From contig JBANSL010000017.1 of assembly GCA_037127255.1 (NCBI GenBank), forward strand, positions 44,401,745 to 44,465,744: a stretch of 64,000 nucleotides of DNA. Reading direction: 5' to 3'. Source of the stretch: Persicaria tinctoria. Lineage: Eukaryota > Streptophyta > Magnoliopsida > Caryophyllales > Polygonaceae. Position 1 is the stretch's first letter, and each line of letters starts with the position of its first letter. The notes below the pieces were generated by a model. The model was not told the DNA's origin. It did no database searches and worked only from the letters and a program-made list of their open reading frames with translations. The position numbers and the translations under genes are program-made. Below are positions 1 to 64,000 of this stretch, piece by piece.

Positions 1-987
1 ATGATGCAATCAAGGATGAGCTTCTGTGGCTCAAACAATGATCTTGATCCTGGCGAGCTATCAAGATCGATTCGAGGGATATTGGAGGAAGAGTATGCCC
101 TCCTCCAAAGGAAGAAGCTCCAAAGGAGCAAGGTGAGTTTAGGCACACGTTTTGGTTCGTCATAATTGTTTGACAGCTCGATGTCTCATTAAAATGGGTC
201 ATTCGGAGTCTAGTTTATCAGATGAGGTCGTTCCATATCTTGTTGTAACGAGGACGAAAAGATCTACAACTTTGATGTTGAAGATTTTTTCAGAATCAAA
301 CTCAAAGTTGGTCGAAATTCATCATCTTTATAGTTGTCACTATTTTGGACAAATTTCTATATATTTATTTAGTTATTTTTGGTTTTATTATTTTATTTAG
401 ACATATTTATTTTATGCAATTAGGAAATAATAAGGTGGAAGGAATATATCCCATCTAGGTAATTCCTTTTCCACTAAGTTGTTATTTATCTATCTTTATT
501 AGGTTTGATTTATCTTAGGAAAGAATTATCTATCTTTAGGGTATTTGATTTATCTTTACCTAACCAAACCTCTATTCTTTGCAAAGAAGAATTGGTTAAG
601 GCTTTATATTTAAACAACATTGTATGCTTTGAATTATTTAGATTGGAATTTATTAATTGTGGAACCTTAATAGGATTTTAAGGTTTCTACAATTCCTCCA
701 ATCCAAAGCTATCTCTACTCCCTTATGTTCTTGTTCATTCGGCACTTACACAACCCAAACACAAACCTTTACCTTTCTATTCAATCGGCAACACAAACAA
801 ACACTAAATCTAAGAATTCATCGCTGGAAATCCAGAACCATTGCAACCGAGAGAAGGCCGCAGCTGCGTGCTTGCACCCGGTGCTGCGCCCGCAACGTAG
901 TGCTACGACTGTAGCCTCTTGCTGCGCCCGCAGCATTTCCGTCGCTACTACTGTTGTGTTTTGTTTTTTGCTGAATTTTATTAAGAG
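1..987. other. Unassigned flank, possibly an old LTR fragment
   Basis: No gene is recognised. The first 165 bases are open on the plus strand but match nothing I know. The stretch from about 180 to 620 is T-rich with a TATA-like TTTATATTTAAA near 603, and is followed by a C/A-rich leader-like stretch, which is the general look of a plant LTR. Near 875-945 lie GC-rich near-palindromes (for example TTGCTGCGCCCGCAGCA) resembling those in the LTRs of element X at 50520-50600. No LTR ends, primer site or target duplication could be placed, so the LTR reading is weak. Confidence 0.3.
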
Positions 988-1461
988 TTAGCCGTCACCA
1001 TGTGCATTTGCATAAGCCTGTTCTGCATCATTAGCATCCTTGTTTGCATGTGTAGTGTTCTGGGTCGTGCCTTTAACATCCTTAAAAGTAGGATCATTTT
1101 GAAACATATCAAACGAAAAAGTTTCGTCTTCTTTGATATTTGATTTCAATTTTTCCTTATTCTTATACGCCAACTCAACCTGAGTAAGGCAATCTATCAA
1201 ACCAGGGTCCGACCAGAATGGATGTTGAGAGTTGTTCCAAATTGTGTTTGGAGTGTCATCCATATAAGACCTGTCAGCAGCCTCTGTAGCATGCTTAGAG
1301 AACACATCTTCCATCCCTAGAAGCTGGTTGGCTCCATATAGAAGTGTTTTCACCTTGTCATCGTGTTGTAGTTCAGGCGATACATTTGTAGACCACTCAA
1401 CAAAATCAAAGATAGCAGATGCAAGCACAGAAGTTTTTTGAGCAAAAGGTTGTATCCAATT
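988..1461 (-). pseudogene. Last visible exon of the broken mobile-domain-type gene
   Basis: The minus strand is open from an AG acceptor just above 1461 to a stop at 988-990. It encodes about 157 residues starting NWIQPFAQKTSVLASAIFDF and ending in an N/A/D-rich tail. It is the 3' continuation of the gene whose upstream exons are at 27504-28897 and 1571-1850; the nest of retroelements lies in the intron between those. No Ulp1 Cys-His catalytic region is visible here. The exon itself has no stops, but upstream exons carry several, so the gene is broken. The acceptor is inferred by eye. Confidence 0.5.
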
Positions 1462-1570
1462 CTATAAGATAACAGTACATAAAAAATAAGAATAAAAAAA
1501 TCAGCAAATAAAAAAACATGCTAAACTCTACCAATATTAGATTCAATTGGTTTAAAAAATTCATATAAAC

Positions 1571-1850
1571 CTCAATTGTGGGTGGTTTTTTTTTCTGGAT
1601 CAATAGGGTGATTGGTGCCTTCATCGTTGTGTGTAGTAGTGTGTAGCCATGCTGCAACGGGTATGTCTTGATGGGGAGGAACAATTTGGCGAGGCTGGAC
1701 TAAGCCACAACCAAAGCCTCCTCTATTAATATCATCAGTTTCTCATTTGCGCAAAAGTTTTTAATTGATGCCAACAAACACTGGGAAAAAATGAGGTATT
1801 CTTCTAAGTGCAATGCTTGAGAACAGTTTCACCCTATCCATATTAAACAA
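1571..1850 (-). pseudogene. Internal exon of the broken mobile-domain-type gene, resuming after the nested insertion
   Basis: A CAG acceptor at 1851-1853 is followed in phase 0 by LFNMDRVKLFSSIALRRIP, which continues the GAILFLV end of the exon at 27504. The pair resembles the CLLFLQLFYLDR type of junction seen in plant mobile-domain/Ulp1-associated proteins (family knowledge, from memory). In-frame TAA (1761-1763) and TGA stops follow, then a readable stretch (GGFGCGLVQPRQIVPPHQDI) and a possible GT donor at 1570. A run of A near 1590 may hide an indel. Confidence 0.55.
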
Positions 1851-1894
1851 CTGCCACACTAATGAGATAAACATATATATCAGTATAATGATGG

Positions 1895-1899
1895 AGCGG
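1895..1899. repeat. Left target-site duplication of E3 (AGCGG)
   Basis: AGCGG directly precedes the left LTR end of E3 and recurs at 27377-27381 directly after its right LTR end. This fixes both ends of a 25.5-kb insertion and shows it is one event into the host intron. Confidence 0.93.
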
Positions 1900-3301
1900 T
1901 GATGTAGGAGGAAATTGAGACTTGCAATAAAATATAAATAAATCAAAGCAAACCAGATTTCGTCCTTTGCAAATAATTACAAGACTCCCTCCCTATGCAG
2001 TAGTGGGAAGTCAGGATTGATCCACGAGGAAGCGTGTCAGCGGATCCTAGGCAGTGGAGAAATCTCACGGACAGAAGTCGACCACAGGTTGTCGATCTCG
2101 ACTAAGGCTAACCGACAGAAGATCGGACAAGTCGGACAGCACAGCAGCAGTCACAGATGGTTGTCGATATCGAGTAAGTTCTACTCGATATCTAGTAAGT
2201 TCTACTCGGTATCGAGTAAACTCGTCGATGTCGAGGATGGTCTTGTCGAGTACCTGCACAGGAGAAGCTACGACGATCTGGGATCGAAAATCAGTAACTC
2301 GATATCGACCAGAAGTTGTCGATATTGAGAAAGGCAGAAATTTAAAACGAAAGAAAGTAAAGACAAGGCTTTGAAGGACTTAGAAATAAATTTATGTAAA
2401 AGACTTCCAAGATTGGGGTTTGCGACAACAATAACCAAGCATGCATAAGGCAAGAATAAAACAGATAATCATGTAACTTGCATCGAAGGATTAAGCTTTC
2501 GCCTTTTCCAACAATTAGACAACTTTTTCAAGAAACCATAATTGTCTCTACTGATTTTATGTTTACAATCGAAGTTGTTAGCATGGACCTCCTATTAATG
2601 GGTAATAAACATATAACAGGTAGCAGATGCTCAAAACATGATAAAAGTCGGATCTTTACCTCAAACACGCAGTGCTATCGTCGGCCTCGGCCCAACCGTA
2701 GAAGTTGGTGGACTACTCACGCTTCATTGCAATTGCAGACATTGATTGAAAGGAAATAACTACTTGCATTAAATCAAACAGAGCTTACAACCAAAGAAAG
2801 CCAATTCCGCTCTCGCTTCACCAACTCCTCTTGGCCACTCACTCTCTCTCTCTACCTCTATGTAACTCATTTTCTTTGTGATGGAATGAACAAAACTCAG
2901 CCCCCTAAGGCTTTATTTATAGTGCTCAAACCCCGCTAATCAAGGAAAGAACAACTATATCTATATCTAAATCTCTTTATCTAAAAGCTTAAAGATAAAT
3001 AAATGGAATAACACAAATAAATCCAAAAAGGAAAGTATATCTAAAGTAGCAAAATATCTTCTTGTGTGGGTAGATCTTCTCTTGATAGAACTTGGACAGA
3101 ATCGGACTTCTTTCATCCCAAGCAAAGCCAAAACCATGTAGGACAGCTCAAACCGCGTAACACGGTCTAGGATGGCGCTCCTCGATATCGAGTAAAGTAC
3201 TCGATATCGAGTAAAGTTGGTGTCGACTTCGGCTTCAGCGGCATGCTCGAGTAGCTGGTCCTCGACATGGCTCGGGTGCACGCTTCTGGTGTTGTCGATA
3301 T
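1900..3301 (-). repeat. E3 3' LTR, outer part (interrupted by E2)
   Basis: This part aligns by eye with 25784-26815 and is interrupted by E2 at the GATAT site. It carries GATATC-type palindromic words (TCGATATCGA) near 2163-2225, 2295-2325 and 3180-3215, and a TATA-like element (minus TATAAATA) near 2915. It keeps about 370 bases, roughly 2589-2950, that the partner LTR lacks. Confidence 0.9.
3297..3301. repeat. Target-site duplication of E2 (GATAT), left copy
   Basis: GATAT precedes the E2 end here and follows its other end at 20583-20587. The target is the centre of a GATATC palindromic word of the E3 LTR; the uninterrupted site is near 26797-26815. Confidence 0.93.
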
Positions 3302-3532
3302 TGTTGTTAGGAGGAAATCGAGACTTGCAATATTAAAATAGAAATAAATCACAGCAAACCAGATTCCGTCCTTTGCAAATAATTACAAGACCTCCTCCTG
3401 ATGCAGCAGCGGGAAGTCAGGATCGATCCACGAGGAAGCGTGTCAGCGGATCCTAGGTAGCGGTGAAAATCTCACGAACGTCGACAACAGTGGTACTCGA
3501 CCTCGACTAAAGGTTAGTCGACAGGGGTCAGG
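3302..3532 (-). repeat. E2 3' LTR, outer part (interrupted by E1)
   Basis: This part matches 18463-18693 almost base for base, including the stretch next to the E1 insertion site. The rest of this LTR resumes at 12986. Confidence 0.92.
3528..3532. repeat. Target-site duplication of E1 (TCAGG), left copy
   Basis: TCAGG flanks E1 on both sides (3528-3532 and 12981-12985). The empty site with a single TCAGG is present in the other E2 LTR near 18687-18692. Confidence 0.95.
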
Positions 3533-3803
3533 TGTTGTGAGCCTAATTTGCCATGTTTTACAGTTACTTTTATATCGATTTCTGCATATATTGCATACAT
3601 TTGGGTTAGAATAATACAGAATCTGTGTAGTTTACACTTATTTGCAATATATGGAGGTCTACACAAGTTTTGGTTATATTTCACAGAAATCGGACGCACT
3701 TTGGAGCTAAAAGGACTCATGGAGAAGCTAAAAATGGTGCAGCTGGAGAAAAGGCCATTTTTCACCATTCTTCGTTCTGAATCAAGCTTCGATGTCTTCA
3801 TGA

Positions 3804-3880
3804 GAGTTGTAGCCCTCGGAAAGAGCTTTCCAACGCATGGTCATATCCGTCGATCCGACGAACGAGGACTCGGGAAACTG
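3804..3880 (+). repeat. Conserved ~75-bp LTR box next to the word array
   Basis: The block contains GGAAAGAGCTTTCC and ACGCATGGTCATATCCGT, both near-palindromic. It recurs at about 10987-11060, 54184-54260, 58404-58480 and 61650-61725 in the same LTR position. It is absent from E2, E3 and E4 LTRs. It occurs inverted relative to the LTR in the solo LTR (40108-40180) and in element X. Confidence 0.75.
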
Positions 3881-3904
3881 CGTTTCAAGAACAGAGCAGA
3901 AAGC

Positions 3905-4420
3905 TGAGAAAACTCTACTCGAGATCGACTAGACTCTACTCGATCTCGACGAGCCCTGGTCGAGCAGACCTGGTCGAGTAGAGCTGATCGAGGACACTGA
4001 GTCAGAGACAACCCGACTCCTGGAACCCTACTCGATCTCGAGTACCCCTGGTCGAGATCGAGGAGCCATGTCCGGAGTCGACTAGCTGTGCCGAGCCGAG
4101 AAGCCGAGGACGAAGACGCAGACCACCTCTACTCGATCTCGACGAGCTCTAGTCGAGATCGACTAGCCCCGATTCCAGATCCGAGCCTGTCGAGTAGAGC
4201 CACCCGAGAAGACGCAGTCGACATAGCCAGTCTACTCGACCTCGACGAGCCCTTGTCGACATCGACGAGAACCGTCAGTCCAGAGTCCGAGCTTGTCGAG
4301 CAGAGAAGCCAGCCAAGACCAGTCGACTAGGATTCCTACTCGAGATCGACAAGGCTCTTGTCGAGATCGAGTAGACTTCCCGAAGCCGCGTTACTCGGTT
4401 TTGACGAATCCTACTCGAAG
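3905..4420 (+). repeat. Palindromic word array in U3 (TCGA-NN-TCGA, centre CT/AG)
   Basis: About two dozen words of the form TCGATCTCGA, TCGAGATCGA or TCGACATCGA, plus half-words such as GTCGAG, are packed in about 500 bases. They are often paired and often have TAC or GTA on the outside (CTACTCGATCTCGACGAG). Each full word is 10-16 bases and palindromic or nearly so. The array lies upstream of the TATA box, so it is in U3. The same array is at about 11090-11600 in the other LTR. Confidence 0.85.
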
Positions 4421-4611
4421 TGGGATTGCGTGGGCGCGAAGATTGCCGATTCTATCCAAATACATCATGAAGGAAGAGATCTATCCATTAAAGACATTTA
4501 GATATATTTAGATTTAATTTCTTTATTGCTTTTATTTATCATTAAGTATTTAGACATAGTTTTAGATATAGATAGAGATATTCTTTCCTAGATTAGCTAG
4601 GGAATGAAGCC

Positions 4612-4619
4612 TATAAATA
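4612..4619 (+). promoter_or_regulatory. TATA box of the E1 5' LTR
   Basis: TATAAATA in the context CCTATAAATAAAGCCCTAGG. The same phrase is at 11790-11797 (3' LTR), 38788-38795 (E4), 49706-49713 and 62236-62243 (Y) and 40747-40754 (solo LTR, TATAAATAGG). Its fixed place downstream of the word array supports it as the start of R. The exact transcription start is not visible. Confidence 0.7.
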
Positions 4620-5249
4620 AAGCCCTAGGGGGCTGATTTTCATTCAATTCAATTTTCAGAGAAAGACAAGTAGTTCCACAGAGAAGTTTAGGAGTTCTAA
4701 TGTTTAGGGTTTTGGCTTTCTGCGAAAGTTGATTGCCAGGATTGTAAAGGCTTTTGAATTTAGTTTTAATGCAATTTAGTTCTTTTCATCAATCAATGTC
4801 CGTTATTGCAATGAGGCGTGAGTAGTCCACCCACTTCTGGGGCTGGGGTGAGCCCGACGGTGGCCATGTGAGGCGATACGATAAAGGTCAGATCTTTTTG
4901 TGCGATTCATCTTCTATCCCTATGAGCATGATTCTTTTGCGAGAGTTGAAGGTGATCCTTGTTTGTGTTATTGAAGCGAAAGTGATCTTAATGCAACTTG
5001 GATTAATTATGTGAAAAAGGGTTAGTAACAATTAGGGTGTATGCGAAAGCCTCTATATGCCTATTTGTTAATGACGAAAGTTATTTGATGGAAAGCATGA
5101 TCTTTTATGCCTTTGTGTGTTACTTTGCATGGTTATCGTTGTGGTGTCGAAACCCTAGTCTTGGAAGTCTTTTATTATATTGATTTATTTCTGTCAAAAA
5201 TCTGAGTTTTAGTTTCGAATTTGCAATTTATATTTTCTGTCAATTCTTG

Positions 5250-5510
5250 TCGATACAGAGGAAAATCTTCTCGATCTCGAGTTGGTTGTACTCGATCTCG
5301 AGTACGCTTCGTCTAAGTCGAGTTGAGTTCTGTTCTGTTGTCGATTTCTGAAGTTTCTGTCTTGACTTGCCCTTGTTGATCTCGAGTTGACTTGGTCGAG
5401 ATCGAGTTGCCCTTGCCGGGTTTGCCTGTCTGCTGTGATTTCTGATTTTCTGTTGTCGACTGCTGTGGTCGATCTCGAGTAGCTGTTTGTCGAGATCGAC
5501 GAGCCCTTTG
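5250..5510 (+). repeat. Second palindromic word cluster downstream of the TATA box (R/U5)
   Basis: CTCGATCTCGAGTTGG, GTACTCGATCTCGAGTACG and relatives lie about 650-900 bases after the TATA box. The words are therefore in the transcribed leader as well as in U3. The E4 LTRs have GATATC words in the same place (about 39255-39305 and 47955-48000). Confidence 0.8.
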
Positions 5511-5803
5511 CTTTGCTTTTAGTTTCTGCTTTGCTTTGTCTTTCCTGTTTTACTTTGTTCTTTGCTTCTGCTTTTATTTCTGTTTCTTTCGTTGTTTCTG
5601 TGTTTCTGTCTTTTCTGCTGCTCTGTCTGTGAGAATTTACAGCTACCTGAGAACTGCTGACGTGCTTCCTTGTGGATTCGATCCTAACTATTCTCTTACT
5701 ACAACGGGAGGAAGTCTTGTATTTATTTGCTGAGACAGGGAAGTCAGTCTGAACTTTATTTCATATTTATTTCATACTTGACCATCCTCTTGCAACAACA
5801 AAT

Positions 5804-5821
5804 TGGCGCCGTTGCCGGGGA
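5804..5821 (+). other. Primer-binding site of E1 (tRNA-Asp type)
   Basis: TGGCGCCGTTGCCGGGGA lies 3 bases after the 5' LTR end. It is complementary to the 3' end of plant tRNA-Asp including CCA, the usual primer of Athila and Tat lineages (family knowledge). It is an 18-base site, not a tRNA gene. Confidence 0.93.
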
Positions 5822-5883
5822 GGCAATCATTCGCGCCTTAGGTAGTCAGTTCTCACTATTTCTTTGAGTGAATTCGCAGGTGT

Positions 5884-8800
5884 ATGCGTCGTTCTGATCA
5901 AACACCTGAGTTTGACGCCTTAGACGAACCGGAACGCCTTTTTCATATCAGAGCTAAACTACAGAGAGCCATGGCAGCTGTGGAGACACAAGAACAGCTG
6001 ATCGCTAGGCTTACCAGGGAATTAGCCGCTAAGGATGCTGCTATCACCGCTGAGAAAGCAGCAAGGGAACAAGCACAGGCTGAGCTTGCCCAATATCCAA
6101 CCACGGCAGAGGACTACATGCACCCAACCCTCGTCGTGCCTGAATCGGCGATTCTAATCCCTGAAAACTCTTTTGAAATTCGCACTCAATTTCTTATAGA
6201 GCTTAAAAATAATGCCTTTTATGGTAGATTTAATGAGTGTCCTCTTGAACATATTACAAACTTTTCTGACATGTGCCGTACTATTGCTGAAGGTACAACC
6301 CTGGAATATGTCAAGATGAAATCTTTTCGTTGGTCTCTCGCTGGGCCTGCACTGAAATGGCTGGAAGGGCTGAAAGCAAGATCACTCACAACCTGGGCCC
6401 AAGTAGAGCAAGAGTTTCTGAACAAATTCTTCCCACCTGCCAAAACAGCACATCTCCGCCAGAGAATCACCGCCTTCAAACAGAAGCAAGGGGAACCGCT
6501 GGCAAAGGCATAGGAGCGCTACAAGGAACTTCTGCGATCTTGCCCTACTCATGGACAGCCACCCTACGTCATTCAGGAGATCTTCTTCAATTCTCTTGAT
6601 CAAGTCACTAAGGACAGAATCAACTATTATACTCGCTATGAGTATCTAACAATGCCGCCAAGTGACGCATGGGGTGTGCTAGAGAAGCTCACTAACTACG
6701 ACAACAAGTATGGGTCTACTGCAACCTATGAAGAGAACCCATACGCCAGGCCAGCACCATCCATGCCCCTATATGAGCCACCTAAGGAGATTGATCCTGA
6801 TGTTAGGGAGCAGTACTACAGAGACCAGAATAAGAAGCTCATCAAGCAAGTAAAGTATCTCTCTGTCAACCAGCCTTGCATAGAATGCGGATTGCAAAGG
6901 CACACCACTCCTGAGTGCCCACACGCAGAACAAGTCAGGATGGCAGAGCATCATGAGGATGTAGCTTACGCCGGGGGCCCTAGTCGCTACATGGGGGACC
7001 AAAGGTTTCACCAACCACAATGGAACCAAGGTGTCCCTAGGAACCCCCCGCCCTACAGAGCTCCAGGACATCCGGAAAGGGAACAGAAAAAGGATGATAT
7101 ACAGACAGTCCTGGAGGAAATATGGAGAAATCACTCAGAAACTAGGCAGTCCTTCAACTCACTCTATACTCAGATGCAAGGTGTCAACTCTAGGCTTGGG
7201 GAAATTGATATCTGGCGGAAATCAGTTGATACACAGATTGGTCAGCTAGCAGCAGCAATCCCCAGACAGTCAGGGTCACTTCCAGGATCTTCAGAACCAA
7301 ATCCTAAGGGAAAGACTGGACACATCGCTGCTATAAAACTCAGAAGCGGCCATCAACTACAAGAGCCAGAGGTCGGAAAGCAGCAGAACGACGAGGAACA
7401 GCAAGTCGACCTCGACAAACCTGTAGTCGATCTCGACGAAGGCCTCATCGATCTCGAGGAGAACCTGCAAAAATCTTCGTCTGCACCGCACAGCGACTCG
7501 ACTACGCCCAACCTGGTCGATGTCGACAAGACTCTAGTCGATGTCGAGGAGCCCCTGGTCGGCATAGAGCAGCCTGCAGCACCTCCGACGTCCGTTCTGG
7601 CTCCGAATCAGAAAAAGAAGCTGCCTTTCCCCACAAAATCTCTAAAGGACCCAACAGAAAAGAAATTTCAGTGCTTCATTAAGATGCTTCAGAAACTCAA
7701 GGTCACCATCCCCTTCACAGAAGCTCTCAATGAAATGCCATCTTATGTCAAGTTCCTGAAGGAGATTTTGAGCAAAAAGCGATCGATGGCTGAAATCACA
7801 GAGGAGTGCAGCCACTTGGACATATTGGAGAAGAGGCCGGATCCAGGTAAGTTTGCTATAACCATTGGATTTGGTCCATACAAAATTAATGCCTTATGTG
7901 ATCTTGGAGCTAGTGTGAGTATAATGCCTTTAACAATTTGGTCCAAGATTAAAATAGGTGCCCTAGAGCCTGTGGATGCTAGACTATACATGGCCAACAA
8001 CACGGTGGTCATTCCAACAGGCATGGTGGATAATGTGCCAGTACAAGTAGGTAAATTCTTTGTCCCTGCTGATTTTCTAGTTGTTGATATGCAAGAAGAT
8101 CCTGCTTGTCCAATTATTTTAGGAAGACCATTCTTGGCGACGGTGGATGCCAACATAAGCGTTAGGAAAGGAGTGCTCACCTTCAACATCAGCGATGAGG
8201 TAATTGAGTATTCCTTTAATAAAACTGAAAGGCATACAGGTCCGATGGAAGAGGTCAAATCTATCTCAGCTGGCTACATCACCTGCGGGGAACCCAAGGT
8301 CAGAAATATGACCCCTGAGGAGCTAGAAAAGAGGGACATGGAGGCCCAGGTGGAGGAGATCATGGCAATCCTCAAGGAGAACACAGAGAATCCAATTGAC
8401 ACAGACCAAGGTAAGTCGTTGTGGATTAATTATTTTTCGGATGCCTTGACAGGGACTAAGTATGGGGTCAAGATCGACCAAGGCTCCTCGACATCGAGTA
8501 GAACCCTAGTCGATCTCGACCAGACCAAGGAGACTCCACCAGCACCAGCATCGTCGAGCAGCGAACCAGACAAACCAGGCTCGTCGATCTCGACTAGACT
8601 TGTCGAGGTCGACCACCCCTCGACGGCCTCGGCTTCATCTCCCTTGACGCTGACTCCACCAGACGGCCAGAGCTCGTCGACCTCGACCACCTTTGTCGAG
8701 ATCGACCACCACCCAGCGCCACCAGATCAGCCTCCCTCGATGAGCAAGCCACCAGGAGCAGAACCCTTGTCGTGGTCGACCAGTCTTGTCGAGATCGACA

Positions 8801-9231
8801 AGCCATCGTCTTCGTCGATTTCTGCATCTTCGAGCAGACCACCACCAGAACCTGCAGTCTTGTCGAGATCGACTAGCCCTAGTCGAGATCGACCAAATAC
8901 AGTAGTCCCCGATTCCGTCTCTGCGAAGGTAAGCCAAGGTATGGATCTTTCTTCCCCTATTTCAATTAATGATTTATCTATACATGGGAGAGGTCTGCCT
9001 TGGTATGTGCGATTGTGCAGGATATCCAATGATGAGCCTAAAGAATATGAAGTTGGAGACAGGCTCTATGTCTCTAAATCAAAGGATCATTGGTTTCCTA
9101 ACAAATTCAACAAAAAGCGAATGGGACCTTTCGTGGTGAACAAGATCCATTCTGGAGGATTACAGCTGAGGGACAAGAATGGAGTCTTATTTGAGGCCCA
9201 AGCTACATGGGCCCTGCAGATGCCACCTTGA
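5884..9231 (+). pseudogene. gag-pro: E1 gag - zinc knuckle - protease - integrase-tail fusion, one in-frame TAG
   Basis: One frame of 1115 codons starts at ATG 5884, shortly after the primer site. Residues ~20-65 are helical and charged. About 75-230 is the Ty3/Gypsy capsid (Retrotrans_gag; FEIRTQFLIELKNNAFYGRF, AQVEQEFLNKFFPPAK). A CCHC knuckle is at C332, C335, H340, C345. Residues ~490-560 are an acidic linker of VDLD/VDVE repeats made by palindromic words. The retropepsin has D673 (LCDLGASVSIMP) and IILGRPFLAT near 744. A Ser/Pro-rich linker with VEIDH repeats follows. The tail (~1055-1115; EYEVGDRLYV, MGPFVV) resembles the integrase C-terminal GPF/Y domain. Reverse transcriptase, RNase H and integrase core are missing without loss of frame. 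Codon 210 is TAG (6511-6513) where relatives have TGG. The frame is otherwise intact, so it may be nearly functional or read through. Confidence 0.88.
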
Positions 9232-9502
9232 GCATTAATGGAAAGTCGGCCTAGCGACTATAAAATCTAGAGCATGTACATAGACTTTTTAGGACATTTT
9301 GAGACTTTGTTTTTGTTTTTGGATTTGAACATTTCTTTAGTTTTTGTTGTGTCTATTATGGGTATATGTCTTTTACTTTGCAGGACAATGGATAGAACCA
9401 AGCGACATTCTTACTCGGCCTAGGAGGTGCTCCATTCGATATTTAGAGAAATCTGCACATCTGTCTTGTGAGTTTCTTTCTCTACCCTTACCTTGTTTTT
9501 AT

Positions 9503-9518
9503 ACAGTGACGACACTGT
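9503..9518 (+). other. ACAGTG/CACTGT hairpin upstream of an internal purine word
   Basis: ACAGTG-ACGA-CACTGT is a 6-bp stem with a 4-base loop, followed 7 bases later by AAGTATGGGGT (9526-9536) and a G-rich run. The same arrangement is at 45143-45176 (E4), 56911-56934 (Z), about 60120-60153 (Y, one arm mutated) and, reversed, at 22337-22365 (E3) and 15800-15830 (E2). Confidence 0.6.
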
Positions 9519-10161
9519 AATGTTTAAGTATGGGGTGGGGGGAAGGGCTCACTTTATGCATATTTGATTTATTTGACATTACTTGTGCATTATTTCGTAG
9601 AATTGCTACATGGCTATTTTGGAATGCATTATCTATTTATGTGCTTATATGCATGTTTTCCAAAATTTTGAGAAAAATGACCCCCATTGAAAATTTGAAT
9701 TAATGTCATGGAAGCTTATATTGAACTCGACGATGCAAAATTAGATTCATTAGAGATATAGCATGAAATTGCCTAGTAAAGGGAAGTCACAATGAAGTGC
9801 ATTATTTCTTGAAAACCATGAAAGGAGGAAAAATTTGAAATTGCTTTTGACATGTTGCATGATAAGATGATGGAGGACTTTATATTTCCATATAATGCTC
9901 ATATGTTTATAATCCTAGCCATACCTATGCTTATGCATCACAAAAGCCATAATATGCCTTATTTCATATTTGCTCCACATGATCTAAATATTGCCATTCT
10001 TTACCCTATCCGGGGATTATGTTGAGAATGGTGTTACATTATGGAGATTATCATATGGTGTTTGTGTTGTTAATTATCATTATTGGAGTTTGGAAGGAAA
10101 TTGTCTGAAATATATGGAAAATTTAATAAGTGAAAGAAAATCCGATCAAAGATCGACCCTA

Positions 10162-10186
10162 CTCTCTGAGATAATAGTTTGGAGAG
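10162..10186 (+). ncRNA. Conserved short RNA stem with compensatory changes (candidate structure)
   Basis: The arms are CTCTC (10162-10166) and GAGAG (10182-10186) around a loop containing ATAATAGTTT. Equivalent arms are CTCTC/GAGAG in E2 and E4, CTCGCTA/TGGCGAG in E3, CTCGCTG/CAGTGAG in Z and CTTGCG/CGCAGG in Y. Several positions change on both sides and keep pairing, including U-A to G-C. The flanks (ATCGACCCT before, GATGGGACA after) hardly change. This is a cis-acting RNA element of the retrotransposon transcript, not a separate RNA gene. Confidence 0.55.
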
Positions 10187-10690
10187 ATGGGACACCAGGT
10201 GAGGAGTCCGAAGCACTAAGTATCTGGGGCCATTCATGACACCCATGTTTGCGACTCGCGAGAAGGCAGTGCTGAGGTTAGAGAGGTAAAAGCATTATTA
10301 TTGAGAAAAGCATTATGAAAGATGATGAATCAAATGGAGAAGGAATGTGGAAATTCAGTTTGGAAAGTACTCCATTTTCCCGGATCATTAGCACCACATT
10401 GCCAAAAATTGCCCACCTTTTGCCTTTTACCAATCTACTCCTTCATGAGCTTAAATTAAAGTCTTCTTGATTATCAATGCTTTGTCACGAATGAATTATG
10501 TTTTGCATAACCCTCCTTTTTATGAGTAGATGTTGCTTTTACATATTTGCACATGCATGAATCTGTGACACTAGTACCTTTTCGAGGATGGTAATTGATT
10601 GCAGGGTTATATAAGAATGAATCTAAGATGTTGAGAGTTTTGATTTCGTCCCCTGAATGACAAATAAAAGTATTGCTTGAGGACAAGCAA

Positions 10691-10708
10691 GCTTAAGTAT
10701 GGGGTGTT
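10691..10708 (+). other. Purine tract before the E1 3' LTR
   Basis: GCTTAAGTATGGGGTGTT abuts the 3' LTR start. Its position and the AAGTATGGGGTG core mark it as the plus-strand primer site. The same phrase precedes every 3' LTR of this group: 46343-46360, 61353-61369, and reversed at 14606-14625 and 21159-21176. Confidence 0.75.
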
Positions 10709-12980
10709 TGTTGTGAGCCTAATTTGCCATGTTTTACAATTACTTTTATATCGATTTCGGCATACATTGCATACATTTGGGTTAGAATAATACAGAATCT
10801 GTGTAGTTTACACTTATTTGCAATATATGGAGATCTACACAAGTTTTGGTTATATTTCACAGAAATCGGACGCACTTTGGAGCTAAAAGGAGACTCATGG
10901 AGAAGCTAAAAATGGTGCAGCTGGAGAAAAGGCCATTTTTCACCATTCTTCGTTCTGAATCAAGCTTCGATGTCTTCATGAGAGTTGTAGCCCTTGGAAA
11001 GAGCTTTCCAATGCATGGTCATATGCCTCAATCCGACGAACGAGGACTCGGGAAACTGCGTTTCAAGAACAGAGCAGAAAGCTGAGAAAACTCTACTCGA
11101 GATCGACTAGACTCTACTCGATCTCGACGAGCCCTGGTCGAGCAGACCTGGTCGAGTAGAGCTGATCGAGGACACTGAGTCAGAGACAACCCGACTCCCG
11201 GAACCCTACTCGATCTCGAGTACCCCTGGTCGAGATCGACGAGCCATGTCCGGAGTCGACGAGCTGTGCCGAGCCGAGAAGCCGAGGACGAAGACGCAGA
11301 CCACCTCTACTCGATCTCGACGAGCTCTAGTCGAGATCGACGAGCCCCGAGTCCAGATCCGAGCCTGTCGAGTAGAGCCACCCGAGAAGACCCGGTCGAC
11401 AAAGCCAGTCTACTCGACCTCGACGAGCCCTTGTCGACATCGACGAGCACCGTGAGTCCAGAGTCCGAGCTTGTCGAGCAGAGAAGCCAGCCAAGACCAG
11501 TCGACCAGGATTCCTACTCAAGATCGACAAGGCTCTTGTCGAGATCGAGTAGACTTCCCGAAGCCGCGTTACTCGGTTTTGACGAATCCTACTCGAAGTG
11601 GGATTGCTTGGGCGCGAAGATTGCCGATTCTATCCAAATACATCATGAAGGAAGAGATCTATCCATTAAAGACATTTAGATATATTTAGATTTAATTTCT
11701 TTATTGCTTTTATTTATCATTAAGTATTTACATATAGTTTCAGATATAGATAGAGATATTCTTTCCTAGATTAGCTAGGGAATGAAGCCTATAAATAAAG
11801 CCCTAGGGAGCTGATTTTCATTCAATTCAATTTTCAGAGAAAGACAAGTAGTTCCACAGAGAAGTTTAGGAGTTCTAAGGTTTTTAGGGTTTTGGCTTTC
11901 TGCGAAAGTTGATTGCCAGGATTGTAAAGGCTTTTGAATTTAGTTTTAATGGAATTTAGTTCTTTTCATCAATCAATGTCCGTTATTGCAATGAGGCGTG
12001 AGTAGTCCACCCACTTCTGGGGCTGGGGTGAGCCCGACGGTGGCCATGTGAGGCGATACGGTAAAGGTCAGATCTTTTTGTGCTATTCATCTTCTATCCC
12101 TATGAGCATGATTCTTTTGCGAGAGTTGAAGGTGATCCTTGTTTGTGTTATTGAAGCGAAAGTGATCTTAATGCAACTTGGATTAATTATGTGAAAAAGG
12201 GTTAGTAACAATTAGGGTTTATGCGAAAGCCTCTATATGCCTATTTGTTAATGACGAAAGTTATTTGGTGGAAAGCATGATCTTTTCTGCCTTTGTGTGT
12301 TACTTTGCATGGTTATCGTTGTGGTGTCGAAACCCTAGTCTTGGAAGTCTTTTATTATATTGATTTATTTCTGTCAAAAATCTGAGTTTTAGTTTCGAAT
12401 TTGCAATTTATATTTTCTGTCAATTCTTGTCGATACAGAGGAAAATCTTCTCGATCTCGAGTTGGTTGTACTCGATCTCGAGTACGCTTCGTCTAAGTCG
12501 AGTTGAGTTCTGTTCTGTTGTCGATTTCTGAAGTTTCTGTCTTGACTTGCCCTTGTCGATCTCGAGTTGACTTGGTCGAGATTGAGTTGCCCTTGCCGGG
12601 TTTGCCTGTCTGCTGTGATTTCTGATTTTCTGTTGTCGACTGCTGTGGTCGATCTCGAGTAGCTGTTTGTCGAGATCGACGAGCCCTTTGCTTTGCTTTT
12701 AGTTTCTGCTTTGCTTTGTCTTTCCTGTTTTGCTTTGTTCTTTGCTTCTGCTTTTATTTCTGTTTCTTTCGTTGTTTCTGTGTTTCTGTCTTTTCTGCTG
12801 CTCTGTCTGTGAGAATTTACAGCTACCTGAGAACTGCTGACGTGCTTCCTTGTGGATTCGATCCTGACTATTCTCTTACTACAACGGGAGGAAGTCTTGT
12901 ATTTATTTGCTGAGACAGGGAAGTCAGTCTGAACTTTATTTCATATTTATTTCATACTTGACCATCCTCTTGCAACAACA
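10709..12980 (+). repeat. E1 3' LTR
   Basis: This is the near-identical partner of 3533-5800, with box, word array (about 11090-11600), TATA box 11790-11797 and U5 word cluster (about 12430-12690). It is followed directly by TCAGG and the resumed E2 LTR. Confidence 0.95.
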
Positions 12981-12985
12981 TCAGG

Positions 12986-14605
12986 CACAGTCGAACACAG
13001 CGCAACAGCAGTTACAGAGGCTCGTCGATACCGAGAAGGCCTACTCGATGTCAAGGACAGTCTTTGTCGACTTCGGGTTGGGCTCGTCGAGTTCCTGCAC
13101 AAGTAAGCTACAGCGACTTTGGGTCGAAGATTAGTAGTCGAGATCGACCAGGCTTGGTCGAGATCGACGAGGGCAGAAATTAAAACGAAACGAAAGAAAG
13201 TAAAGACAATTGCTTTGGGACTGCGAAATTGTCTTAATGTAAAAGGCTTCCAAGATTGGGGTTTGCAACAACGATAACCAAGCATGCATAAGGCAGAACC
13301 AAACAAATTATCATGTAAATCGCATCAAAGGACTAAGCTTTCGCCTTTTCCAACAATTAGACAACTCTTTCAAGAAACCCGAATTGTCTCTACTAATTTT
13401 AGGTTTATAATCCAAGTTGTAAACCGTCTATGTGGAACTACTTCTCTACCTCTGAATTTGAATTGAATAAAACTGAGCCCCATGGGCTTTATTTATAGCC
13501 TTCTAATCCTTGCTACTCAAGGATAGAATATCTATATCTATATCTAAAACTATATCTAAAATGCTTAAGGATAAATAAAAGCAATAAGGAAATTAAATCT
13601 AAATATATTAAAATGTCTTAAAGTGGATAGATCTCCTCTTCCATGACGTGTCTTGATGATTTTGGATAGAATCGGCAATCTTCGAGCCCAAGTAATCCCA
13701 CACCGAGTAGGATTCGTCAAACCGCGTCACACAGCTTCTGGAATCGTCGTCAATGTCGACAAGGGTCTTATCGATATCGAGTAGGAGTGTTGTCGACTGG
13801 GCCGATCTCGGCTAGCTGGTGCTCGATGTGGCTCGGACTTGGCTCACGAGTGTACTCGATCTCCACGACAGTCTTGTCGACATCGAGTAGGAATGTTCAT
13901 CGACTAGGTCTTCTCGGGTGGCTCTGCTCGACATGCTCGGGCACGGCTTCCGGGCTCCTGGGCGTCGTCGATCTCAACTAAGGCTCATCGAGATCGACTA
14001 GGGTTGTGGTCAAGGATGGCTCTCTGGTGATGTCGAGGACTCTTCCTCGGCATGGACTCGAACATGCGCTAGGTGGCTCGTCGATCTCGACAAGGTCTCA
14101 TCGAGATCGAGTAGAGATGTGCTGGCGTCTTCGTCCTCGGCTTCTCAATCAGCTCCTCTTCTCATCGACTCCGGGTGTGGTGCTGAGGTGTCGTCGATCT
14201 CGACTAGGTCTTGTCGAGATCGAGTTGTGTTCCGGGAGTCGGGTTGGTCTTGCTCAGCTTTCTCGATCAGGCTTTGTCGACCAAGTCTGCTTGGGCTCTC
14301 TACTCGAGATCGAGTAAGGTGTACTCGACATAGGGTAGCCCTGGCTTTAGCTCGGTTTGTCCTGGTTCTGTACTCTCGGATTCTAGACTTTTGTAGTTGT
14401 TTCCCGAGCTTTTCTGACCTTCCTTAGAATTGCTGTAAAACGTCTCGAATTCTGCGAATTTAAACAGAAACTGGTGTAGATTCCATAATTTGGCAAATAA
14501 ACATAAACTACATAGATTTTGTACTATCTTAGCCCAAATGAATGAAATGTATGCAGAAAACGATATTAAAGTTACATTAAAATATGACAGATTCAGCTCA
14601 CAACA
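12986..14605 (-). repeat. E2 3' LTR, inner part (after E1)
   Basis: This part continues the LTR begun at 3302-3532 and matches 18694-20582. It lacks 266 bases relative to its partner (19128-19393), with a clean junction at 13420/13421. The lost segment lies on the leader side of the TATA box, which is kept. Word array at about 13740-14330 on the GATCTC/GACATC pattern. It ends CTCACAACA next to the purine tract. Confidence 0.92.
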
Positions 14606-15902
14606 AACACCCCATACTTAAGCTTGCTTGTCCTCAAGTAATACTTTTATTCGTCATTCAGGGGAAGAAATCAAAACTCTCAACATATCAGATTCATTCT
14701 TATATAACCCAGCAGTCAATTACCATCCTCGAAAAGGTACTAGTGTCACAAATCCATGCATGTGCAATTCAAAGAGCAACATCTACTCACAGAAGGAGGG
14801 TTATGCAAAAACATTTATAAGTGACAAAGCATTGATAATCAAGAGGACTTCAATTTAAGCTCAAATAAGGAGTAGATTTGGTAAAAGGCTAAAAGGTGGG
14901 CAGTTTCTGGCAATGTGGTGCTAATGATCCGGGGAAATGGAGTATTTCCAAACTTGAATTTCCACATTCCTTTACATAAGTTTCATCACCTTTTATAATG
15001 CTTTTATCAACAATAATGCTTTTGCCTCTCTAACCTCAGCACTGCCTTCTCGCGAGTCGCAAACATGGGTGTCATGAATGGCCCCGGATACTTAGTGCTT
15101 TGGACTCCTCACAATGTGTCCCATCTCTCCAAACTATTATCTCAGAGAGCAGGGTCAATCTACCTTTATCTCCTGAGGTGATTGGATTTTCTTTCACTCA
15201 TTAAATTTTCCATATATTTCAAACAATTTCCTTCCAAACTCCAATAATGATAATAATCACAACACAAACACCATATGATAATCTCCATAATGTAACATCA
15301 TTCTCAACATAATCTCCGGATAAGGTAAAGAATGGCAAATATTTAGATCATGTGGAGCAATATTTGAAATAAGGCATAATATGGCTTTTGTGATGCATAA
15401 GCATATGTAAGGCTAGGATTTCAAACAATGAGCATTATATGGAAATATAAATTCCTCCATCATCTTATCATGCAACATGTCAAAAGAAACTTAAAATTTT
15501 ACCTCCTTTCATGGTTTTCATAAAAATATGCACTTCGTTATGACTTCCCTTACTAGGCAATTTCATGTTATATCTCTAATGAATTCAAATTTGCATCGTC
15601 GAGTTCAATTAAGCTTCCATGACACTAATAAAAAATTTCAATGGGGGTCATTTTTTCAAACTTTTGGAAAACATGCATGTAAGCACAAAATCAATAATGA
15701 ATTCCAAAATAGCCATGTAGCAATTCAAAGAAATAAGTTCTAAAATATGCACAAATAATGTCAAATAAATCAAATATGCATGAACTAAGCCCTTCCCCCA
15801 CCCCATACTTAAAATTTACAGTCTCCCCACTGTATAAAATCAAATAAAAACAAGAGTAAAGGAAGGAACTCACAAGACAACACATCGAAGAGGCAACTCA
15901 GT
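14606..15902 (-). other. E2 purine tract and 3' non-coding region
   Basis: The purine tract, in minus orientation, is at 14606-14625. The region is collinear, reversed, with the 3' non-coding regions of E1, E4, Y and Z. The conserved stem arms are at 15125-15129 and 15145-15149 (minus CTCTC/GAGAG). The internal purine word is at 15800-15810 with an ACAGT/ACTGT pairing beside it. No gene is present; the plus-strand open stretches here are incidental. Confidence 0.75.
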
Positions 15903-18378
15903 CTAGGTCGAGTAACTGTCCTTGTCGATATCGAGTACAGTACTCGATATCGAGTAGGCTCTCATCGTCCAGTGGTTGGCTCCTTCCTCCGCTGTTTGCT
16001 TGGTCCCGTGGTTGCTGATGCTTTTCACCTTCAGCCATGAAATTTCCTCTTTTGCAGGGCCAAAAGAGAAATCCAAAACCTCATCGCCTATGGTGAAGGT
16101 GAGCGATCTATTCTTGACACTTATTTTGGCATCTACAGTAGCTAAGAATGGTCTACCAAGAATAATAGGGCTAGTAGAATCTTCAGCACAGTCAATGATA
16201 AGGAAATCACCTGGAACAAAGCATTTACCAACCTGGACAGGGACGTTCTCTACTATACCTGTAGGGATGACTACTGTATTATTTGCCATGTATAGCTTGG
16301 CATCCACAAGTTCTATGCATCCTATCTTTACTTTCCACCCGATTGATAAAGGCATTATGCTCACACTTGCTCCTAAATCGCACAGAGAATCATATTTATA
16401 TTGTCCAAAACCCACAGTAAGAGAAAACTTACCAGGGTCAGGTCTCTTTTCAGGGAAGTGGAGTACTTTGCATTCGCCTGCGATCTCTGAGATGGATCGC
16501 TTCTTGCTTAGGATTTCCTTCAGAAATTTGACATATCCAGGCATCTCTTGCAGGGCTTCTGTAAAAGGAATAGAAACATTCAGTTCTTGCAGCATATTAA
16601 CAAATCTGGTAAACCTACCTGCAGTGGGATCTTTTTGTGCTTTTGAAGGGAAAGGCAGTGGCTTTTTCAGTTTCGGAGCCTGATCAGCCGTCGGAGGTGC
16701 TACGGAGTCGTCGACGTCGGCCAGGTGCTGCTCCTCGATCTCGACCACGGGCTCCTCGACATCGAGTAGGGTGGTCGACCTGGAGTTGCTGGTCTGCGCG
16801 GCGGAGTCCGAGCTCAGCTTTTGGTTTGTGTCGAGTAGCAACTTGTTGATATCGAGTACACCCTCCTCAAGATCGAGTTGGCTGTGCTCTGTGTCGAGTT
16901 GTTGCTCTGCCTTGTTTTGCTGTTTTCCGACCTCTGGCTCGTGTAATTGATGTCCACTCCTGAGTTTGATAGCTGCGACGTGTCCGGTCTTCCCCTTAGG
17001 ATTTGGTTCTGTTTGCCCAGGGAGTTGTCCGGACGATCGTGGGATCTGTGCAGCAATTTGACCCATCTGCGTTTCTATTCCCCTTTTCCAGATGTCCAAT
17101 TCTCCAAATTTTGTAGTGATGTTCTGGAATTGGTTGTTGATGGTGCCCTGATTCCGACGCATCTCCTCAAGGATCAGCTGCAGATCATCCTTCTTTTGAT
17201 CCCTTTCTGGATGTCCTGGAGCTCTGTAGGGTGGGGGATTCCTAGGAGGACCTTGGTTCCATTGTGGTTGATAGGACCGTTGGTCTCCCAGCGTAGGCTG
17301 CCTCTTCATGTGTTTCTGCCACCCTGACTTGATCAGTGTGTGGGCACTCAGAAGTGGTGTGCCTCTGTGATCCGCATTCGATGCAAGGCTGGTTGACAGA
17401 TAGATATTTGACTTGCTTGAGGAGCTTGCGATTCTGGTCTCTGTAGAACTGCTCCCTGACATCTGGGTCAATCTCCTTTGCTGGCTCACAGAGTGGCATA
17501 GATGGCGCTGGCCTGGCGTAGGAGTTCTCCTCATAGTTTGTAGGAGCCCCATAGTTTTTGTCATTGTTAGTGAGCTTTCCTAGCACACCCCATGTGTCGC
17601 TTGGTGGCATCGTCAGATACTCATAGCGAGTATAATGGTTGATTCTGTCCTTCGTGATTTGATGAAGAGAGTTAAAGAAGATCTTCTGAATGACGTAGGG
17701 TGGCTGTCCATGAGTAGGGCAAGATCGCAGCAGTTCTTTGTAGCGTTCCCATGCCTTTGCCAGTGGTTCCCCTTGCTTCTGTGTGAAGGCGGTGATTTTC
17801 TGACGGAGAAGTGTTGTTTTGGCGGGTGGGAAGTATTTGTTCAGGAACTCTTGCTCTACTTGGGCCCAGGTGGTGAGAGATCTCGACTTCAGCCCTTCAA
17901 GCCACTTCAGTGCAGGTCCAGCGAGAGACCAGCGAAAAGATTTCATCTTGACATATTCCAGAGTTGTACCTTCAGCAAGAGTACGACACATATCATGAAA
18001 GTTAGTAATATGTTCAAGAGGGCACTCATTAAATTTGCCATAAAAAGCATTATTTTTAAGCTCTATCAAAAACTGAGTGCGAATTTCAAAACAATTTTCA
18101 GGGATTAGAATCGCCGATTCAGGCACGACGAGAGCTGGATGCATATAATCCTCTGCAGAAGTTGGATATTGGGAAAGCTCATCTTCTGCTTGCTCCCTTG
18201 CTGCTTTCTCAGTGGCGATAGCAGCATCTTTAGCGGCTAGTTCCCTTGTAAGCCTTTCGATCAGTTGCTCTTGTGTTTCAGCGGCCGCCATGATCCTTTT
18301 GAGTTTAGAGTGGATGTGTAGGTAACGCTCTGGTTCGTCTAAGGCGTCAAACTCAGGTGGTAGACTAGAACGGCGCAT
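15903..18378 (-). pseudogene. gag-pro: E2 gag - zinc knuckle - protease, frameshifted
   Basis: The ATG at 18378 starts a frame with the capsid (FEIRTQFLIELKNNAFYGKF; the W of the KAWERYKEL motif, replaced by TAG in E1, is intact) and a CCHC knuckle (CIECGSQRHTTSECPH, about 17335-17385). Near 17290 about 20 bases are missing after EEAAYAG, shifting the frame. The sequence continues in the next frame through the linker, DLGASVSIMP protease and IILGRPFLAT, to a stop at 15903-15905. There is no integrase-like tail; the protein ends in word-encoded VLDIDKDSYST. Repair is not attempted here; the copy is inactive as it stands. Confidence 0.85.
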
Positions 18379-18440
18379 ACACCTGCGAAGTAACTTAAAG
18401 TAGACGTGAGATTCAACTACCTAAGGCGCGAATGATTGCT

Positions 18441-18458
18441 TCCCCGGCAACGGCGCCA
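18441..18458 (-). other. Primer-binding site of E2 (tRNA-Asp type)
   Basis: The minus strand reads TGGCGCCGTTGCCGGGGA, identical to that of E1, a few bases inside the 5' LTR. Confidence 0.93.
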
Positions 18459-18462
18459 ATTT

Positions 18463-20582
18463 TTTGTTAGGAGGAAATCGAGACTTGCAATAATAAAATA
18501 GAAATAAATCACAGCAAACCAAATTCCATCCCTTGCAAATAATTACAAGACCTCCTCCTGATGCAGCAGCGGGAAGTCAGGATCGATCCACGAGGAAGCG
18601 TGTCAGCGGATCCTAGGTAGCGGTGAAAATCTCACGAACGTCGACAACAGTGGTACTCGACCTCGACTAAAGGTTAGTCGACAGGGGTCAGGCATAGTCG
18701 AACACAGCGCAGCAGCAGTTACAGGGGCTCGTCGATATCGACAAGGCCTACTCGATGTCGAGGACAGTCTTTGTCGACTTCGGGTTGGGCTCGTGGAGTT
18801 CCTCCACAAGTAAGCTACAACGACTTTGGGTCGAAGATCAGTAGTCGAGATCGACCAGGCTTGGTCGAGATCGACCAGGGCAGAAATTAAAACGAAGCGA
18901 AAGAAAGTAAAAACAATTTCTTTGGGACTGCGAAATTAACTTAATGTAAAAAGCTTCCAAGATTGGGGTTTGCAACAACGATAACCAAGCATGCATAAGG
19001 CCGAACCAAACAAATTATCATGTAAATCGCATCAAAGGACTAAGCTTTCGCCTTTTCCAACAATTAGACAACTCTTTCAAGAAACCCTAATTGTCTCTAC
19101 TAATTTTAGGTTTATAATCCAAGTTGTTAGCATGGATCTCCATTAGACGGGTAATAAACACATAAACAAGTAGGAAAATGCTCAAAACATGATAAAGGTC
19201 GGATCTTTACGTCAAACACGCATGGCTATCGTTGGGCTCGCCCCAACCCTAGAAGTGGGTGGACTACTCACGCCTCATCGCAAACTCAGACATTGATTGA
19301 AAGGAAATAACTTGCATTAACTAAATTCAAAGACTTTACAATCCCGGCAATCAACTTTCGTAAACTGCCAAAACCTTAACCTTCGAACTCCCTAAACCGT
19401 CTATGTGGAACTACTTCTCTACCTCTGAAATTGAATTGAATAAAACTGAGCCCCATGGGCTTTATTTATAGCCTTCTAATCCTTGCTACTCATGGATAGA
19501 ATATCTATATCTATATCTAAAACTATATCTAAAATGCTTAAGGATAAATAAAAGCAATAAGGAAATTAAATCTAAATATATCTAAATGTCTTAAAGTGGA
19601 TAGATCCCCTCTTCCATGATGTGTCTTGATGATTTTGGATAGAATCGGCAATCTTCGAGCCCAAGTAATCCCACACCGAGTAGGATTCGTCAAACTGCGT
19701 CACACAGCTTCTGGAATCGTCGTCGATGTCGACATGGGTCTTATCGATATCGAGTAGGAGTGTTGTCGACTGGGCCGATCTCGGCTAGCTGGTGCTCGAT
19801 GTGGCTCAGACTTGGCTCACGAGTGTACTCGATCTCGACGACAGTCTTGTCGACATCGAGTAGGAATGTTCATCGACTAGGTCTTCTCAGGTGGCTCTGC
19901 TCGACATGCTCGGGCACGGCTTCCGGGCTCCTGGGCGTCGTCGATCTCGAATAAGGCTCATCGAGATCGACTAGGGTTGTGGTCAAGGATGGCTCTCTAG
20001 TGATGTCGAGGACTCTTACTCGGCATGGACTCGGACAGGCGCTAGGTGGCTCGTCGATCTCGACAAGGTCTCATCGAGATAGAGTAGAGATGTGCTCGGC
20101 GTCTTCGTCCTCGGCTTCTCAATCAGCTCCTCTTCTCATCGACTCCGGGTGTGGCGCTGAGGTGTCGTCGATCTCGACAAGGTCTTGTCGAGATCGAGTT
20201 GTGTTCCGGGAGTCGGGTTGGTTTGGCTCAGCTTTCTCGACCAGGCTTTGTCGACCAAGTCTGCTTGGGCTCTCTACTCGAGATCGAGTAAGGTGTACTC
20301 GACATAGAGTAGCCCTGGCTTTAGCTCGGTTTGTCCTGGTTCTGTACTCTCGGATTCTGGACTTCTGTAGTTGTTTCCCGAGGTTTTCTGACCTTCCTTA
20401 GAATTGCTGTAAAATGTCTCGAATTCTGCGAATTTAAACAAAAACTGGTGTAGATTCCATAATTTGGAAAATAAACATAAACTACATAGATTCTGTACTA
20501 TCTTAGCCCAAATGAATGAAATGTATGCAGAAAACGATATTAAAGTTACTGTAAAAAAATATGACAGATTCAGCTCACAACA
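18463..20582 (-). repeat. E2 5' LTR (uninterrupted)
   Basis: This is the full-length copy (about 2120 bp). It shows the empty E1 insertion site near 18687-18692, the minus-strand TATA phrase near 19460-19475 and word arrays at about 18725-18880 and 19715-20310. The inner end is slightly mutated (TTTTTGTTAGG against TGTTGTTAGG), so its inner edge is uncertain by 2-3 bases. Confidence 0.9.
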
Positions 20583-20587
20583 GATAT

Positions 20588-21158
20588 CGAGTAGATTACT
20601 CGATATCGAGGAAATTCGCTTCATCGACTTGGCTGGCTTGGCTTTGGTGGAGCAACTCTCTTCGACATTGCTTGGACATGTGACTTTGGTCTTGTCGATA
20701 TTGAAGAGAGTCATCGATATCAATTAAGTGTTGCCCGACATGTCTTCATCTTCGGCTTCTCGATCGGCTTATGTTCCTCGACTCCGGGTTGGTCTTCAGG
20801 GCTTTGTCGATATCGAGTAGAGTACTCGATATCGAGTAACTTTCTGGAGTCGGGTAACTTTGCCTTCAGTTCCTCGATCTGGTGCTCCTCGATCAGTGAT
20901 GTGCCTGGACATTGTTTGTCGATATCGACGAAAAGAAGTCGATATCGAGTAATCTTCAGCCTCCGTCTTTGCTTCTTGGTTTTCTCCCGAAACGGCTCCA
21001 AATTCTGTAATATTAAACCAAAACTTATGTAGATCTCCATTTCTTGCAAATAAGCACATGTTATATAAATTCAACATATTCACATCTCGAAATATGCAAA
21101 GTGTATAGAATATGGAGCTAAAATGTGCATTTCAACATGGCTATTTTAGTGGACATCA
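20588..21158 (-). repeat. E3 3' LTR, inner part (after E2)
   Basis: It resumes after the second GATAT and matches 26805-27376. GATATC words occur as close pairs near 20581-20610, 20808-20840 and 20918-20950. It ends GGACATCA next to the purine tract. Confidence 0.9.
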
Positions 21159-22848
21159 AATCACCCCATACTTAAGCTTGCTTGTCCCCAAGCAATAACT
21201 TGGATGGTCATTCAGGGGAAGAGTTTTAAACTCTCAACATCATAGATTCATTCTTATATAACCCTGCAGTCAATTACCATCATTGAAAAGGTACTAGTGT
21301 CACAAATTCATGCATGTGCAAATAAAAAGCAACATCTACTCATAAAAGGAGGGTTATGCCAAAAACATTCATGTGACAAAGCAATAATAATCAAGAGGAC
21401 TTTAATTTAAGCTCATAAATGAATAGATTGGTAAAAGGCTTAAGGTGGGCAATGTTTTGGCAATGTGTTGCTAATAATCCGGGGAAATGGAGTAGTTTCC
21501 AAACTGAATTTCCACATTCCTTCTTCATAAGAATCATCACCTTTCATATTGCTTTTATCAATAATATGCTTTTACCTCTCTAACCTCAGCATTGCCTTCT
21601 CGCGAGTCGCAAACATGGGTTTCATGAATGGCCCCGGATACTTAGTGCTTTGGACTCCTCACAAGTTTGTCCCGTCTCGCCAAACTATTACCTAGCGAGC
21701 AGGGTCGATCTACCTTTATCTCCTGAGGTGATTGGATTTTCTTTCACTCATTTAATTTTCCATATATTTTAAACAATTTCCTACCAAACTCCAATTATGA
21801 TAATAACACAACAACCATATAACATCTCCATAATGTAACATCATTCTCAACATAATCCCCGGATAGGAAATAAGGTAAAGAATGGCAATATTTAGATCAT
21901 GTGGAGCAATGTATGAAAATAAGGCATAATATGGCTTTTGTGATGCATAAGCATAAGTAAGGCTAGGATATAACAATATGAGCATTATATGGAAATGTAA
22001 AGTCCTCCATCCTCTTATCATGCAACATGTCAAAAGCAACATCAAATTTTACCTCCTTTCATGATTTTCAAGAAAATATGCACTTAATTGTGACTTCCCT
22101 TTACTAGGCAATTTCATGCTATATCTCTAATGAATCCAATCTTGCATCGTCGAGTTCCATAGAGCTTCCATGACACTATTTCTTTGAACAATTTACAAGC
22201 AATGTGAGATGTCTTATAGAATTTTGAGTTTTGAGTTTAGCCTTATGCATAAAAATTTAAAATTTACTAAAAATTTCACCATGTAAAACCAAGAACAAGA
22301 ACAAAACATGAAATAATGAAAATGAGCTCTTCCCCCACCCCATACTTAAAATATACAGTGTCCCCACTGTATAAAATCAAATAAAAACAAGAGTAAATGA
22401 AGGAACTCACTGAGTAATGCGTCGAGGAGGGCAGAACAAAGCATATCGAGTAAACTGGTCTTGTCGATATCGAGTACTGTACTCGATATCGAGTATGCTG
22501 TCTGTGTCCAGTGGAATATGAAGTCGAGGAACTTCTTCTGGCTTGGTCAATATCGAGTTGGCCTACTCGATATTGATGAACTTCTGGGCTGCTCCTCTTG
22601 GTCGTTCTCGACTGGCCTAGCCGGTTCCGACTGTTTTTCAGGGACTTCCTATTCCACCTTTCGTGATCCTTTTATGCTTGCCGACCTAAAAGCGTTAGAT
22701 TGCACACAAAGACAAGACTTTCCACATGAAGTATTCTAAACAAAAACAAAAAAAAACAAAACCAAAAGTTCCAAAGTCTCAAAATTCAAAAAGTTTTATA
22801 TACATGCTCTAGATTTTAGAGTAGCTAGGCCAACTTCTCCGTTTGTGC
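21159..22848 (-). other. E3 purine tract and 3' non-coding region
   Basis: In minus orientation it holds the purine tract (21159-21176), the covarying stem in its CTCGCTA/TGGCGAG form (21693-21699 with 21676-21682) and the ACAGTG-GGGA-CACTGT hairpin with internal purine word (22337-22365). GATATC words also sit at 22445-22500. I see no gene. Confidence 0.72.
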
Positions 22849-25698
22849 TCAAGGACCTTTGATGTGCTGCCCGCTTGTGCTTGGCCCTTCTCCTGGATCA
22901 TCTAGGTCCTGATTGTAGTATGCAAGCTCAGCTGAGATGTGGTTGCTTGCATAATCTTCCTTTCCTTTCTTCTTTCTCTTCCCAGTTCTCAGTTTCCGCA
23001 GATTCTCTCGCCACGGGGCCTTACCTCCCCTTAAATTATTGATAAAATTCTTAATGGACCGAGGAGGAGTAGAACTCATACCTGAACTTACCTTTTCGGG
23101 CCCAAAACAAAAATCTTCGGGCTTGGGGTTAGTCGATATCGAGCAGGACGGGTCGATATCGAGTACAGGGACCCCATACTTAGGCTCTTGGCAAGTCTGG
23201 TGCTCAGCAGAGGAAGTCGATTTCGATGAAGTCTGGTCGGTATTGAGTATAGCTTTGGTCGATATCGAGTTGGCCTCTAGTGCTTTCCTTCGTTGTTTGC
23301 TTGATCCCGTGGTTGATGATGCTCTTTACCTCCAGCCATGAAATTTCCTCTTTTGCAGGGCCAAAAGAGAAGTCTAAGACCTCGTCGCCTATGGTGAAGG
23401 TGAGCAATCGCTGTTTGACACTAATCTTGGCATCTGCAGTAGCTAAGAATGGTCTACCAAGAATAATAGGGTTAGTAGGATCTTCAGTACAATCTATTAT
23501 AAGGAAATCAGCTGGAATAAATAATTTACCAACCTAGACAGGGACATTCTCAACCATACCTGTAGGGATGACCACTGTATTATTTTCCATGTATAGCTTG
23601 GCATCCACAGGTTCTATACATCATATCTTCACCTTCCACCAGATTGATAAGGGCATGATGCTCACACTTTCTCCTAATTCACACAAGGACTTATATTTAT
23701 ATTATCCAAATCCCACATTAACAGAAAACTTACCAGGGTCAGGTCTCTTCTCAGGGAAGTGGAGCACTTTGCATTCGTCGGCGACCTCTGAGATGGATCG
23801 CTTCTTGCTTAGGATTTCCTTCAGGAATTTGACATATGCAGGCATCTTTTGCAGATATTCTGCAAAAGGGATAGAGAAATGCAATTCTTGAAGCATATTA
23901 ACAAAACGTTTGAACTTACCTGCAGTGGGATCTTTCAGGGCCATGGAAGGAAAAGGCAGTGTCTTTTTCTGCTTTTGGAGCCAGAACAGACGTCGGAGGT
24001 GTTGTAGAGTCGTCGACATCGGCCATCTTTTCCTCGATATCGACCAAAGGTTCCTCGATATCGACAAGGGTTGTCGATCTCGAGTTGCTGGGCTGTGCAG
24101 TGAAGTCCGAGCTTGGCTTCTGGTCTGTGTCGAGGAGGTTTTTGTCGATATCGACCAAGGGCTCCTCGATATTGAGTTGTTGCTGCTCGTTGTCGAGTTG
24201 CTGCTCTGCTTTGTCTTGGTGCTTTCCGACCTCTGGCTCGTGTAATTGTGCCCGCTCCTGATTTTGATAGTTGCGACGTGTCCGGTCTTCACCTTAGGAT
24301 TTGGTTCTATTTGCCCAGGGAGTTGTCCGGATGGTCGTGGAATCTGCGCCGCGAATTGACCCATTTGAGTCTCAATGCTTCTCTTCCATATGTCTAGCTC
24401 TCCAAATTTTGTATTGATGTTCTGGAACTGGTTGTTAATGGTGCCTTGATTCCGGCGCATCTCTTCGAGGATGAGCTTTAAGTCATCCTTCTTTTTATCC
24501 CTTTCTTGATGTCCTGGAGATCTGTATGGTGGGAGGTTCCTAGGAGGACCTTGGTTCCATTGTGGTTGATAGAACCTTTGATCCCCCATATAGCGATTGG
24601 GACCCCCTGCATAAACTACCTCTTCGTGTGTCTCTGCCATCCTAACTTGCTCTGTGTGTGGGCACTCAGTAGTGGTGTGCCGCTGTGATCCGCATTCGAT
24701 GCAAGGCTGGTTGACAGAGAGATACTTGACTTGCTTGAGGAGCTTGCGATTTTGGTCTCTGTAGAATTGCTCCCTAACATCTGGGTCAACCTTCTTGGAA
24801 GCTTCATAGAGGGGCATAGATGGTTCTCCTCATAGTTTGTGGTAGCCCCATACTTGTTGTCATAGTTGGTGAGCTTGTCAAGTACACCCCATGCGTCAGC
24901 TGGTGGCATCGTCAGATACTCGTATCGAGTATACTGGTTGATCATGTCCTTAGTGACTTGGTCAAGAGAGTTTAAGAAGATCTCCTGAATGACATAGGGT
25001 GGTTGTCCATGGGTAGGGCAAGATCCCAGTAGCTCTTTGTATCATTCACATGCTTTTGTTGGCGGCTCCCCATGCTTCTGTTTGAAAGTTGTAATCTTCT
25101 GGCGGAGGAATGATGTCTTGGCAGGAGGGAAGAATTTGTTGAGAAACTCTTGCTCCACTTGGGCCCATGTTGTGAGGGATCTTGGTTTCAGTTCTTCTAG
25201 CCACTTTAATGCAGGTCCGGAGAGGGACCAACGAAAGGCCTTCATCTTCACATATTCCAGAGTAGTACCTTCAGCAAGAGTACGACACATGTCATAAAAA
25301 TTGGTAATATCTTCAAGAGGGCATTCATTAAATTTTCCATAAAAAGCATTATTTTTAAGTTCTATAAGGAATTGAGTGCGAATTTCAAAAGAATTTTCAG
25401 GGATTAGAATAGCCGATTCAGGCACGACGAGAGTCGGGTGCATGTAATCCTTTGCAGTGGTTGGGTATTGGGCAAGCTCAGCTTCTGCTTGCCTTGCGCT
25501 CTTAGCTTCCTGTTCCCTTCCTGCTCTCTCAACAGGGATAGCAGTATCCTTGGCGGCTAGTTCCCTTGTAAGCCTCTCAATCAGCTGTTCTTGTGTTTCT
25601 GCAGCCGCCATGGCTATTTTCAGTTTAGCTTTGATGTGTATAAGGCGCTCCGGTTCGTCTAAGACGTCAAACTCAGGTGTTTGACCAGAACGACGCAT
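22849..25698 (-). pseudogene. gag-pro: E3 gag - zinc knuckle - protease remnant with a basic tail
   Basis: Gag starts at 25698. A TGA at 25042-25044 falls two codons after the position where E1 has its TAG. Frameshifts follow near 24810, 24245 and 23930, and a stop at 23702-23704. The knuckle CIECGSQRHTTTECPH is near 24680. The linker on its own frame reads VDIDK/VDIEE repeats written with TCGATATCGA. Protease fragments lie at 23700-23205. The downstream frame contains PKYGVPVLDIDPS and then a tail near 23079-22849 with KLRTGKRKKKGKED in place of the integrase-like tail of E1/E4. That basic run could be a nuclear or nucleic-acid-binding signal (inference). Dead copy. Confidence 0.8.
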
Positions 25699-25761
25699 AT
25701 ACCTGTAAAGTAACTCAAAGTAGACGTGATATTTTAACTACCTAAGGCGCGAATTATAGCT

Positions 25762-25779
25762 TCCCCGACAACGGCGCCA
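25762..25779 (-). other. Primer-binding site of E3 (tRNA-Asp type, one mismatch)
   Basis: The minus strand reads TGGCGCCGTTGTCGGGGA, one transition away from the E1 and E2 site. Confidence 0.88.
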
Positions 25780-25783
25780 ATTT

Positions 25784-27376
25784 TTTGGTAGGAGGAAATT
25801 GAGACTTGCAATAAAATATAAATAAATCAAAGCAAACCATATTTCGTCCTTTGCAAATAATTACAAGACTCCCTCCCTATGCAGTGGTGGGAAGTCAGGA
25901 TCGGTCCACGAGGAAGCGTTTCAGCGGATCCTAGGCAGCGGAGAAATCTCACGGACAGAAGTCAACCACAGGTTGTCGATCTCGACTAGGGCTAGTCGAC
26001 AGAACATCGGACAAGTCGAACAACGCAGCAGCAGTCACAGATGGTTGTCGATATAGAGTAAGTTCTACTCGATATCAAGTAAACTTGTCGATGTCGTGGA
26101 TGGTCTTGTCGAGTACCTGCACAGGAGAAGCTACGACGATCTGGGGTCGAAAATCAGTAACTCGATATCGACCAGAAGTTGTCGATATCAAGAAAGGTAG
26201 AAATTTAAAACGAAAGAAAGTAAAGACAAGGCTTTGTAGGACTTCGAAATAAACTTTATGTAAAAGACTTCCAAGATTGAGGTTTGCAACAACAATAACC
26301 AAGCATGCATAAGGCAAGAATAAAACATGTAATCATGTAACTTGCATCAAAGGATTAAGCTTTCGCCTTTTCTAAAAATTAGACAACTTTTTCAAGAAAC
26401 CCTAATTGTCTCTACTGATTTTATGTTTACAATCCAAGTTGTTAGCATGGAATAACATAAATAACTATATCTAAATCTCTTTATCTAAAAGCTTAAAGAT
26501 AAATAACTGGAATAACATAAATAAATCCAAAAAGGAAATTATATCTAAAGTAGCAAAATATCTTCTTGTGTGGGTAGATCTTCTCTTGATAGAACTTGGA
26601 TAGAATCGGACTCCTTTCGTCCCAAGGAAACCCAAAACCGTGTAGGACAGCTCAAACCGCGTAACGCGGTCTAGGATGGCGCTCCTCGATATGGAGTAAA
26701 GTACTCGATATCGAGTAAAGTTGGCGTCGACTTCAGCTTCAGCGGCATGCTCGAGTAGTTGGTCCTCTACATGGCTCGGGTGCGCGCTTCTGGTGTTGTC
26801 GATATCGAGTAGATTACTCGATATCGAGGAAATTGGCTTCATCGACTTGGCTGGCTTGGCTTTGGTCGAGCAACTCTCTTAGACATTGCTCGGACATGTG
26901 ACTTTGGTCTTGTCGATATCGAGGAGAGTCATCGATATCGAGTAAGTGGTGCCCGGCATGTCTTCATCTTCGGCTTCTCGATCGGCTTATGTTCCTCGAC
27001 TCCGGGTTGGTCTTTAGGGCTTTGTCGATATCAAGTAGAGTACTCGATATCGAGTAACTTTCTGGAGTCGGGTAACTTTGCCTTCAGTTCCTCGATCTGG
27101 TGCTCCTTGATCAGTGATGTGCCCGGACATTGTTTGTCGATATCGACGAAAAGAAGTCGATATCGGGTAATCTTCAGCCTCCGTCTTTGCTTCTTGGTTT
27201 TTTCCCGAAATGGCTCCAAATTTTGTAATATTAAACCAAAACTTATGTAGATCTCCATTTCTTGCAAATAAGCACATATTATATAAATTCAACATATTCC
27301 CATCCCGAACTATGCAAAGTGTATAGAATATGGAGCTAAAATGTGCATTTCAACATGGCTATTTTAGTGGACATCA
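25784..27376 (-). repeat. E3 5' LTR, promoter segment deleted
   Basis: Matches 1900-3301 plus 20588-21158 but lacks about 370 bases at 26450, including the TATA phrase. The junction carries AATAACATAAATAACTATAT, similar to sequence about 60 bases away, which suggests a templated repair filler. It contains the uninterrupted E2 target (near 26797-26815). It is followed by AGCGG and the host pseudogene. Confidence 0.88.
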
Positions 27377-27503
27377 AGCGGCGACTGTTGACATGAAGAA
27401 TATTGTAGATATGAAGGTAAAAATAGGCACTGCTGGCATGGGTACTACAAACATGGTAAAGAAAGTAATTTAACATCAGAGGAATGATTTGAAAAATACT
27501 TAC

Positions 27504-28577
27504 AACCAAGAATAATATAGCACCCCTGAAATGACCATTCTTGTTCTTTTCCCAACTTTTCTTTGCGTCAACCAAACTTTCCAACACGAGAGCACACCAA
27601 TATATCTCTTTCATGTCATCCAATTCAGGAACTACTCTTATTAAACTTTGGTTGGCATGTCCGTTTCATAGAGTATCAACCAAGAAAGAGTCGAATATAA
27701 CAATAAAATTTACGAGGAATTGGACACCACATTCAGTGTTAGCTATCAATTTGTCCATAACCATAGCTGATGTTATATTATCCTGAACCTCAAATGTGTT
27801 TCTCCAAGTCTTCACAAGACTAAAATTCTCTTTAGTTGTTTTTCTTCCAACTAAAACCTTCCCCATTAGCAAACCCAATGTGATATGCACATCTAAATCC
27901 GTAATTTCAAGTTCTTCTCCATTAGCCATCATCAAGCAACACTTGTTAGGATCAAACAGATCCACTAACCAATATGAAATATATGGTGGTAGGGAAACAA
28001 TATTCAAGTTGAACAAAAATCCAAACCCAATATCTTGAATGAATTTCTTCTGTTTGTCATTCATTTTTTGCAATGATGACACAAGAAAGCGGGGGCTTGA
28101 ACGCGTCTTCAAAGATTGGAAATGTTTTTGTCTGGTGTTCCTCTCGTTCTTCACAATCATCTATCTATTTCCCATGTTGGGTTGTATGTCAGTGGGTTCC
28201 GTTTGCTCATCATATGGGATGTTATGCACAGTTGGGTTTACTGGTTGAACAACCATCACATTAGGTGAATGGCCATGCAAACCTGCAATTTCAAGGGCTT
28301 CCAAAGCAATAATGCTAATAGGAAGAACAGTCACAGGGGAAACTTCTTACTTACTGTTTTTTTGAACAAGCGGTTGCAAATCTTTGGATTCAAGTGACCT
28401 ACAACCCTCCCCATCTTCACAGGCTTTATCAAGCTCAGTATCATCAAACAGTTCATCTTTGAAGGGAGGTGAATCTCTAGATAAATCAACTACTGGAGGT
28501 TTAACCACATATCTTTTTTATCTCTTGGAAACTCGATTTGGACTGTCTACAACAGGTGAATCACTCAAACTTTGTGG
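27504..28577 (-). pseudogene. Main exon of a broken plant mobile-domain/Ulp1-associated-type gene
   Basis: One minus-strand frame runs from about 28577 to a GTAAGT donor at 27503. In-frame stops are at 28518-28520, 28347-28349, 28161-28163 and 27666-27668, with no frameshift. The core (FQDI-type: SLQKMNDKQKKFIQDIGFG, YWLVDLFDPNKCCLMMANGE, DLDVHITLGLLMGK, then IYWCALVLESLVDAKKSW) resembles the N-terminal module of plant proteins that combine a mobile-domain-like region with an Ulp1 protease, many of them carried by Mutator-like elements (family resemblance from memory). The exon ends in phase 0 and the next exon at 1850 resumes in phase 0. The upstream edge is approximate. Confidence 0.65.
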
Positions 28578-28878
28578 CCTTTACCTATTTAATGAACACT
28601 GAAAACTAATTTCTACAAATATTGCATGTAATGTCGTTGTAAAAGAAGGCAGTTTATACGATATGAATTTCAAAATTGAATGATAAATCCATCACATTAA
28701 CTACACATTCTAATGCGGAAGTCATTAAATTAGCAAAGGTAGCTCTTGGAAGGTTGAATAACTGTTTGATTATAAACATTCAAACCTCTTGTATAACTGC
28801 CATTTCCCGCTTTTTGTGAAAACTAAACTCTAATCGCTCTAATTGAAACTGTAATCAACAGAAAATAGGAAATCAAAC

Positions 28879-28897
28879 CTTTTGGATCTGATGACAT
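28879..28897 (-). pseudogene. Probable first coding exon of the broken gene
   Basis: The ATG at 28897-28895 encodes MSSDPK and is followed by AG|GTTTGATT, a possible donor at 28878. A minus-strand TATAAATA lies at 29042-29049, about 145 bases upstream. The very short exon is plausible from spacing only. Confidence 0.35.
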
Positions 28898-29041
28898 GTT
28901 GATGTATATGGTAGATCTAGTCCCAACAAGCGTTTAATCAAATGTGAAGCAAACTCGCAGAGCAAGAGAGATTAGATTTAGGTGGAGGATGAAACAAATG
29001 ACCATGATCGACACCTTCTTGTATGAGAAAAGCGGTTTAGG

Positions 29042-29049
29042 TATTTATA
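29042..29049 (-). promoter_or_regulatory. Candidate TATA box of the broken gene
   Basis: The minus strand reads TATAAATA in GTATAAATACC, upstream of the candidate ATG at 28897. The stretch 28898-29219 otherwise holds only AT-rich sequence with no feature I can support. Confidence 0.4.
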
Positions 29050-29219
29050 CTGGGTGCTTTTTCTATTTTTTTCAGGGAAAACAATTTTTCTTTTATTTTT
29101 TGTAAAAATATGAAAAGTGTTTAATACCTTATTTATTGCTTATTACATAGGTTATAATTGCACACATGAACTTTATTTTTCCACAAGATGATCCTTTATT
29201 TGGGACATTCTAATGTTAT

Positions 29220-30830
29220 GTTGCACAACATTGTGTTATTTTTACTCAACAATAGATTATATTTGCACAATAATCAAGGTTTGTGAAATATGCTCAATAA
29301 ACTATGATTGCAGAACATGGGGGATTAGTGGAAATTTGTTCAACTTGATCTTATTTTTGCTAAACAATAGATTATTTTTGCACAAATATTGAGACTTGTG
29401 AAATTGTGCTCAATATAATCTTATTTTTTCTCAATATAATTTTTATACTTTCTCAATAGATTATTGCACAACATGGTCTTATTATTGCTCATCAATAGAC
29501 TATGATTGCACATCATGGTGTATTTGTGAAAATTTGCTCAACAACATCTTATTTTTGCTCAACAATAGTTTATATTTACACAACAATCGAGACTTGTGGA
29601 TTTGTGCTCAACATGATCTTATTTTTTCTCAATTTAATTTTATACCTTTTCAATAGATTATTGCATAATATGGTCTTATTTTTACTTATCAATAGAATAA
29701 AATTGCACAATATGAGGGATTGGTGAAAATTTGCTCAACATGATCTTATTTTTGCTCAACAATAGTTTTTATTTGTACAACAATCGAGACCTGTGAATTT
29801 ATGTACAACATGATCTTATTTTTTCTCAATATAATTTTATACTTTTTCAATATATTATTGCACAACATGATCTTATTTTTGCTTATCAATAGAATAAAAT
29901 TGCACAATATGGGCGATTGATGAAAATTTGCTCAACATCATCTTAGTTTTGCTAACCAATAGTTTATTTTTGCATTACAATCGAGACTTGTGAAATTGTT
30001 CTCAACATGATCTTAGTTTTTTCAATATAATTTTATACTTTTTCAATAGATTATTGGACAACATGTTCTTATTTTTGGTGAAAATTTGCTCAACATTATC
30101 TCAGTTTTGCTAAACAATAGTTTATATTTGCACAACAAACTAGACTTGTGAAATTTTGCTCAACATGATCTTATTTTCTCTCAACATGTTTTCATACATT
30201 CTGACCAGATTATTGCACAACATGGTCTTATTTTTTGTCATCAACAGAATAAAATTGCACAACATGTGGGGTTGGTGAAAATTTGCTCAACATCATCTTA
30301 GTTTTGCTCAAAAATAGTTTATATTTGCACCACAAACGAGGCTTTAGAAATTTTGCTCAACATGATCTTATTTTCTCTCAATATGTTTTTATATTTTCTC
30401 AATTGATTATTGCAGAACATGGTCTTATTTTTTCTCATCAATAGACTATAATTGCACAACATGGGCGCTTGGTGAAAATTTGCTCAACATCATCTTATTT
30501 TAACCCAACAATAGTTTATATTTACACAACTATTGAGAGTTTTGAAATTGTGCTCAACATTATTTTATTTTTTCTCAATATGTTTTCATACTTTCTCTAT
30601 AGATTATTGCACAACATGGTCTTATTTTTGCTCATTAATAGATTATAATTGCACAACATGGGCTTTTGGTGGAAATTTGCTAAACATTATCTTATTTTTG
30701 CTCAACAATAGTTTATATTTGCACAACTACTGAGACTTGTGAAATTGTGCTCAACATAATTTTATTTTTTATTAATGTTATTTTATATTTATTCAATAGA
30801 TTATTTCTCAACGTAGTATTGTTTTATAAG
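29220..30830. repeat. Tandem array, 197-bp period built from three related sub-units
   Basis: The anchor TTATTG-C-ACAACATGGTCTT recurs at 29461, 29658, 29855, 30051, 30210, 30407 and 30604, with a last weak copy at 30801. Spacings are 197, 197, 196, 159, 197, 197 and 197. Each period contains three related units of about 70, 70 and 57 bases, each beginning with a form of GCTCAACATGATCTTATTTT. It is therefore a higher-order repeat. The 159-bp unit lost about 38 bases. No coding potential. It may be a local minisatellite or part of an unrecognised element. Confidence 0.85.
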
Positions 30831-31703
30831 TAAACAATAATGATAAAATCTGAAATTCGATGAGTACCGCAGACAAAATTGTGCTGACATAGAGAAAAGA
30901 ATACACAAACTTGTCTTATTACCTGATAAAATCTAAAATATTATTCTATAATATTGAATTAATGATTATTTTGGAACATAAATGTCATTTATAATGTCTA
31001 AGATATATTCTTTCGTAGTAGTACTTTTATATAGTACCGATGACAGAATTGAGCTGGCAGCCTTATTTTGAATGCTTTATCCTCCTCTTGAACTTATCTA
31101 TTGAAATCATTTCGTCTGCAAAGTATAGTCAATGCAAGTGTAGTAATGGATTGAAGTGCAGTAATGCTGACACCATAATATGAATGCTAGTGCATTGATG
31201 GATTCAAGCGCAGTAAATGAGAATACATAAATGGATCATTCATTCAATTGGATTAATTTCAGTAATCACATGATTCGAATGTATTTGATAGAGATATATC
31301 AATGTGACACATCATGGCACTTAAATAAGCATATATTCGAAAGGAGACTTCAAAATCTCGTCCAATACTAAGGGGTCAAAGTTTAGTTTGTCAAATGAAA
31401 TATTGGGTGCAATTTAGGAATGGATATCATCAAATCAACTATATGAATAGAATACACCAGTTATAAACACAAGCCTACAAAATTTGCACCTCCGGTGCAA
31501 ATTTTCTATGATTCAAGTGGAGTGCTGACATGAGCAATCAAAGTGTAATAAGGAATGGGGAGTTCATTGTATTATTCAAGCAATCAATGTATAATGTATC
31601 AAAGTTTAGTGAATGGAAGTGTAGTAATGGATTGAAGTTCAGTAATGCTGACATAGTAATGTGAATGCAAGTACCGATGACATAAATGTACGTCATTCAT
31701 AAT
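30831..31703. other. AT-rich spacer with one dispersed duplication
   Basis: No gene is seen. A phrase of about 50 bases containing GTAGTAATGGATTGAAGTGC (from 31138) recurs diverged near 31617. The bases at 31699-31703 (ATAAT) would be the left target duplication of the chromovirus LTR, but the partner is not in the window. Confidence 0.5.
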
Positions 31704-34700
31704 TGTAAAGGCTAGGATTTCTAAATCTCGATTTAAAAAAAAGAACATTAAAATGAATTTAAAATTTGAAATTTAAAGAAAAAGCTTGTTAAATCAGATA
31801 TAATTCGGATTGGAAAATTTAAAATTTATTTTGATCAAGTCAGAATAGGAATGAGATCGAAAGAGCTGGTTTTGAAATTTATTATTCGGGTATTATTTTA
31901 TATAGGGCAACTTTTCTTTTCCCTCTCCATTTCTGTCCTTTTCCTCCCCTCCCCACTTTTGAACTTCAGTAAAAAAAAAATAACCCCATTTCTTCCCTGT
32001 TCTCTTCCTATTTGGACAACTAGATAGAGCCAAAATTGACCTTCTCTTTTCCCCTTTGATTCACCTGCAAGATGAAAACAAAATTCCCAAAAGCCATTTT
32101 TTCTGATTTTTAACCGGGATCCCTGCCCAAAGCCCCTATTTGTGCACCACGCAATAAACAAATCCTATCCCTTGGCTTTCATCCTGATTTTTACATCCTC
32201 ACCATCAGCTTCTTCCTCCCTTCTCGCCACTGCACAAACCCACCTCCTTATCCCTACAGCAGCCTAGGCCAAGAGCTCCTGGCAGAAGCGTCTCCCGCCA
32301 CCTTTTTCCGTCGCCACCATCCCACCATCACCACCCTTCCGCCGCCGTAGGATCACTAGTAGCCACCGATACCTCAGCCCTGTTTCCCGTGAAATAAAAC
32401 CGAGCACGCACACACCTCGTTGTTCCATCCTTTTCATCTGCCAGCAGCAGCCCTCCAGTAGTAGCAGTAGAAGTCGGAGGTCGCCCAGGGGTCACCCGAG
32501 CCCCATCAAGCCTCCGCCGAGCCCTTCTTCTCTCCTCCACTCTTTTTTCCGTCCATGGATCCGGGTAAGCTTCTCTCCTTCGCCTTAACCTCCACAATGG
32601 TGTAAAATTCCACCTTTCTAATCTCCTCTCTCGACCTAGGCCAAGCATAATCACTTCGGGTCTTCGGCGAGCCGAATCGAGCTCCGGTCGATCGTTTCCG
32701 GCGAGTCAACGCCCTTGGTGAGCACTCCTCCTCCTTCTTCCCTATCTTGCTTGTTTTCTGTCCCTGGTGTCGGGTTGAGTAGTCGGAAGCCGGGCCCAGG
32801 CCGCTGGCGAGCTACCCTCCATATCTTTCTTTCTGCGAATCTAGGAAATGGGAAAGTTGGGAGATGATGAACAGTGCTCTCCCATCCCCCATTTCCTCTT
32901 GCCCGTGGGCCCCCTTCCCACCTTGCCACGTCAGCTGCCCGTGGAAGAGTGGCTTTGGGCCTATCTTTATTTGGGCCTAATTGCTTCAGCCTGTTTTCAT
33001 AAAATCTGAGTTTGGGATTTTTACAAAAGGTGCTCAGTTTTGGAAGTTGCTAAATAAGGGGTTCGGTTTGGGGATTTTACAAAATATAGGGGGTTGGTTT
33101 ATAATTTCTATAAAATGAGGGTAGTTTGTAAATTCCATAAAGGGGCTGATTTTTATAAAATAAAATTGTTGGGATTTTAAAGGAATTGGAATTATTTTAT
33201 GGAAGTGTTTAAAAGAAACTGATATTTAAAATATTATATAATATTATTGGAGGATTAAAATATAAAATATTATTTTGAGATTTAAGATATAATATTATGG
33301 TGATTAAAAGAAAATATAACATTATGAGACTTGGATATTTAAAAAGGTATTATTGAATTTAAAAAGGGATTTGACGAATATTTTCCAAGGACGAAATTTC
33401 TAACTAGTCAACTCGGTTATCGAATCGGTTTTCGGGACTAACTCGGGAATTATGTGCTCGATGACTAACTAGCATGATTGATGTGAATGATTGTCTAATA
33501 TCATGATTTGTGTTGACTAATGGCATGATTGGTTGACTAATAGGATGATGAAATGTTATGATTATGTAACGTTAACTTATGTGTTGAGATATGATGAATA
33601 TGATGCACTTGATCTATGTGATATACGAATGTATGGTTATGAATATATGAATGTGGATGAATGGAAGGATGAGAACGAGATGGTATTGAGGAAGGTGGCA
33701 ATGTGATGAATGGTTGAACCGGAAGAAATGACGCTTGTGATATGGTTGTTATTCTCGTTGAATGATGTATGCTTTGAGTGCTTGAATGATTAGACGTAGA
33801 CTTATATATGTATTCTGATATGTATCTAGGTGATACCGTGTGCTATGATTGATGTGTGCCAGACTTTCTTTTATGGTGGTCTGCATAAGCGAGGTAAGTC
33901 TCTTTGGAGCTTACTAAGATTGAAATAGAGATATTCCCTTCTTTAGGTGCATGATATACTAGGTGATTGCAATCATGATCAGCACGCCATGTAGTACCAT
34001 GCTAGGTTGCATTGACTATTGAACATTCTATTTCTTTATGCGTATGTAAACAGAACGGCCGTTATTTGTGAAGTATTTAGAGTCTTTTCTAGGGTCATAG
34101 GATGGCCCAGTCTCATCGGTTTTGTCCTGAGTCATAAACTTAAAATCCATAACCCAAATTGCTACAGGAATACTTTCCCCTTGTGCCTGTCAGCGGATCA
34201 CAAAAGGCATGCCTCATTTCATAGGGAACCTCAAAGTGGCATCGACTCATATGGAACATCCTTTACATTTATTATGAGCATCACCTACATGATTTATTTT
34301 TTATTGTGGTTACGGGTTGGGCATGTGTGCCGCCCAATTATTATGGAATGCATTCACAAGCTGGCCAGTCTCCACCCTATCGGAAGGGGGTGGAGGTAAG
34401 AGAGGGATATACCACTTGGTAATCGGTGCTAAGGCCTTATTATATTTATGCACTTTATCTTAGGAGCATGTTAGTGTGTTAAGATTCCGCCTTGCATCTA
34501 GAAGCATCTTTATTAGGTATAGTGTATATGTGTGCTTATGGCTGGGATGTAGAGCCAAAGTTGGCATCGATCTGATCCCGCCCACTATCAATTTTTTTAG
34601 GTATCCGTTATGCTTATTACTATTGATGCTTTTTTGGCTCTATGATCGCGGGGTCTAACATGGCGGAAAGAGAGAGTTGATACTCCGACTTCACCAATTT

Positions 34701-35003
34701 AATTACGGATCGGATTTGAATGTTTGCTCATGTTTTGATCCGGCTCTGCCATGGCACCCCCTTTGTATTAAGCTTTACTTCCGCTACTTGCGTGACTATT
34801 GGTTTTCTATGCTTAGACTTACGACAGATACAAGGGACTTCCCCGGGGATTCCAACGATCCCTTCGAACTTGGGGATGAAATCCCACTTTGAAAACGTTA
34901 GTTAGAGTTTCAAATCATCAACTTGTACTCGGGGCGCAAGATCCTAACGGGGGGTTTCATCCCTCAAAACGTAACCCGAGAATCATAATCTCGGACCGTT
35001 ACA
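31704..35003 (+). repeat. LTR of a chromovirus (Tekay/Del-like) retrotransposon
   Basis: It starts TGTAAAGG and ends CCGTTACA, so the ends are near-perfect inverted repeats (TGTAACGG/CCGTTACA with one change). It is 3.3 kb, normal for this lineage. A TATA-like TTTTATATAGGG near 31893 precedes a C-rich leader (31915-32550) and a GC-rich block. The end abuts an initiator-Met primer site. No partner LTR is in the window, so the element is cut off or was broken by the insertions at 37780 and beyond. Short open frames at 32328-32929 are compositional. Confidence 0.78.
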
Positions 35004-35007
35004 AAGT

Positions 35008-35020
35008 TGGTATCAGAGCC
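35008..35020 (+). other. Primer-binding site, initiator tRNA-Met type
   Basis: TGGTATCAGAGCC lies 4 bases after the LTR end. It is complementary to the 3' end of the plant initiator tRNA-Met and is the standard primer of many chromoviruses and Copia elements. Confidence 0.9.
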
Positions 35021-35952
35021 AGGTTTTGCAAACCGAGTATGATAGGTTGAAGTGGTTTTGAAGACTCCAAGGAACCCGAAGGTTGGAGTAGCATGGGTTA
35101 GGAGGTCGTGAGCTATTTGCCCATCCATTTAGCCATCCCTCGAAGGACAACATATATCGTCTATGTGAGTAAATGTGTTATATCCAACTGGGACTGAAGG
35201 CAATCCTCCTCAAAGAGGATCATATTAATTCTGTTGATTGCTTCCGTGCTGAGTGTGATTTTCCTTAGGGTAGAAAACTAGTTTCTATGCCTTCACTTGA
35301 TCATGTAAATGTGTGAACAGGATAGCGTGAGGAAACCTTGTTCTTATGTAGTCGGAATTCATGTCTTGTCGGAACAGCCTTTCCCTAATCCAAACCCCTT
35401 GATGATTCTGCCTCCATCATCCGCCCCACCAAATATTTAGGCATGTTAGCAAGGGTTCAAGAGCGTCCGCTCTCCCCGTTTTGAGTCTTGTTTGATACCC
35501 CACCATCTATGCTCCTATAGAGTCTCGTACCTGAGGTTGGTGCCTTCCACGGGGAATTTGGGTCGGTCAACTGAATACCTTTGGGAATCGTGTCGGATAT
35601 GGGAATTTCATTAGTATTGTAGGGACGGTGATCAATGAAATAATTCCAAGTAAGAAGTGATTTGTCTTATGGAGTTATCCTTCTCGATTCTTATACCGGT
35701 CAACCATGTCTTCTTACCGCAAGAGTCTAAAAACGAATTCTACCTTCTCCTCTTGGAAACAGTGTGAATGTCCTTATGTCATACAGAGCGAGTCATACTA
35801 GCATCCCACGGGGAAAAGGGGTGATGAGTCGATGATTGCCCTTCGAGAATTCTGTCAGGTTATGATAGTAGCCCACCTTGTGAGTGCAAGCTATGATGTG
35901 CTAGTATATTCCAACATGACTTGCCATATATCTTGCATGATTACACTTACGA

Positions 35953-36020
<68 letters not shown>

Positions 36021-37779
36021 CGAATGTACGAATCCCCATGATAGTTACTCTCCATTGAATTAGGTCCATGATAGTGTGGTCAACCCTCTAGTATGAGTAT
36101 CATGTGAAATAAATTCCTAGAATGTTAAGTTGATCAAATTGAACCTTGTTCACTATGTACTTTCTTAATGAGTGTTGGTATTATCATGTAGGATATACAT
36201 CTCATAATTATGGACCATCATGCAATTATGTGCCATCCTTGTCATACTACAGGTACATGGTTGTATTGGCTGTAATAGTTGCTATGCCCAAATGACTTAA
36301 ACCATATCCCCTTACACAGTTATTAGAGTGCATCTTAACATGCTTACTTGGAACCCACATTGTTTTGACATGCGGTGTACAGTTAAGTGAATAATGAATC
36401 ATACATGTGATATCCTCTAATGGTCGCTATGTTATATATAACTTATGCTGCATATGTCTATTGTCGGTTCGTGCATACATGATCATAATATGTCAAGCAT
36501 GATTAATGCGTAAGATGATAAGTTTTAGCTTGTTCCGCGTGCATTTAAAGTTGATTCTGTGTACATGTTTTGGATGCATAAGATGCTATTTTTTTTAATA
36601 GGTACATGCTAGTGTGGAATGATATGATTGAGATATTTCGTGATTTCCCTATGTTTGCTTGTCGCACATGTAACCTCATAGAATACCTTAAGGGCATTGT
36701 TATAACTCTCGGGTCCGCGTCTTGTCTTGAGTCTCGTCATCCCTCGTCCTGGTCTGTGTCTGAATCCTTAAGAAAGTCGTGTTGTCCTATCTTGGTCTCC
36801 CTTATCTGTGTGACTTCTAACCCCTCGCGACCCCCTTGATGGATATCAACAAAGAAGAGAAAACGAGCAATCGAATGGCATCAGAGTGACGCAGCGGAAG
36901 TGTGGTGGGCCCATGGCCCATGGACCCCAGGATCGACGTTACCAAAGGACGGACGTCTTTCGAAGGTGGCGGTTGCAGACGTAATTCTCTTAGATGACTC
37001 AAGGAATGACGTTCTTCATCCGAATTGTGATCTCTCCTATGTGAATGGGAATCAGTGTCGTGCGATAGGCTTGGAACTGAATAACTGGATGTGTGATGAC
37101 TGCTATGCTGAGTTGGTAGTGAATGATTTCCTGACTAACTTATGCTTGTGATGATGTGTCTTTACGATTAAGTGTACTGACCTGCTAGTAAATCGATTAT
37201 GGGTTATATAGGTGGTGTTTTCTTCTTGAACTTGAGTCATGAGATTCTTCGGTGAGACAGGTCGGAAAGTAGCAGGTAGACTGAGGTCTTCAGATTAGGT
37301 CAGTGGTTGTGTAAGATGGGGTGCAGGAAAGATGCGTCAGCAAGAGTAGATCCGAGTGAGTTGGGATTTATTGGAGATAGTAGTCAGCGAGTATAGTTGA
37401 GCTTCGAGGTTGGTCTTAGGTGAGGAGTGGAGTCAGTATGGTGAGATTCCGAGACAGAGGTCTTCGTTAGAGGTAGAGTAAGGCGACAGCGTGTCCAGAT
37501 AGTGTAGTTCTAGAGGTGGATGAGTGAGCTAGGAGTGGATCGAGTTAGTGTGCCCAGGGAAAAATGTCTAGGTAGTCCATGAGCGAATTGTGGGAAACAC
37601 TATTAATGAGCAATTGAGGAACGTCTAACGAATCATAGAATTCAGGACTAGGTTGTATGTGCGGCATTGGGAGTGGTTTTCGTAAAGGGTGAGGTTGATG
37701 AAGTGCAAAGGATGAGTAGTATAGGGTTGCTTGAATTGAGAAATCATCGATCTTGGGGATTAGATTGTTCATGTCAGGA
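35021..37779 (+). other. Decayed or non-coding internal region of the chromovirus-type element
   Basis: No gag or pol motif is recognised in any frame; open stretches are below 90 codons. It may be a large non-coding derivative or an eroded copy. CAGGA at 37775-37779 is the left target duplication of E4. The G-rich style of 37200-37770 resembles 63072-64000, which may be its continuation (weak). Confidence 0.5.
35956..36016. repeat. (TA)n microsatellite
   Basis: About 30 uninterrupted TA units lie inside the decayed internal region. Confidence 0.95.
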
Positions 37780-39671
37780 TGTTGTGAGCTAAATCTGTCA
37801 TGTTTTATAGTAACTTTTATATCGTTTTCTGCATACATTACATACATTTGGGTTAGATAGTACAGAATCTATGTAGTTTATGTTTATTTGCCAAATTATG
37901 GAATCTACACCAGTTTTTGTTTAAACTCGCAGAATTCGAGACATTTTACAGCAACTCTAAGGAAGGTCAGAAAAGCTCGGAAAATCACTACAGAAGTCCA
38001 AGGTCAAAGAAGCAGCGGAACCAGTCGAATCAAGTTGAGAGCCCAGGCTACTCGATCTCGAGTAGACCTTACTCGATCTAGACGAGCATGTCCGAGCACA
38101 GGCCTTGTCGACTAGGAGCAGTGTCGAGAGCCAGACCAACCCAGCTCCGGAGCCCTACTCGATCTCAAGGAAAACCTAGTCGAGATCGATGACACTGAGA
38201 CGCCACACCCAGATTCGACAAGAAGAGAAGCTGATCGAGAAGCCGAGGACGAAGACGCCGATCATAACCCTTGTCGATATCGATGAGACCTTGTCGAGAT
38301 CGACGAGCCACCATGCCCTAGTCCGAGTCCACGCCGAGGAGGAGTCCTCGACATCACCAGAGAACCATCTTCGAGTACAACTCTACTCGATCTCGAGGAA
38401 CCCTAGTTGAGGTCGACGACGCCCAGAGCCCAGATCCGAGCCATGTCGAGCAAAGTCACCCGAGAACACCAGTCGACGACGAATCCTAGTCGATGTCGAT
38501 GAGCCCTTGTCGATGTCGAGTAGACCAAGTCCTGGAAACGCGTCACCGTGAGCAGTCCGAGTAGAGTTGGGAATCCTTGGGGCCGAAGAAATCCGAGATT
38601 GCCGAGATACATCAAGTTCTATCCATGGGAGGAAGATTTATCAACATGAAGAGATATTCCCTAGTTTAGATATATCTTTTCCATTTAGATTTAATTTCTT
38701 TATCGCTTTTATTTATCATTAAAGTTTTAGATATAATTTTAGATATATAGAGAAGATTATATCCTTGATTAGCAAGGAATAGAAGGCTATAAATAAAGCC
38801 CTAGGGGCTAGACATTCATTCATTCAATTTCAGAGGTAGAGAAATAGTTCCACAGAGACAGTTTAGGAGTTCTAAGGTTTTTAAGGTTTTGGCATTCTGT
38901 GAAAGTTGATTGCCGGGATTGTAAAGGCTTTTGAATATAGTTTAATGCAAGTTTCTTTTTATACATCAATGTCTGCGATTGCGATGAGGCGTGAGTAGTC
39001 CACCCACTTCTGGGGCTGGGGTGAGCCCGACGGTGGCCATGTGAGGAGATGCAGTAAAGGTCAGATCTTTTTATGCAATTCGTCTTCTATCCCTATGAGC
39101 ATGATTCTTTTGCGGGAGTTGAAGGTGATCCTTGTTTGTATTATTGAAGCGAAAGTGATCTTAATGCAACTTGGGTTAATTATGTGAAAAGGGTTAGTAA
39201 CAATTAGGGTATTCGAAATTTGCAATTTAAAGTTTCTGTCTTTCTTGTCGACATAGAGGAGAGTCTCGTCGATATCGAGTAGGACCTTAGTCGATATCGA
39301 GTACGGTTTTGGTCTATGTCGAGTTGATTTTCTGCTTCTGTCGTCGATTTGCAGTTTCTGTCTTTTACTGTTCCTTGTCGATCTCGAGTACCTGCTTGTC
39401 GAGATCGAGTACGCTGCTGCCTTGTTTTGTTCTTTACTTTCTTTCGTTATCTTCTGTTTTGCTATTATTTCTTTCTTTCTGTCTTTTCTGCTGCTTGTCT
39501 GTGAGAATCTGTTGCTACCTAAGAACTGCTGACGTGTTTCCTCGTGGATTCGATCCTGACAACCTTCTACTACAACGGGAGGAAGTCTTGTATTTATTTG
39601 CTGAGACAGGGAAGTCAGGCTGATCTTTATTTTATATTTATTTCATACTTGACCATCCTTCTGCAACAACA
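37780..39671 (+). repeat. E4 5' LTR
   Basis: It starts TGTTGTGAGC and ends CTGCAACAACA. U3 words of GATCTC type are at about 38050-38530, TATA box at 38788-38795, and GATATC-type words in the leader at 39255-39305. About 190 bases are missing at 39208 relative to the 3' LTR. It lacks the 75-bp box. Confidence 0.9.
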
Positions 39672-39674
39672 AAT

Positions 39675-39692
39675 TGGCGTCGTTGACGGGGA
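39675..39692 (+). other. Primer-binding site of E4 (tRNA-Asp type, two mismatches)
   Basis: TGGCGTCGTTGACGGGGA differs at two positions from the E1 site and lies at the same distance from the LTR end. Confidence 0.85.
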
Positions 39693-39773
39693 AGCAATCA
39701 TTCGCGCCTTAGGTAGTTAGATCTCACTTTTACTTTGAGTTACTTTTCAGGTGTATGCGCCGTTCTCGTCTAA

Positions 39774-41558
39774 TGATAAGGCATGTCTCCAATAGGCATT
39801 ATAGGTTAGTTGAGTTGCATTTCATTGTTATATAATCATGTTTTAGTGTTAATTAGATTAGCATTCATTTTGTGGGGAAGTTCGGAATCTACGCTATTTC
39901 GATGGTTTTATGGAGATTCGTAGATCCGAGGCAAAGAACACGAGGAACGGAGCTAAGTAAGGCTAAGGCGAGACTTGGGAGAGCTTAAGGAAGAAATCCC
40001 GAAGAGAATGGAACAACCTAAGGAGCAACGGAGAACGAAATCGAGGTCTAAGAGCGAAAACAAGGACGAGTCGCGAAAGCTGTCCGCCCGGCGAGCTGAA
40101 CTTGTAACGCACTTTCCGGAGGCCTCGGATGTCCGATCGACGCATATGAGCATGCGTTGGAAAGCTCTTTCGAAGATCTACGTGATGGTGTTCTGTTGGA
40201 TTTTCGCTGCCAGCGAATGCCTTTCCGCTGCGAATCAAGTCAGCAACAACATGTGCGAGAAGGTGGCCGGCCTGAGCATGAGTCGCTGCCAGCGAATGGC
40301 ATCTCGCTGCCAGCGACTGGAGTTAGCGGGAGCATGTCCAAGAGCAGCATGACTCGCTGCCAGCGAAAGGAAACTCGCTTCCAGCGAATGTCCGGACTCG
40401 CTCCAGCGAATGGAGTCGCTGCCAGCGGATGGCTGGACTCGCTCCAGCGAGTTGGAGCTCTCGCGGCAGCGGAAGGAGTGACTCGCGGGAGCGAAAACGA
40501 CGGAATCGAAGAAGCTTGAAAATATTCTAAGGCATGGACTTTCGCTGCCAGCGAGTGTGGTAGCGAGTATGGTAGCGAAAATCCAACAGGAGCTTGATTG
40601 AGGCCATTCGCTGCCAGCGGAAATTTTCGCTGCGAGCGGAATCCGACGCTGAGTTAAATTAGGAAAGTTCTATCTTTTATCTAGTTTGTTTAGGAAGCTT
40701 TTATCTTTTATCTATCTTTTACCTTATTTATGGAAGATATTAGGCTTATAAATAGGATGTTCTAGGCTTAGTTTTCTAATTTAATTCCAAGTAGAGAAAT
40801 CACCATTGAAGAGAAGAAAGCTTAGGTAAGCCATGTTTGGCTAATTTTGTAGTTTCCGCCTACACTTTCGAGACTTGGTTGGTGGTTTGTGAGTTTCTAA
40901 TTTAAGTTATTTTTCCTCTATAATTCTTTCAACTTCTTTATGTGATATTGATTATGTTATTGATGTTATCTTGATTAGCTACCTTGATAATATTGATTTC
41001 ATGCTAGGATTTAATACTTTCGTATTTGTGTTATTTCCGTAGTAGCACGCATAAGATTGTGGATTCCGTGTTTGAAGCATGATTATGTAGGGAGTTGACA
41101 TATATCTTAAACATTGATTTACCGTGTTTAATTGGTGTTATTTATATGCTCAAGTTCTTGGGACTATTTGCTATCTCTTTGTTAAATCTTGACCGTGTTA
41201 AGATTGCATTGAGGTGTAAGGGATTAATTGGACTCGTAGGACTTTTAATCTACTTAAACCAAGACGAGAGGAATTCATAGGAAAAGATAATAACTTGAAA
41301 AGGATTCGATGATCAATAAAACCAACCAAAGTCGAGAACTTGTAGGTGGAAACGCTTTTCTTCTATCCTTTATTTTCTTTTGTCAATATTATTTTCTTTT
41401 ATTTTCATTCATAAAAATCGTTTCTTTTATATTGATAAATACACAATATTTAGAAATACTTGATTCTCTAGGGTTCGACCCCTTACTTGCATACTATACT
41501 AGTTTGTTTGTTTGGGATTTATTTTTGGCGAGGTGAATCAACGACTTTCCCTCCGTCA
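39774..41558 (+). mobile_element. Solo LTR of a related but distinct family, inserted in E4 gag
   Basis: The 1785-bp unit starts TGATAAGGCATG and ends CTCCGTCA. It is flanked by TCTAA (39769-39773) and TCTAC (41559-41563), a target duplication with one mutation. Orientation follows from TATA box 40747-40754 and the order inverted box, palindrome array, T-rich stretch, TATA. No internal region, primer site or purine tract is present, so LTR-LTR recombination is likely. Confidence 0.85.
40200..40645 (+). repeat. Palindrome array of a second type (TTCGCTGCCAGCGAA)
   Basis: More than a dozen copies and half-copies of TCGCTGCCAGCGA, an interrupted palindrome with a single central base, lie between the inverted box (40108-40180) and the TATA box. 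The place is equivalent to that of the TCGA-NN-TCGA words in E1. Confidence 0.85.
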
Positions 41559-44500
41559 TCTACCACCCGAGTTTGACAGCTTAGACGAACCAGAGCGTTA
41601 CCTACACATTCACTCTAAACTAAAAAGGATCATGGCGGCCAATGAAACACAAGAACAGCTGATTGCCAGGCTAACAAGGGAGCTAGCCGCTAAGGATACC
41701 ACTATAGCCAATGAAAGGGCAGCGAGGAAACAAGAAGCTGAGCGCGCAAGGCAAGCAGAAGCTGAGTTTGCCCAATATCCAACTACTGTTGAGGATTATA
41801 TGCATCCAACCCTCGTCGTGCCTGAATCAGCGATTCTTATCCCTGAAAACTCTTTTGAAATTCGCACTCAATTTCTTATAGAGCTTAAAAATAATGCCTT
41901 TTTTGGTAGGTTTAATGAGTGTCCTCTTGAACATATTACAAACTTTTCTGACATGTGCCGTACTCTTGCTGAAGGTACAACTTTGGAATATGTCAAGATG
42001 AAGTCTTTCCGCTGGTCGCTGGCTGGACCTGCACTGAAGTGGCTTTAAGGGCTGAAACCAAGATCACTAACAACATGGGCCCAAGTAGAGCAAGAGTTTC
42101 TGAACAAGTTCTTCCCACCCGCCAAAACAACACATCTCCGCCAGAAAATCACCGCCTTCAAACAGAAGCAAGGGGAACCGCTGGAAAAGGCATGGGAACG
42201 CTACAAGGAACTTCTGCGATCTTGCCCTACTCATGGACAGCCACCCTACGTCATTCAGGAGATCTTCTTCAACGCTCTTGATCAAATCACTAAGGACATA
42301 ATCAACCATTATACTCGCTATGAGTATCTTACAATGTCGCCAAGTGACGCATGGGGTGTGCTAGAGAAGCTCACCAACTACGACAACAAATATGGGTCTA
42401 CTGCAACTTATGAAGAGAACCCATACGCCAGGCCAACACCTTCCATGCCCCTCTATGAGCCTCCTAAGGAAATTGATCCGGATGTAAGGGAACAGTACTA
42501 CAGAGATCAGAACAAGAAGCTCATAAAGCAAGTAAAGTATCTTTCTGTCAACCAGCCTTGCATTGAATGTGGATCACAGCAGCACACCATTCATGAGTGC
42601 CCACACACAGAGCAAGTCAGGCTGGCAGAGCACCACGAGGAGGTAGCTTACGCAGGGGGTCCCAATCGCTACATAGGGGACCAAAGGTTTTAGCAACCAC
42701 AATGGAACCAAGGTGTCCCTAGGAACCCCCCGCCCTATAGAGCTCCAGGACATCCGGAAAGGGACCAGAAAAAGGATGATATACAGACAGTCCTGGAGGA
42801 AATATGGAGGAATCACTCAGAAACTAGGCATTCCTTCAACTCCGTCTACACTCAGATGCAAGGGGTCAAATCTAGGCTTGGAGAGATTGATATATGGCGA
42901 AAATCAGTTGATACACAGATTGGTCAGCTGGCAGCAGGAATCCCCAGACAGTCAGGTGCGCTCCCTGGGTCTTCAGAACCAAATCCTAAGGGAAAAACTG
43001 GGCACATCGCTGCTGTAAAACTCAGAAGCGGCCATCAGCTGCAAGAGCCAGAGGTCGGAAAGCAGCAGAACAACGAGGAACAACCACTCGACATCGACAA
43101 CACTCTAGTCGACATCGAGGAGGGCCTAGTCGGCGTAGAGGAGAAACTTCAGAAACCCTCGTCTGCACTGCACATCAACTCGACTGCACCCAATTTGGTC
43201 GAGATCGACAAGGGGCTACTCGACATCGACGACGGTCAACCCGAGATCGAGAAAGCTGCAGCACCTCCGACATCTGTTCTGGCTCCAAATCCGAAAAAGA
43301 AACTGCCTTTCCCCACAAAATCTCCAAAGGACCCGGCAGAAAAAAAAATTCAGCGCTTCATCAAGATGCTTCAGAAACTCAACGTCACCATCCCTTTCAC
43401 TGAAGCTCTCAATGAAATGCCCTCATATGTCAAGTTCCTGAAGGAGATTTTGAGCAAAAAGCGATCGATGGCTGAAATTACAGAGGAATGCAGCCATTTG
43501 GACATACTGGAGAAGAGGCCAGATCCAGGTAAGTTTGCTATAACCATTGGATTTGGTCCATATAAAATTAATGCTTTATGTGATCTTGGAGCTAGTGTAA
43601 GTATAATGCCTTTAACAATTTGGTCCAAGATTAAGATAGGTGCCTTGGAGCCTGTGGATGCTAGACTATATATGGCCAACAACACAGTGGTCATTCCAAC
43701 AGGCATGGTGGACAATGAGCCAGTACAAGTAGGTAAATTCTTTGCCCCTGCTGATTTCCTAGTTATTGATATGCAAGAAGATCCTGCTTGTCCAATTATT
43801 CTAGGGAGACCCTTCTTGGCGACGGTGGATGCCAACATAAGCGTAAGGAAATGAGTGCTCACCTTCAACATCAGCGATGAGGTAATTGAGTATTCCTTTA
43901 ATAAAACTGAAAGGCATACAGGTCCAATGGAAGAGGTGAAATCTATCTCAGTTGGCTACATCACCTGCGGAGAACCCAAGGTCAGAAATATGACCCCTGA
44001 GGAGCTGGAAAAAAGGGACATGGAGGCCCAGGTGGAGGAGATCATGGCAATCCTAAAGGAGGACGCAGAAAATCCAATCGACACAAATGAAGGTACGTCA
44101 TTATGGATTAATTATTTTTCGGATGCCTTGACAGGAACTAAGTATGGGGTCAAGATCGACCAAGACTCCTCGACATCGAGGACCCTAGTCGATCTCGACA
44201 AGAAATGGAAGCCTCCACCAGCACCAGCGTCATCGATTAGCAACACAGAAGCTGAGGGCTACTCGACATCGAGTAAGCTACTCGACATCGACCACCACCC
44301 GACTTCCTCGACTTCGCCTTCTTCAACGCTGACTCCACCAGACGAACCAGGCTCATCGATCTCGACTAGGCTTATCGAGATCGACCACCAACAGGCTCCA
44401 CCAGCTCCTGCTTCCTCGACGCTGCAGCCACCAGGAGCAGAACCCTACTCGACATCGAGTAGTCTACTCGATGTCGACAAGCCCTCGATTTCACCAGCTT

Positions 44501-44910
44501 CTGCATCCTCGAGCAGCCCACCACCAGAACCTGCAGACTCGTCGAAATCGACTAGCCCTAGTCGAGATCGACCAAACACAGTGGTCCCCGATTCCGTCGC
44601 TGCAAAGGTAAGCCAAGGTATGGATCCCTCTTCGCCTATTTCCATTAAAGATCTATCTATACATGGAAGAGGTTTGCCTTGGTATGTGCACTTATGTAGG
44701 ATATCCAATGATGAGCCCAAGGAGTATGAAGTTGGAGACAAGCTCTATGTCTCTAAATCAAAGGATAATTGGTTCCCTATCAAATTCAACAAGAAGCGGA
44801 TGGGACCTTCCGTGGTGAACAAGATCCATTCTGGAGGGTTACAGCTGATGGACAAGAATGGAGTCTTATTTGAGGCCCAAGCTACATGGGCCCTGCAAAT
44901 GCCACCTTGA

Positions 44911-46360
44911 GCTAAATGGAAAGTCGGCCTAGCGACTACAAAATCTAGAGCTTGTACATAGACTTTGTTTTTGGTTTGGAACACTTTTAGTTTTTCTATT
45001 TTGGGTATATGACTTCTACACTTTTCAGGTCCATGGATAGAAGCAGGCTACATTCAGACTCGGCCCAGGAGGTGCTTCCATTCGAAATTTAGAGGCCCTG
45101 CACACCTGTCTAGTAAGTTTCTTTCTTTACCCTTGTTTTTATACAGTGAGGACACTGTAATGTTTAAGTATGGGGTGGAGGAAGGGCTTAATTTGTGCAT
45201 ATTTGACATTATTTGTGCATATTTAGAATTTATTTCTTTGGATTGCTACATGGCTATTTTGGAATGCATTATTGATTTATGTGCTTATATGCATGTTTTC
45301 CAAAAGTTTGAAAAATGACCCCAATTAAAAAATTTGGTTAATGTCATGGAAGCTTATATTGGACTCGACGATGCAAAATTGGATTTATTAGAGATATAGC
45401 ATGAAATTGCCTAGTAAAGGGAAGTCATAATGAAGTGCATTATTTCTTGAAAACCATAGAAGGAGGTAAAATTTGAAGTTGCTTTTGACATGTTGCATGA
45501 TAAGATGATGGAGGACTTTATATTTCCATATAATGCTCATTGTTTGAAATTCTAGCCTTACCTATGCTTATGCATCACAAAAGCCATATTATGCCTTATT
45601 TCAATTATTGCTCCATATGATCTAAATATTTGCCATTCTTTACCTTATCCGGGGATTATGTTGAGAATGATGTTACATTATGGAGATGTTATATGGTGTT
45701 TGTGATTATTGTTATCATATTTGGAGTTTGGAAGGAAATTGCTTGAAATATATGGAAAATTTAATGAGTGAAAGAAAATCCAATCACCTCAGGAGATAAA
45801 GGTAGATTGACCCTGCTCTCTGAGATAATAGTTTGGAGAGATGGGACACATTGTGAGGAGTCCAAAGCACTAAGTATCCGGGGCCATTCATGACACCCAT
45901 GTTTGCGACTCGCGAGAAGGCAGTGCTGAGGTCAGAGAGGTAAAAGCATTATTACTGATAAAAGAATTATGAAAGGTGATGAATATTATGGAGAAGAAAT
46001 GTGGAAATTCAATTTGGAAATACTCCATTTCCCCGGATCATTAGCACCACATTGCCAAAAATTGCCCAGCTTTAGCCTTTTACCAAATCTACTCCTATAT
46101 TGAGCTTAAATTGAAGTCCTCTTGATTATCAATGCTTTGTCACTTATGAATGTTTTTTGCATAACCCTCCTTTTGTGAGTAGATGTTGCTCTTTATAATT
46201 GCACATGCATGGATTTGTGACACTAGTACCTTTTCGAAGATGGAAATTGACTGCTGGGTTATATAAGAATGAATCTGATATGTTGAGAGTTTTGATTTCT
46301 TCCCCTGAATGACAATTAAAGGTATTGCTTGAGGACAAGCTAGCTTAAGTATGGGGTGTT
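44911..46360 (+). other. E4 3' non-coding region and purine tract
   Basis: Collinear with E1 9232-10708. The ACAGTG-AGGA-CACTGT hairpin is at 45143-45158, the internal purine word at 45166-45176 and the conserved stem at 45816-45820 with 45836-45840. The terminal tract GCTTAAGTATGGGGTGTT is at 46343-46360. No gene. Confidence 0.78.
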
Positions 46361-48278
46361 TGTTGTGAGCTAAATCTGTCATGTTTTACAGTAACTTTTA
46401 TATCGTTTTCTGCATACATTACATACATTTGGGTTAGATAGTACAGAATCTATGTAGTTTATGTTTATTTGCCAAATTATGGAATCTACACCAGTTTCTG
46501 TTTAAACTCGCAGAATTCGAGACGTTTTACAGCAACTCTAAAGAAGGTCAGAAAAGCTCGGAAAACCACTACAGAAGTCCAAGGTCAAAGAAGCAGCGGA
46601 ACCAGTCGAATAAAGTTGAGAGCCCAGGCTACTCGATCTCGAGTAGACCTTACTCGATCTAGACGAGCATGTCCGAGCACAAGCCTTGTCGACTAGGAGC
46701 AGTGTCGAGAGCCAGACCAACCCAGCTCCGGAGCCCTACTCGATCTCGAGGACAACCTAGTCGAGATCGATGACACTGAGACGCCACACCCGGAGTCGAC
46801 AAGAAGAGAAGCTGATCGAGAAGCCAAGGACGAAGACCTTATCGAGATCGATGAGCCACCATGCCCTAGTCCGAGTCCACGCCGAGGAGGAGTCCTCGAC
46901 ATCACCAGAGGACCATCTTCGAGTACAACTCTACTCGATCTCGAGGAACCCTAGTCGAGGTCGACGACGCCCAGAGCCCAGATCCAAGCCATGTCGAGCA
47001 GAGTCACCCGAGAACACCAGTCGACGACGAATCCTAGTCGATGTCGACGAGCCCTTGTCGATGTCGAGTAGACCAAGTCTTGGAAACGCGTCGCCGTGAG
47101 CAGTCCGAGTAGAGTTGGGAATCCTTGGGGCCGAAGAAATCCGAGATTGCCGAGATTTATCAACATGAAGAGATATTCCCTAGTTTAGATTTATCTTTTC
47201 CATTTAGATTTAATTTCTTTATCGCTTTTATTTATCATTAAAGTTTTAGATATAATTTTAGATATAGATAGAAGATTATATCTTTGATTAGCAAGGAATA
47301 GAAGGCTTTAAATAAAGCCCTAGGGGCTAGACATTCATTCATTCCATTTCAGAGGTAGAGAAATAGTTCCACAGAGACAGTTTAGGAGTTCTAAGGTTTG
47401 TAAGGTTTTGGCATTCTGCGAAAGTCGATTGCCGGGATTGTAAAGGCTTTTGAATATAGTTTAATGCAAGTTTCTTTTTATACATCAATGTCTGCGATTG
47501 CGATGAGGCGTGAGTAGTCCACCCACTTCTGGGGCTGGGGTGAGCCCGACGGTGGCCATGTGAGGAGATGCAGTAAAGGTCAGATCTTTTTATGCAATTC
47601 GTCTTCTATCCCTATGAGCATGATTCTTTTGCGAGACTTGAAGGTGATCCTTGTTTGTATTATTAAAGCGAAAGTGATCTTAATGCAACTTGGGTTAATT
47701 ATGTGAAAAGGGTTAGTAACAATTAGGGTTTATGCGAAAGCCTCTATATGCCTATTTGTTAATAACGAAAGTTGTTTGATGGAAAGCATGATCTTTTATG
47801 CCTTTATGTGTTACTTTGCATGGTTATCGTTGTGGTGTTGATACCCTGGCCTTGGAAGTCTTTTATTATATCGAATTTATTTCTGTCGAAAATCTGAGTA
47901 TTGGTTCGAAATTTACAATTTAAAGTTTCTGTCTTTCTTGTCGACACAGAGGAGAGTCTCGTCGATATCGAGTAGGACCTTAGTCGATATCGAGTACGGT
48001 TTTGGTCTATGTCGAGTTGATTTTCTGCTTCTGTCGTCGATTTGCAGTTTTTGTCTTTTACTGCTCCTTGTCGATCTCGAGTACCTGCTTGTCGAGATCG
48101 AGTACGCTGCTGCCTTGTTTTGTTCTTTACTTTCTTTCGTCATCTTCTGTTTTGCTTTTATTTCTTTGTTTTTGTCTTTTCTGCTGCTTGTCTGTGAGAA
48201 TCTGTTGCTACCTAAGAACTGCTGACGTGCTTCCTCGTGGATTCGATCCTGACAACCTTCTACTACAACGGGAGGAAG
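46361..48278 (+). repeat. E4 3' LTR, truncated at its right end
   Basis: It matches 37780-39671 up to GGGAGGAAGT and lacks the last 110 bases or so. The TATA phrase has decayed to TTTAAATA near 47309. The cut joins element W directly with a one- or two-base overlap, which suggests an end-joined deletion. Confidence 0.88.
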
Positions 48279-49445
48279 TAGGAATATACATCTCGCGATA
48301 AATAACCCTAATTGTATCTATTCCTTTTCATAATTAGAATTTATTATCTTCAGAATAAAAATCCTAATTACTACCCACTACCCAAGTTTCACAACATGAG
48401 TTCTTCAATTTATCAATCAAAGATGAAGGAGACGGAATAGAATAAGATAACAATAAAGTACCTTCTTTTGCAATCGCTAATCCACCAACATGTCTCTCAT
48501 TGGGCTCACCCCAACCCTAGAAGTAGGTGGATTACTCGCGCCTCATCATAGCAATCGTCATTATTGATGTAAAATAAACTTGCATAAACTATATTCAAAG
48601 TCTTTACAATCACGGCACTCAAACTTTCGTAGAATGCCAAAACCCTAAAACCTATGAACTCCTAAACTATGTGTGGAACCACTTCTCTGAAATTGAATAA
48701 ATGAAAAAATAGCCCCATGGGCTTTATTTATAGGCTTCCAATCCTTGCAAATCAAGGAAGGAATTCTATCTATATCTCTATCTATCATAGAATATATAAT
48801 TCTACTTGGATATAAATATATCTAAATAAGTAAAACTAGATAAATCCTTAGGGTAATTAATTATTTAACCCTTAGGATAAATAAAAAGATAAAAAGATAA
48901 AAAATATCTAAATCTTCATGTGTTGGAAATCTCTTCTCGAAAATATATCCATCGGATTCGGGATAGAACCTTAACAAGACTCGGACTAGCTCGATTTCGG
49001 GCACTGTGGTAGTCGACTTCGACCAAGTCTGGTCGACGTCGAGTAGGGTGTACTCAATTTCTGGTAATCTTTAGCTTGTTGAGTGCTTCTCTTCGTCGAG
49101 CTCGGATAACCGCCCAGTTCTAGTCGACCTCGAGTAAGGTGTGGTCGACGTCGAGTACGGCTCATGCTCGAACTGTCTTCTTCTTCTGTCCTCGATCAAA
49201 TCTGCTTCAGCTGTAGTCGACTTCGAGTACGGCCTGATCGAAGTCGAGTAGGATCCCGTCCTTTGGTTTTGTCTCAGAATGGCTCCAAATTCTTCAATAT
49301 TAAACCAAAACTTATATAGACCTCTATTTCTTGCAAATAAGCATATTCTACACAAATTCAACATATTCTCAGCCCGAAAGACGCAAAGTATATAGAATAA
49401 GGAGCTAAAATGTGCATAAAAACATGGCTATTTTAGTGGACATCA
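48279..49445 (-). repeat. W: partial minus-strand LTR related to E3
   Basis: Its right end GGCTATTTTAGTGGACATCA is identical to the end of the E3 LTR. It contains words of the GACGTC and GACTTCGA type at 49005-49255 and a minus-strand TATA phrase near 48720. The left end (GTAGGAATATAC) lacks the expected first bases. No internal region is attached, so it is a solo LTR or one end of a deleted element, sitting in the Y LTR. Confidence 0.7.
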
Positions 49446-50254
49446 GAGTTCGAGGACAATCCAGTCGAGTCCGAGTCCGAGATGGAGTTATGTCCGAGAA
49501 GATAGAATTACTTGCAAGCCAAGAGATGTGGAATTCTATCTATTCAAGAGAAGATCTATCAAGATGGAAGGGATTTATCCACTTTAGATATAGTTTCCTT
49601 ATAGATCTATTTCCTTTATCAATTATGTTTTATCTTATGCTTTTAGATATGAAGTTTTTAGATATAGATATAGTTGTTCCTTCCTAGAATAGCTAGATGG
49701 AGCACTATAAATAAGGCCCTAGGGGGCTGATTTTTATTTATTCAAGCCAAGTCGTCTTCGGGCGCAAGGAGGAGGAGAGAGAGAGGACGCAAAGAGGAGG
49801 CGAGAGAGAGAGAGAGAGAGGACGCAAGGAGGAGGCGAGAGAGAGAGAGAGAGAGGGGGGGGGGAAGCAAGGAGGAGGAGAGAGAGATGGAAAAGGTGAA
49901 AGCTTGCTCCTTTGATGTGATTACATAACAATTCTATCGTATCTTTTGTGTGTTTGATTATCGTTGCAGTGATCCCTTACCTTGGAAGTTTTCACATTTA
50001 TTACTTTATTTCATGATTGACATTCTGCACAAATTTTACCCGACACCAACCACCATTCCCTATTCATCCCTCGACATCGACCCATTCTTAGCCGACGTCG
50101 ACAACAACCCTCATCACCTTTTCCCGCTATTCCCGAACTCCTAAACCAACTAAACCTAGAACCATTGACTTCTCTCCCGAGGACAAACCTGACTCCATAA
50201 TCCTATAGCGGGGTCTTGACTAAAAATTTATTTGGTAGAGAAACCCTCTCGTCA
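49446..50254 (+). repeat. Y 5' LTR, left-truncated
   Basis: It matches the 3' LTR from about 61980 on, with TATA box 49706-49713 and LTR end CCCTCTCGTCA. Just after the TATA box a (GA)n-rich leader runs from about 49768 to 49890 with a short G run. Confidence 0.82.
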
Positions 50255-50257
50255 AAT

Positions 50258-50275
50258 TGGCGTCGTTGCCGGGGA
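50258..50275 (+). other. Primer-binding site of Y (tRNA-Asp type, one mismatch)
   Basis: TGGCGTCGTTGCCGGGGA lies 3 bases after the LTR end. Confidence 0.9.
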
Positions 50276-50356
50276 GATATCAATCACGCCTAGTTTAATT
50301 GTGTTTAAAGTTTAGAAAAAGCCCATCCCTTTTTCTTACCCTATCATATACCCTAC

Positions 50357-51039
50357 TGGCGAACATCGCTCTCTCTCTAATTGTCTGATGAAAAGTAAGA
50401 ATAGAATACAAGTTTTGTAAAAATAACATAAATTGGCCTTTTAAGCAATCCATGTCGGCCACAAGAAACAATAACATAAACTAGGGTTTTTAAAACCAAA
50501 ACGGCGTCGCTGACGACCCGTGCTGCGGCCGCAGCATCTTCCAAACTCGCAGCATCGGTTCTGGCGGCGGCCGCGGCAAGCATGCTGCGGCCGCAGCATA
50601 CTGTCATTCACGGAAAATCCGCTTTGAATTTGATCTTGTTGTCAACAGGATAGTTGTAGCTCTCTGAAAGACCTTTCCAACGCATGGTCATAATAGTCGA
50701 TCGGACAACCGAGGCATCCAGAAAGTGGAAAACAAGTTCAGCATGTATGGCAACAACTTCTGCAGACTTGTTCTTCGTTTAGGTTCACTTCTTCTTCTCA
50801 GGACCTCTTGAGATCTTCATGTAAGCTTCTTCGATCAACTAGACATTCTCATCCAATGCGTTATCAACCCATTTATCCTTCTCGGATCCACAGTTACCTG
50901 AAATAATCAATAAAAACGTGTAGATTCCGACTCAACCAACATAGAAAGCAAATATGCAATTTCTACTTAAATCATGCATGATATGCATCTTAACTAAGCT
51001 AAATGCAACCTATTATGCCTACCTAAATGCATGCTATCA
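50357..51039 (-). repeat. X 3' LTR with GC palindromes
   Basis: Carries two copies of GCTGCGGCCGCAGCAT plus variants (50520-50600), next to the box at 50651-50728, which in the element's sense is inverted relative to E1. It is 62 bases longer than its partner. Confidence 0.9.
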
Positions 51040-52669
51040 AACTCCCCCACACTTAAGCTTTTGCTTGTCCTCAAGCAATGAAAAACAAATATAGAATTAA
51101 TCATCCCACAAATAAGATCTTCATGCTATTGTTTTAGAAAAGCAACATCAAGCAATAGAAGCCATGAATAAGAGAACAAATATCCTAGCAAATATATGAG
51201 CGATCCAATAGTAAAAGCAAATTTAATCCAACCTCACCGGGATAATGTGTTTCACTCAAGCTCTCATGTGTTTAGTCTTTAAAGTCCAACTCTCAACTCA
51301 ATCCAAAATGCTCTATACACCGTGAAAGTCATCACTTGCAAAAAACATCATGAGGACTTTTATAGGGTTGTAATGGGGCTTTGGTAGGAACATAAGGCTT
51401 GAGAAATATTTAGGCTTGTGGTGCTAAAAATCCGGGAAAAAGGAACAACAACCAACCAGAACAACACCAAAACTTCCATACTTCGCAAACCATTCCAATA
51501 ACATAAACTCATTACATAGCAATAAGCTCTTCGATTTCAATAGCCATACAACTCATGCATTTTTTTTTCATTGTGATGACTTCTTTTCTTTTCTTTTATG
51601 CTTACTTTTTCCCCTAGGTGAATTTTATCCTCCTTAGGTCCAAGCTTACTAGACTTTTACTCCTAAGTGAATTTTATCCTCCTTAGGCCCCTAGTAATAA
51701 GTCATCTTTATTATGCAAGAAGGGTTACCTTATTTTGGCTATGCCTCTCGCAATGCACAACCATACATATATCATCTCCACTCTCAGCAACTCCAACATA
51801 AAGATTTTTCACCAATTCTTCTCCTAATTCCCGGATAGGGTAAGGCTAATCATTGGCTATGATATATTTTTGTGGAGCTATAAAAAAAAATAGGCTTTAG
51901 GGTTCAGATTGGCTTCAAGCAAAGGATAATATGTAAGGTAGATAGGGTATAATATGGCTAAAGAAAACATGCCTCAATCATTTGAAATTCACAAGCAATA
52001 AACATGTGCAATACGGTATTGAAATAAGAAGCATATGGAGAGTATAATCACACAATAAAAGCAAAAGGGAAATAATATGTAAAGTCCCTATAAGACCAAA
52101 ACAAACTCACAAGGGTTATATTTTTTTAGATTTCAATTAAACCTCAACTATGAACCATAATTGCTCTATTATATTCTCAAATCATGCTCTAAAAATCATT
52201 TTCAAGCAATTCAATCAAATCATGGGATTTATCATTAAGATCATAAAAATAAATTAGAGGACAAACTAAACCAAGATGGGTATCTTTAATAACACCTAAA
52301 TGCAATGCATGATATTTTTGTGATTTTTTTTTCGAATGTGATATATGAGTAAAAATAAATATGAAAACATAAATAAACATGATATGCAAACTCTATCTAT
52401 ATGCAATGCAATCCCTCCCCCACACTTAAACCTTTCATTGTCCTCAATGAAACATAAAAGACAACAAAAAATAAAAACATAGAGGAAGAGATGAATGAAA
52501 TACTCACAATGTGGTGGAAGGGGCGATATAGGTCGGATCTGAGCATTGTGGCGGGTGAAAGAAAACTAGCTAACTAGGAATTGAAATAACTAAAACTTAC
52601 CTCGGGTTGCCTCCCGAGAAGCGCCTTTCTTTAATGTCATTGGCTTGACTTATTCTCAATCTCAAGACC
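51040..52669 (-). other. X 3' non-coding region
   Basis: No gene. It shares short phrases in the same order with the E1/E2 3' region: the TTGCTTGAGGACAAGC-type phrase beside the purine tract, GGTGCTAAAAATCCGGGAAA near 51420 (compare GGTGCTAATGATCCGGGGAA near 14920), the TTCCCGGATAGGGTAAGG phrase near 51829 and a second AAGTGTGGGGGAGGG word near 52415. X is thus a distant relative of the other elements. Confidence 0.65.
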
Positions 52670-53017
52670 TTATCTCTCAGACATCGTCAAGGCCCTCAGT
52701 AGCCTATCATATTCCTGTGCACACATCTTACAAGGCACATCATAGCACAATAAATTGAAAGCATAAAATGTGGAACTCACGAACCCTTTCAATCTATCAA
52801 AGAGTCTAGCATGACTCTCTGTAGAAGGAATATGATACCACCAACACAGTTTCGCTGGTGGCTTTTCAAAATAGCAATCAAAAGGATCAACATAATCACC
52901 ATTACCTTCAAAATTGCAAAAGTTTACATTTGTTACCTCTTGAGCCTCAACTGGTGGCTCTAGACTTTGTTCATCAATGGACGAGCTCAGAAACTCACAA
53001 TCAATCCAAATAAAGCT
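52670..53017 (-). CDS. Open frame of element X, unknown function
   Basis: The frame has 115 codons on the minus strand from just after a TGA (53018-53020) to TAA 52670-52672, with no ATG near its start. It is rich in aromatic and cysteine residues: NFCNFEGNGDYVDPFDCYF, KLCWWYHIPSTESHARLF, NLLCYDVPCKMCAQEYDRL. I recognise no domain. The absence of stops in an old-looking element and the non-random composition suggest a former protein, possibly spliced to or fused with a leader exon. A start cannot be chosen. Confidence 0.45.
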   Translation of the reverse strand, partial: SFIWIDCEFLSSSIDEQSLEPPVEAQEVTNVNFCNFEGNGDYVDPFDCYFEKPPAKLCWWYHIPSTESHARLFDRLKGFVSSTFYAFNLLCYDVPCKMCAQEYDRLLRALTMSER

Positions 53018-53055
53018 TCAAATTGCAAGTAGAACGAAGAGAGTTTAGTCGCCCA

Positions 53056-53676
53056 TGGCGAACATCGCTCTCTCTCTAATTGTCTGATGAAAAGTAAGAA
53101 TAGAATAGAAGTTTTGTAAAAATAACATAAATTGGCCTTTTAAACAATCCATGTCGGCCACAAGAAACAATAACATAAACTAGGGTTTTTAAAACCAAAA
53201 CGGCGTCGCTGACGACCCGTGCTGCGGCCGCAGCATACTATCATTCACGGAAAATCTGCTTTGAATTTGATCTTGTTGTCAACAGGAAAGTTGTAGCTCT
53301 CTGAAAGACCTTTTCAACGCATGGTCATAATAGTCGATCGGACAACCGAGGCATCCAGAAAGTGGAAAACAAGTTCAGTATGTATGGCAACAACTTCTGC
53401 AGACTTGTTCTTCGTTTAGGTTCACTTCTTCTTCTCAGGACCTCTTGAGATCTTCATGTAAGCTTCTTCGATCAACTAGACATTCTCATCCAATGCTTTA
53501 TCAACCCATTTATCCTTCTCGGATCCACAGTTACCTGAAATAATCAATAAAAACGTGTAGATTCCGACTCAACCAACATAGAAAGCAAATATGCAATTTC
53601 TACTTAAATCATGCATGATATGCATCTTAACTAAGCTAAATGCAACCTATTATGCCTACCTAAATGCATGCTATCA
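53056..53676 (-). repeat. X 5' LTR
   Basis: Nearly identical to 50357-51039 but with a single GCTGCGGCCGCAGCAT at about 53219. The missing 62 bases are exactly one interval between two palindrome copies of the other LTR. Confidence 0.9.
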
Positions 53677-53770
53677 CCTACCACCACCTACCTCATCGGT
53701 ACGAACTAGGTGTCTGGCTTTTGCTACTAATTTGTGTTCCTGATTGTGATTTCAAAGCTTAGGTACAAAG

Positions 53771-54183
53771 ATGGAAGACTTTGTTGAAGGGAATCCTGCA
53801 TGGGAAGAATTGTTTCAAGATTTGCGACGGAGAAATAGGATCGCAGTGGAGGAGGCACAATTAAGAGAAATAGGCCGGCTGGAAGACGAAATTCAAAGGC
53901 TTGAGGCTTCCATTGAATCTAAAGGACCATACCCTTCTTTTGACGAGCCAAATTACCCACTCGATGTCGACAGCCAGGTATGTTCATCCGTGAATTTCAT
54001 TCCTACTTTTCTACCTATTGTTGATGAATCTTTTGAAGGATCCCAAGCGCTAGAAGAGAAGAAAGCAGACATTGTTGCCCGGGAAGTTTCAAGGTCTCTT
54101 TTACCTTATAAGGTGAAAGTCATCCCCGACAATTTTGAGCAATCGATGTTCATATTTAAGTATGGGGTCCTAGCAAAGTGGCA
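53771..54183 (+). pseudogene. Y ORF, N-terminal part of the 242-residue protein
   Basis: The ATG at 53771 opens the same frame as 55899 in Z: MEDFVEGNPAWEELFQDLRR, a charged helical segment, PLDVDSQ, and MFIFKYGVLAKWH. After about 138 codons the sequence jumps into the middle of the Z LTR (GTTGTAGCCCTCGG). The frame stays open for another 30 codons by chance. Confidence 0.75.
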
Positions 54184-55707
54184 TAAGAGTTGTAGCCCTC
54201 GGAAAGAGCTTTCCAACGCATGGTCATATGCGTCGATCCAACAAACGAGGACTCGGGAAAATGCGTTTTAAGAAAACTGAAGAAAGCTGAGAGACTTAGT
54301 CGATATCGATTTGTTTTACTCGATATCGAGTAACCCAGATCGAGTAAAGACTCCATAAATCGACAAGAGAAGCTGGGAGCTGGAGCAGGTTAGTCGATAT
54401 CGACAAGAAGTAGTCGATATCGAGGAAACACTTGGTCGATTTCCATGTCCAGAACCAAGATTGACGAAGCTGAGCACTAGGGAGCCGAGCAGAAGTTAGT
54501 CGATATTGAGTAACTTTACTCGATATCGAGGACAACCCAAGTCGACATGGAGTTATTGCTGAGCACAAGACGAAGAAAATGCTAGTCGATATTGAGGACT
54601 CCTACTCGATATCGAGGATGTCTCTGTGGCGGATTCCGAGCTATTTGAATATCCTGTTAAGTTTCTATCCCGAAGCCGATGGTGATATTTTCGAGACCAA
54701 ATTCTATCCACATCTATCAAGAGCTATCAAGTTCAAGGAAGATTTATCCACATTAGATATTTTCCTTTTTTAATTATTAGATTTATTTCCTTTATTTATC
54801 AAGTTTTTATCTTAAGTAAGTAGATAGATAGATATAGATATAGATAGAATTTCTTTCCTAGAATTGCTAGGGAATGAAGCCCATAAATAAAGCCTTAGGG
54901 GGCTGATTTTCATTCATTCAAGTGAAGTCGTCTTCGGGCGCAAGGAGAGAAGAGAGAGAGAGGAGGCGAGAGAGAGAGAGAGAGAAAAGGAAGGAGACGA
55001 ACGGTTGTAAGTTTTAGTTTATTTTATGTTAAAGTTAATTTCTTTTGTTATGGTTTGTTTCTAATTTCCTTCTTCTAGGGTTGGGGTGATCCCAACATAG
55101 ATACGTGTGTTTGATTTATAAATCCATGAATTTATATGTCTTTATTATCATCTACCTATGTGCTTAATCTTTTGCGAAAGTTGAGGAAATTCCTTATTCA
55201 TGATATTAAAGCGAAAGTGATCTTATTATGAATTGGATAGTAATTAGGGTTTATTTGCGAGAGCCGACAAATCCTAATTAAGAAAAGGTAGAAATAAATT
55301 AGGTTTTTTATGCGAGAGCCTCTATCACCTAAATTGTTGGAATTTGCGAATGTCGATTCTTTGATATAAAGCATGCATCTTTATGTGATTTATGGTTTGC
55401 ACATATGTTTATTGTTGTAGTGATCCCTAACCTTGGAAGTTTGCATCTTTATTTGTTTTATTTTATTATTTTTATTCGGCACATATTCTACTCGATATCA
55501 AACCACCATTCTCTCTCCATCCCTCGACATCGACCCCTCTATTCTTTGTCGACAGCCACCCTCATCACCTTTTCCTGCTATCCCTGAACCCCAAAACACA
55601 CTAAACCTAGAACCGCTGACTTCTCTCCTGAGGACGGACCTGACTCCCCTATACTATAGCGGGGGTCTTGACTACAAATTTATTTGTTCGATTTCCTCCT
55701 CTCGTCA
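54184..55707 (+). repeat. Z 5' LTR, left-truncated
   Basis: Matches 58404-59957. GATATC words lie at 54297-54330, 54390-54425, 54500-54535 and 54580-54620. The TATA phrase CCATAAATAAAGCC is near 54884 and a (GA)n leader at 54945-54985. Confidence 0.87.
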
Positions 55708-55710
55708 AAT

Positions 55711-55728
55711 TGGCGCCGTTTCCTGGGA
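55711..55728 (+). other. Primer-binding site of Z (tRNA-Asp type, two mismatches)
   Basis: TGGCGCCGTTTCCTGGGA lies 3 bases after the LTR end. Confidence 0.85.
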
Positions 55729-55898
55729 GATATCAATCGCGCCTAGTTTAATTGTGTTTAATGGTTCAGAAAAGCCCATCCCTTTTCCTTACCCTATCAC
55801 ATACCCCACCACCACCTACCTCACCGGTACCAACTTGGTGCCAAGCTTTTGCCACTAATTTGCGTTCTTGATTGTGATTTCAAAGCTTAGGTACAAAG

Positions 55899-56627
55899 AT
55901 GGAAGACTTTTTCGAAGGGAATCGTGCATGGGAAGAATGGTTTCAAGATTTAAGACGTAGAAATAGGATCGCAGTGGAGGAGTCACGATTAAGGGAAATA
56001 GCTCAGCTGGAAGACGAAATCCGAAGGCTTGAGGCTTCCATTCAATCTAAAAGACCATGGCCTCCTCTCGACGAGCCAATTGACCCACTCGATGTCGACA
56101 ACCAGGTATGTCTTTCCTCGAATTTCATTCCTACGTTGCTAAATATTGTTGATGAATCATATGAAGGATCCCAAGGCGAAATAGCACTAGAAGAGAAGAA
56201 GTTGGACATTGTTGACAAGGGCATTCCAAGATCGCTTTTACCTTACAAGGTGAAGGTTATCCTCGATGATTTTGAGCAACCGATGTTCATATTCAAGTAT
56301 GGGGTCCTAGCAAAGTGGCATGAAGATCCGCATGATGAGGTGGAAATATCTCTTCCCACTCCACCGTTTTGCTATGGTGGAGACGCACAAACAAATCAAC
56401 ATATGAAGCGGAAGAGGTATGATGATGAGGTATGTATATTTTCTTTATATCTTCCCATATACATGCTAGCTCGAGCCAAAGAAGATGAATGGGTGGAGCC
56501 ATGTAGCGTCCACTCGGGGAGGTTTAAGCTTCTTCATGTGATGCCCCCGGATGACATCCCACGCTTCCCACCACCGGAGGAACCACCAGATCCACCTATA
56601 CCTCCAGACAAAGATGAGCCAGGCTAA
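55899..56627 (+). CDS. 242-residue protein of Y/Z elements, unknown function
   Basis: An intact frame of 242 codons starts at ATG 55899, about 190 bases after the LTR end, and ends at 56627 where the shared 3' region begins (TCGGCCTAGTGACTATAAAA). Residues ~18-60 are highly charged with heptad spacing (RRNRIAVEESRLREIAQLED) and probably form a coiled coil. A PLDVDNQ segment written with a TCGA word follows, then a Glu/Lys-rich middle, MFIFKYGVLAKWH near residue 130, and a Pro-rich acidic end (PPPEEPPDPPIPPDKDEPG). No capsid homology motif, knuckle or protease is visible. It occupies the place of gag-protease in the same shell. The second copy in Y supports it as a family protein. It may be a diverged gag-like or accessory protein (inference). 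Confidence 0.7.
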   Translation: MEDFFEGNRAWEEWFQDLRRRNRIAVEESRLREIAQLEDEIRRLEASIQSKRPWPPLDEPIDPLDVDNQVCLSSNFIPTLLNIVDESYEGSQGEIALEEKKLDIVDKGIPRSLLPYKVKVILDDFEQPMFIFKYGVLAKWHEDPHDEVEISLPTPPFCYGGDAQTNQHMKRKRYDDEVCIFSLYLPIYMLARAKEDEWVEPCSVHSGRFKLLHVMPPDDIPRFPPPEEPPDPPIPPDKDEPG

Positions 56628-58129
56628 TGCTTAATGAAGAAGTCGGCCTAGTGACTATAAAATCTAGAGCTTGTAAATAGACATTTATTTTTTGGGACTT
56701 TTGGACATTGTTGCTTTTGTTTGTATTTCATTTTCAACTTTTAGTTTTTCTATTGTGTGTATTTCTCTTCTACATTTTTCAAGTCTGTGGGGATAGAAGC
56801 AAGCTAAAATCGGACTAGGCCCAGCAACATTATACTCGATTTTCGACGTCCTGCACACCTGTCTAGTGAGTTTCTTTCCTTACCTTTTTTTTATATATAT
56901 ACAGTGAGGACACTGTAATGTTTAAGTATGGGGTGGGGGAAGGGCTTACTTTGTGCGTACTTGATATATTTGACATTATGTGTGCATATTTAGAGTTTAA
57001 TTCTTGAATTGTTTATACATGGCTATATACTTTGGAATTCATATTTGATATCTATGTGCTTACATGCATGATTTCTAATGATTGAAAAATGACCCCCATT
57101 GAAAATTTTGATAAATGTCATGGAAGCTTTATTGAACTCGACGATGCAAAATTGGATTCATTAGAGATATAGCATGAAATTGCCTAGTAAAGGGAAGTCA
57201 CAATTAAGTGCATATTTTCTTGAAAACCATGAAATTAGGTAAAATTTGATGTTGCATGATAAGAGGATGGAGGACTTTATATTTCCGTATAATGCTCATA
57301 TTGTTATATCCTAGCCTTACCTATGCTTATGCATCACAAAAGCCATATTATGCCTTATTTTCATACATTGCTCCACATGATCTAAATATTGTCATTCTTT
57401 ACCTTATTTCTTATCCGGGGATTATGTTGAGAATGATGTTACATTATGGAGATCTTATATGGTGTTTGTGTTGTTATATATCATATTTGGAGTTTGGTAG
57501 GAAATTGTTGGAAATATATGGAAAATTTAATGAGTGAGAAAAAATCCGATCACCTCAGGAGATAAAGGTAGATCGACCCTGCTCGCTGAGATAACAGTTC
57601 AGTGAGATGGGACACATTGTGAGGAGTCCAAAGCACTAAGTATCCGGGGCCATTCATGACACCCGTGTTTGTGACTCGCGAGAAGGCAATGCTGAGGTTA
57701 GAGAGGTAAAAGCATTATTATTGATAAAAGCATTGAGTGATGAGAGAAAGGTGAGAAATCAAAGGAAGAAGGAATGTGGTTTGAAAATTGGAAAGTACTC
57801 CATTTCCCCAGATCATTAGCACCACATTGCTAAAAATTGCTCACCTTTAGCTTTTTACCTATCTACTCCTTATTGAGCATAAATTAAAAGTCCTCTTGAT
57901 TATTAATGCTTTATCACATGAAGTGTTTTTGCATAACCCTCATTTTGTGAGTAGATGTTGCTTTTTAATTGCACATGCATGGATTTGTGACACTAGTACC
58001 TTTTCCAGGATGGTAATTGATTGCAGGGACATATGAGAATGAATCTAAGATGTTGAGAGTTTGATTTCTTCCCCTCTATGACAATTAAAAGTATTGCTTG
58101 AGGACAAGTAAGCTTTAGTATGGGGTGAT
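56628..58129 (+). other. Z 3' non-coding region and purine tract
   Basis: Collinear with E1 and E4 despite the unrelated coding payload. The ACAGTG-AGGA-CACTGT hairpin is near 56911, the internal purine word at 56924-56934, the stem CTCGCTG/CAGTGAG at 57582-57588 and 57600-57606, and the terminal TAGTATGGGGTGATT at 58117-58130. No gene. Confidence 0.78.
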
Positions 58130-59181
58130 TGATGTGAGCCTAATTTGCCATGTTTTACACTTACTTTTATATCGATTTCTGTATGCATTTCATGTATTTG
58201 GGTTAGAATAATACATAATTTTTGTAGTTTATGTTTATTTGCCATATATGCAGGTCTACACAAGTTTTTTTATATTTCGCAGAAATCGGACGCACTTTGG
58301 AGCTTAAAGGAAACTCATGGAGAAGCTAAGAATGGTGCAGCCGGAGAAAAGGCCATTTTTCACCATTCTCTGTTCTGAATCAAGCTCTAATGTCTTCATA
58401 AGAGTTGTAGCCCTTGGAAAGAGCTTTCCAATGCATGGTCATATGCGTCGATCTGACAAACGAGGACTCGGAAAAGTGCGTTTTAAGAACAGAGCAGAAA
58501 GCTGAGAGACTTAGTCGATATCGAGTTGATTTACTCGATATCGAGTAACCCAGATCGAGTAAAGACCCTAGAAATCGACAAGAGAAGTTGGGAGCTGGAG
58601 CAGGTTAGTCGATATCGACAAGAAGTATTCGATATCGAGAAAACACTTGGTCGATTTCCATGTCTAGAACCGAGATCGACGAAGCTGAGCACTGGGGAGC
58701 CGAGCAGAACTTAGTCGATATCGAGTAACTTTACTCAATATCGAGGACAACCCAAGTCGACATGTGTTATGTTGGCCAACATGGAGTTACTGAGCACAAG
58801 ACGAAGAAAATGGTAGTCGATATCGAGGACTCCTACTCGATATCGAGGACGTCTCAGTGGTGGATTCCGAGCTATCCGGGTATCTTGTTAAGTTTCTATC
58901 CCGAAGCCGATGGTGATATTTTCGAGACCAAATTCTATCCACATCTATCAAGAGCTATCAAGTTCAAGGAAGATTTATCCACATTAGATATTTTCCTTTT
59001 TTAATTATTAGATTTATTTCCTTTATTTATCAAGTTTTTATCTTAAGTAAGTAGATAGATAGATATAGATATAGATAGAATTTCTTTCCTAGAATAGCTA
59101 GGGAATGAAGCACTTAAAAAGGCCTTAGGGGGCTGATTTTCATTCATTTAAGCGAAGTCGTCTTCGGGCGCAAGGAGAAAG

Positions 59182-59243
<62 letters not shown>

Positions 59244-59957
59244 AGGAGACGAACGGTTGTAAGTTTTAGTTTATTTTATGTTAAAGTTAATTTCTTTTAT
59301 TATGATTTGTTAGTAATTTCCTTCTTCTAGGGTTGGGGTGATCCCAACATAGATATGTGTGTTTGATTTATAAATCCATGAATTTATATGTCTTTATTAT
59401 CATATACCTATGTGCTTAATCCTTTGCGAAAGTTGAGGAAATTCCTTATTCATGATATTAAAGCGAAAGTGGTCTTATTATGAATTGGATAGTAATTAGG
59501 GTTTATTTGCGAGAGCCGACTAATCCTAATTAAGAAAAGGTAGAAACAAATTAGGTTTTTATGCGAGAGCCTCTATCACCTAAATTGTTGGAATTTGCGA
59601 AAGTCGATTCTTTGATATAAAGCATGCATCTTTATGTGATTTATGGTCTGCACATATGTTTATTGTTGTGGTGATCCCTAACCTTGGAAGTTTGCATCTT
59701 TATTTGTTTTATTTTATTATTTTTATTCGGCACATATTCTACTCGATATCAAACCACAATTCTCTCTCTATCCCTCGACATCGACCCCTCTATTCTTTGT
59801 CGACAGCCACCCTCATCACCTTTTCCTGCTATCCCTGAACCCCAAAACACACTAAACTTATAACCGCCGACTTCTCTCCCGAGGACGAACCTGACTCCCC
59901 TATACTATAGCGGGGGTCTTGACTACAAATTTATTTGGTCGAGAAACCCTCTCGTCA
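58130..59957 (+). repeat. Z 3' LTR
   Basis: Complete copy. The box is at 58404-58480, GATATC words at 58512-58860, and a long (GA)n leader at 59170-59243. The TATA phrase has decayed to ACTTAAAAAGG near 59112. The downstream join to ACAAGGATCACC is the resumed Y internal region. Confidence 0.9.
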
Positions 59958-61369
59958 ACAAGGATCACCCTGGAGGCTTTCACTGTACTCGATGTCGATT
60001 AAACTAGCCGAAGTTGACTACTCTCCTCGAAATTTACCACTTCTACAGCAACATTTGCACTCGATTCCGACGTCCTGCACATCTGTCTAGTAAGACTCTT
60101 TCTTTACCCTTGTTTTTATACATTGATGACACTGTAATGTTTAAGTATGGGGTGGGGGAAGGGCTTATTTTGTGTATATTTGATTTTATTTGACCATATG
60201 TGTGCATATTTAAAGTTTATCTCTTGAATTGCTTATACATGGCTATTTTGGAATTCATTATCAATCTAAGTGCTTATATGTATGTTTTCCAAAGTTTATA
60301 AAAAAATCACCCCCATTAATTTTTTTTATTATTGTCATGGAAGCTTTAATTGAACTCGACGATGCAAAGTTAGATTCATTAGAGATATAGCATGAAATTG
60401 CCTAGTAAAGGGAAGTAACAACAAACTGCATATTTTCTTGAAAACCAAAAAATGAGGTAAAAGTGGAAATTGCTTTTGACATGTTGCATGTAGCATGAAA
60501 TTGCCTAGAGAGAGAGGACTTTATATTTCCATATAATGCTCATTGTTATATTCCTAGCCTTACCTATGCTTATGCATCCCAAAAGCCATATTATGCCTTA
60601 TTTCATTTTTTGCTCCATGTGATCTAAATATTGCCTATTATTTAGCTTATTTCCTATTTGGGGACTATGTTGAGAATGATGTCACATTATGGAGATTAAT
60701 GTATGGTTTTTGTGTTGTTGTTATCATATCTAGAGTTTGGCAGAAAATTGAAAAATTATGGAAAATTTAATGAGTGAAAGAAAATCCGATCACCTCAGGA
60801 GATAAAGGTAGATCGACCCTGCTTGCGTTGAGATAATAGTTTCGCAGGATGGGACATCAATGTGAGGAGTCCAAAGCACTAAGTATCCGAGGCCATTCAT
60901 GACACCCATGTTTGCGACTCGCGAGAAGGCAGTGCTGAGGTTAGAGAGCTAAAAGCATTATATTAAAAAAGGCATTGAGCGATGAGAGAAAGGTGAAAAA
61001 TCAAAGAAAGAAGGAATGTGGTATGAAAGTTTGCAAAGTAATCCATTTCCCCGGATCATTAGCACCACATGGCCAAAATTTGCCCACCTTTAGTCTTTTA
61101 CCAATCTATTTCTTATTGAGCTTAATAAAGTCCTCTTGATTATTAATATTTTGTCACAAATGAATGTTTTGCATAACCCTCCTTTTGTGAGTAGATGTTG
61201 CTTTTCATTGCACATGCATGGATTTGTGACAGAAGTATCTTTTCGAGGATGGTAATTGATTGCAGAGTTATATAAGAATGAATCTAATATGTTGAGAGTT
61301 TTGTTTTCTTCCCCTGTATGACCATTTAAAGTATTGATTGAGGACAAGCAAGCTTAAGTATGGGGTGTT
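59958..61369 (+). other. Y 3' non-coding region and purine tract
   Basis: It resumes after Z with a GATGTCGA word and CTCGATTCCGACGTCCTGCA. It then follows the shared layout: imperfect hairpin near 60120, purine word 60143-60153, stem CTTGCG (60822-60827) with CGCAGG (60843-60848) and terminal purine word 61356-61366. No gene. Confidence 0.75.
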
Positions 61370-63071
61370 TGTTGTGCACCTAATTCGCCATGTTTTATAC
61401 TTAGTTTTATATCGATTTATGCATGCATTTCATTCATTTGGGTTAAAATAATATAGAATATTTGTAGTATATGTTTATTTTCCAATTATGGAGGTCTACA
61501 CAAGTTTTTGTTATATTTTGCAGAAATCGGACGCACTTTGGAGCTTAAAGGAAAGTCATGAAGAAGCTACGGATGGTGCAGCCGGAGAAAACACCATTTT
61601 TCACCATTCATCATTCTAAATCAAGCTTTGATGTCTTCATGAGAGTTGTAGCCCTCAAAGAGAGCTTTCCAACGCATGGTCATATGCGTCAATCCGACGA
61701 ACAAGGACTCGGAAAAGTGCATTTCAAGAACGGAGCAAAATGCTGAAAGTGCAGAGAACTAGTCGACGTCGACCAAACTGGTCGACGTCGAGTAACTTTT
61801 TGGTCGAATTGCCTCCCAAAAGTCGTGAACGAGCACCAGACCACTCGAGAGCACAATTCTAGTCGACGTCGAGGAGTTTAGGTCGACGTCGAGTACACCC
61901 TACGAGTCCGAATTCTACCCGAGCTCGAGTGCAACCCCGGAGGAAAAATTATACTCGACGTCAAGGATTTTGGTCAACGTCGAGGACAATCCAGTCGAGT
62001 CCGAGTCCGAGATCGAGTTGTGTCCGAGAAGATAGAGTAACTTGCAAGCCAAGAGATGTGGAGTTCTATCCATTCAAGAGAAGATCTATCAAGATGGAAG
62101 GGATTTATCCACTTTAGATATAGTTTCCTTATAGATCTATTTCTTTTATCAATTATGTTTTATCTTATGCTTTTGGATAGGAAGTTTTTAGATATAGATA
62201 TAGTTGTTCCTTCCTAGAATAGCTAGATGGAGCACTATAAATAAGGCCCTAGGGGGCTGATTTTCATTCATTCAAGCCAAGTCGTCTTTGGGCCCAAGCA
62301 GGAGGAGAGAGAGAGGACGCAAGGAGAAGGCGAGAGAGAGAGAGAAGACGCAAGGAGGAGGCGAGACAGACAGACAGAGAGAGAGAGAGAGGACGCAAGG
62401 AGGAGGAGAGAGAGAGGATGAACGTTTGGAAGGTTTTGTAAGTTTAAGTTTTATTTTTAATGTTAAAGTTAGTTTCTTTTATTATGTTTGCTTTCAAATT
62501 TCCTTCTTCTAGGGTCGGGGTGAGCCTGACGATAGCCATGCATGTTTGAGGTAAAGATTTGACCTTTATTGTGTTTTGATCATCCTCTGCCTTTTATATG
62601 TTTATTGCCTACTCAAAAGAATAAAGATTCATGTTAACAACTTGAATTATAAACATAAAATTGGTAGATACAATTAGGGTTACTTGAAAGGGTTATCTAA
62701 TTGTTGAAAAAGGCTAAAGCTTGCTCCTTTGATGTGATTACATAACTATTCTATCATATCTTTTGTGTGTTTGATTATTGTTGCATTGATCCCTTACCTT
62801 GGAAGTTTGCACCTTTATTACTTTATTTTATTATTTACATTCTGCACAAATTTTACCCAACACCAACCACCATTCCCTATCCGTCCCTCGACATCGACCC
62901 GTTCTTAGCCAACGTCGACAGCAAACCTCATCACCTTTTCCCGCTATTCCCGAACCCCTAAACCAACTAAACCCAGAACCGCTGACTTCTCTCCTAAGGA
63001 CGAACCTGACTCCACTATCCTATAGCGGGGTCTTGACTATAAATTTATTTGGTCGAGAAACCCTCTCGTCA
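61370..63071 (+). repeat. Y 3' LTR
   Basis: It starts TGTTGTGCACCTAATTCGCC and ends CCCTCTCGTCA. It has the box at 61650-61725, GACGTC words at 61760-61995 (two complete 12-base palindromes 7 bases apart at 61763-61793), TATA box 62236-62243 and a (GA)n leader at 62305-62420. GTGGT (63072-63076) would be its right target copy. Confidence 0.88.
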
Positions 63072-64000
63072 GTGGTTCGGGGTTGGGAGTAGTGCTAGAT
63101 TGGTTTTCTGCATTAGAGTTGTCGAGAGTAGGCGGATGATTGGATTCTAGCAAGGTAGGATGCTTGTGCTGGTTGGGCTACGAGAGTTGCTTAGGAAATG
63201 AACCTTGTTGGTAATGTTGAGGATTGGATGGGAGTGTCTGACATGAGATGGTCGATATGAGTTAGGTTCTTAGAGGTGGATGGTTAGTGAAAGTGGTTAG
63301 TGGTGTGGTGAGTATGATCAAGTTAGCAAGGTGAGTTGAGATGTACCTTTGGGAGATGATGGCCAGGCGGAGTCTTGAGAGCCTAGGAAGAGTCAACGAG
63401 ATTGTTTAGAAGGGTCTAGATCGATCGTGAGAGCGGTTTAGTATAGGACTTGGGATTTCTCTTAGAAGGTAAAGATGGGATTGGTAGAGGACCCCAAGGA
63501 CAAGGGTGTACATTATAGAGAGTCTTGGTAGTCGGTCGAGTTGCTAAGCTTATCGGAATAAGGGAATTGTGCGATTGGGAACTCTGAGATATGGTTTTAG
63601 GTGGTCGAGTAGGATTTGAGGTCGAGATATCGAAGTGGGCTCGTCCTTAGATAGCTTGACGGCATGAGAATTGGGATATCTAGTAGTTGGATTGGGCATT
63701 TGGCCCTGATTGCGGACAGTAATAAGGCTAGAGAGTTGTATATGAGTGGGATGGAATGGTGTCTATAACTAATATTGGATTGAGTTGGTAGACCTAGGTG
63801 AGGGTGATCTTGATGCGAGCGATGACGAGTAGTGGTCATGTCTTGTCATGATTGGTGGTTATAGGCATATTCTCTCGAGGATGTGAATTAGTGTTATGCG
63901 TACTTGGGGCTGAATGTTGTGCGAAATCTGTGCTTTCGACGATGATGATTCATTGATTTATTTCCATAGACAATAGAGAGATGTTAGTACTAACAACAAT
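63072..64000. other. Unassigned sequence to the window edge
   Basis: No recognisable gene, LTR or repeat. The plus strand is G-rich with many GAG/GGT triplets, like 37200-37770, so both may belong to the internal region of the chromovirus-type element that the E4-Y cluster invaded. Open frames are under 90 codons. Confidence 0.35.

What the first reader, a model, noticed from the sequence alone, without database searches (positions are those of the whole stretch)
3905..4420. LTRs are filled with short palindromic words of one grammar, TCGA-NN-TCGA, with family-preferred centres
Seen: E1, E2 and E4 U3 regions use mainly GATCTC/GAGATC, E3 and Z use GATATC (TACTCGATATCGAGTA is a perfect 16-base palindrome), Y and W use GACGTC. 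Words come as close pairs, lie both upstream of the TATA box and in the leader, and dominate up to 500 bases. Each word holds two CpGs in otherwise CpG-poor DNA. Inference: preference for one centre per family implies concerted spread of words within an element. Possible roles are multimerised binding sites for a host factor, or intermolecular RNA pairing that sorts elements by centre.
Basis: partly seen in the sequence, partly recalled or inferred. Interest (0 to 1): 0.88.

Follow-up and report, generated by a model that had tools for sequence, protein, structure and literature searches.

The report
Jumping genes packed with palindromic words
A plant genome holds 617,165 copies of a ten-letter mirror-symmetric DNA word; in the jumping genes read here it comes in pairs about 20 letters apart, in their control regions and inside their protein-coding stretches, and it is likely kept by selection as a landing site for a paired DNA-binding protein that has yet to be found.

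Summary
The window has 170 TCGANNTCGA words (0.85 expected); the 1.68-Gb genome has 617,165 (reversed control 43,496). They sit in non-autonomous Athila-like Ty3/gypsy elements in four places: U3, U5, the gag-protease linker and the linker where pol is missing. In the E1 ORF they fall in all three frames, 14 words against 1.5 after synonymous recoding, so the DNA word is kept, not a peptide. Between LTR families the U3 TCGA cores, and a T/A three bases outside, differ by 1-5% while centres and linkers differ by up to 25-30%; selection is the likely cause. The two half-sites (T-N-S-TCGA-B) vary independently, paired words lie 19-22 bp apart, and TC-to-GA order beats GA-to-TC 37,175 to 7,276. 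This fits a dimeric protein on DNA better than RNA pairing. Centres follow LTR family (all TA, all CG, or mixed) but evolve at linker rate. Two RT-bearing relatives carry the same layout with TCGG-CG-CCGA. Closest known: Sirevirus CGG-CCG palindromes and VANDAL anti-silencing motif arrays. The reader protein and the function are inferred, not shown.

The parts
3905..4420 (+). U3 word array of the E1 5' LTR, 10 words in five pairs (3919-4370)
5271..5499 (+). U5/leader word array of the E1 5' LTR, 5 words
7406..7547 (+). 5 words in the E1 ORF, in the linker before the protease, all frame 1
8488..8892 (+). 9 words in the E1 ORF, in the linker between protease and integrase tail; frames 0, 1 and 2
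11097..11548 (+). U3 array of the E1 3' LTR, 9 words
12451..12679 (+). U5 array of the E1 3' LTR, 5 words
3533..5800 (+). E1 5' LTR (TGTTG...CAACA); TATA at about 4611; primer site follows at 5803
10709..12980 (+). E1 3' LTR, 98.2% identical to the 5' LTR
6514..9231 (+). E1 ORF (905 aa): zinc knuckle, protease, then an integrase C-terminal tail; RT, RNase H and integrase core absent
18657..20287 (-). E2 right LTR arrays: U5 18657-18874 (5 words), U3 19723-20287 (10 words)
26705..27146 (-). E3 right LTR U3 array, 7 of 7 words with TA centre
43088..44571 (+). C element ORF arrays: 43088-43229 (4 words) and 44170-44571 (10 words)
46633..48101 (+). C element LTR arrays: U3 46633-47067, U5 47962-48101
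58515..58846 (+). Y U3 array, 7 of 7 words with TA centre; first words at the positions of those of E1
61763..61892 (+). X U3 array, 4 of 4 words with CG centre

Best explanation
The words are arrays of a two-fold symmetric DNA site, T-N-[C/G]-TCGA-NN-TCGA-[C/G]-N-A, that is likely bound as double-stranded DNA by a dimeric and probably host-encoded protein, which would help the element to be transcribed or to escape silencing. Shown: the motif, its spacing, its place in U3, U5 and two coding linkers, the near-freezing of its cores between LTR families, and the independence of its half-sites. Inferred: that selection keeps it, that a protein reads it, that two dimers sit side by side on each pair (20 bp, about two helical turns), and that binding activates or protects the element. 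Each LTR family would have drifted to its own centre, and one RT-bearing lineage to its own half-site (TCGG), as reader and words changed together.
For: Exact 6-bp TCGA spacing and pairs 19-22 bp apart. In the U3 array, over 528 LTR pairs, core divergence is 0.8-2.4% in every bin while linkers reach 25% and centres 30%; the T/A at +-3 behaves like the core (0.8-4.9%). CpGs kept in words 25/26, outside 34/60 (E1 against C). Words in seven ORFs: 4-16 against 0.24-1.7 after synonymous recoding (up to 3.4 if codon usage of the words is included), three frames used in three of the seven. Half-sites vary independently. TC>GA 37,175 against GA>TC 7,276 genome-wide. RT-bearing relatives have TCGRNNYCGA words in the same kinds of place and one of them shows no further sense ORF of 70 aa or more after the polyprotein, which speaks for a host reader; Sireviruses carry CGG-CCG dyads at the same LTR position.
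Against: No reader protein and no binding, methylation or expression data. LTR pairs are not independent, and L003-L030 were fetched through the array itself. Even in the youngest pairs the core changes less than the rest (0.015 against 0.023; other CpGs 0.064), so young and old behaviour differ less sharply than a pure 'selected only while active' picture would have it. With words masked by random letters only 3.5-5.2 of 12-15 words stay in register. Paired centres are complementary above chance. TCGGNNCCGA has no genome-wide excess (13,449 against 13,122). Family-specific centres fit an element-encoded reader at least as well as a host one.
Confidence: 0.5

Rival explanations
1. The words are read by a protein that the elements themselves encode (integrase, Gag, or an unseen accessory protein), as a family-specific anti-silencing or self-recognition code like VANC on VANDALs.
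For: Centres and half-sites differ by family within one genome; VANC targets are dense short motifs that evolve as tandem repeats together with the protein (PMC5735166, passages).
Against: In L072 no sense ORF of 70 aa or more follows the polyprotein (spliced genes would be missed). The 249-aa ORF of the Y element has no Pfam hit and its model is unusable (pLDDT 44.7).
Confidence: 0.25
2. The words act in RNA: packaging, dimerisation or hairpins recognised by Gag or by the silencing machinery.
For: All four arrays lie in the genomic RNA. The arrays fold better than shuffles (E1 U3 -196 against -154 kcal/mol). Paired centres are complementary above chance (38 of 87 against 15.2). Maize Sirevirus palindromes are small-RNA hotspots (PMC5311732 and PMC10760457, passages).
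Against: No complementarity at S or N within words, anti-complementarity of outer S in pairs, strong order bias TC>GA over GA>TC although both make the same hairpin, centres permutable without energy change, and a conserved T/A beyond a free N.
Confidence: 0.1
3. The arrays are by-products of tandem duplication and gene conversion without function.
For: Units of about 93-115 bp recur; centres are homogeneous in some arrays.
Against: Linkers diverge while the cores and the T/A at +-3 do not; words overprint coding in three frames; conversion would copy linkers too.
Confidence: 0.1
4. The words are integration targets for the elements' own integrase.
For: E2 sits exactly inside a TCGATATCGA word of E3, 5-bp duplication 26801-26805. 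A weak palindrome preference of Athila insertions is reported (PMC6911290, passages).
Against: By eye, 0 of 12 upstream and 0 of 6 downstream target flanks read lie in a word, nor do those of E1 (counted among the 12) or of the LTR at 37780. One search read one strand only, so most of the 12 minus-strand loci were not seen.
Confidence: 0.03

Closest known systems
Sirevirus repeated motifs (Ty1/copia), Bousios et al. 2010, PMC2829016 (section 9 read in full); 2016 follow-up not held, known only from citing passages
   Same: Many short dyads upstream of the TATA box, starting 200-400 bp into the LTR and spanning 300-500 bp (here 386-837 in E1); extra copies in an internal linker and at the start of a gene; element-specific consensus; TCGG-CG-CCGA of L072/L073 even has their CGG-CCG core.
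   Different: Here the elements are Ty3/gypsy; the main word is TCGA-N2-TCGA, in pairs 19-22 bp apart; it also fills U5 and two coding linkers in several frames.
VANDAL21 / VANC21 target motifs (YAGTATTAY), PMC5735166 (abstract and passages) and PMC10398659 (abstract and section list)
   Same: Dense short motifs restricted to a TE family, evolving in repeats, with different sequences in related families.
   Different: VANC motifs are non-palindromic, in one orientation, mainly non-coding, and read by a known TE protein of a DNA transposon; no reader is known here.
Athila-like Ty3/gypsy elements (name and tRNA-Asp primer type recalled)
   Same: Primer site, gag, aspartic protease; RT-bearing relatives in the genome with protease-RT-integrase order.
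   Different: Window elements lack RT, RNase H and integrase core. No TCGA or TCGG words in three more distant Athila-like loci, L043-L045.

Membership tests
Sirevirus repeated motif (RM) | Lies in a Sirevirus (Ty1/copia) | tested here: not met
   Protease-RT-integrase order in the related L072/L073 polyproteins is the Ty3/gypsy order
Sirevirus repeated motif (RM) | Cluster of dyads upstream of the TATA box in the LTR | tested here: met
   E1 words at LTR offset 386-837, TATA at 1078
Sirevirus repeated motif (RM) | CGG-CCG core | tested here: not met
   Window words are TCGA-NN-TCGA; TCGGNNCCGA is absent from the window, present in L072/L073
VANC target array | TE-encoded VANC protein that binds the motif | tested here: inconclusive
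   No accessory sense ORF of 70 aa or more in the stretch after the L072 polyprotein; other copies and spliced genes not searched
VANC target array | Loss of DNA methylation at bound elements | not testable with these tools
   No methylome held
Athila-like Ty3/gypsy | gag and aspartic protease of that type | tested here: met
   119 homologs, many with gag, RT and integrase domains; Retrotrans_gag 1.7e-16 on the E2 ORF; protease matches for E1 and C below Pfam's cut-off
Athila-like Ty3/gypsy | RT, RNase H and integrase core (autonomy) | tested here: not met
   E1 joins the protease region to a tail aligning with residues 1244-1284 of P0008; relatives with RT exist elsewhere in the genome

The most novel reading that the evidence does not exclude
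A family-specific address code: each Athila subfamily carries its own dyad word (half-site TCGA or TCGG, plus centre), overprinted on LTRs and on coding linkers in any frame and read as DNA by a co-evolving dimeric protein that decides which elements are activated or shielded together, non-autonomous riders included.
Probability: 0.3. Interest if true: 0.9.

Novelty: new variant of a known kind. Interest (0 to 1): 0.72.

Why it matters
Palindrome clusters in plant LTRs are best described for Sireviruses and are discussed as cis-regulatory sites or as hairpins. Here a second superfamily shows the same architecture, with the word at 617,165 copies genome-wide, with evidence that helps to separate DNA reading by a dimer from RNA pairing, and with words kept despite CpG decay and despite overlapping coding sequence.

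Tried and rejected
Integration targeting: one clear case, none among the other flanks read. Cis hairpins: disfavoured. Peptide-level selection: disfavoured by frames and recoding. Rfam families and tRNAs in the window: none reached threshold. The 249-aa ORF of element Y as reader: 5 homologs, no Pfam hit, unusable model. Viral contigs: 18 loci with a word pair, 2-6 words each, GC 0.53-0.70, judged chance. Literature: the six commonest word strings occur in 467 papers, of which 25 were listed, unrelated by title; no paper on such words in Athila-like LTRs was seen in the listings (open-licence library only). LOB-domain proteins as reader: a lead from memory, one listing, not followed. One search used minus-strand loci unturned and is superseded. 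One search timed out and was redone. The control TCGANNNTCGA genome-wide did not complete, nor was the same-orientation pair pattern.

Selection of data: L003-L030 were fetched by similarity to the array, so they favour conserved arrays. L033-L038 and L064-L067 were chosen because word listings pointed there. L039-L042 are four random 10-kb stretches and hold 0 words. L072 and L073 were chosen because their hits showed extra sequence between protease and RT. Of 35 hits, three became loci; of 66 matches, four became loci and two more regions were fetched.

Full report
What was checked. The finding says that LTRs here are filled with TCGA-NN-TCGA palindromes with family-preferred centres. The window is part of a 1.68-Gb genome of 221 contigs, a plant by its named homologs. 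3905-4420 has 10 words; shuffles of the stretch itself give 0.18. The window has 170 against 0.85 expected. The spacing is exact: two TCGA start 6 bp apart 170 times, and 4, 5, 7 or 8 bp apart 0, 1, 1 and 1 times. Genome-wide there are 617,165 words against 43,496 for the pattern read backwards. Four random 10-kb stretches had none, so the words are clustered; how many of the 617,165 lie in such elements was not counted.

What carries them. E1 is an LTR element (3533-5800 and 10709-12980, 98.2% identical) with a tRNA-Asp-type primer site (type recalled). Its ORF has relatives in many plants and ends in a piece that aligns to the C-terminus of an integrase polyprotein; RT, RNase H and the integrase core are missing. 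It is a non-autonomous Athila-like (name recalled) Ty3/gypsy element. E1 is nested in E2 and E2 in E3.

Where the words are. In E1: U3 (10) and U5 (5) of the 5' LTR, gag-protease linker (5), linker after the protease (9). C, L031 and L064-L066 also have words in LTRs and in protease-bearing ORFs or beside them. ORF words encode [VLI][DE][VLI][DE], S-x-S or SRxR according to frame; all three frames occur in E1, C43855 and L065, two in L031, L064 and L032, one in C42694. Synonymous recoding of these seven ORFs predicts 0.24 to 1.7 words (up to 3.4 with the words' own codons included) where 4 to 16 are found. Of 119 homologs of the E1 ORF, 5 have three of the encoded peptides and none has more. 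Two of five homologs of the Y ORF, from metagenome contigs, contain repeated LVDVD-type peptides, a hint at protein level only that the words exist elsewhere.

Conservation. Between LTR families, cores are 88-100% identical while the rest of U3 is 62-76%, centres 54-69% and flanks 60-72% (three comparisons, each read from both sides). Repeated words can mislead an aligner, so words were masked: with N, 7-11 of 11-15 words per comparison still fell in exact register; with random letters, means of 3.5-5.2 of 12-15. Inside the U3 array, over 528 LTR pairs, core divergence stays at 0.8-2.4%, while linkers go from 2% to 25% and centres from 0 to 30%; the T/A three bases outside the core behaves like the core (0.8-4.9%). 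In U5, cores reach 9.4%, the T/A 17% and linkers 55%. Over whole LTRs other CpG columns reach 43% and the core 6-7%. In the youngest pairs the core changes at 0.015, the rest at 0.023 and other CpGs at 0.064 (80 pairs); E1's own two LTRs differ at 3/128 core, 34/2108 other and 13/164 other-CpG sites. So after insertion words do decay, and much of the constraint shows between lineages; purifying selection on active elements is my inference. Pairs share history, and L003-L030 were found through the array, but the window-only comparisons agree (core 1/72, 2/80, 2/72; linkers 89/282, 110/337, 119/297).

How it is read. From 161 non-redundant of 690 words and 114 of 241 in eleven loci (seven of these also fed, four are new), each half-site reads T-N-S-TCGA-B toward the centre; 88 of 114 match the full motif. 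If base pairing mattered, free letters on the two sides should be complementary; they are not (S 53/114 against 56.9, N 26/114 against 31.8), and centres are self-complementary less often than chance (10/114 against 39.2). Paired words lie 18-22 bp apart, mostly 19-22. TC then GA occurs 37,175 times and GA then TC 7,276 times genome-wide, although both make the same hairpin. In the eleven loci the base after TCGA is most often T in outer (70/142) and G in inner half-sites (79/142); in the window it is T in both (57/90 and 45/90, G inner 28/90). I read this as a dyad of dyads, two protein dimers side by side. Against: paired centres are complementary above chance (38/87 against 15.2); one-centre families and the preferred TC>GA order can explain part of that.

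Family code. In sister U3s 86-88% identical up to the array the first words keep their places but the centres are GA/TC in E1, TA in Y and CG in X. E3 has TA in all seven U3 words and in 6 of 8 words of 23129-24160 in its interior. RT-bearing relatives L072 and L073 share U3 sequence with E1 up to the array (79-80%) and then carry TCGG-CG-CCGA: 15 and 14 TCGRNNYCGA words against 0.3 expected, pairs 20-21 bp apart, in U3 and in gag-protease, protease-RT and RT-integrase linkers; 13 and 12 of them in the ORF against 0.8 and 0.7 after recoding. L068, L070 and L071 have two TCGGTACCGA words each (L069 was not in that count), and three more distant loci have none. Genome-wide TCGGNNCCGA shows no excess (13,449 against 13,122), so that variant is local.

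Interpretation. A dimeric DNA-binding protein reading these words is the simplest account. A host protein is slightly favoured: L072 shows no extra sense ORF after the polyprotein, and unrelated Sireviruses carry CGG-CCG dyads at the same LTR position. Family-specific words favour a co-evolving reader, perhaps element-encoded as in VANDALs. What binding does is inferred: activation, or protection from silencing.

Verdict. Real, strongly non-random, apparently under selection, and a new variant of a known kind of architecture rather than a member of the Sirevirus or VANC systems.

Noticed in passing
29294-30882: Tandem array of a roughly 197-bp unit (seven copies of the reference, 65-100% identical), in AT-rich DNA.
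   Followed up: no
55878-56627 and L031:1817-2566 (-): A 249-aa ORF stands where gag would be in Y/W-type elements; only 5 homologs (all ENA/JGI contigs), no Pfam family, one predicted N-terminal helix and the rest low confidence.
   Followed up: partly
26799-26808 and 20582: E2 is inserted exactly inside a TCGATATCGA word of E3, with 26801-26805 duplicated.
   Followed up: partly
3301-3532, 12981-13420: Three-level nesting: E1 inside an LTR of E2, itself inside an LTR of E3.
   Followed up: partly
L044:1-81: An E1-type LTR end lies inside a more distant Athila-like element, so word-bearing elements insert into it.
   Followed up: no
L072:234-263 and L073:9642-9672: RT-bearing relatives carry a pair of TCGGCGCCGA words in U3 where E1 has its array.
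   Followed up: yes
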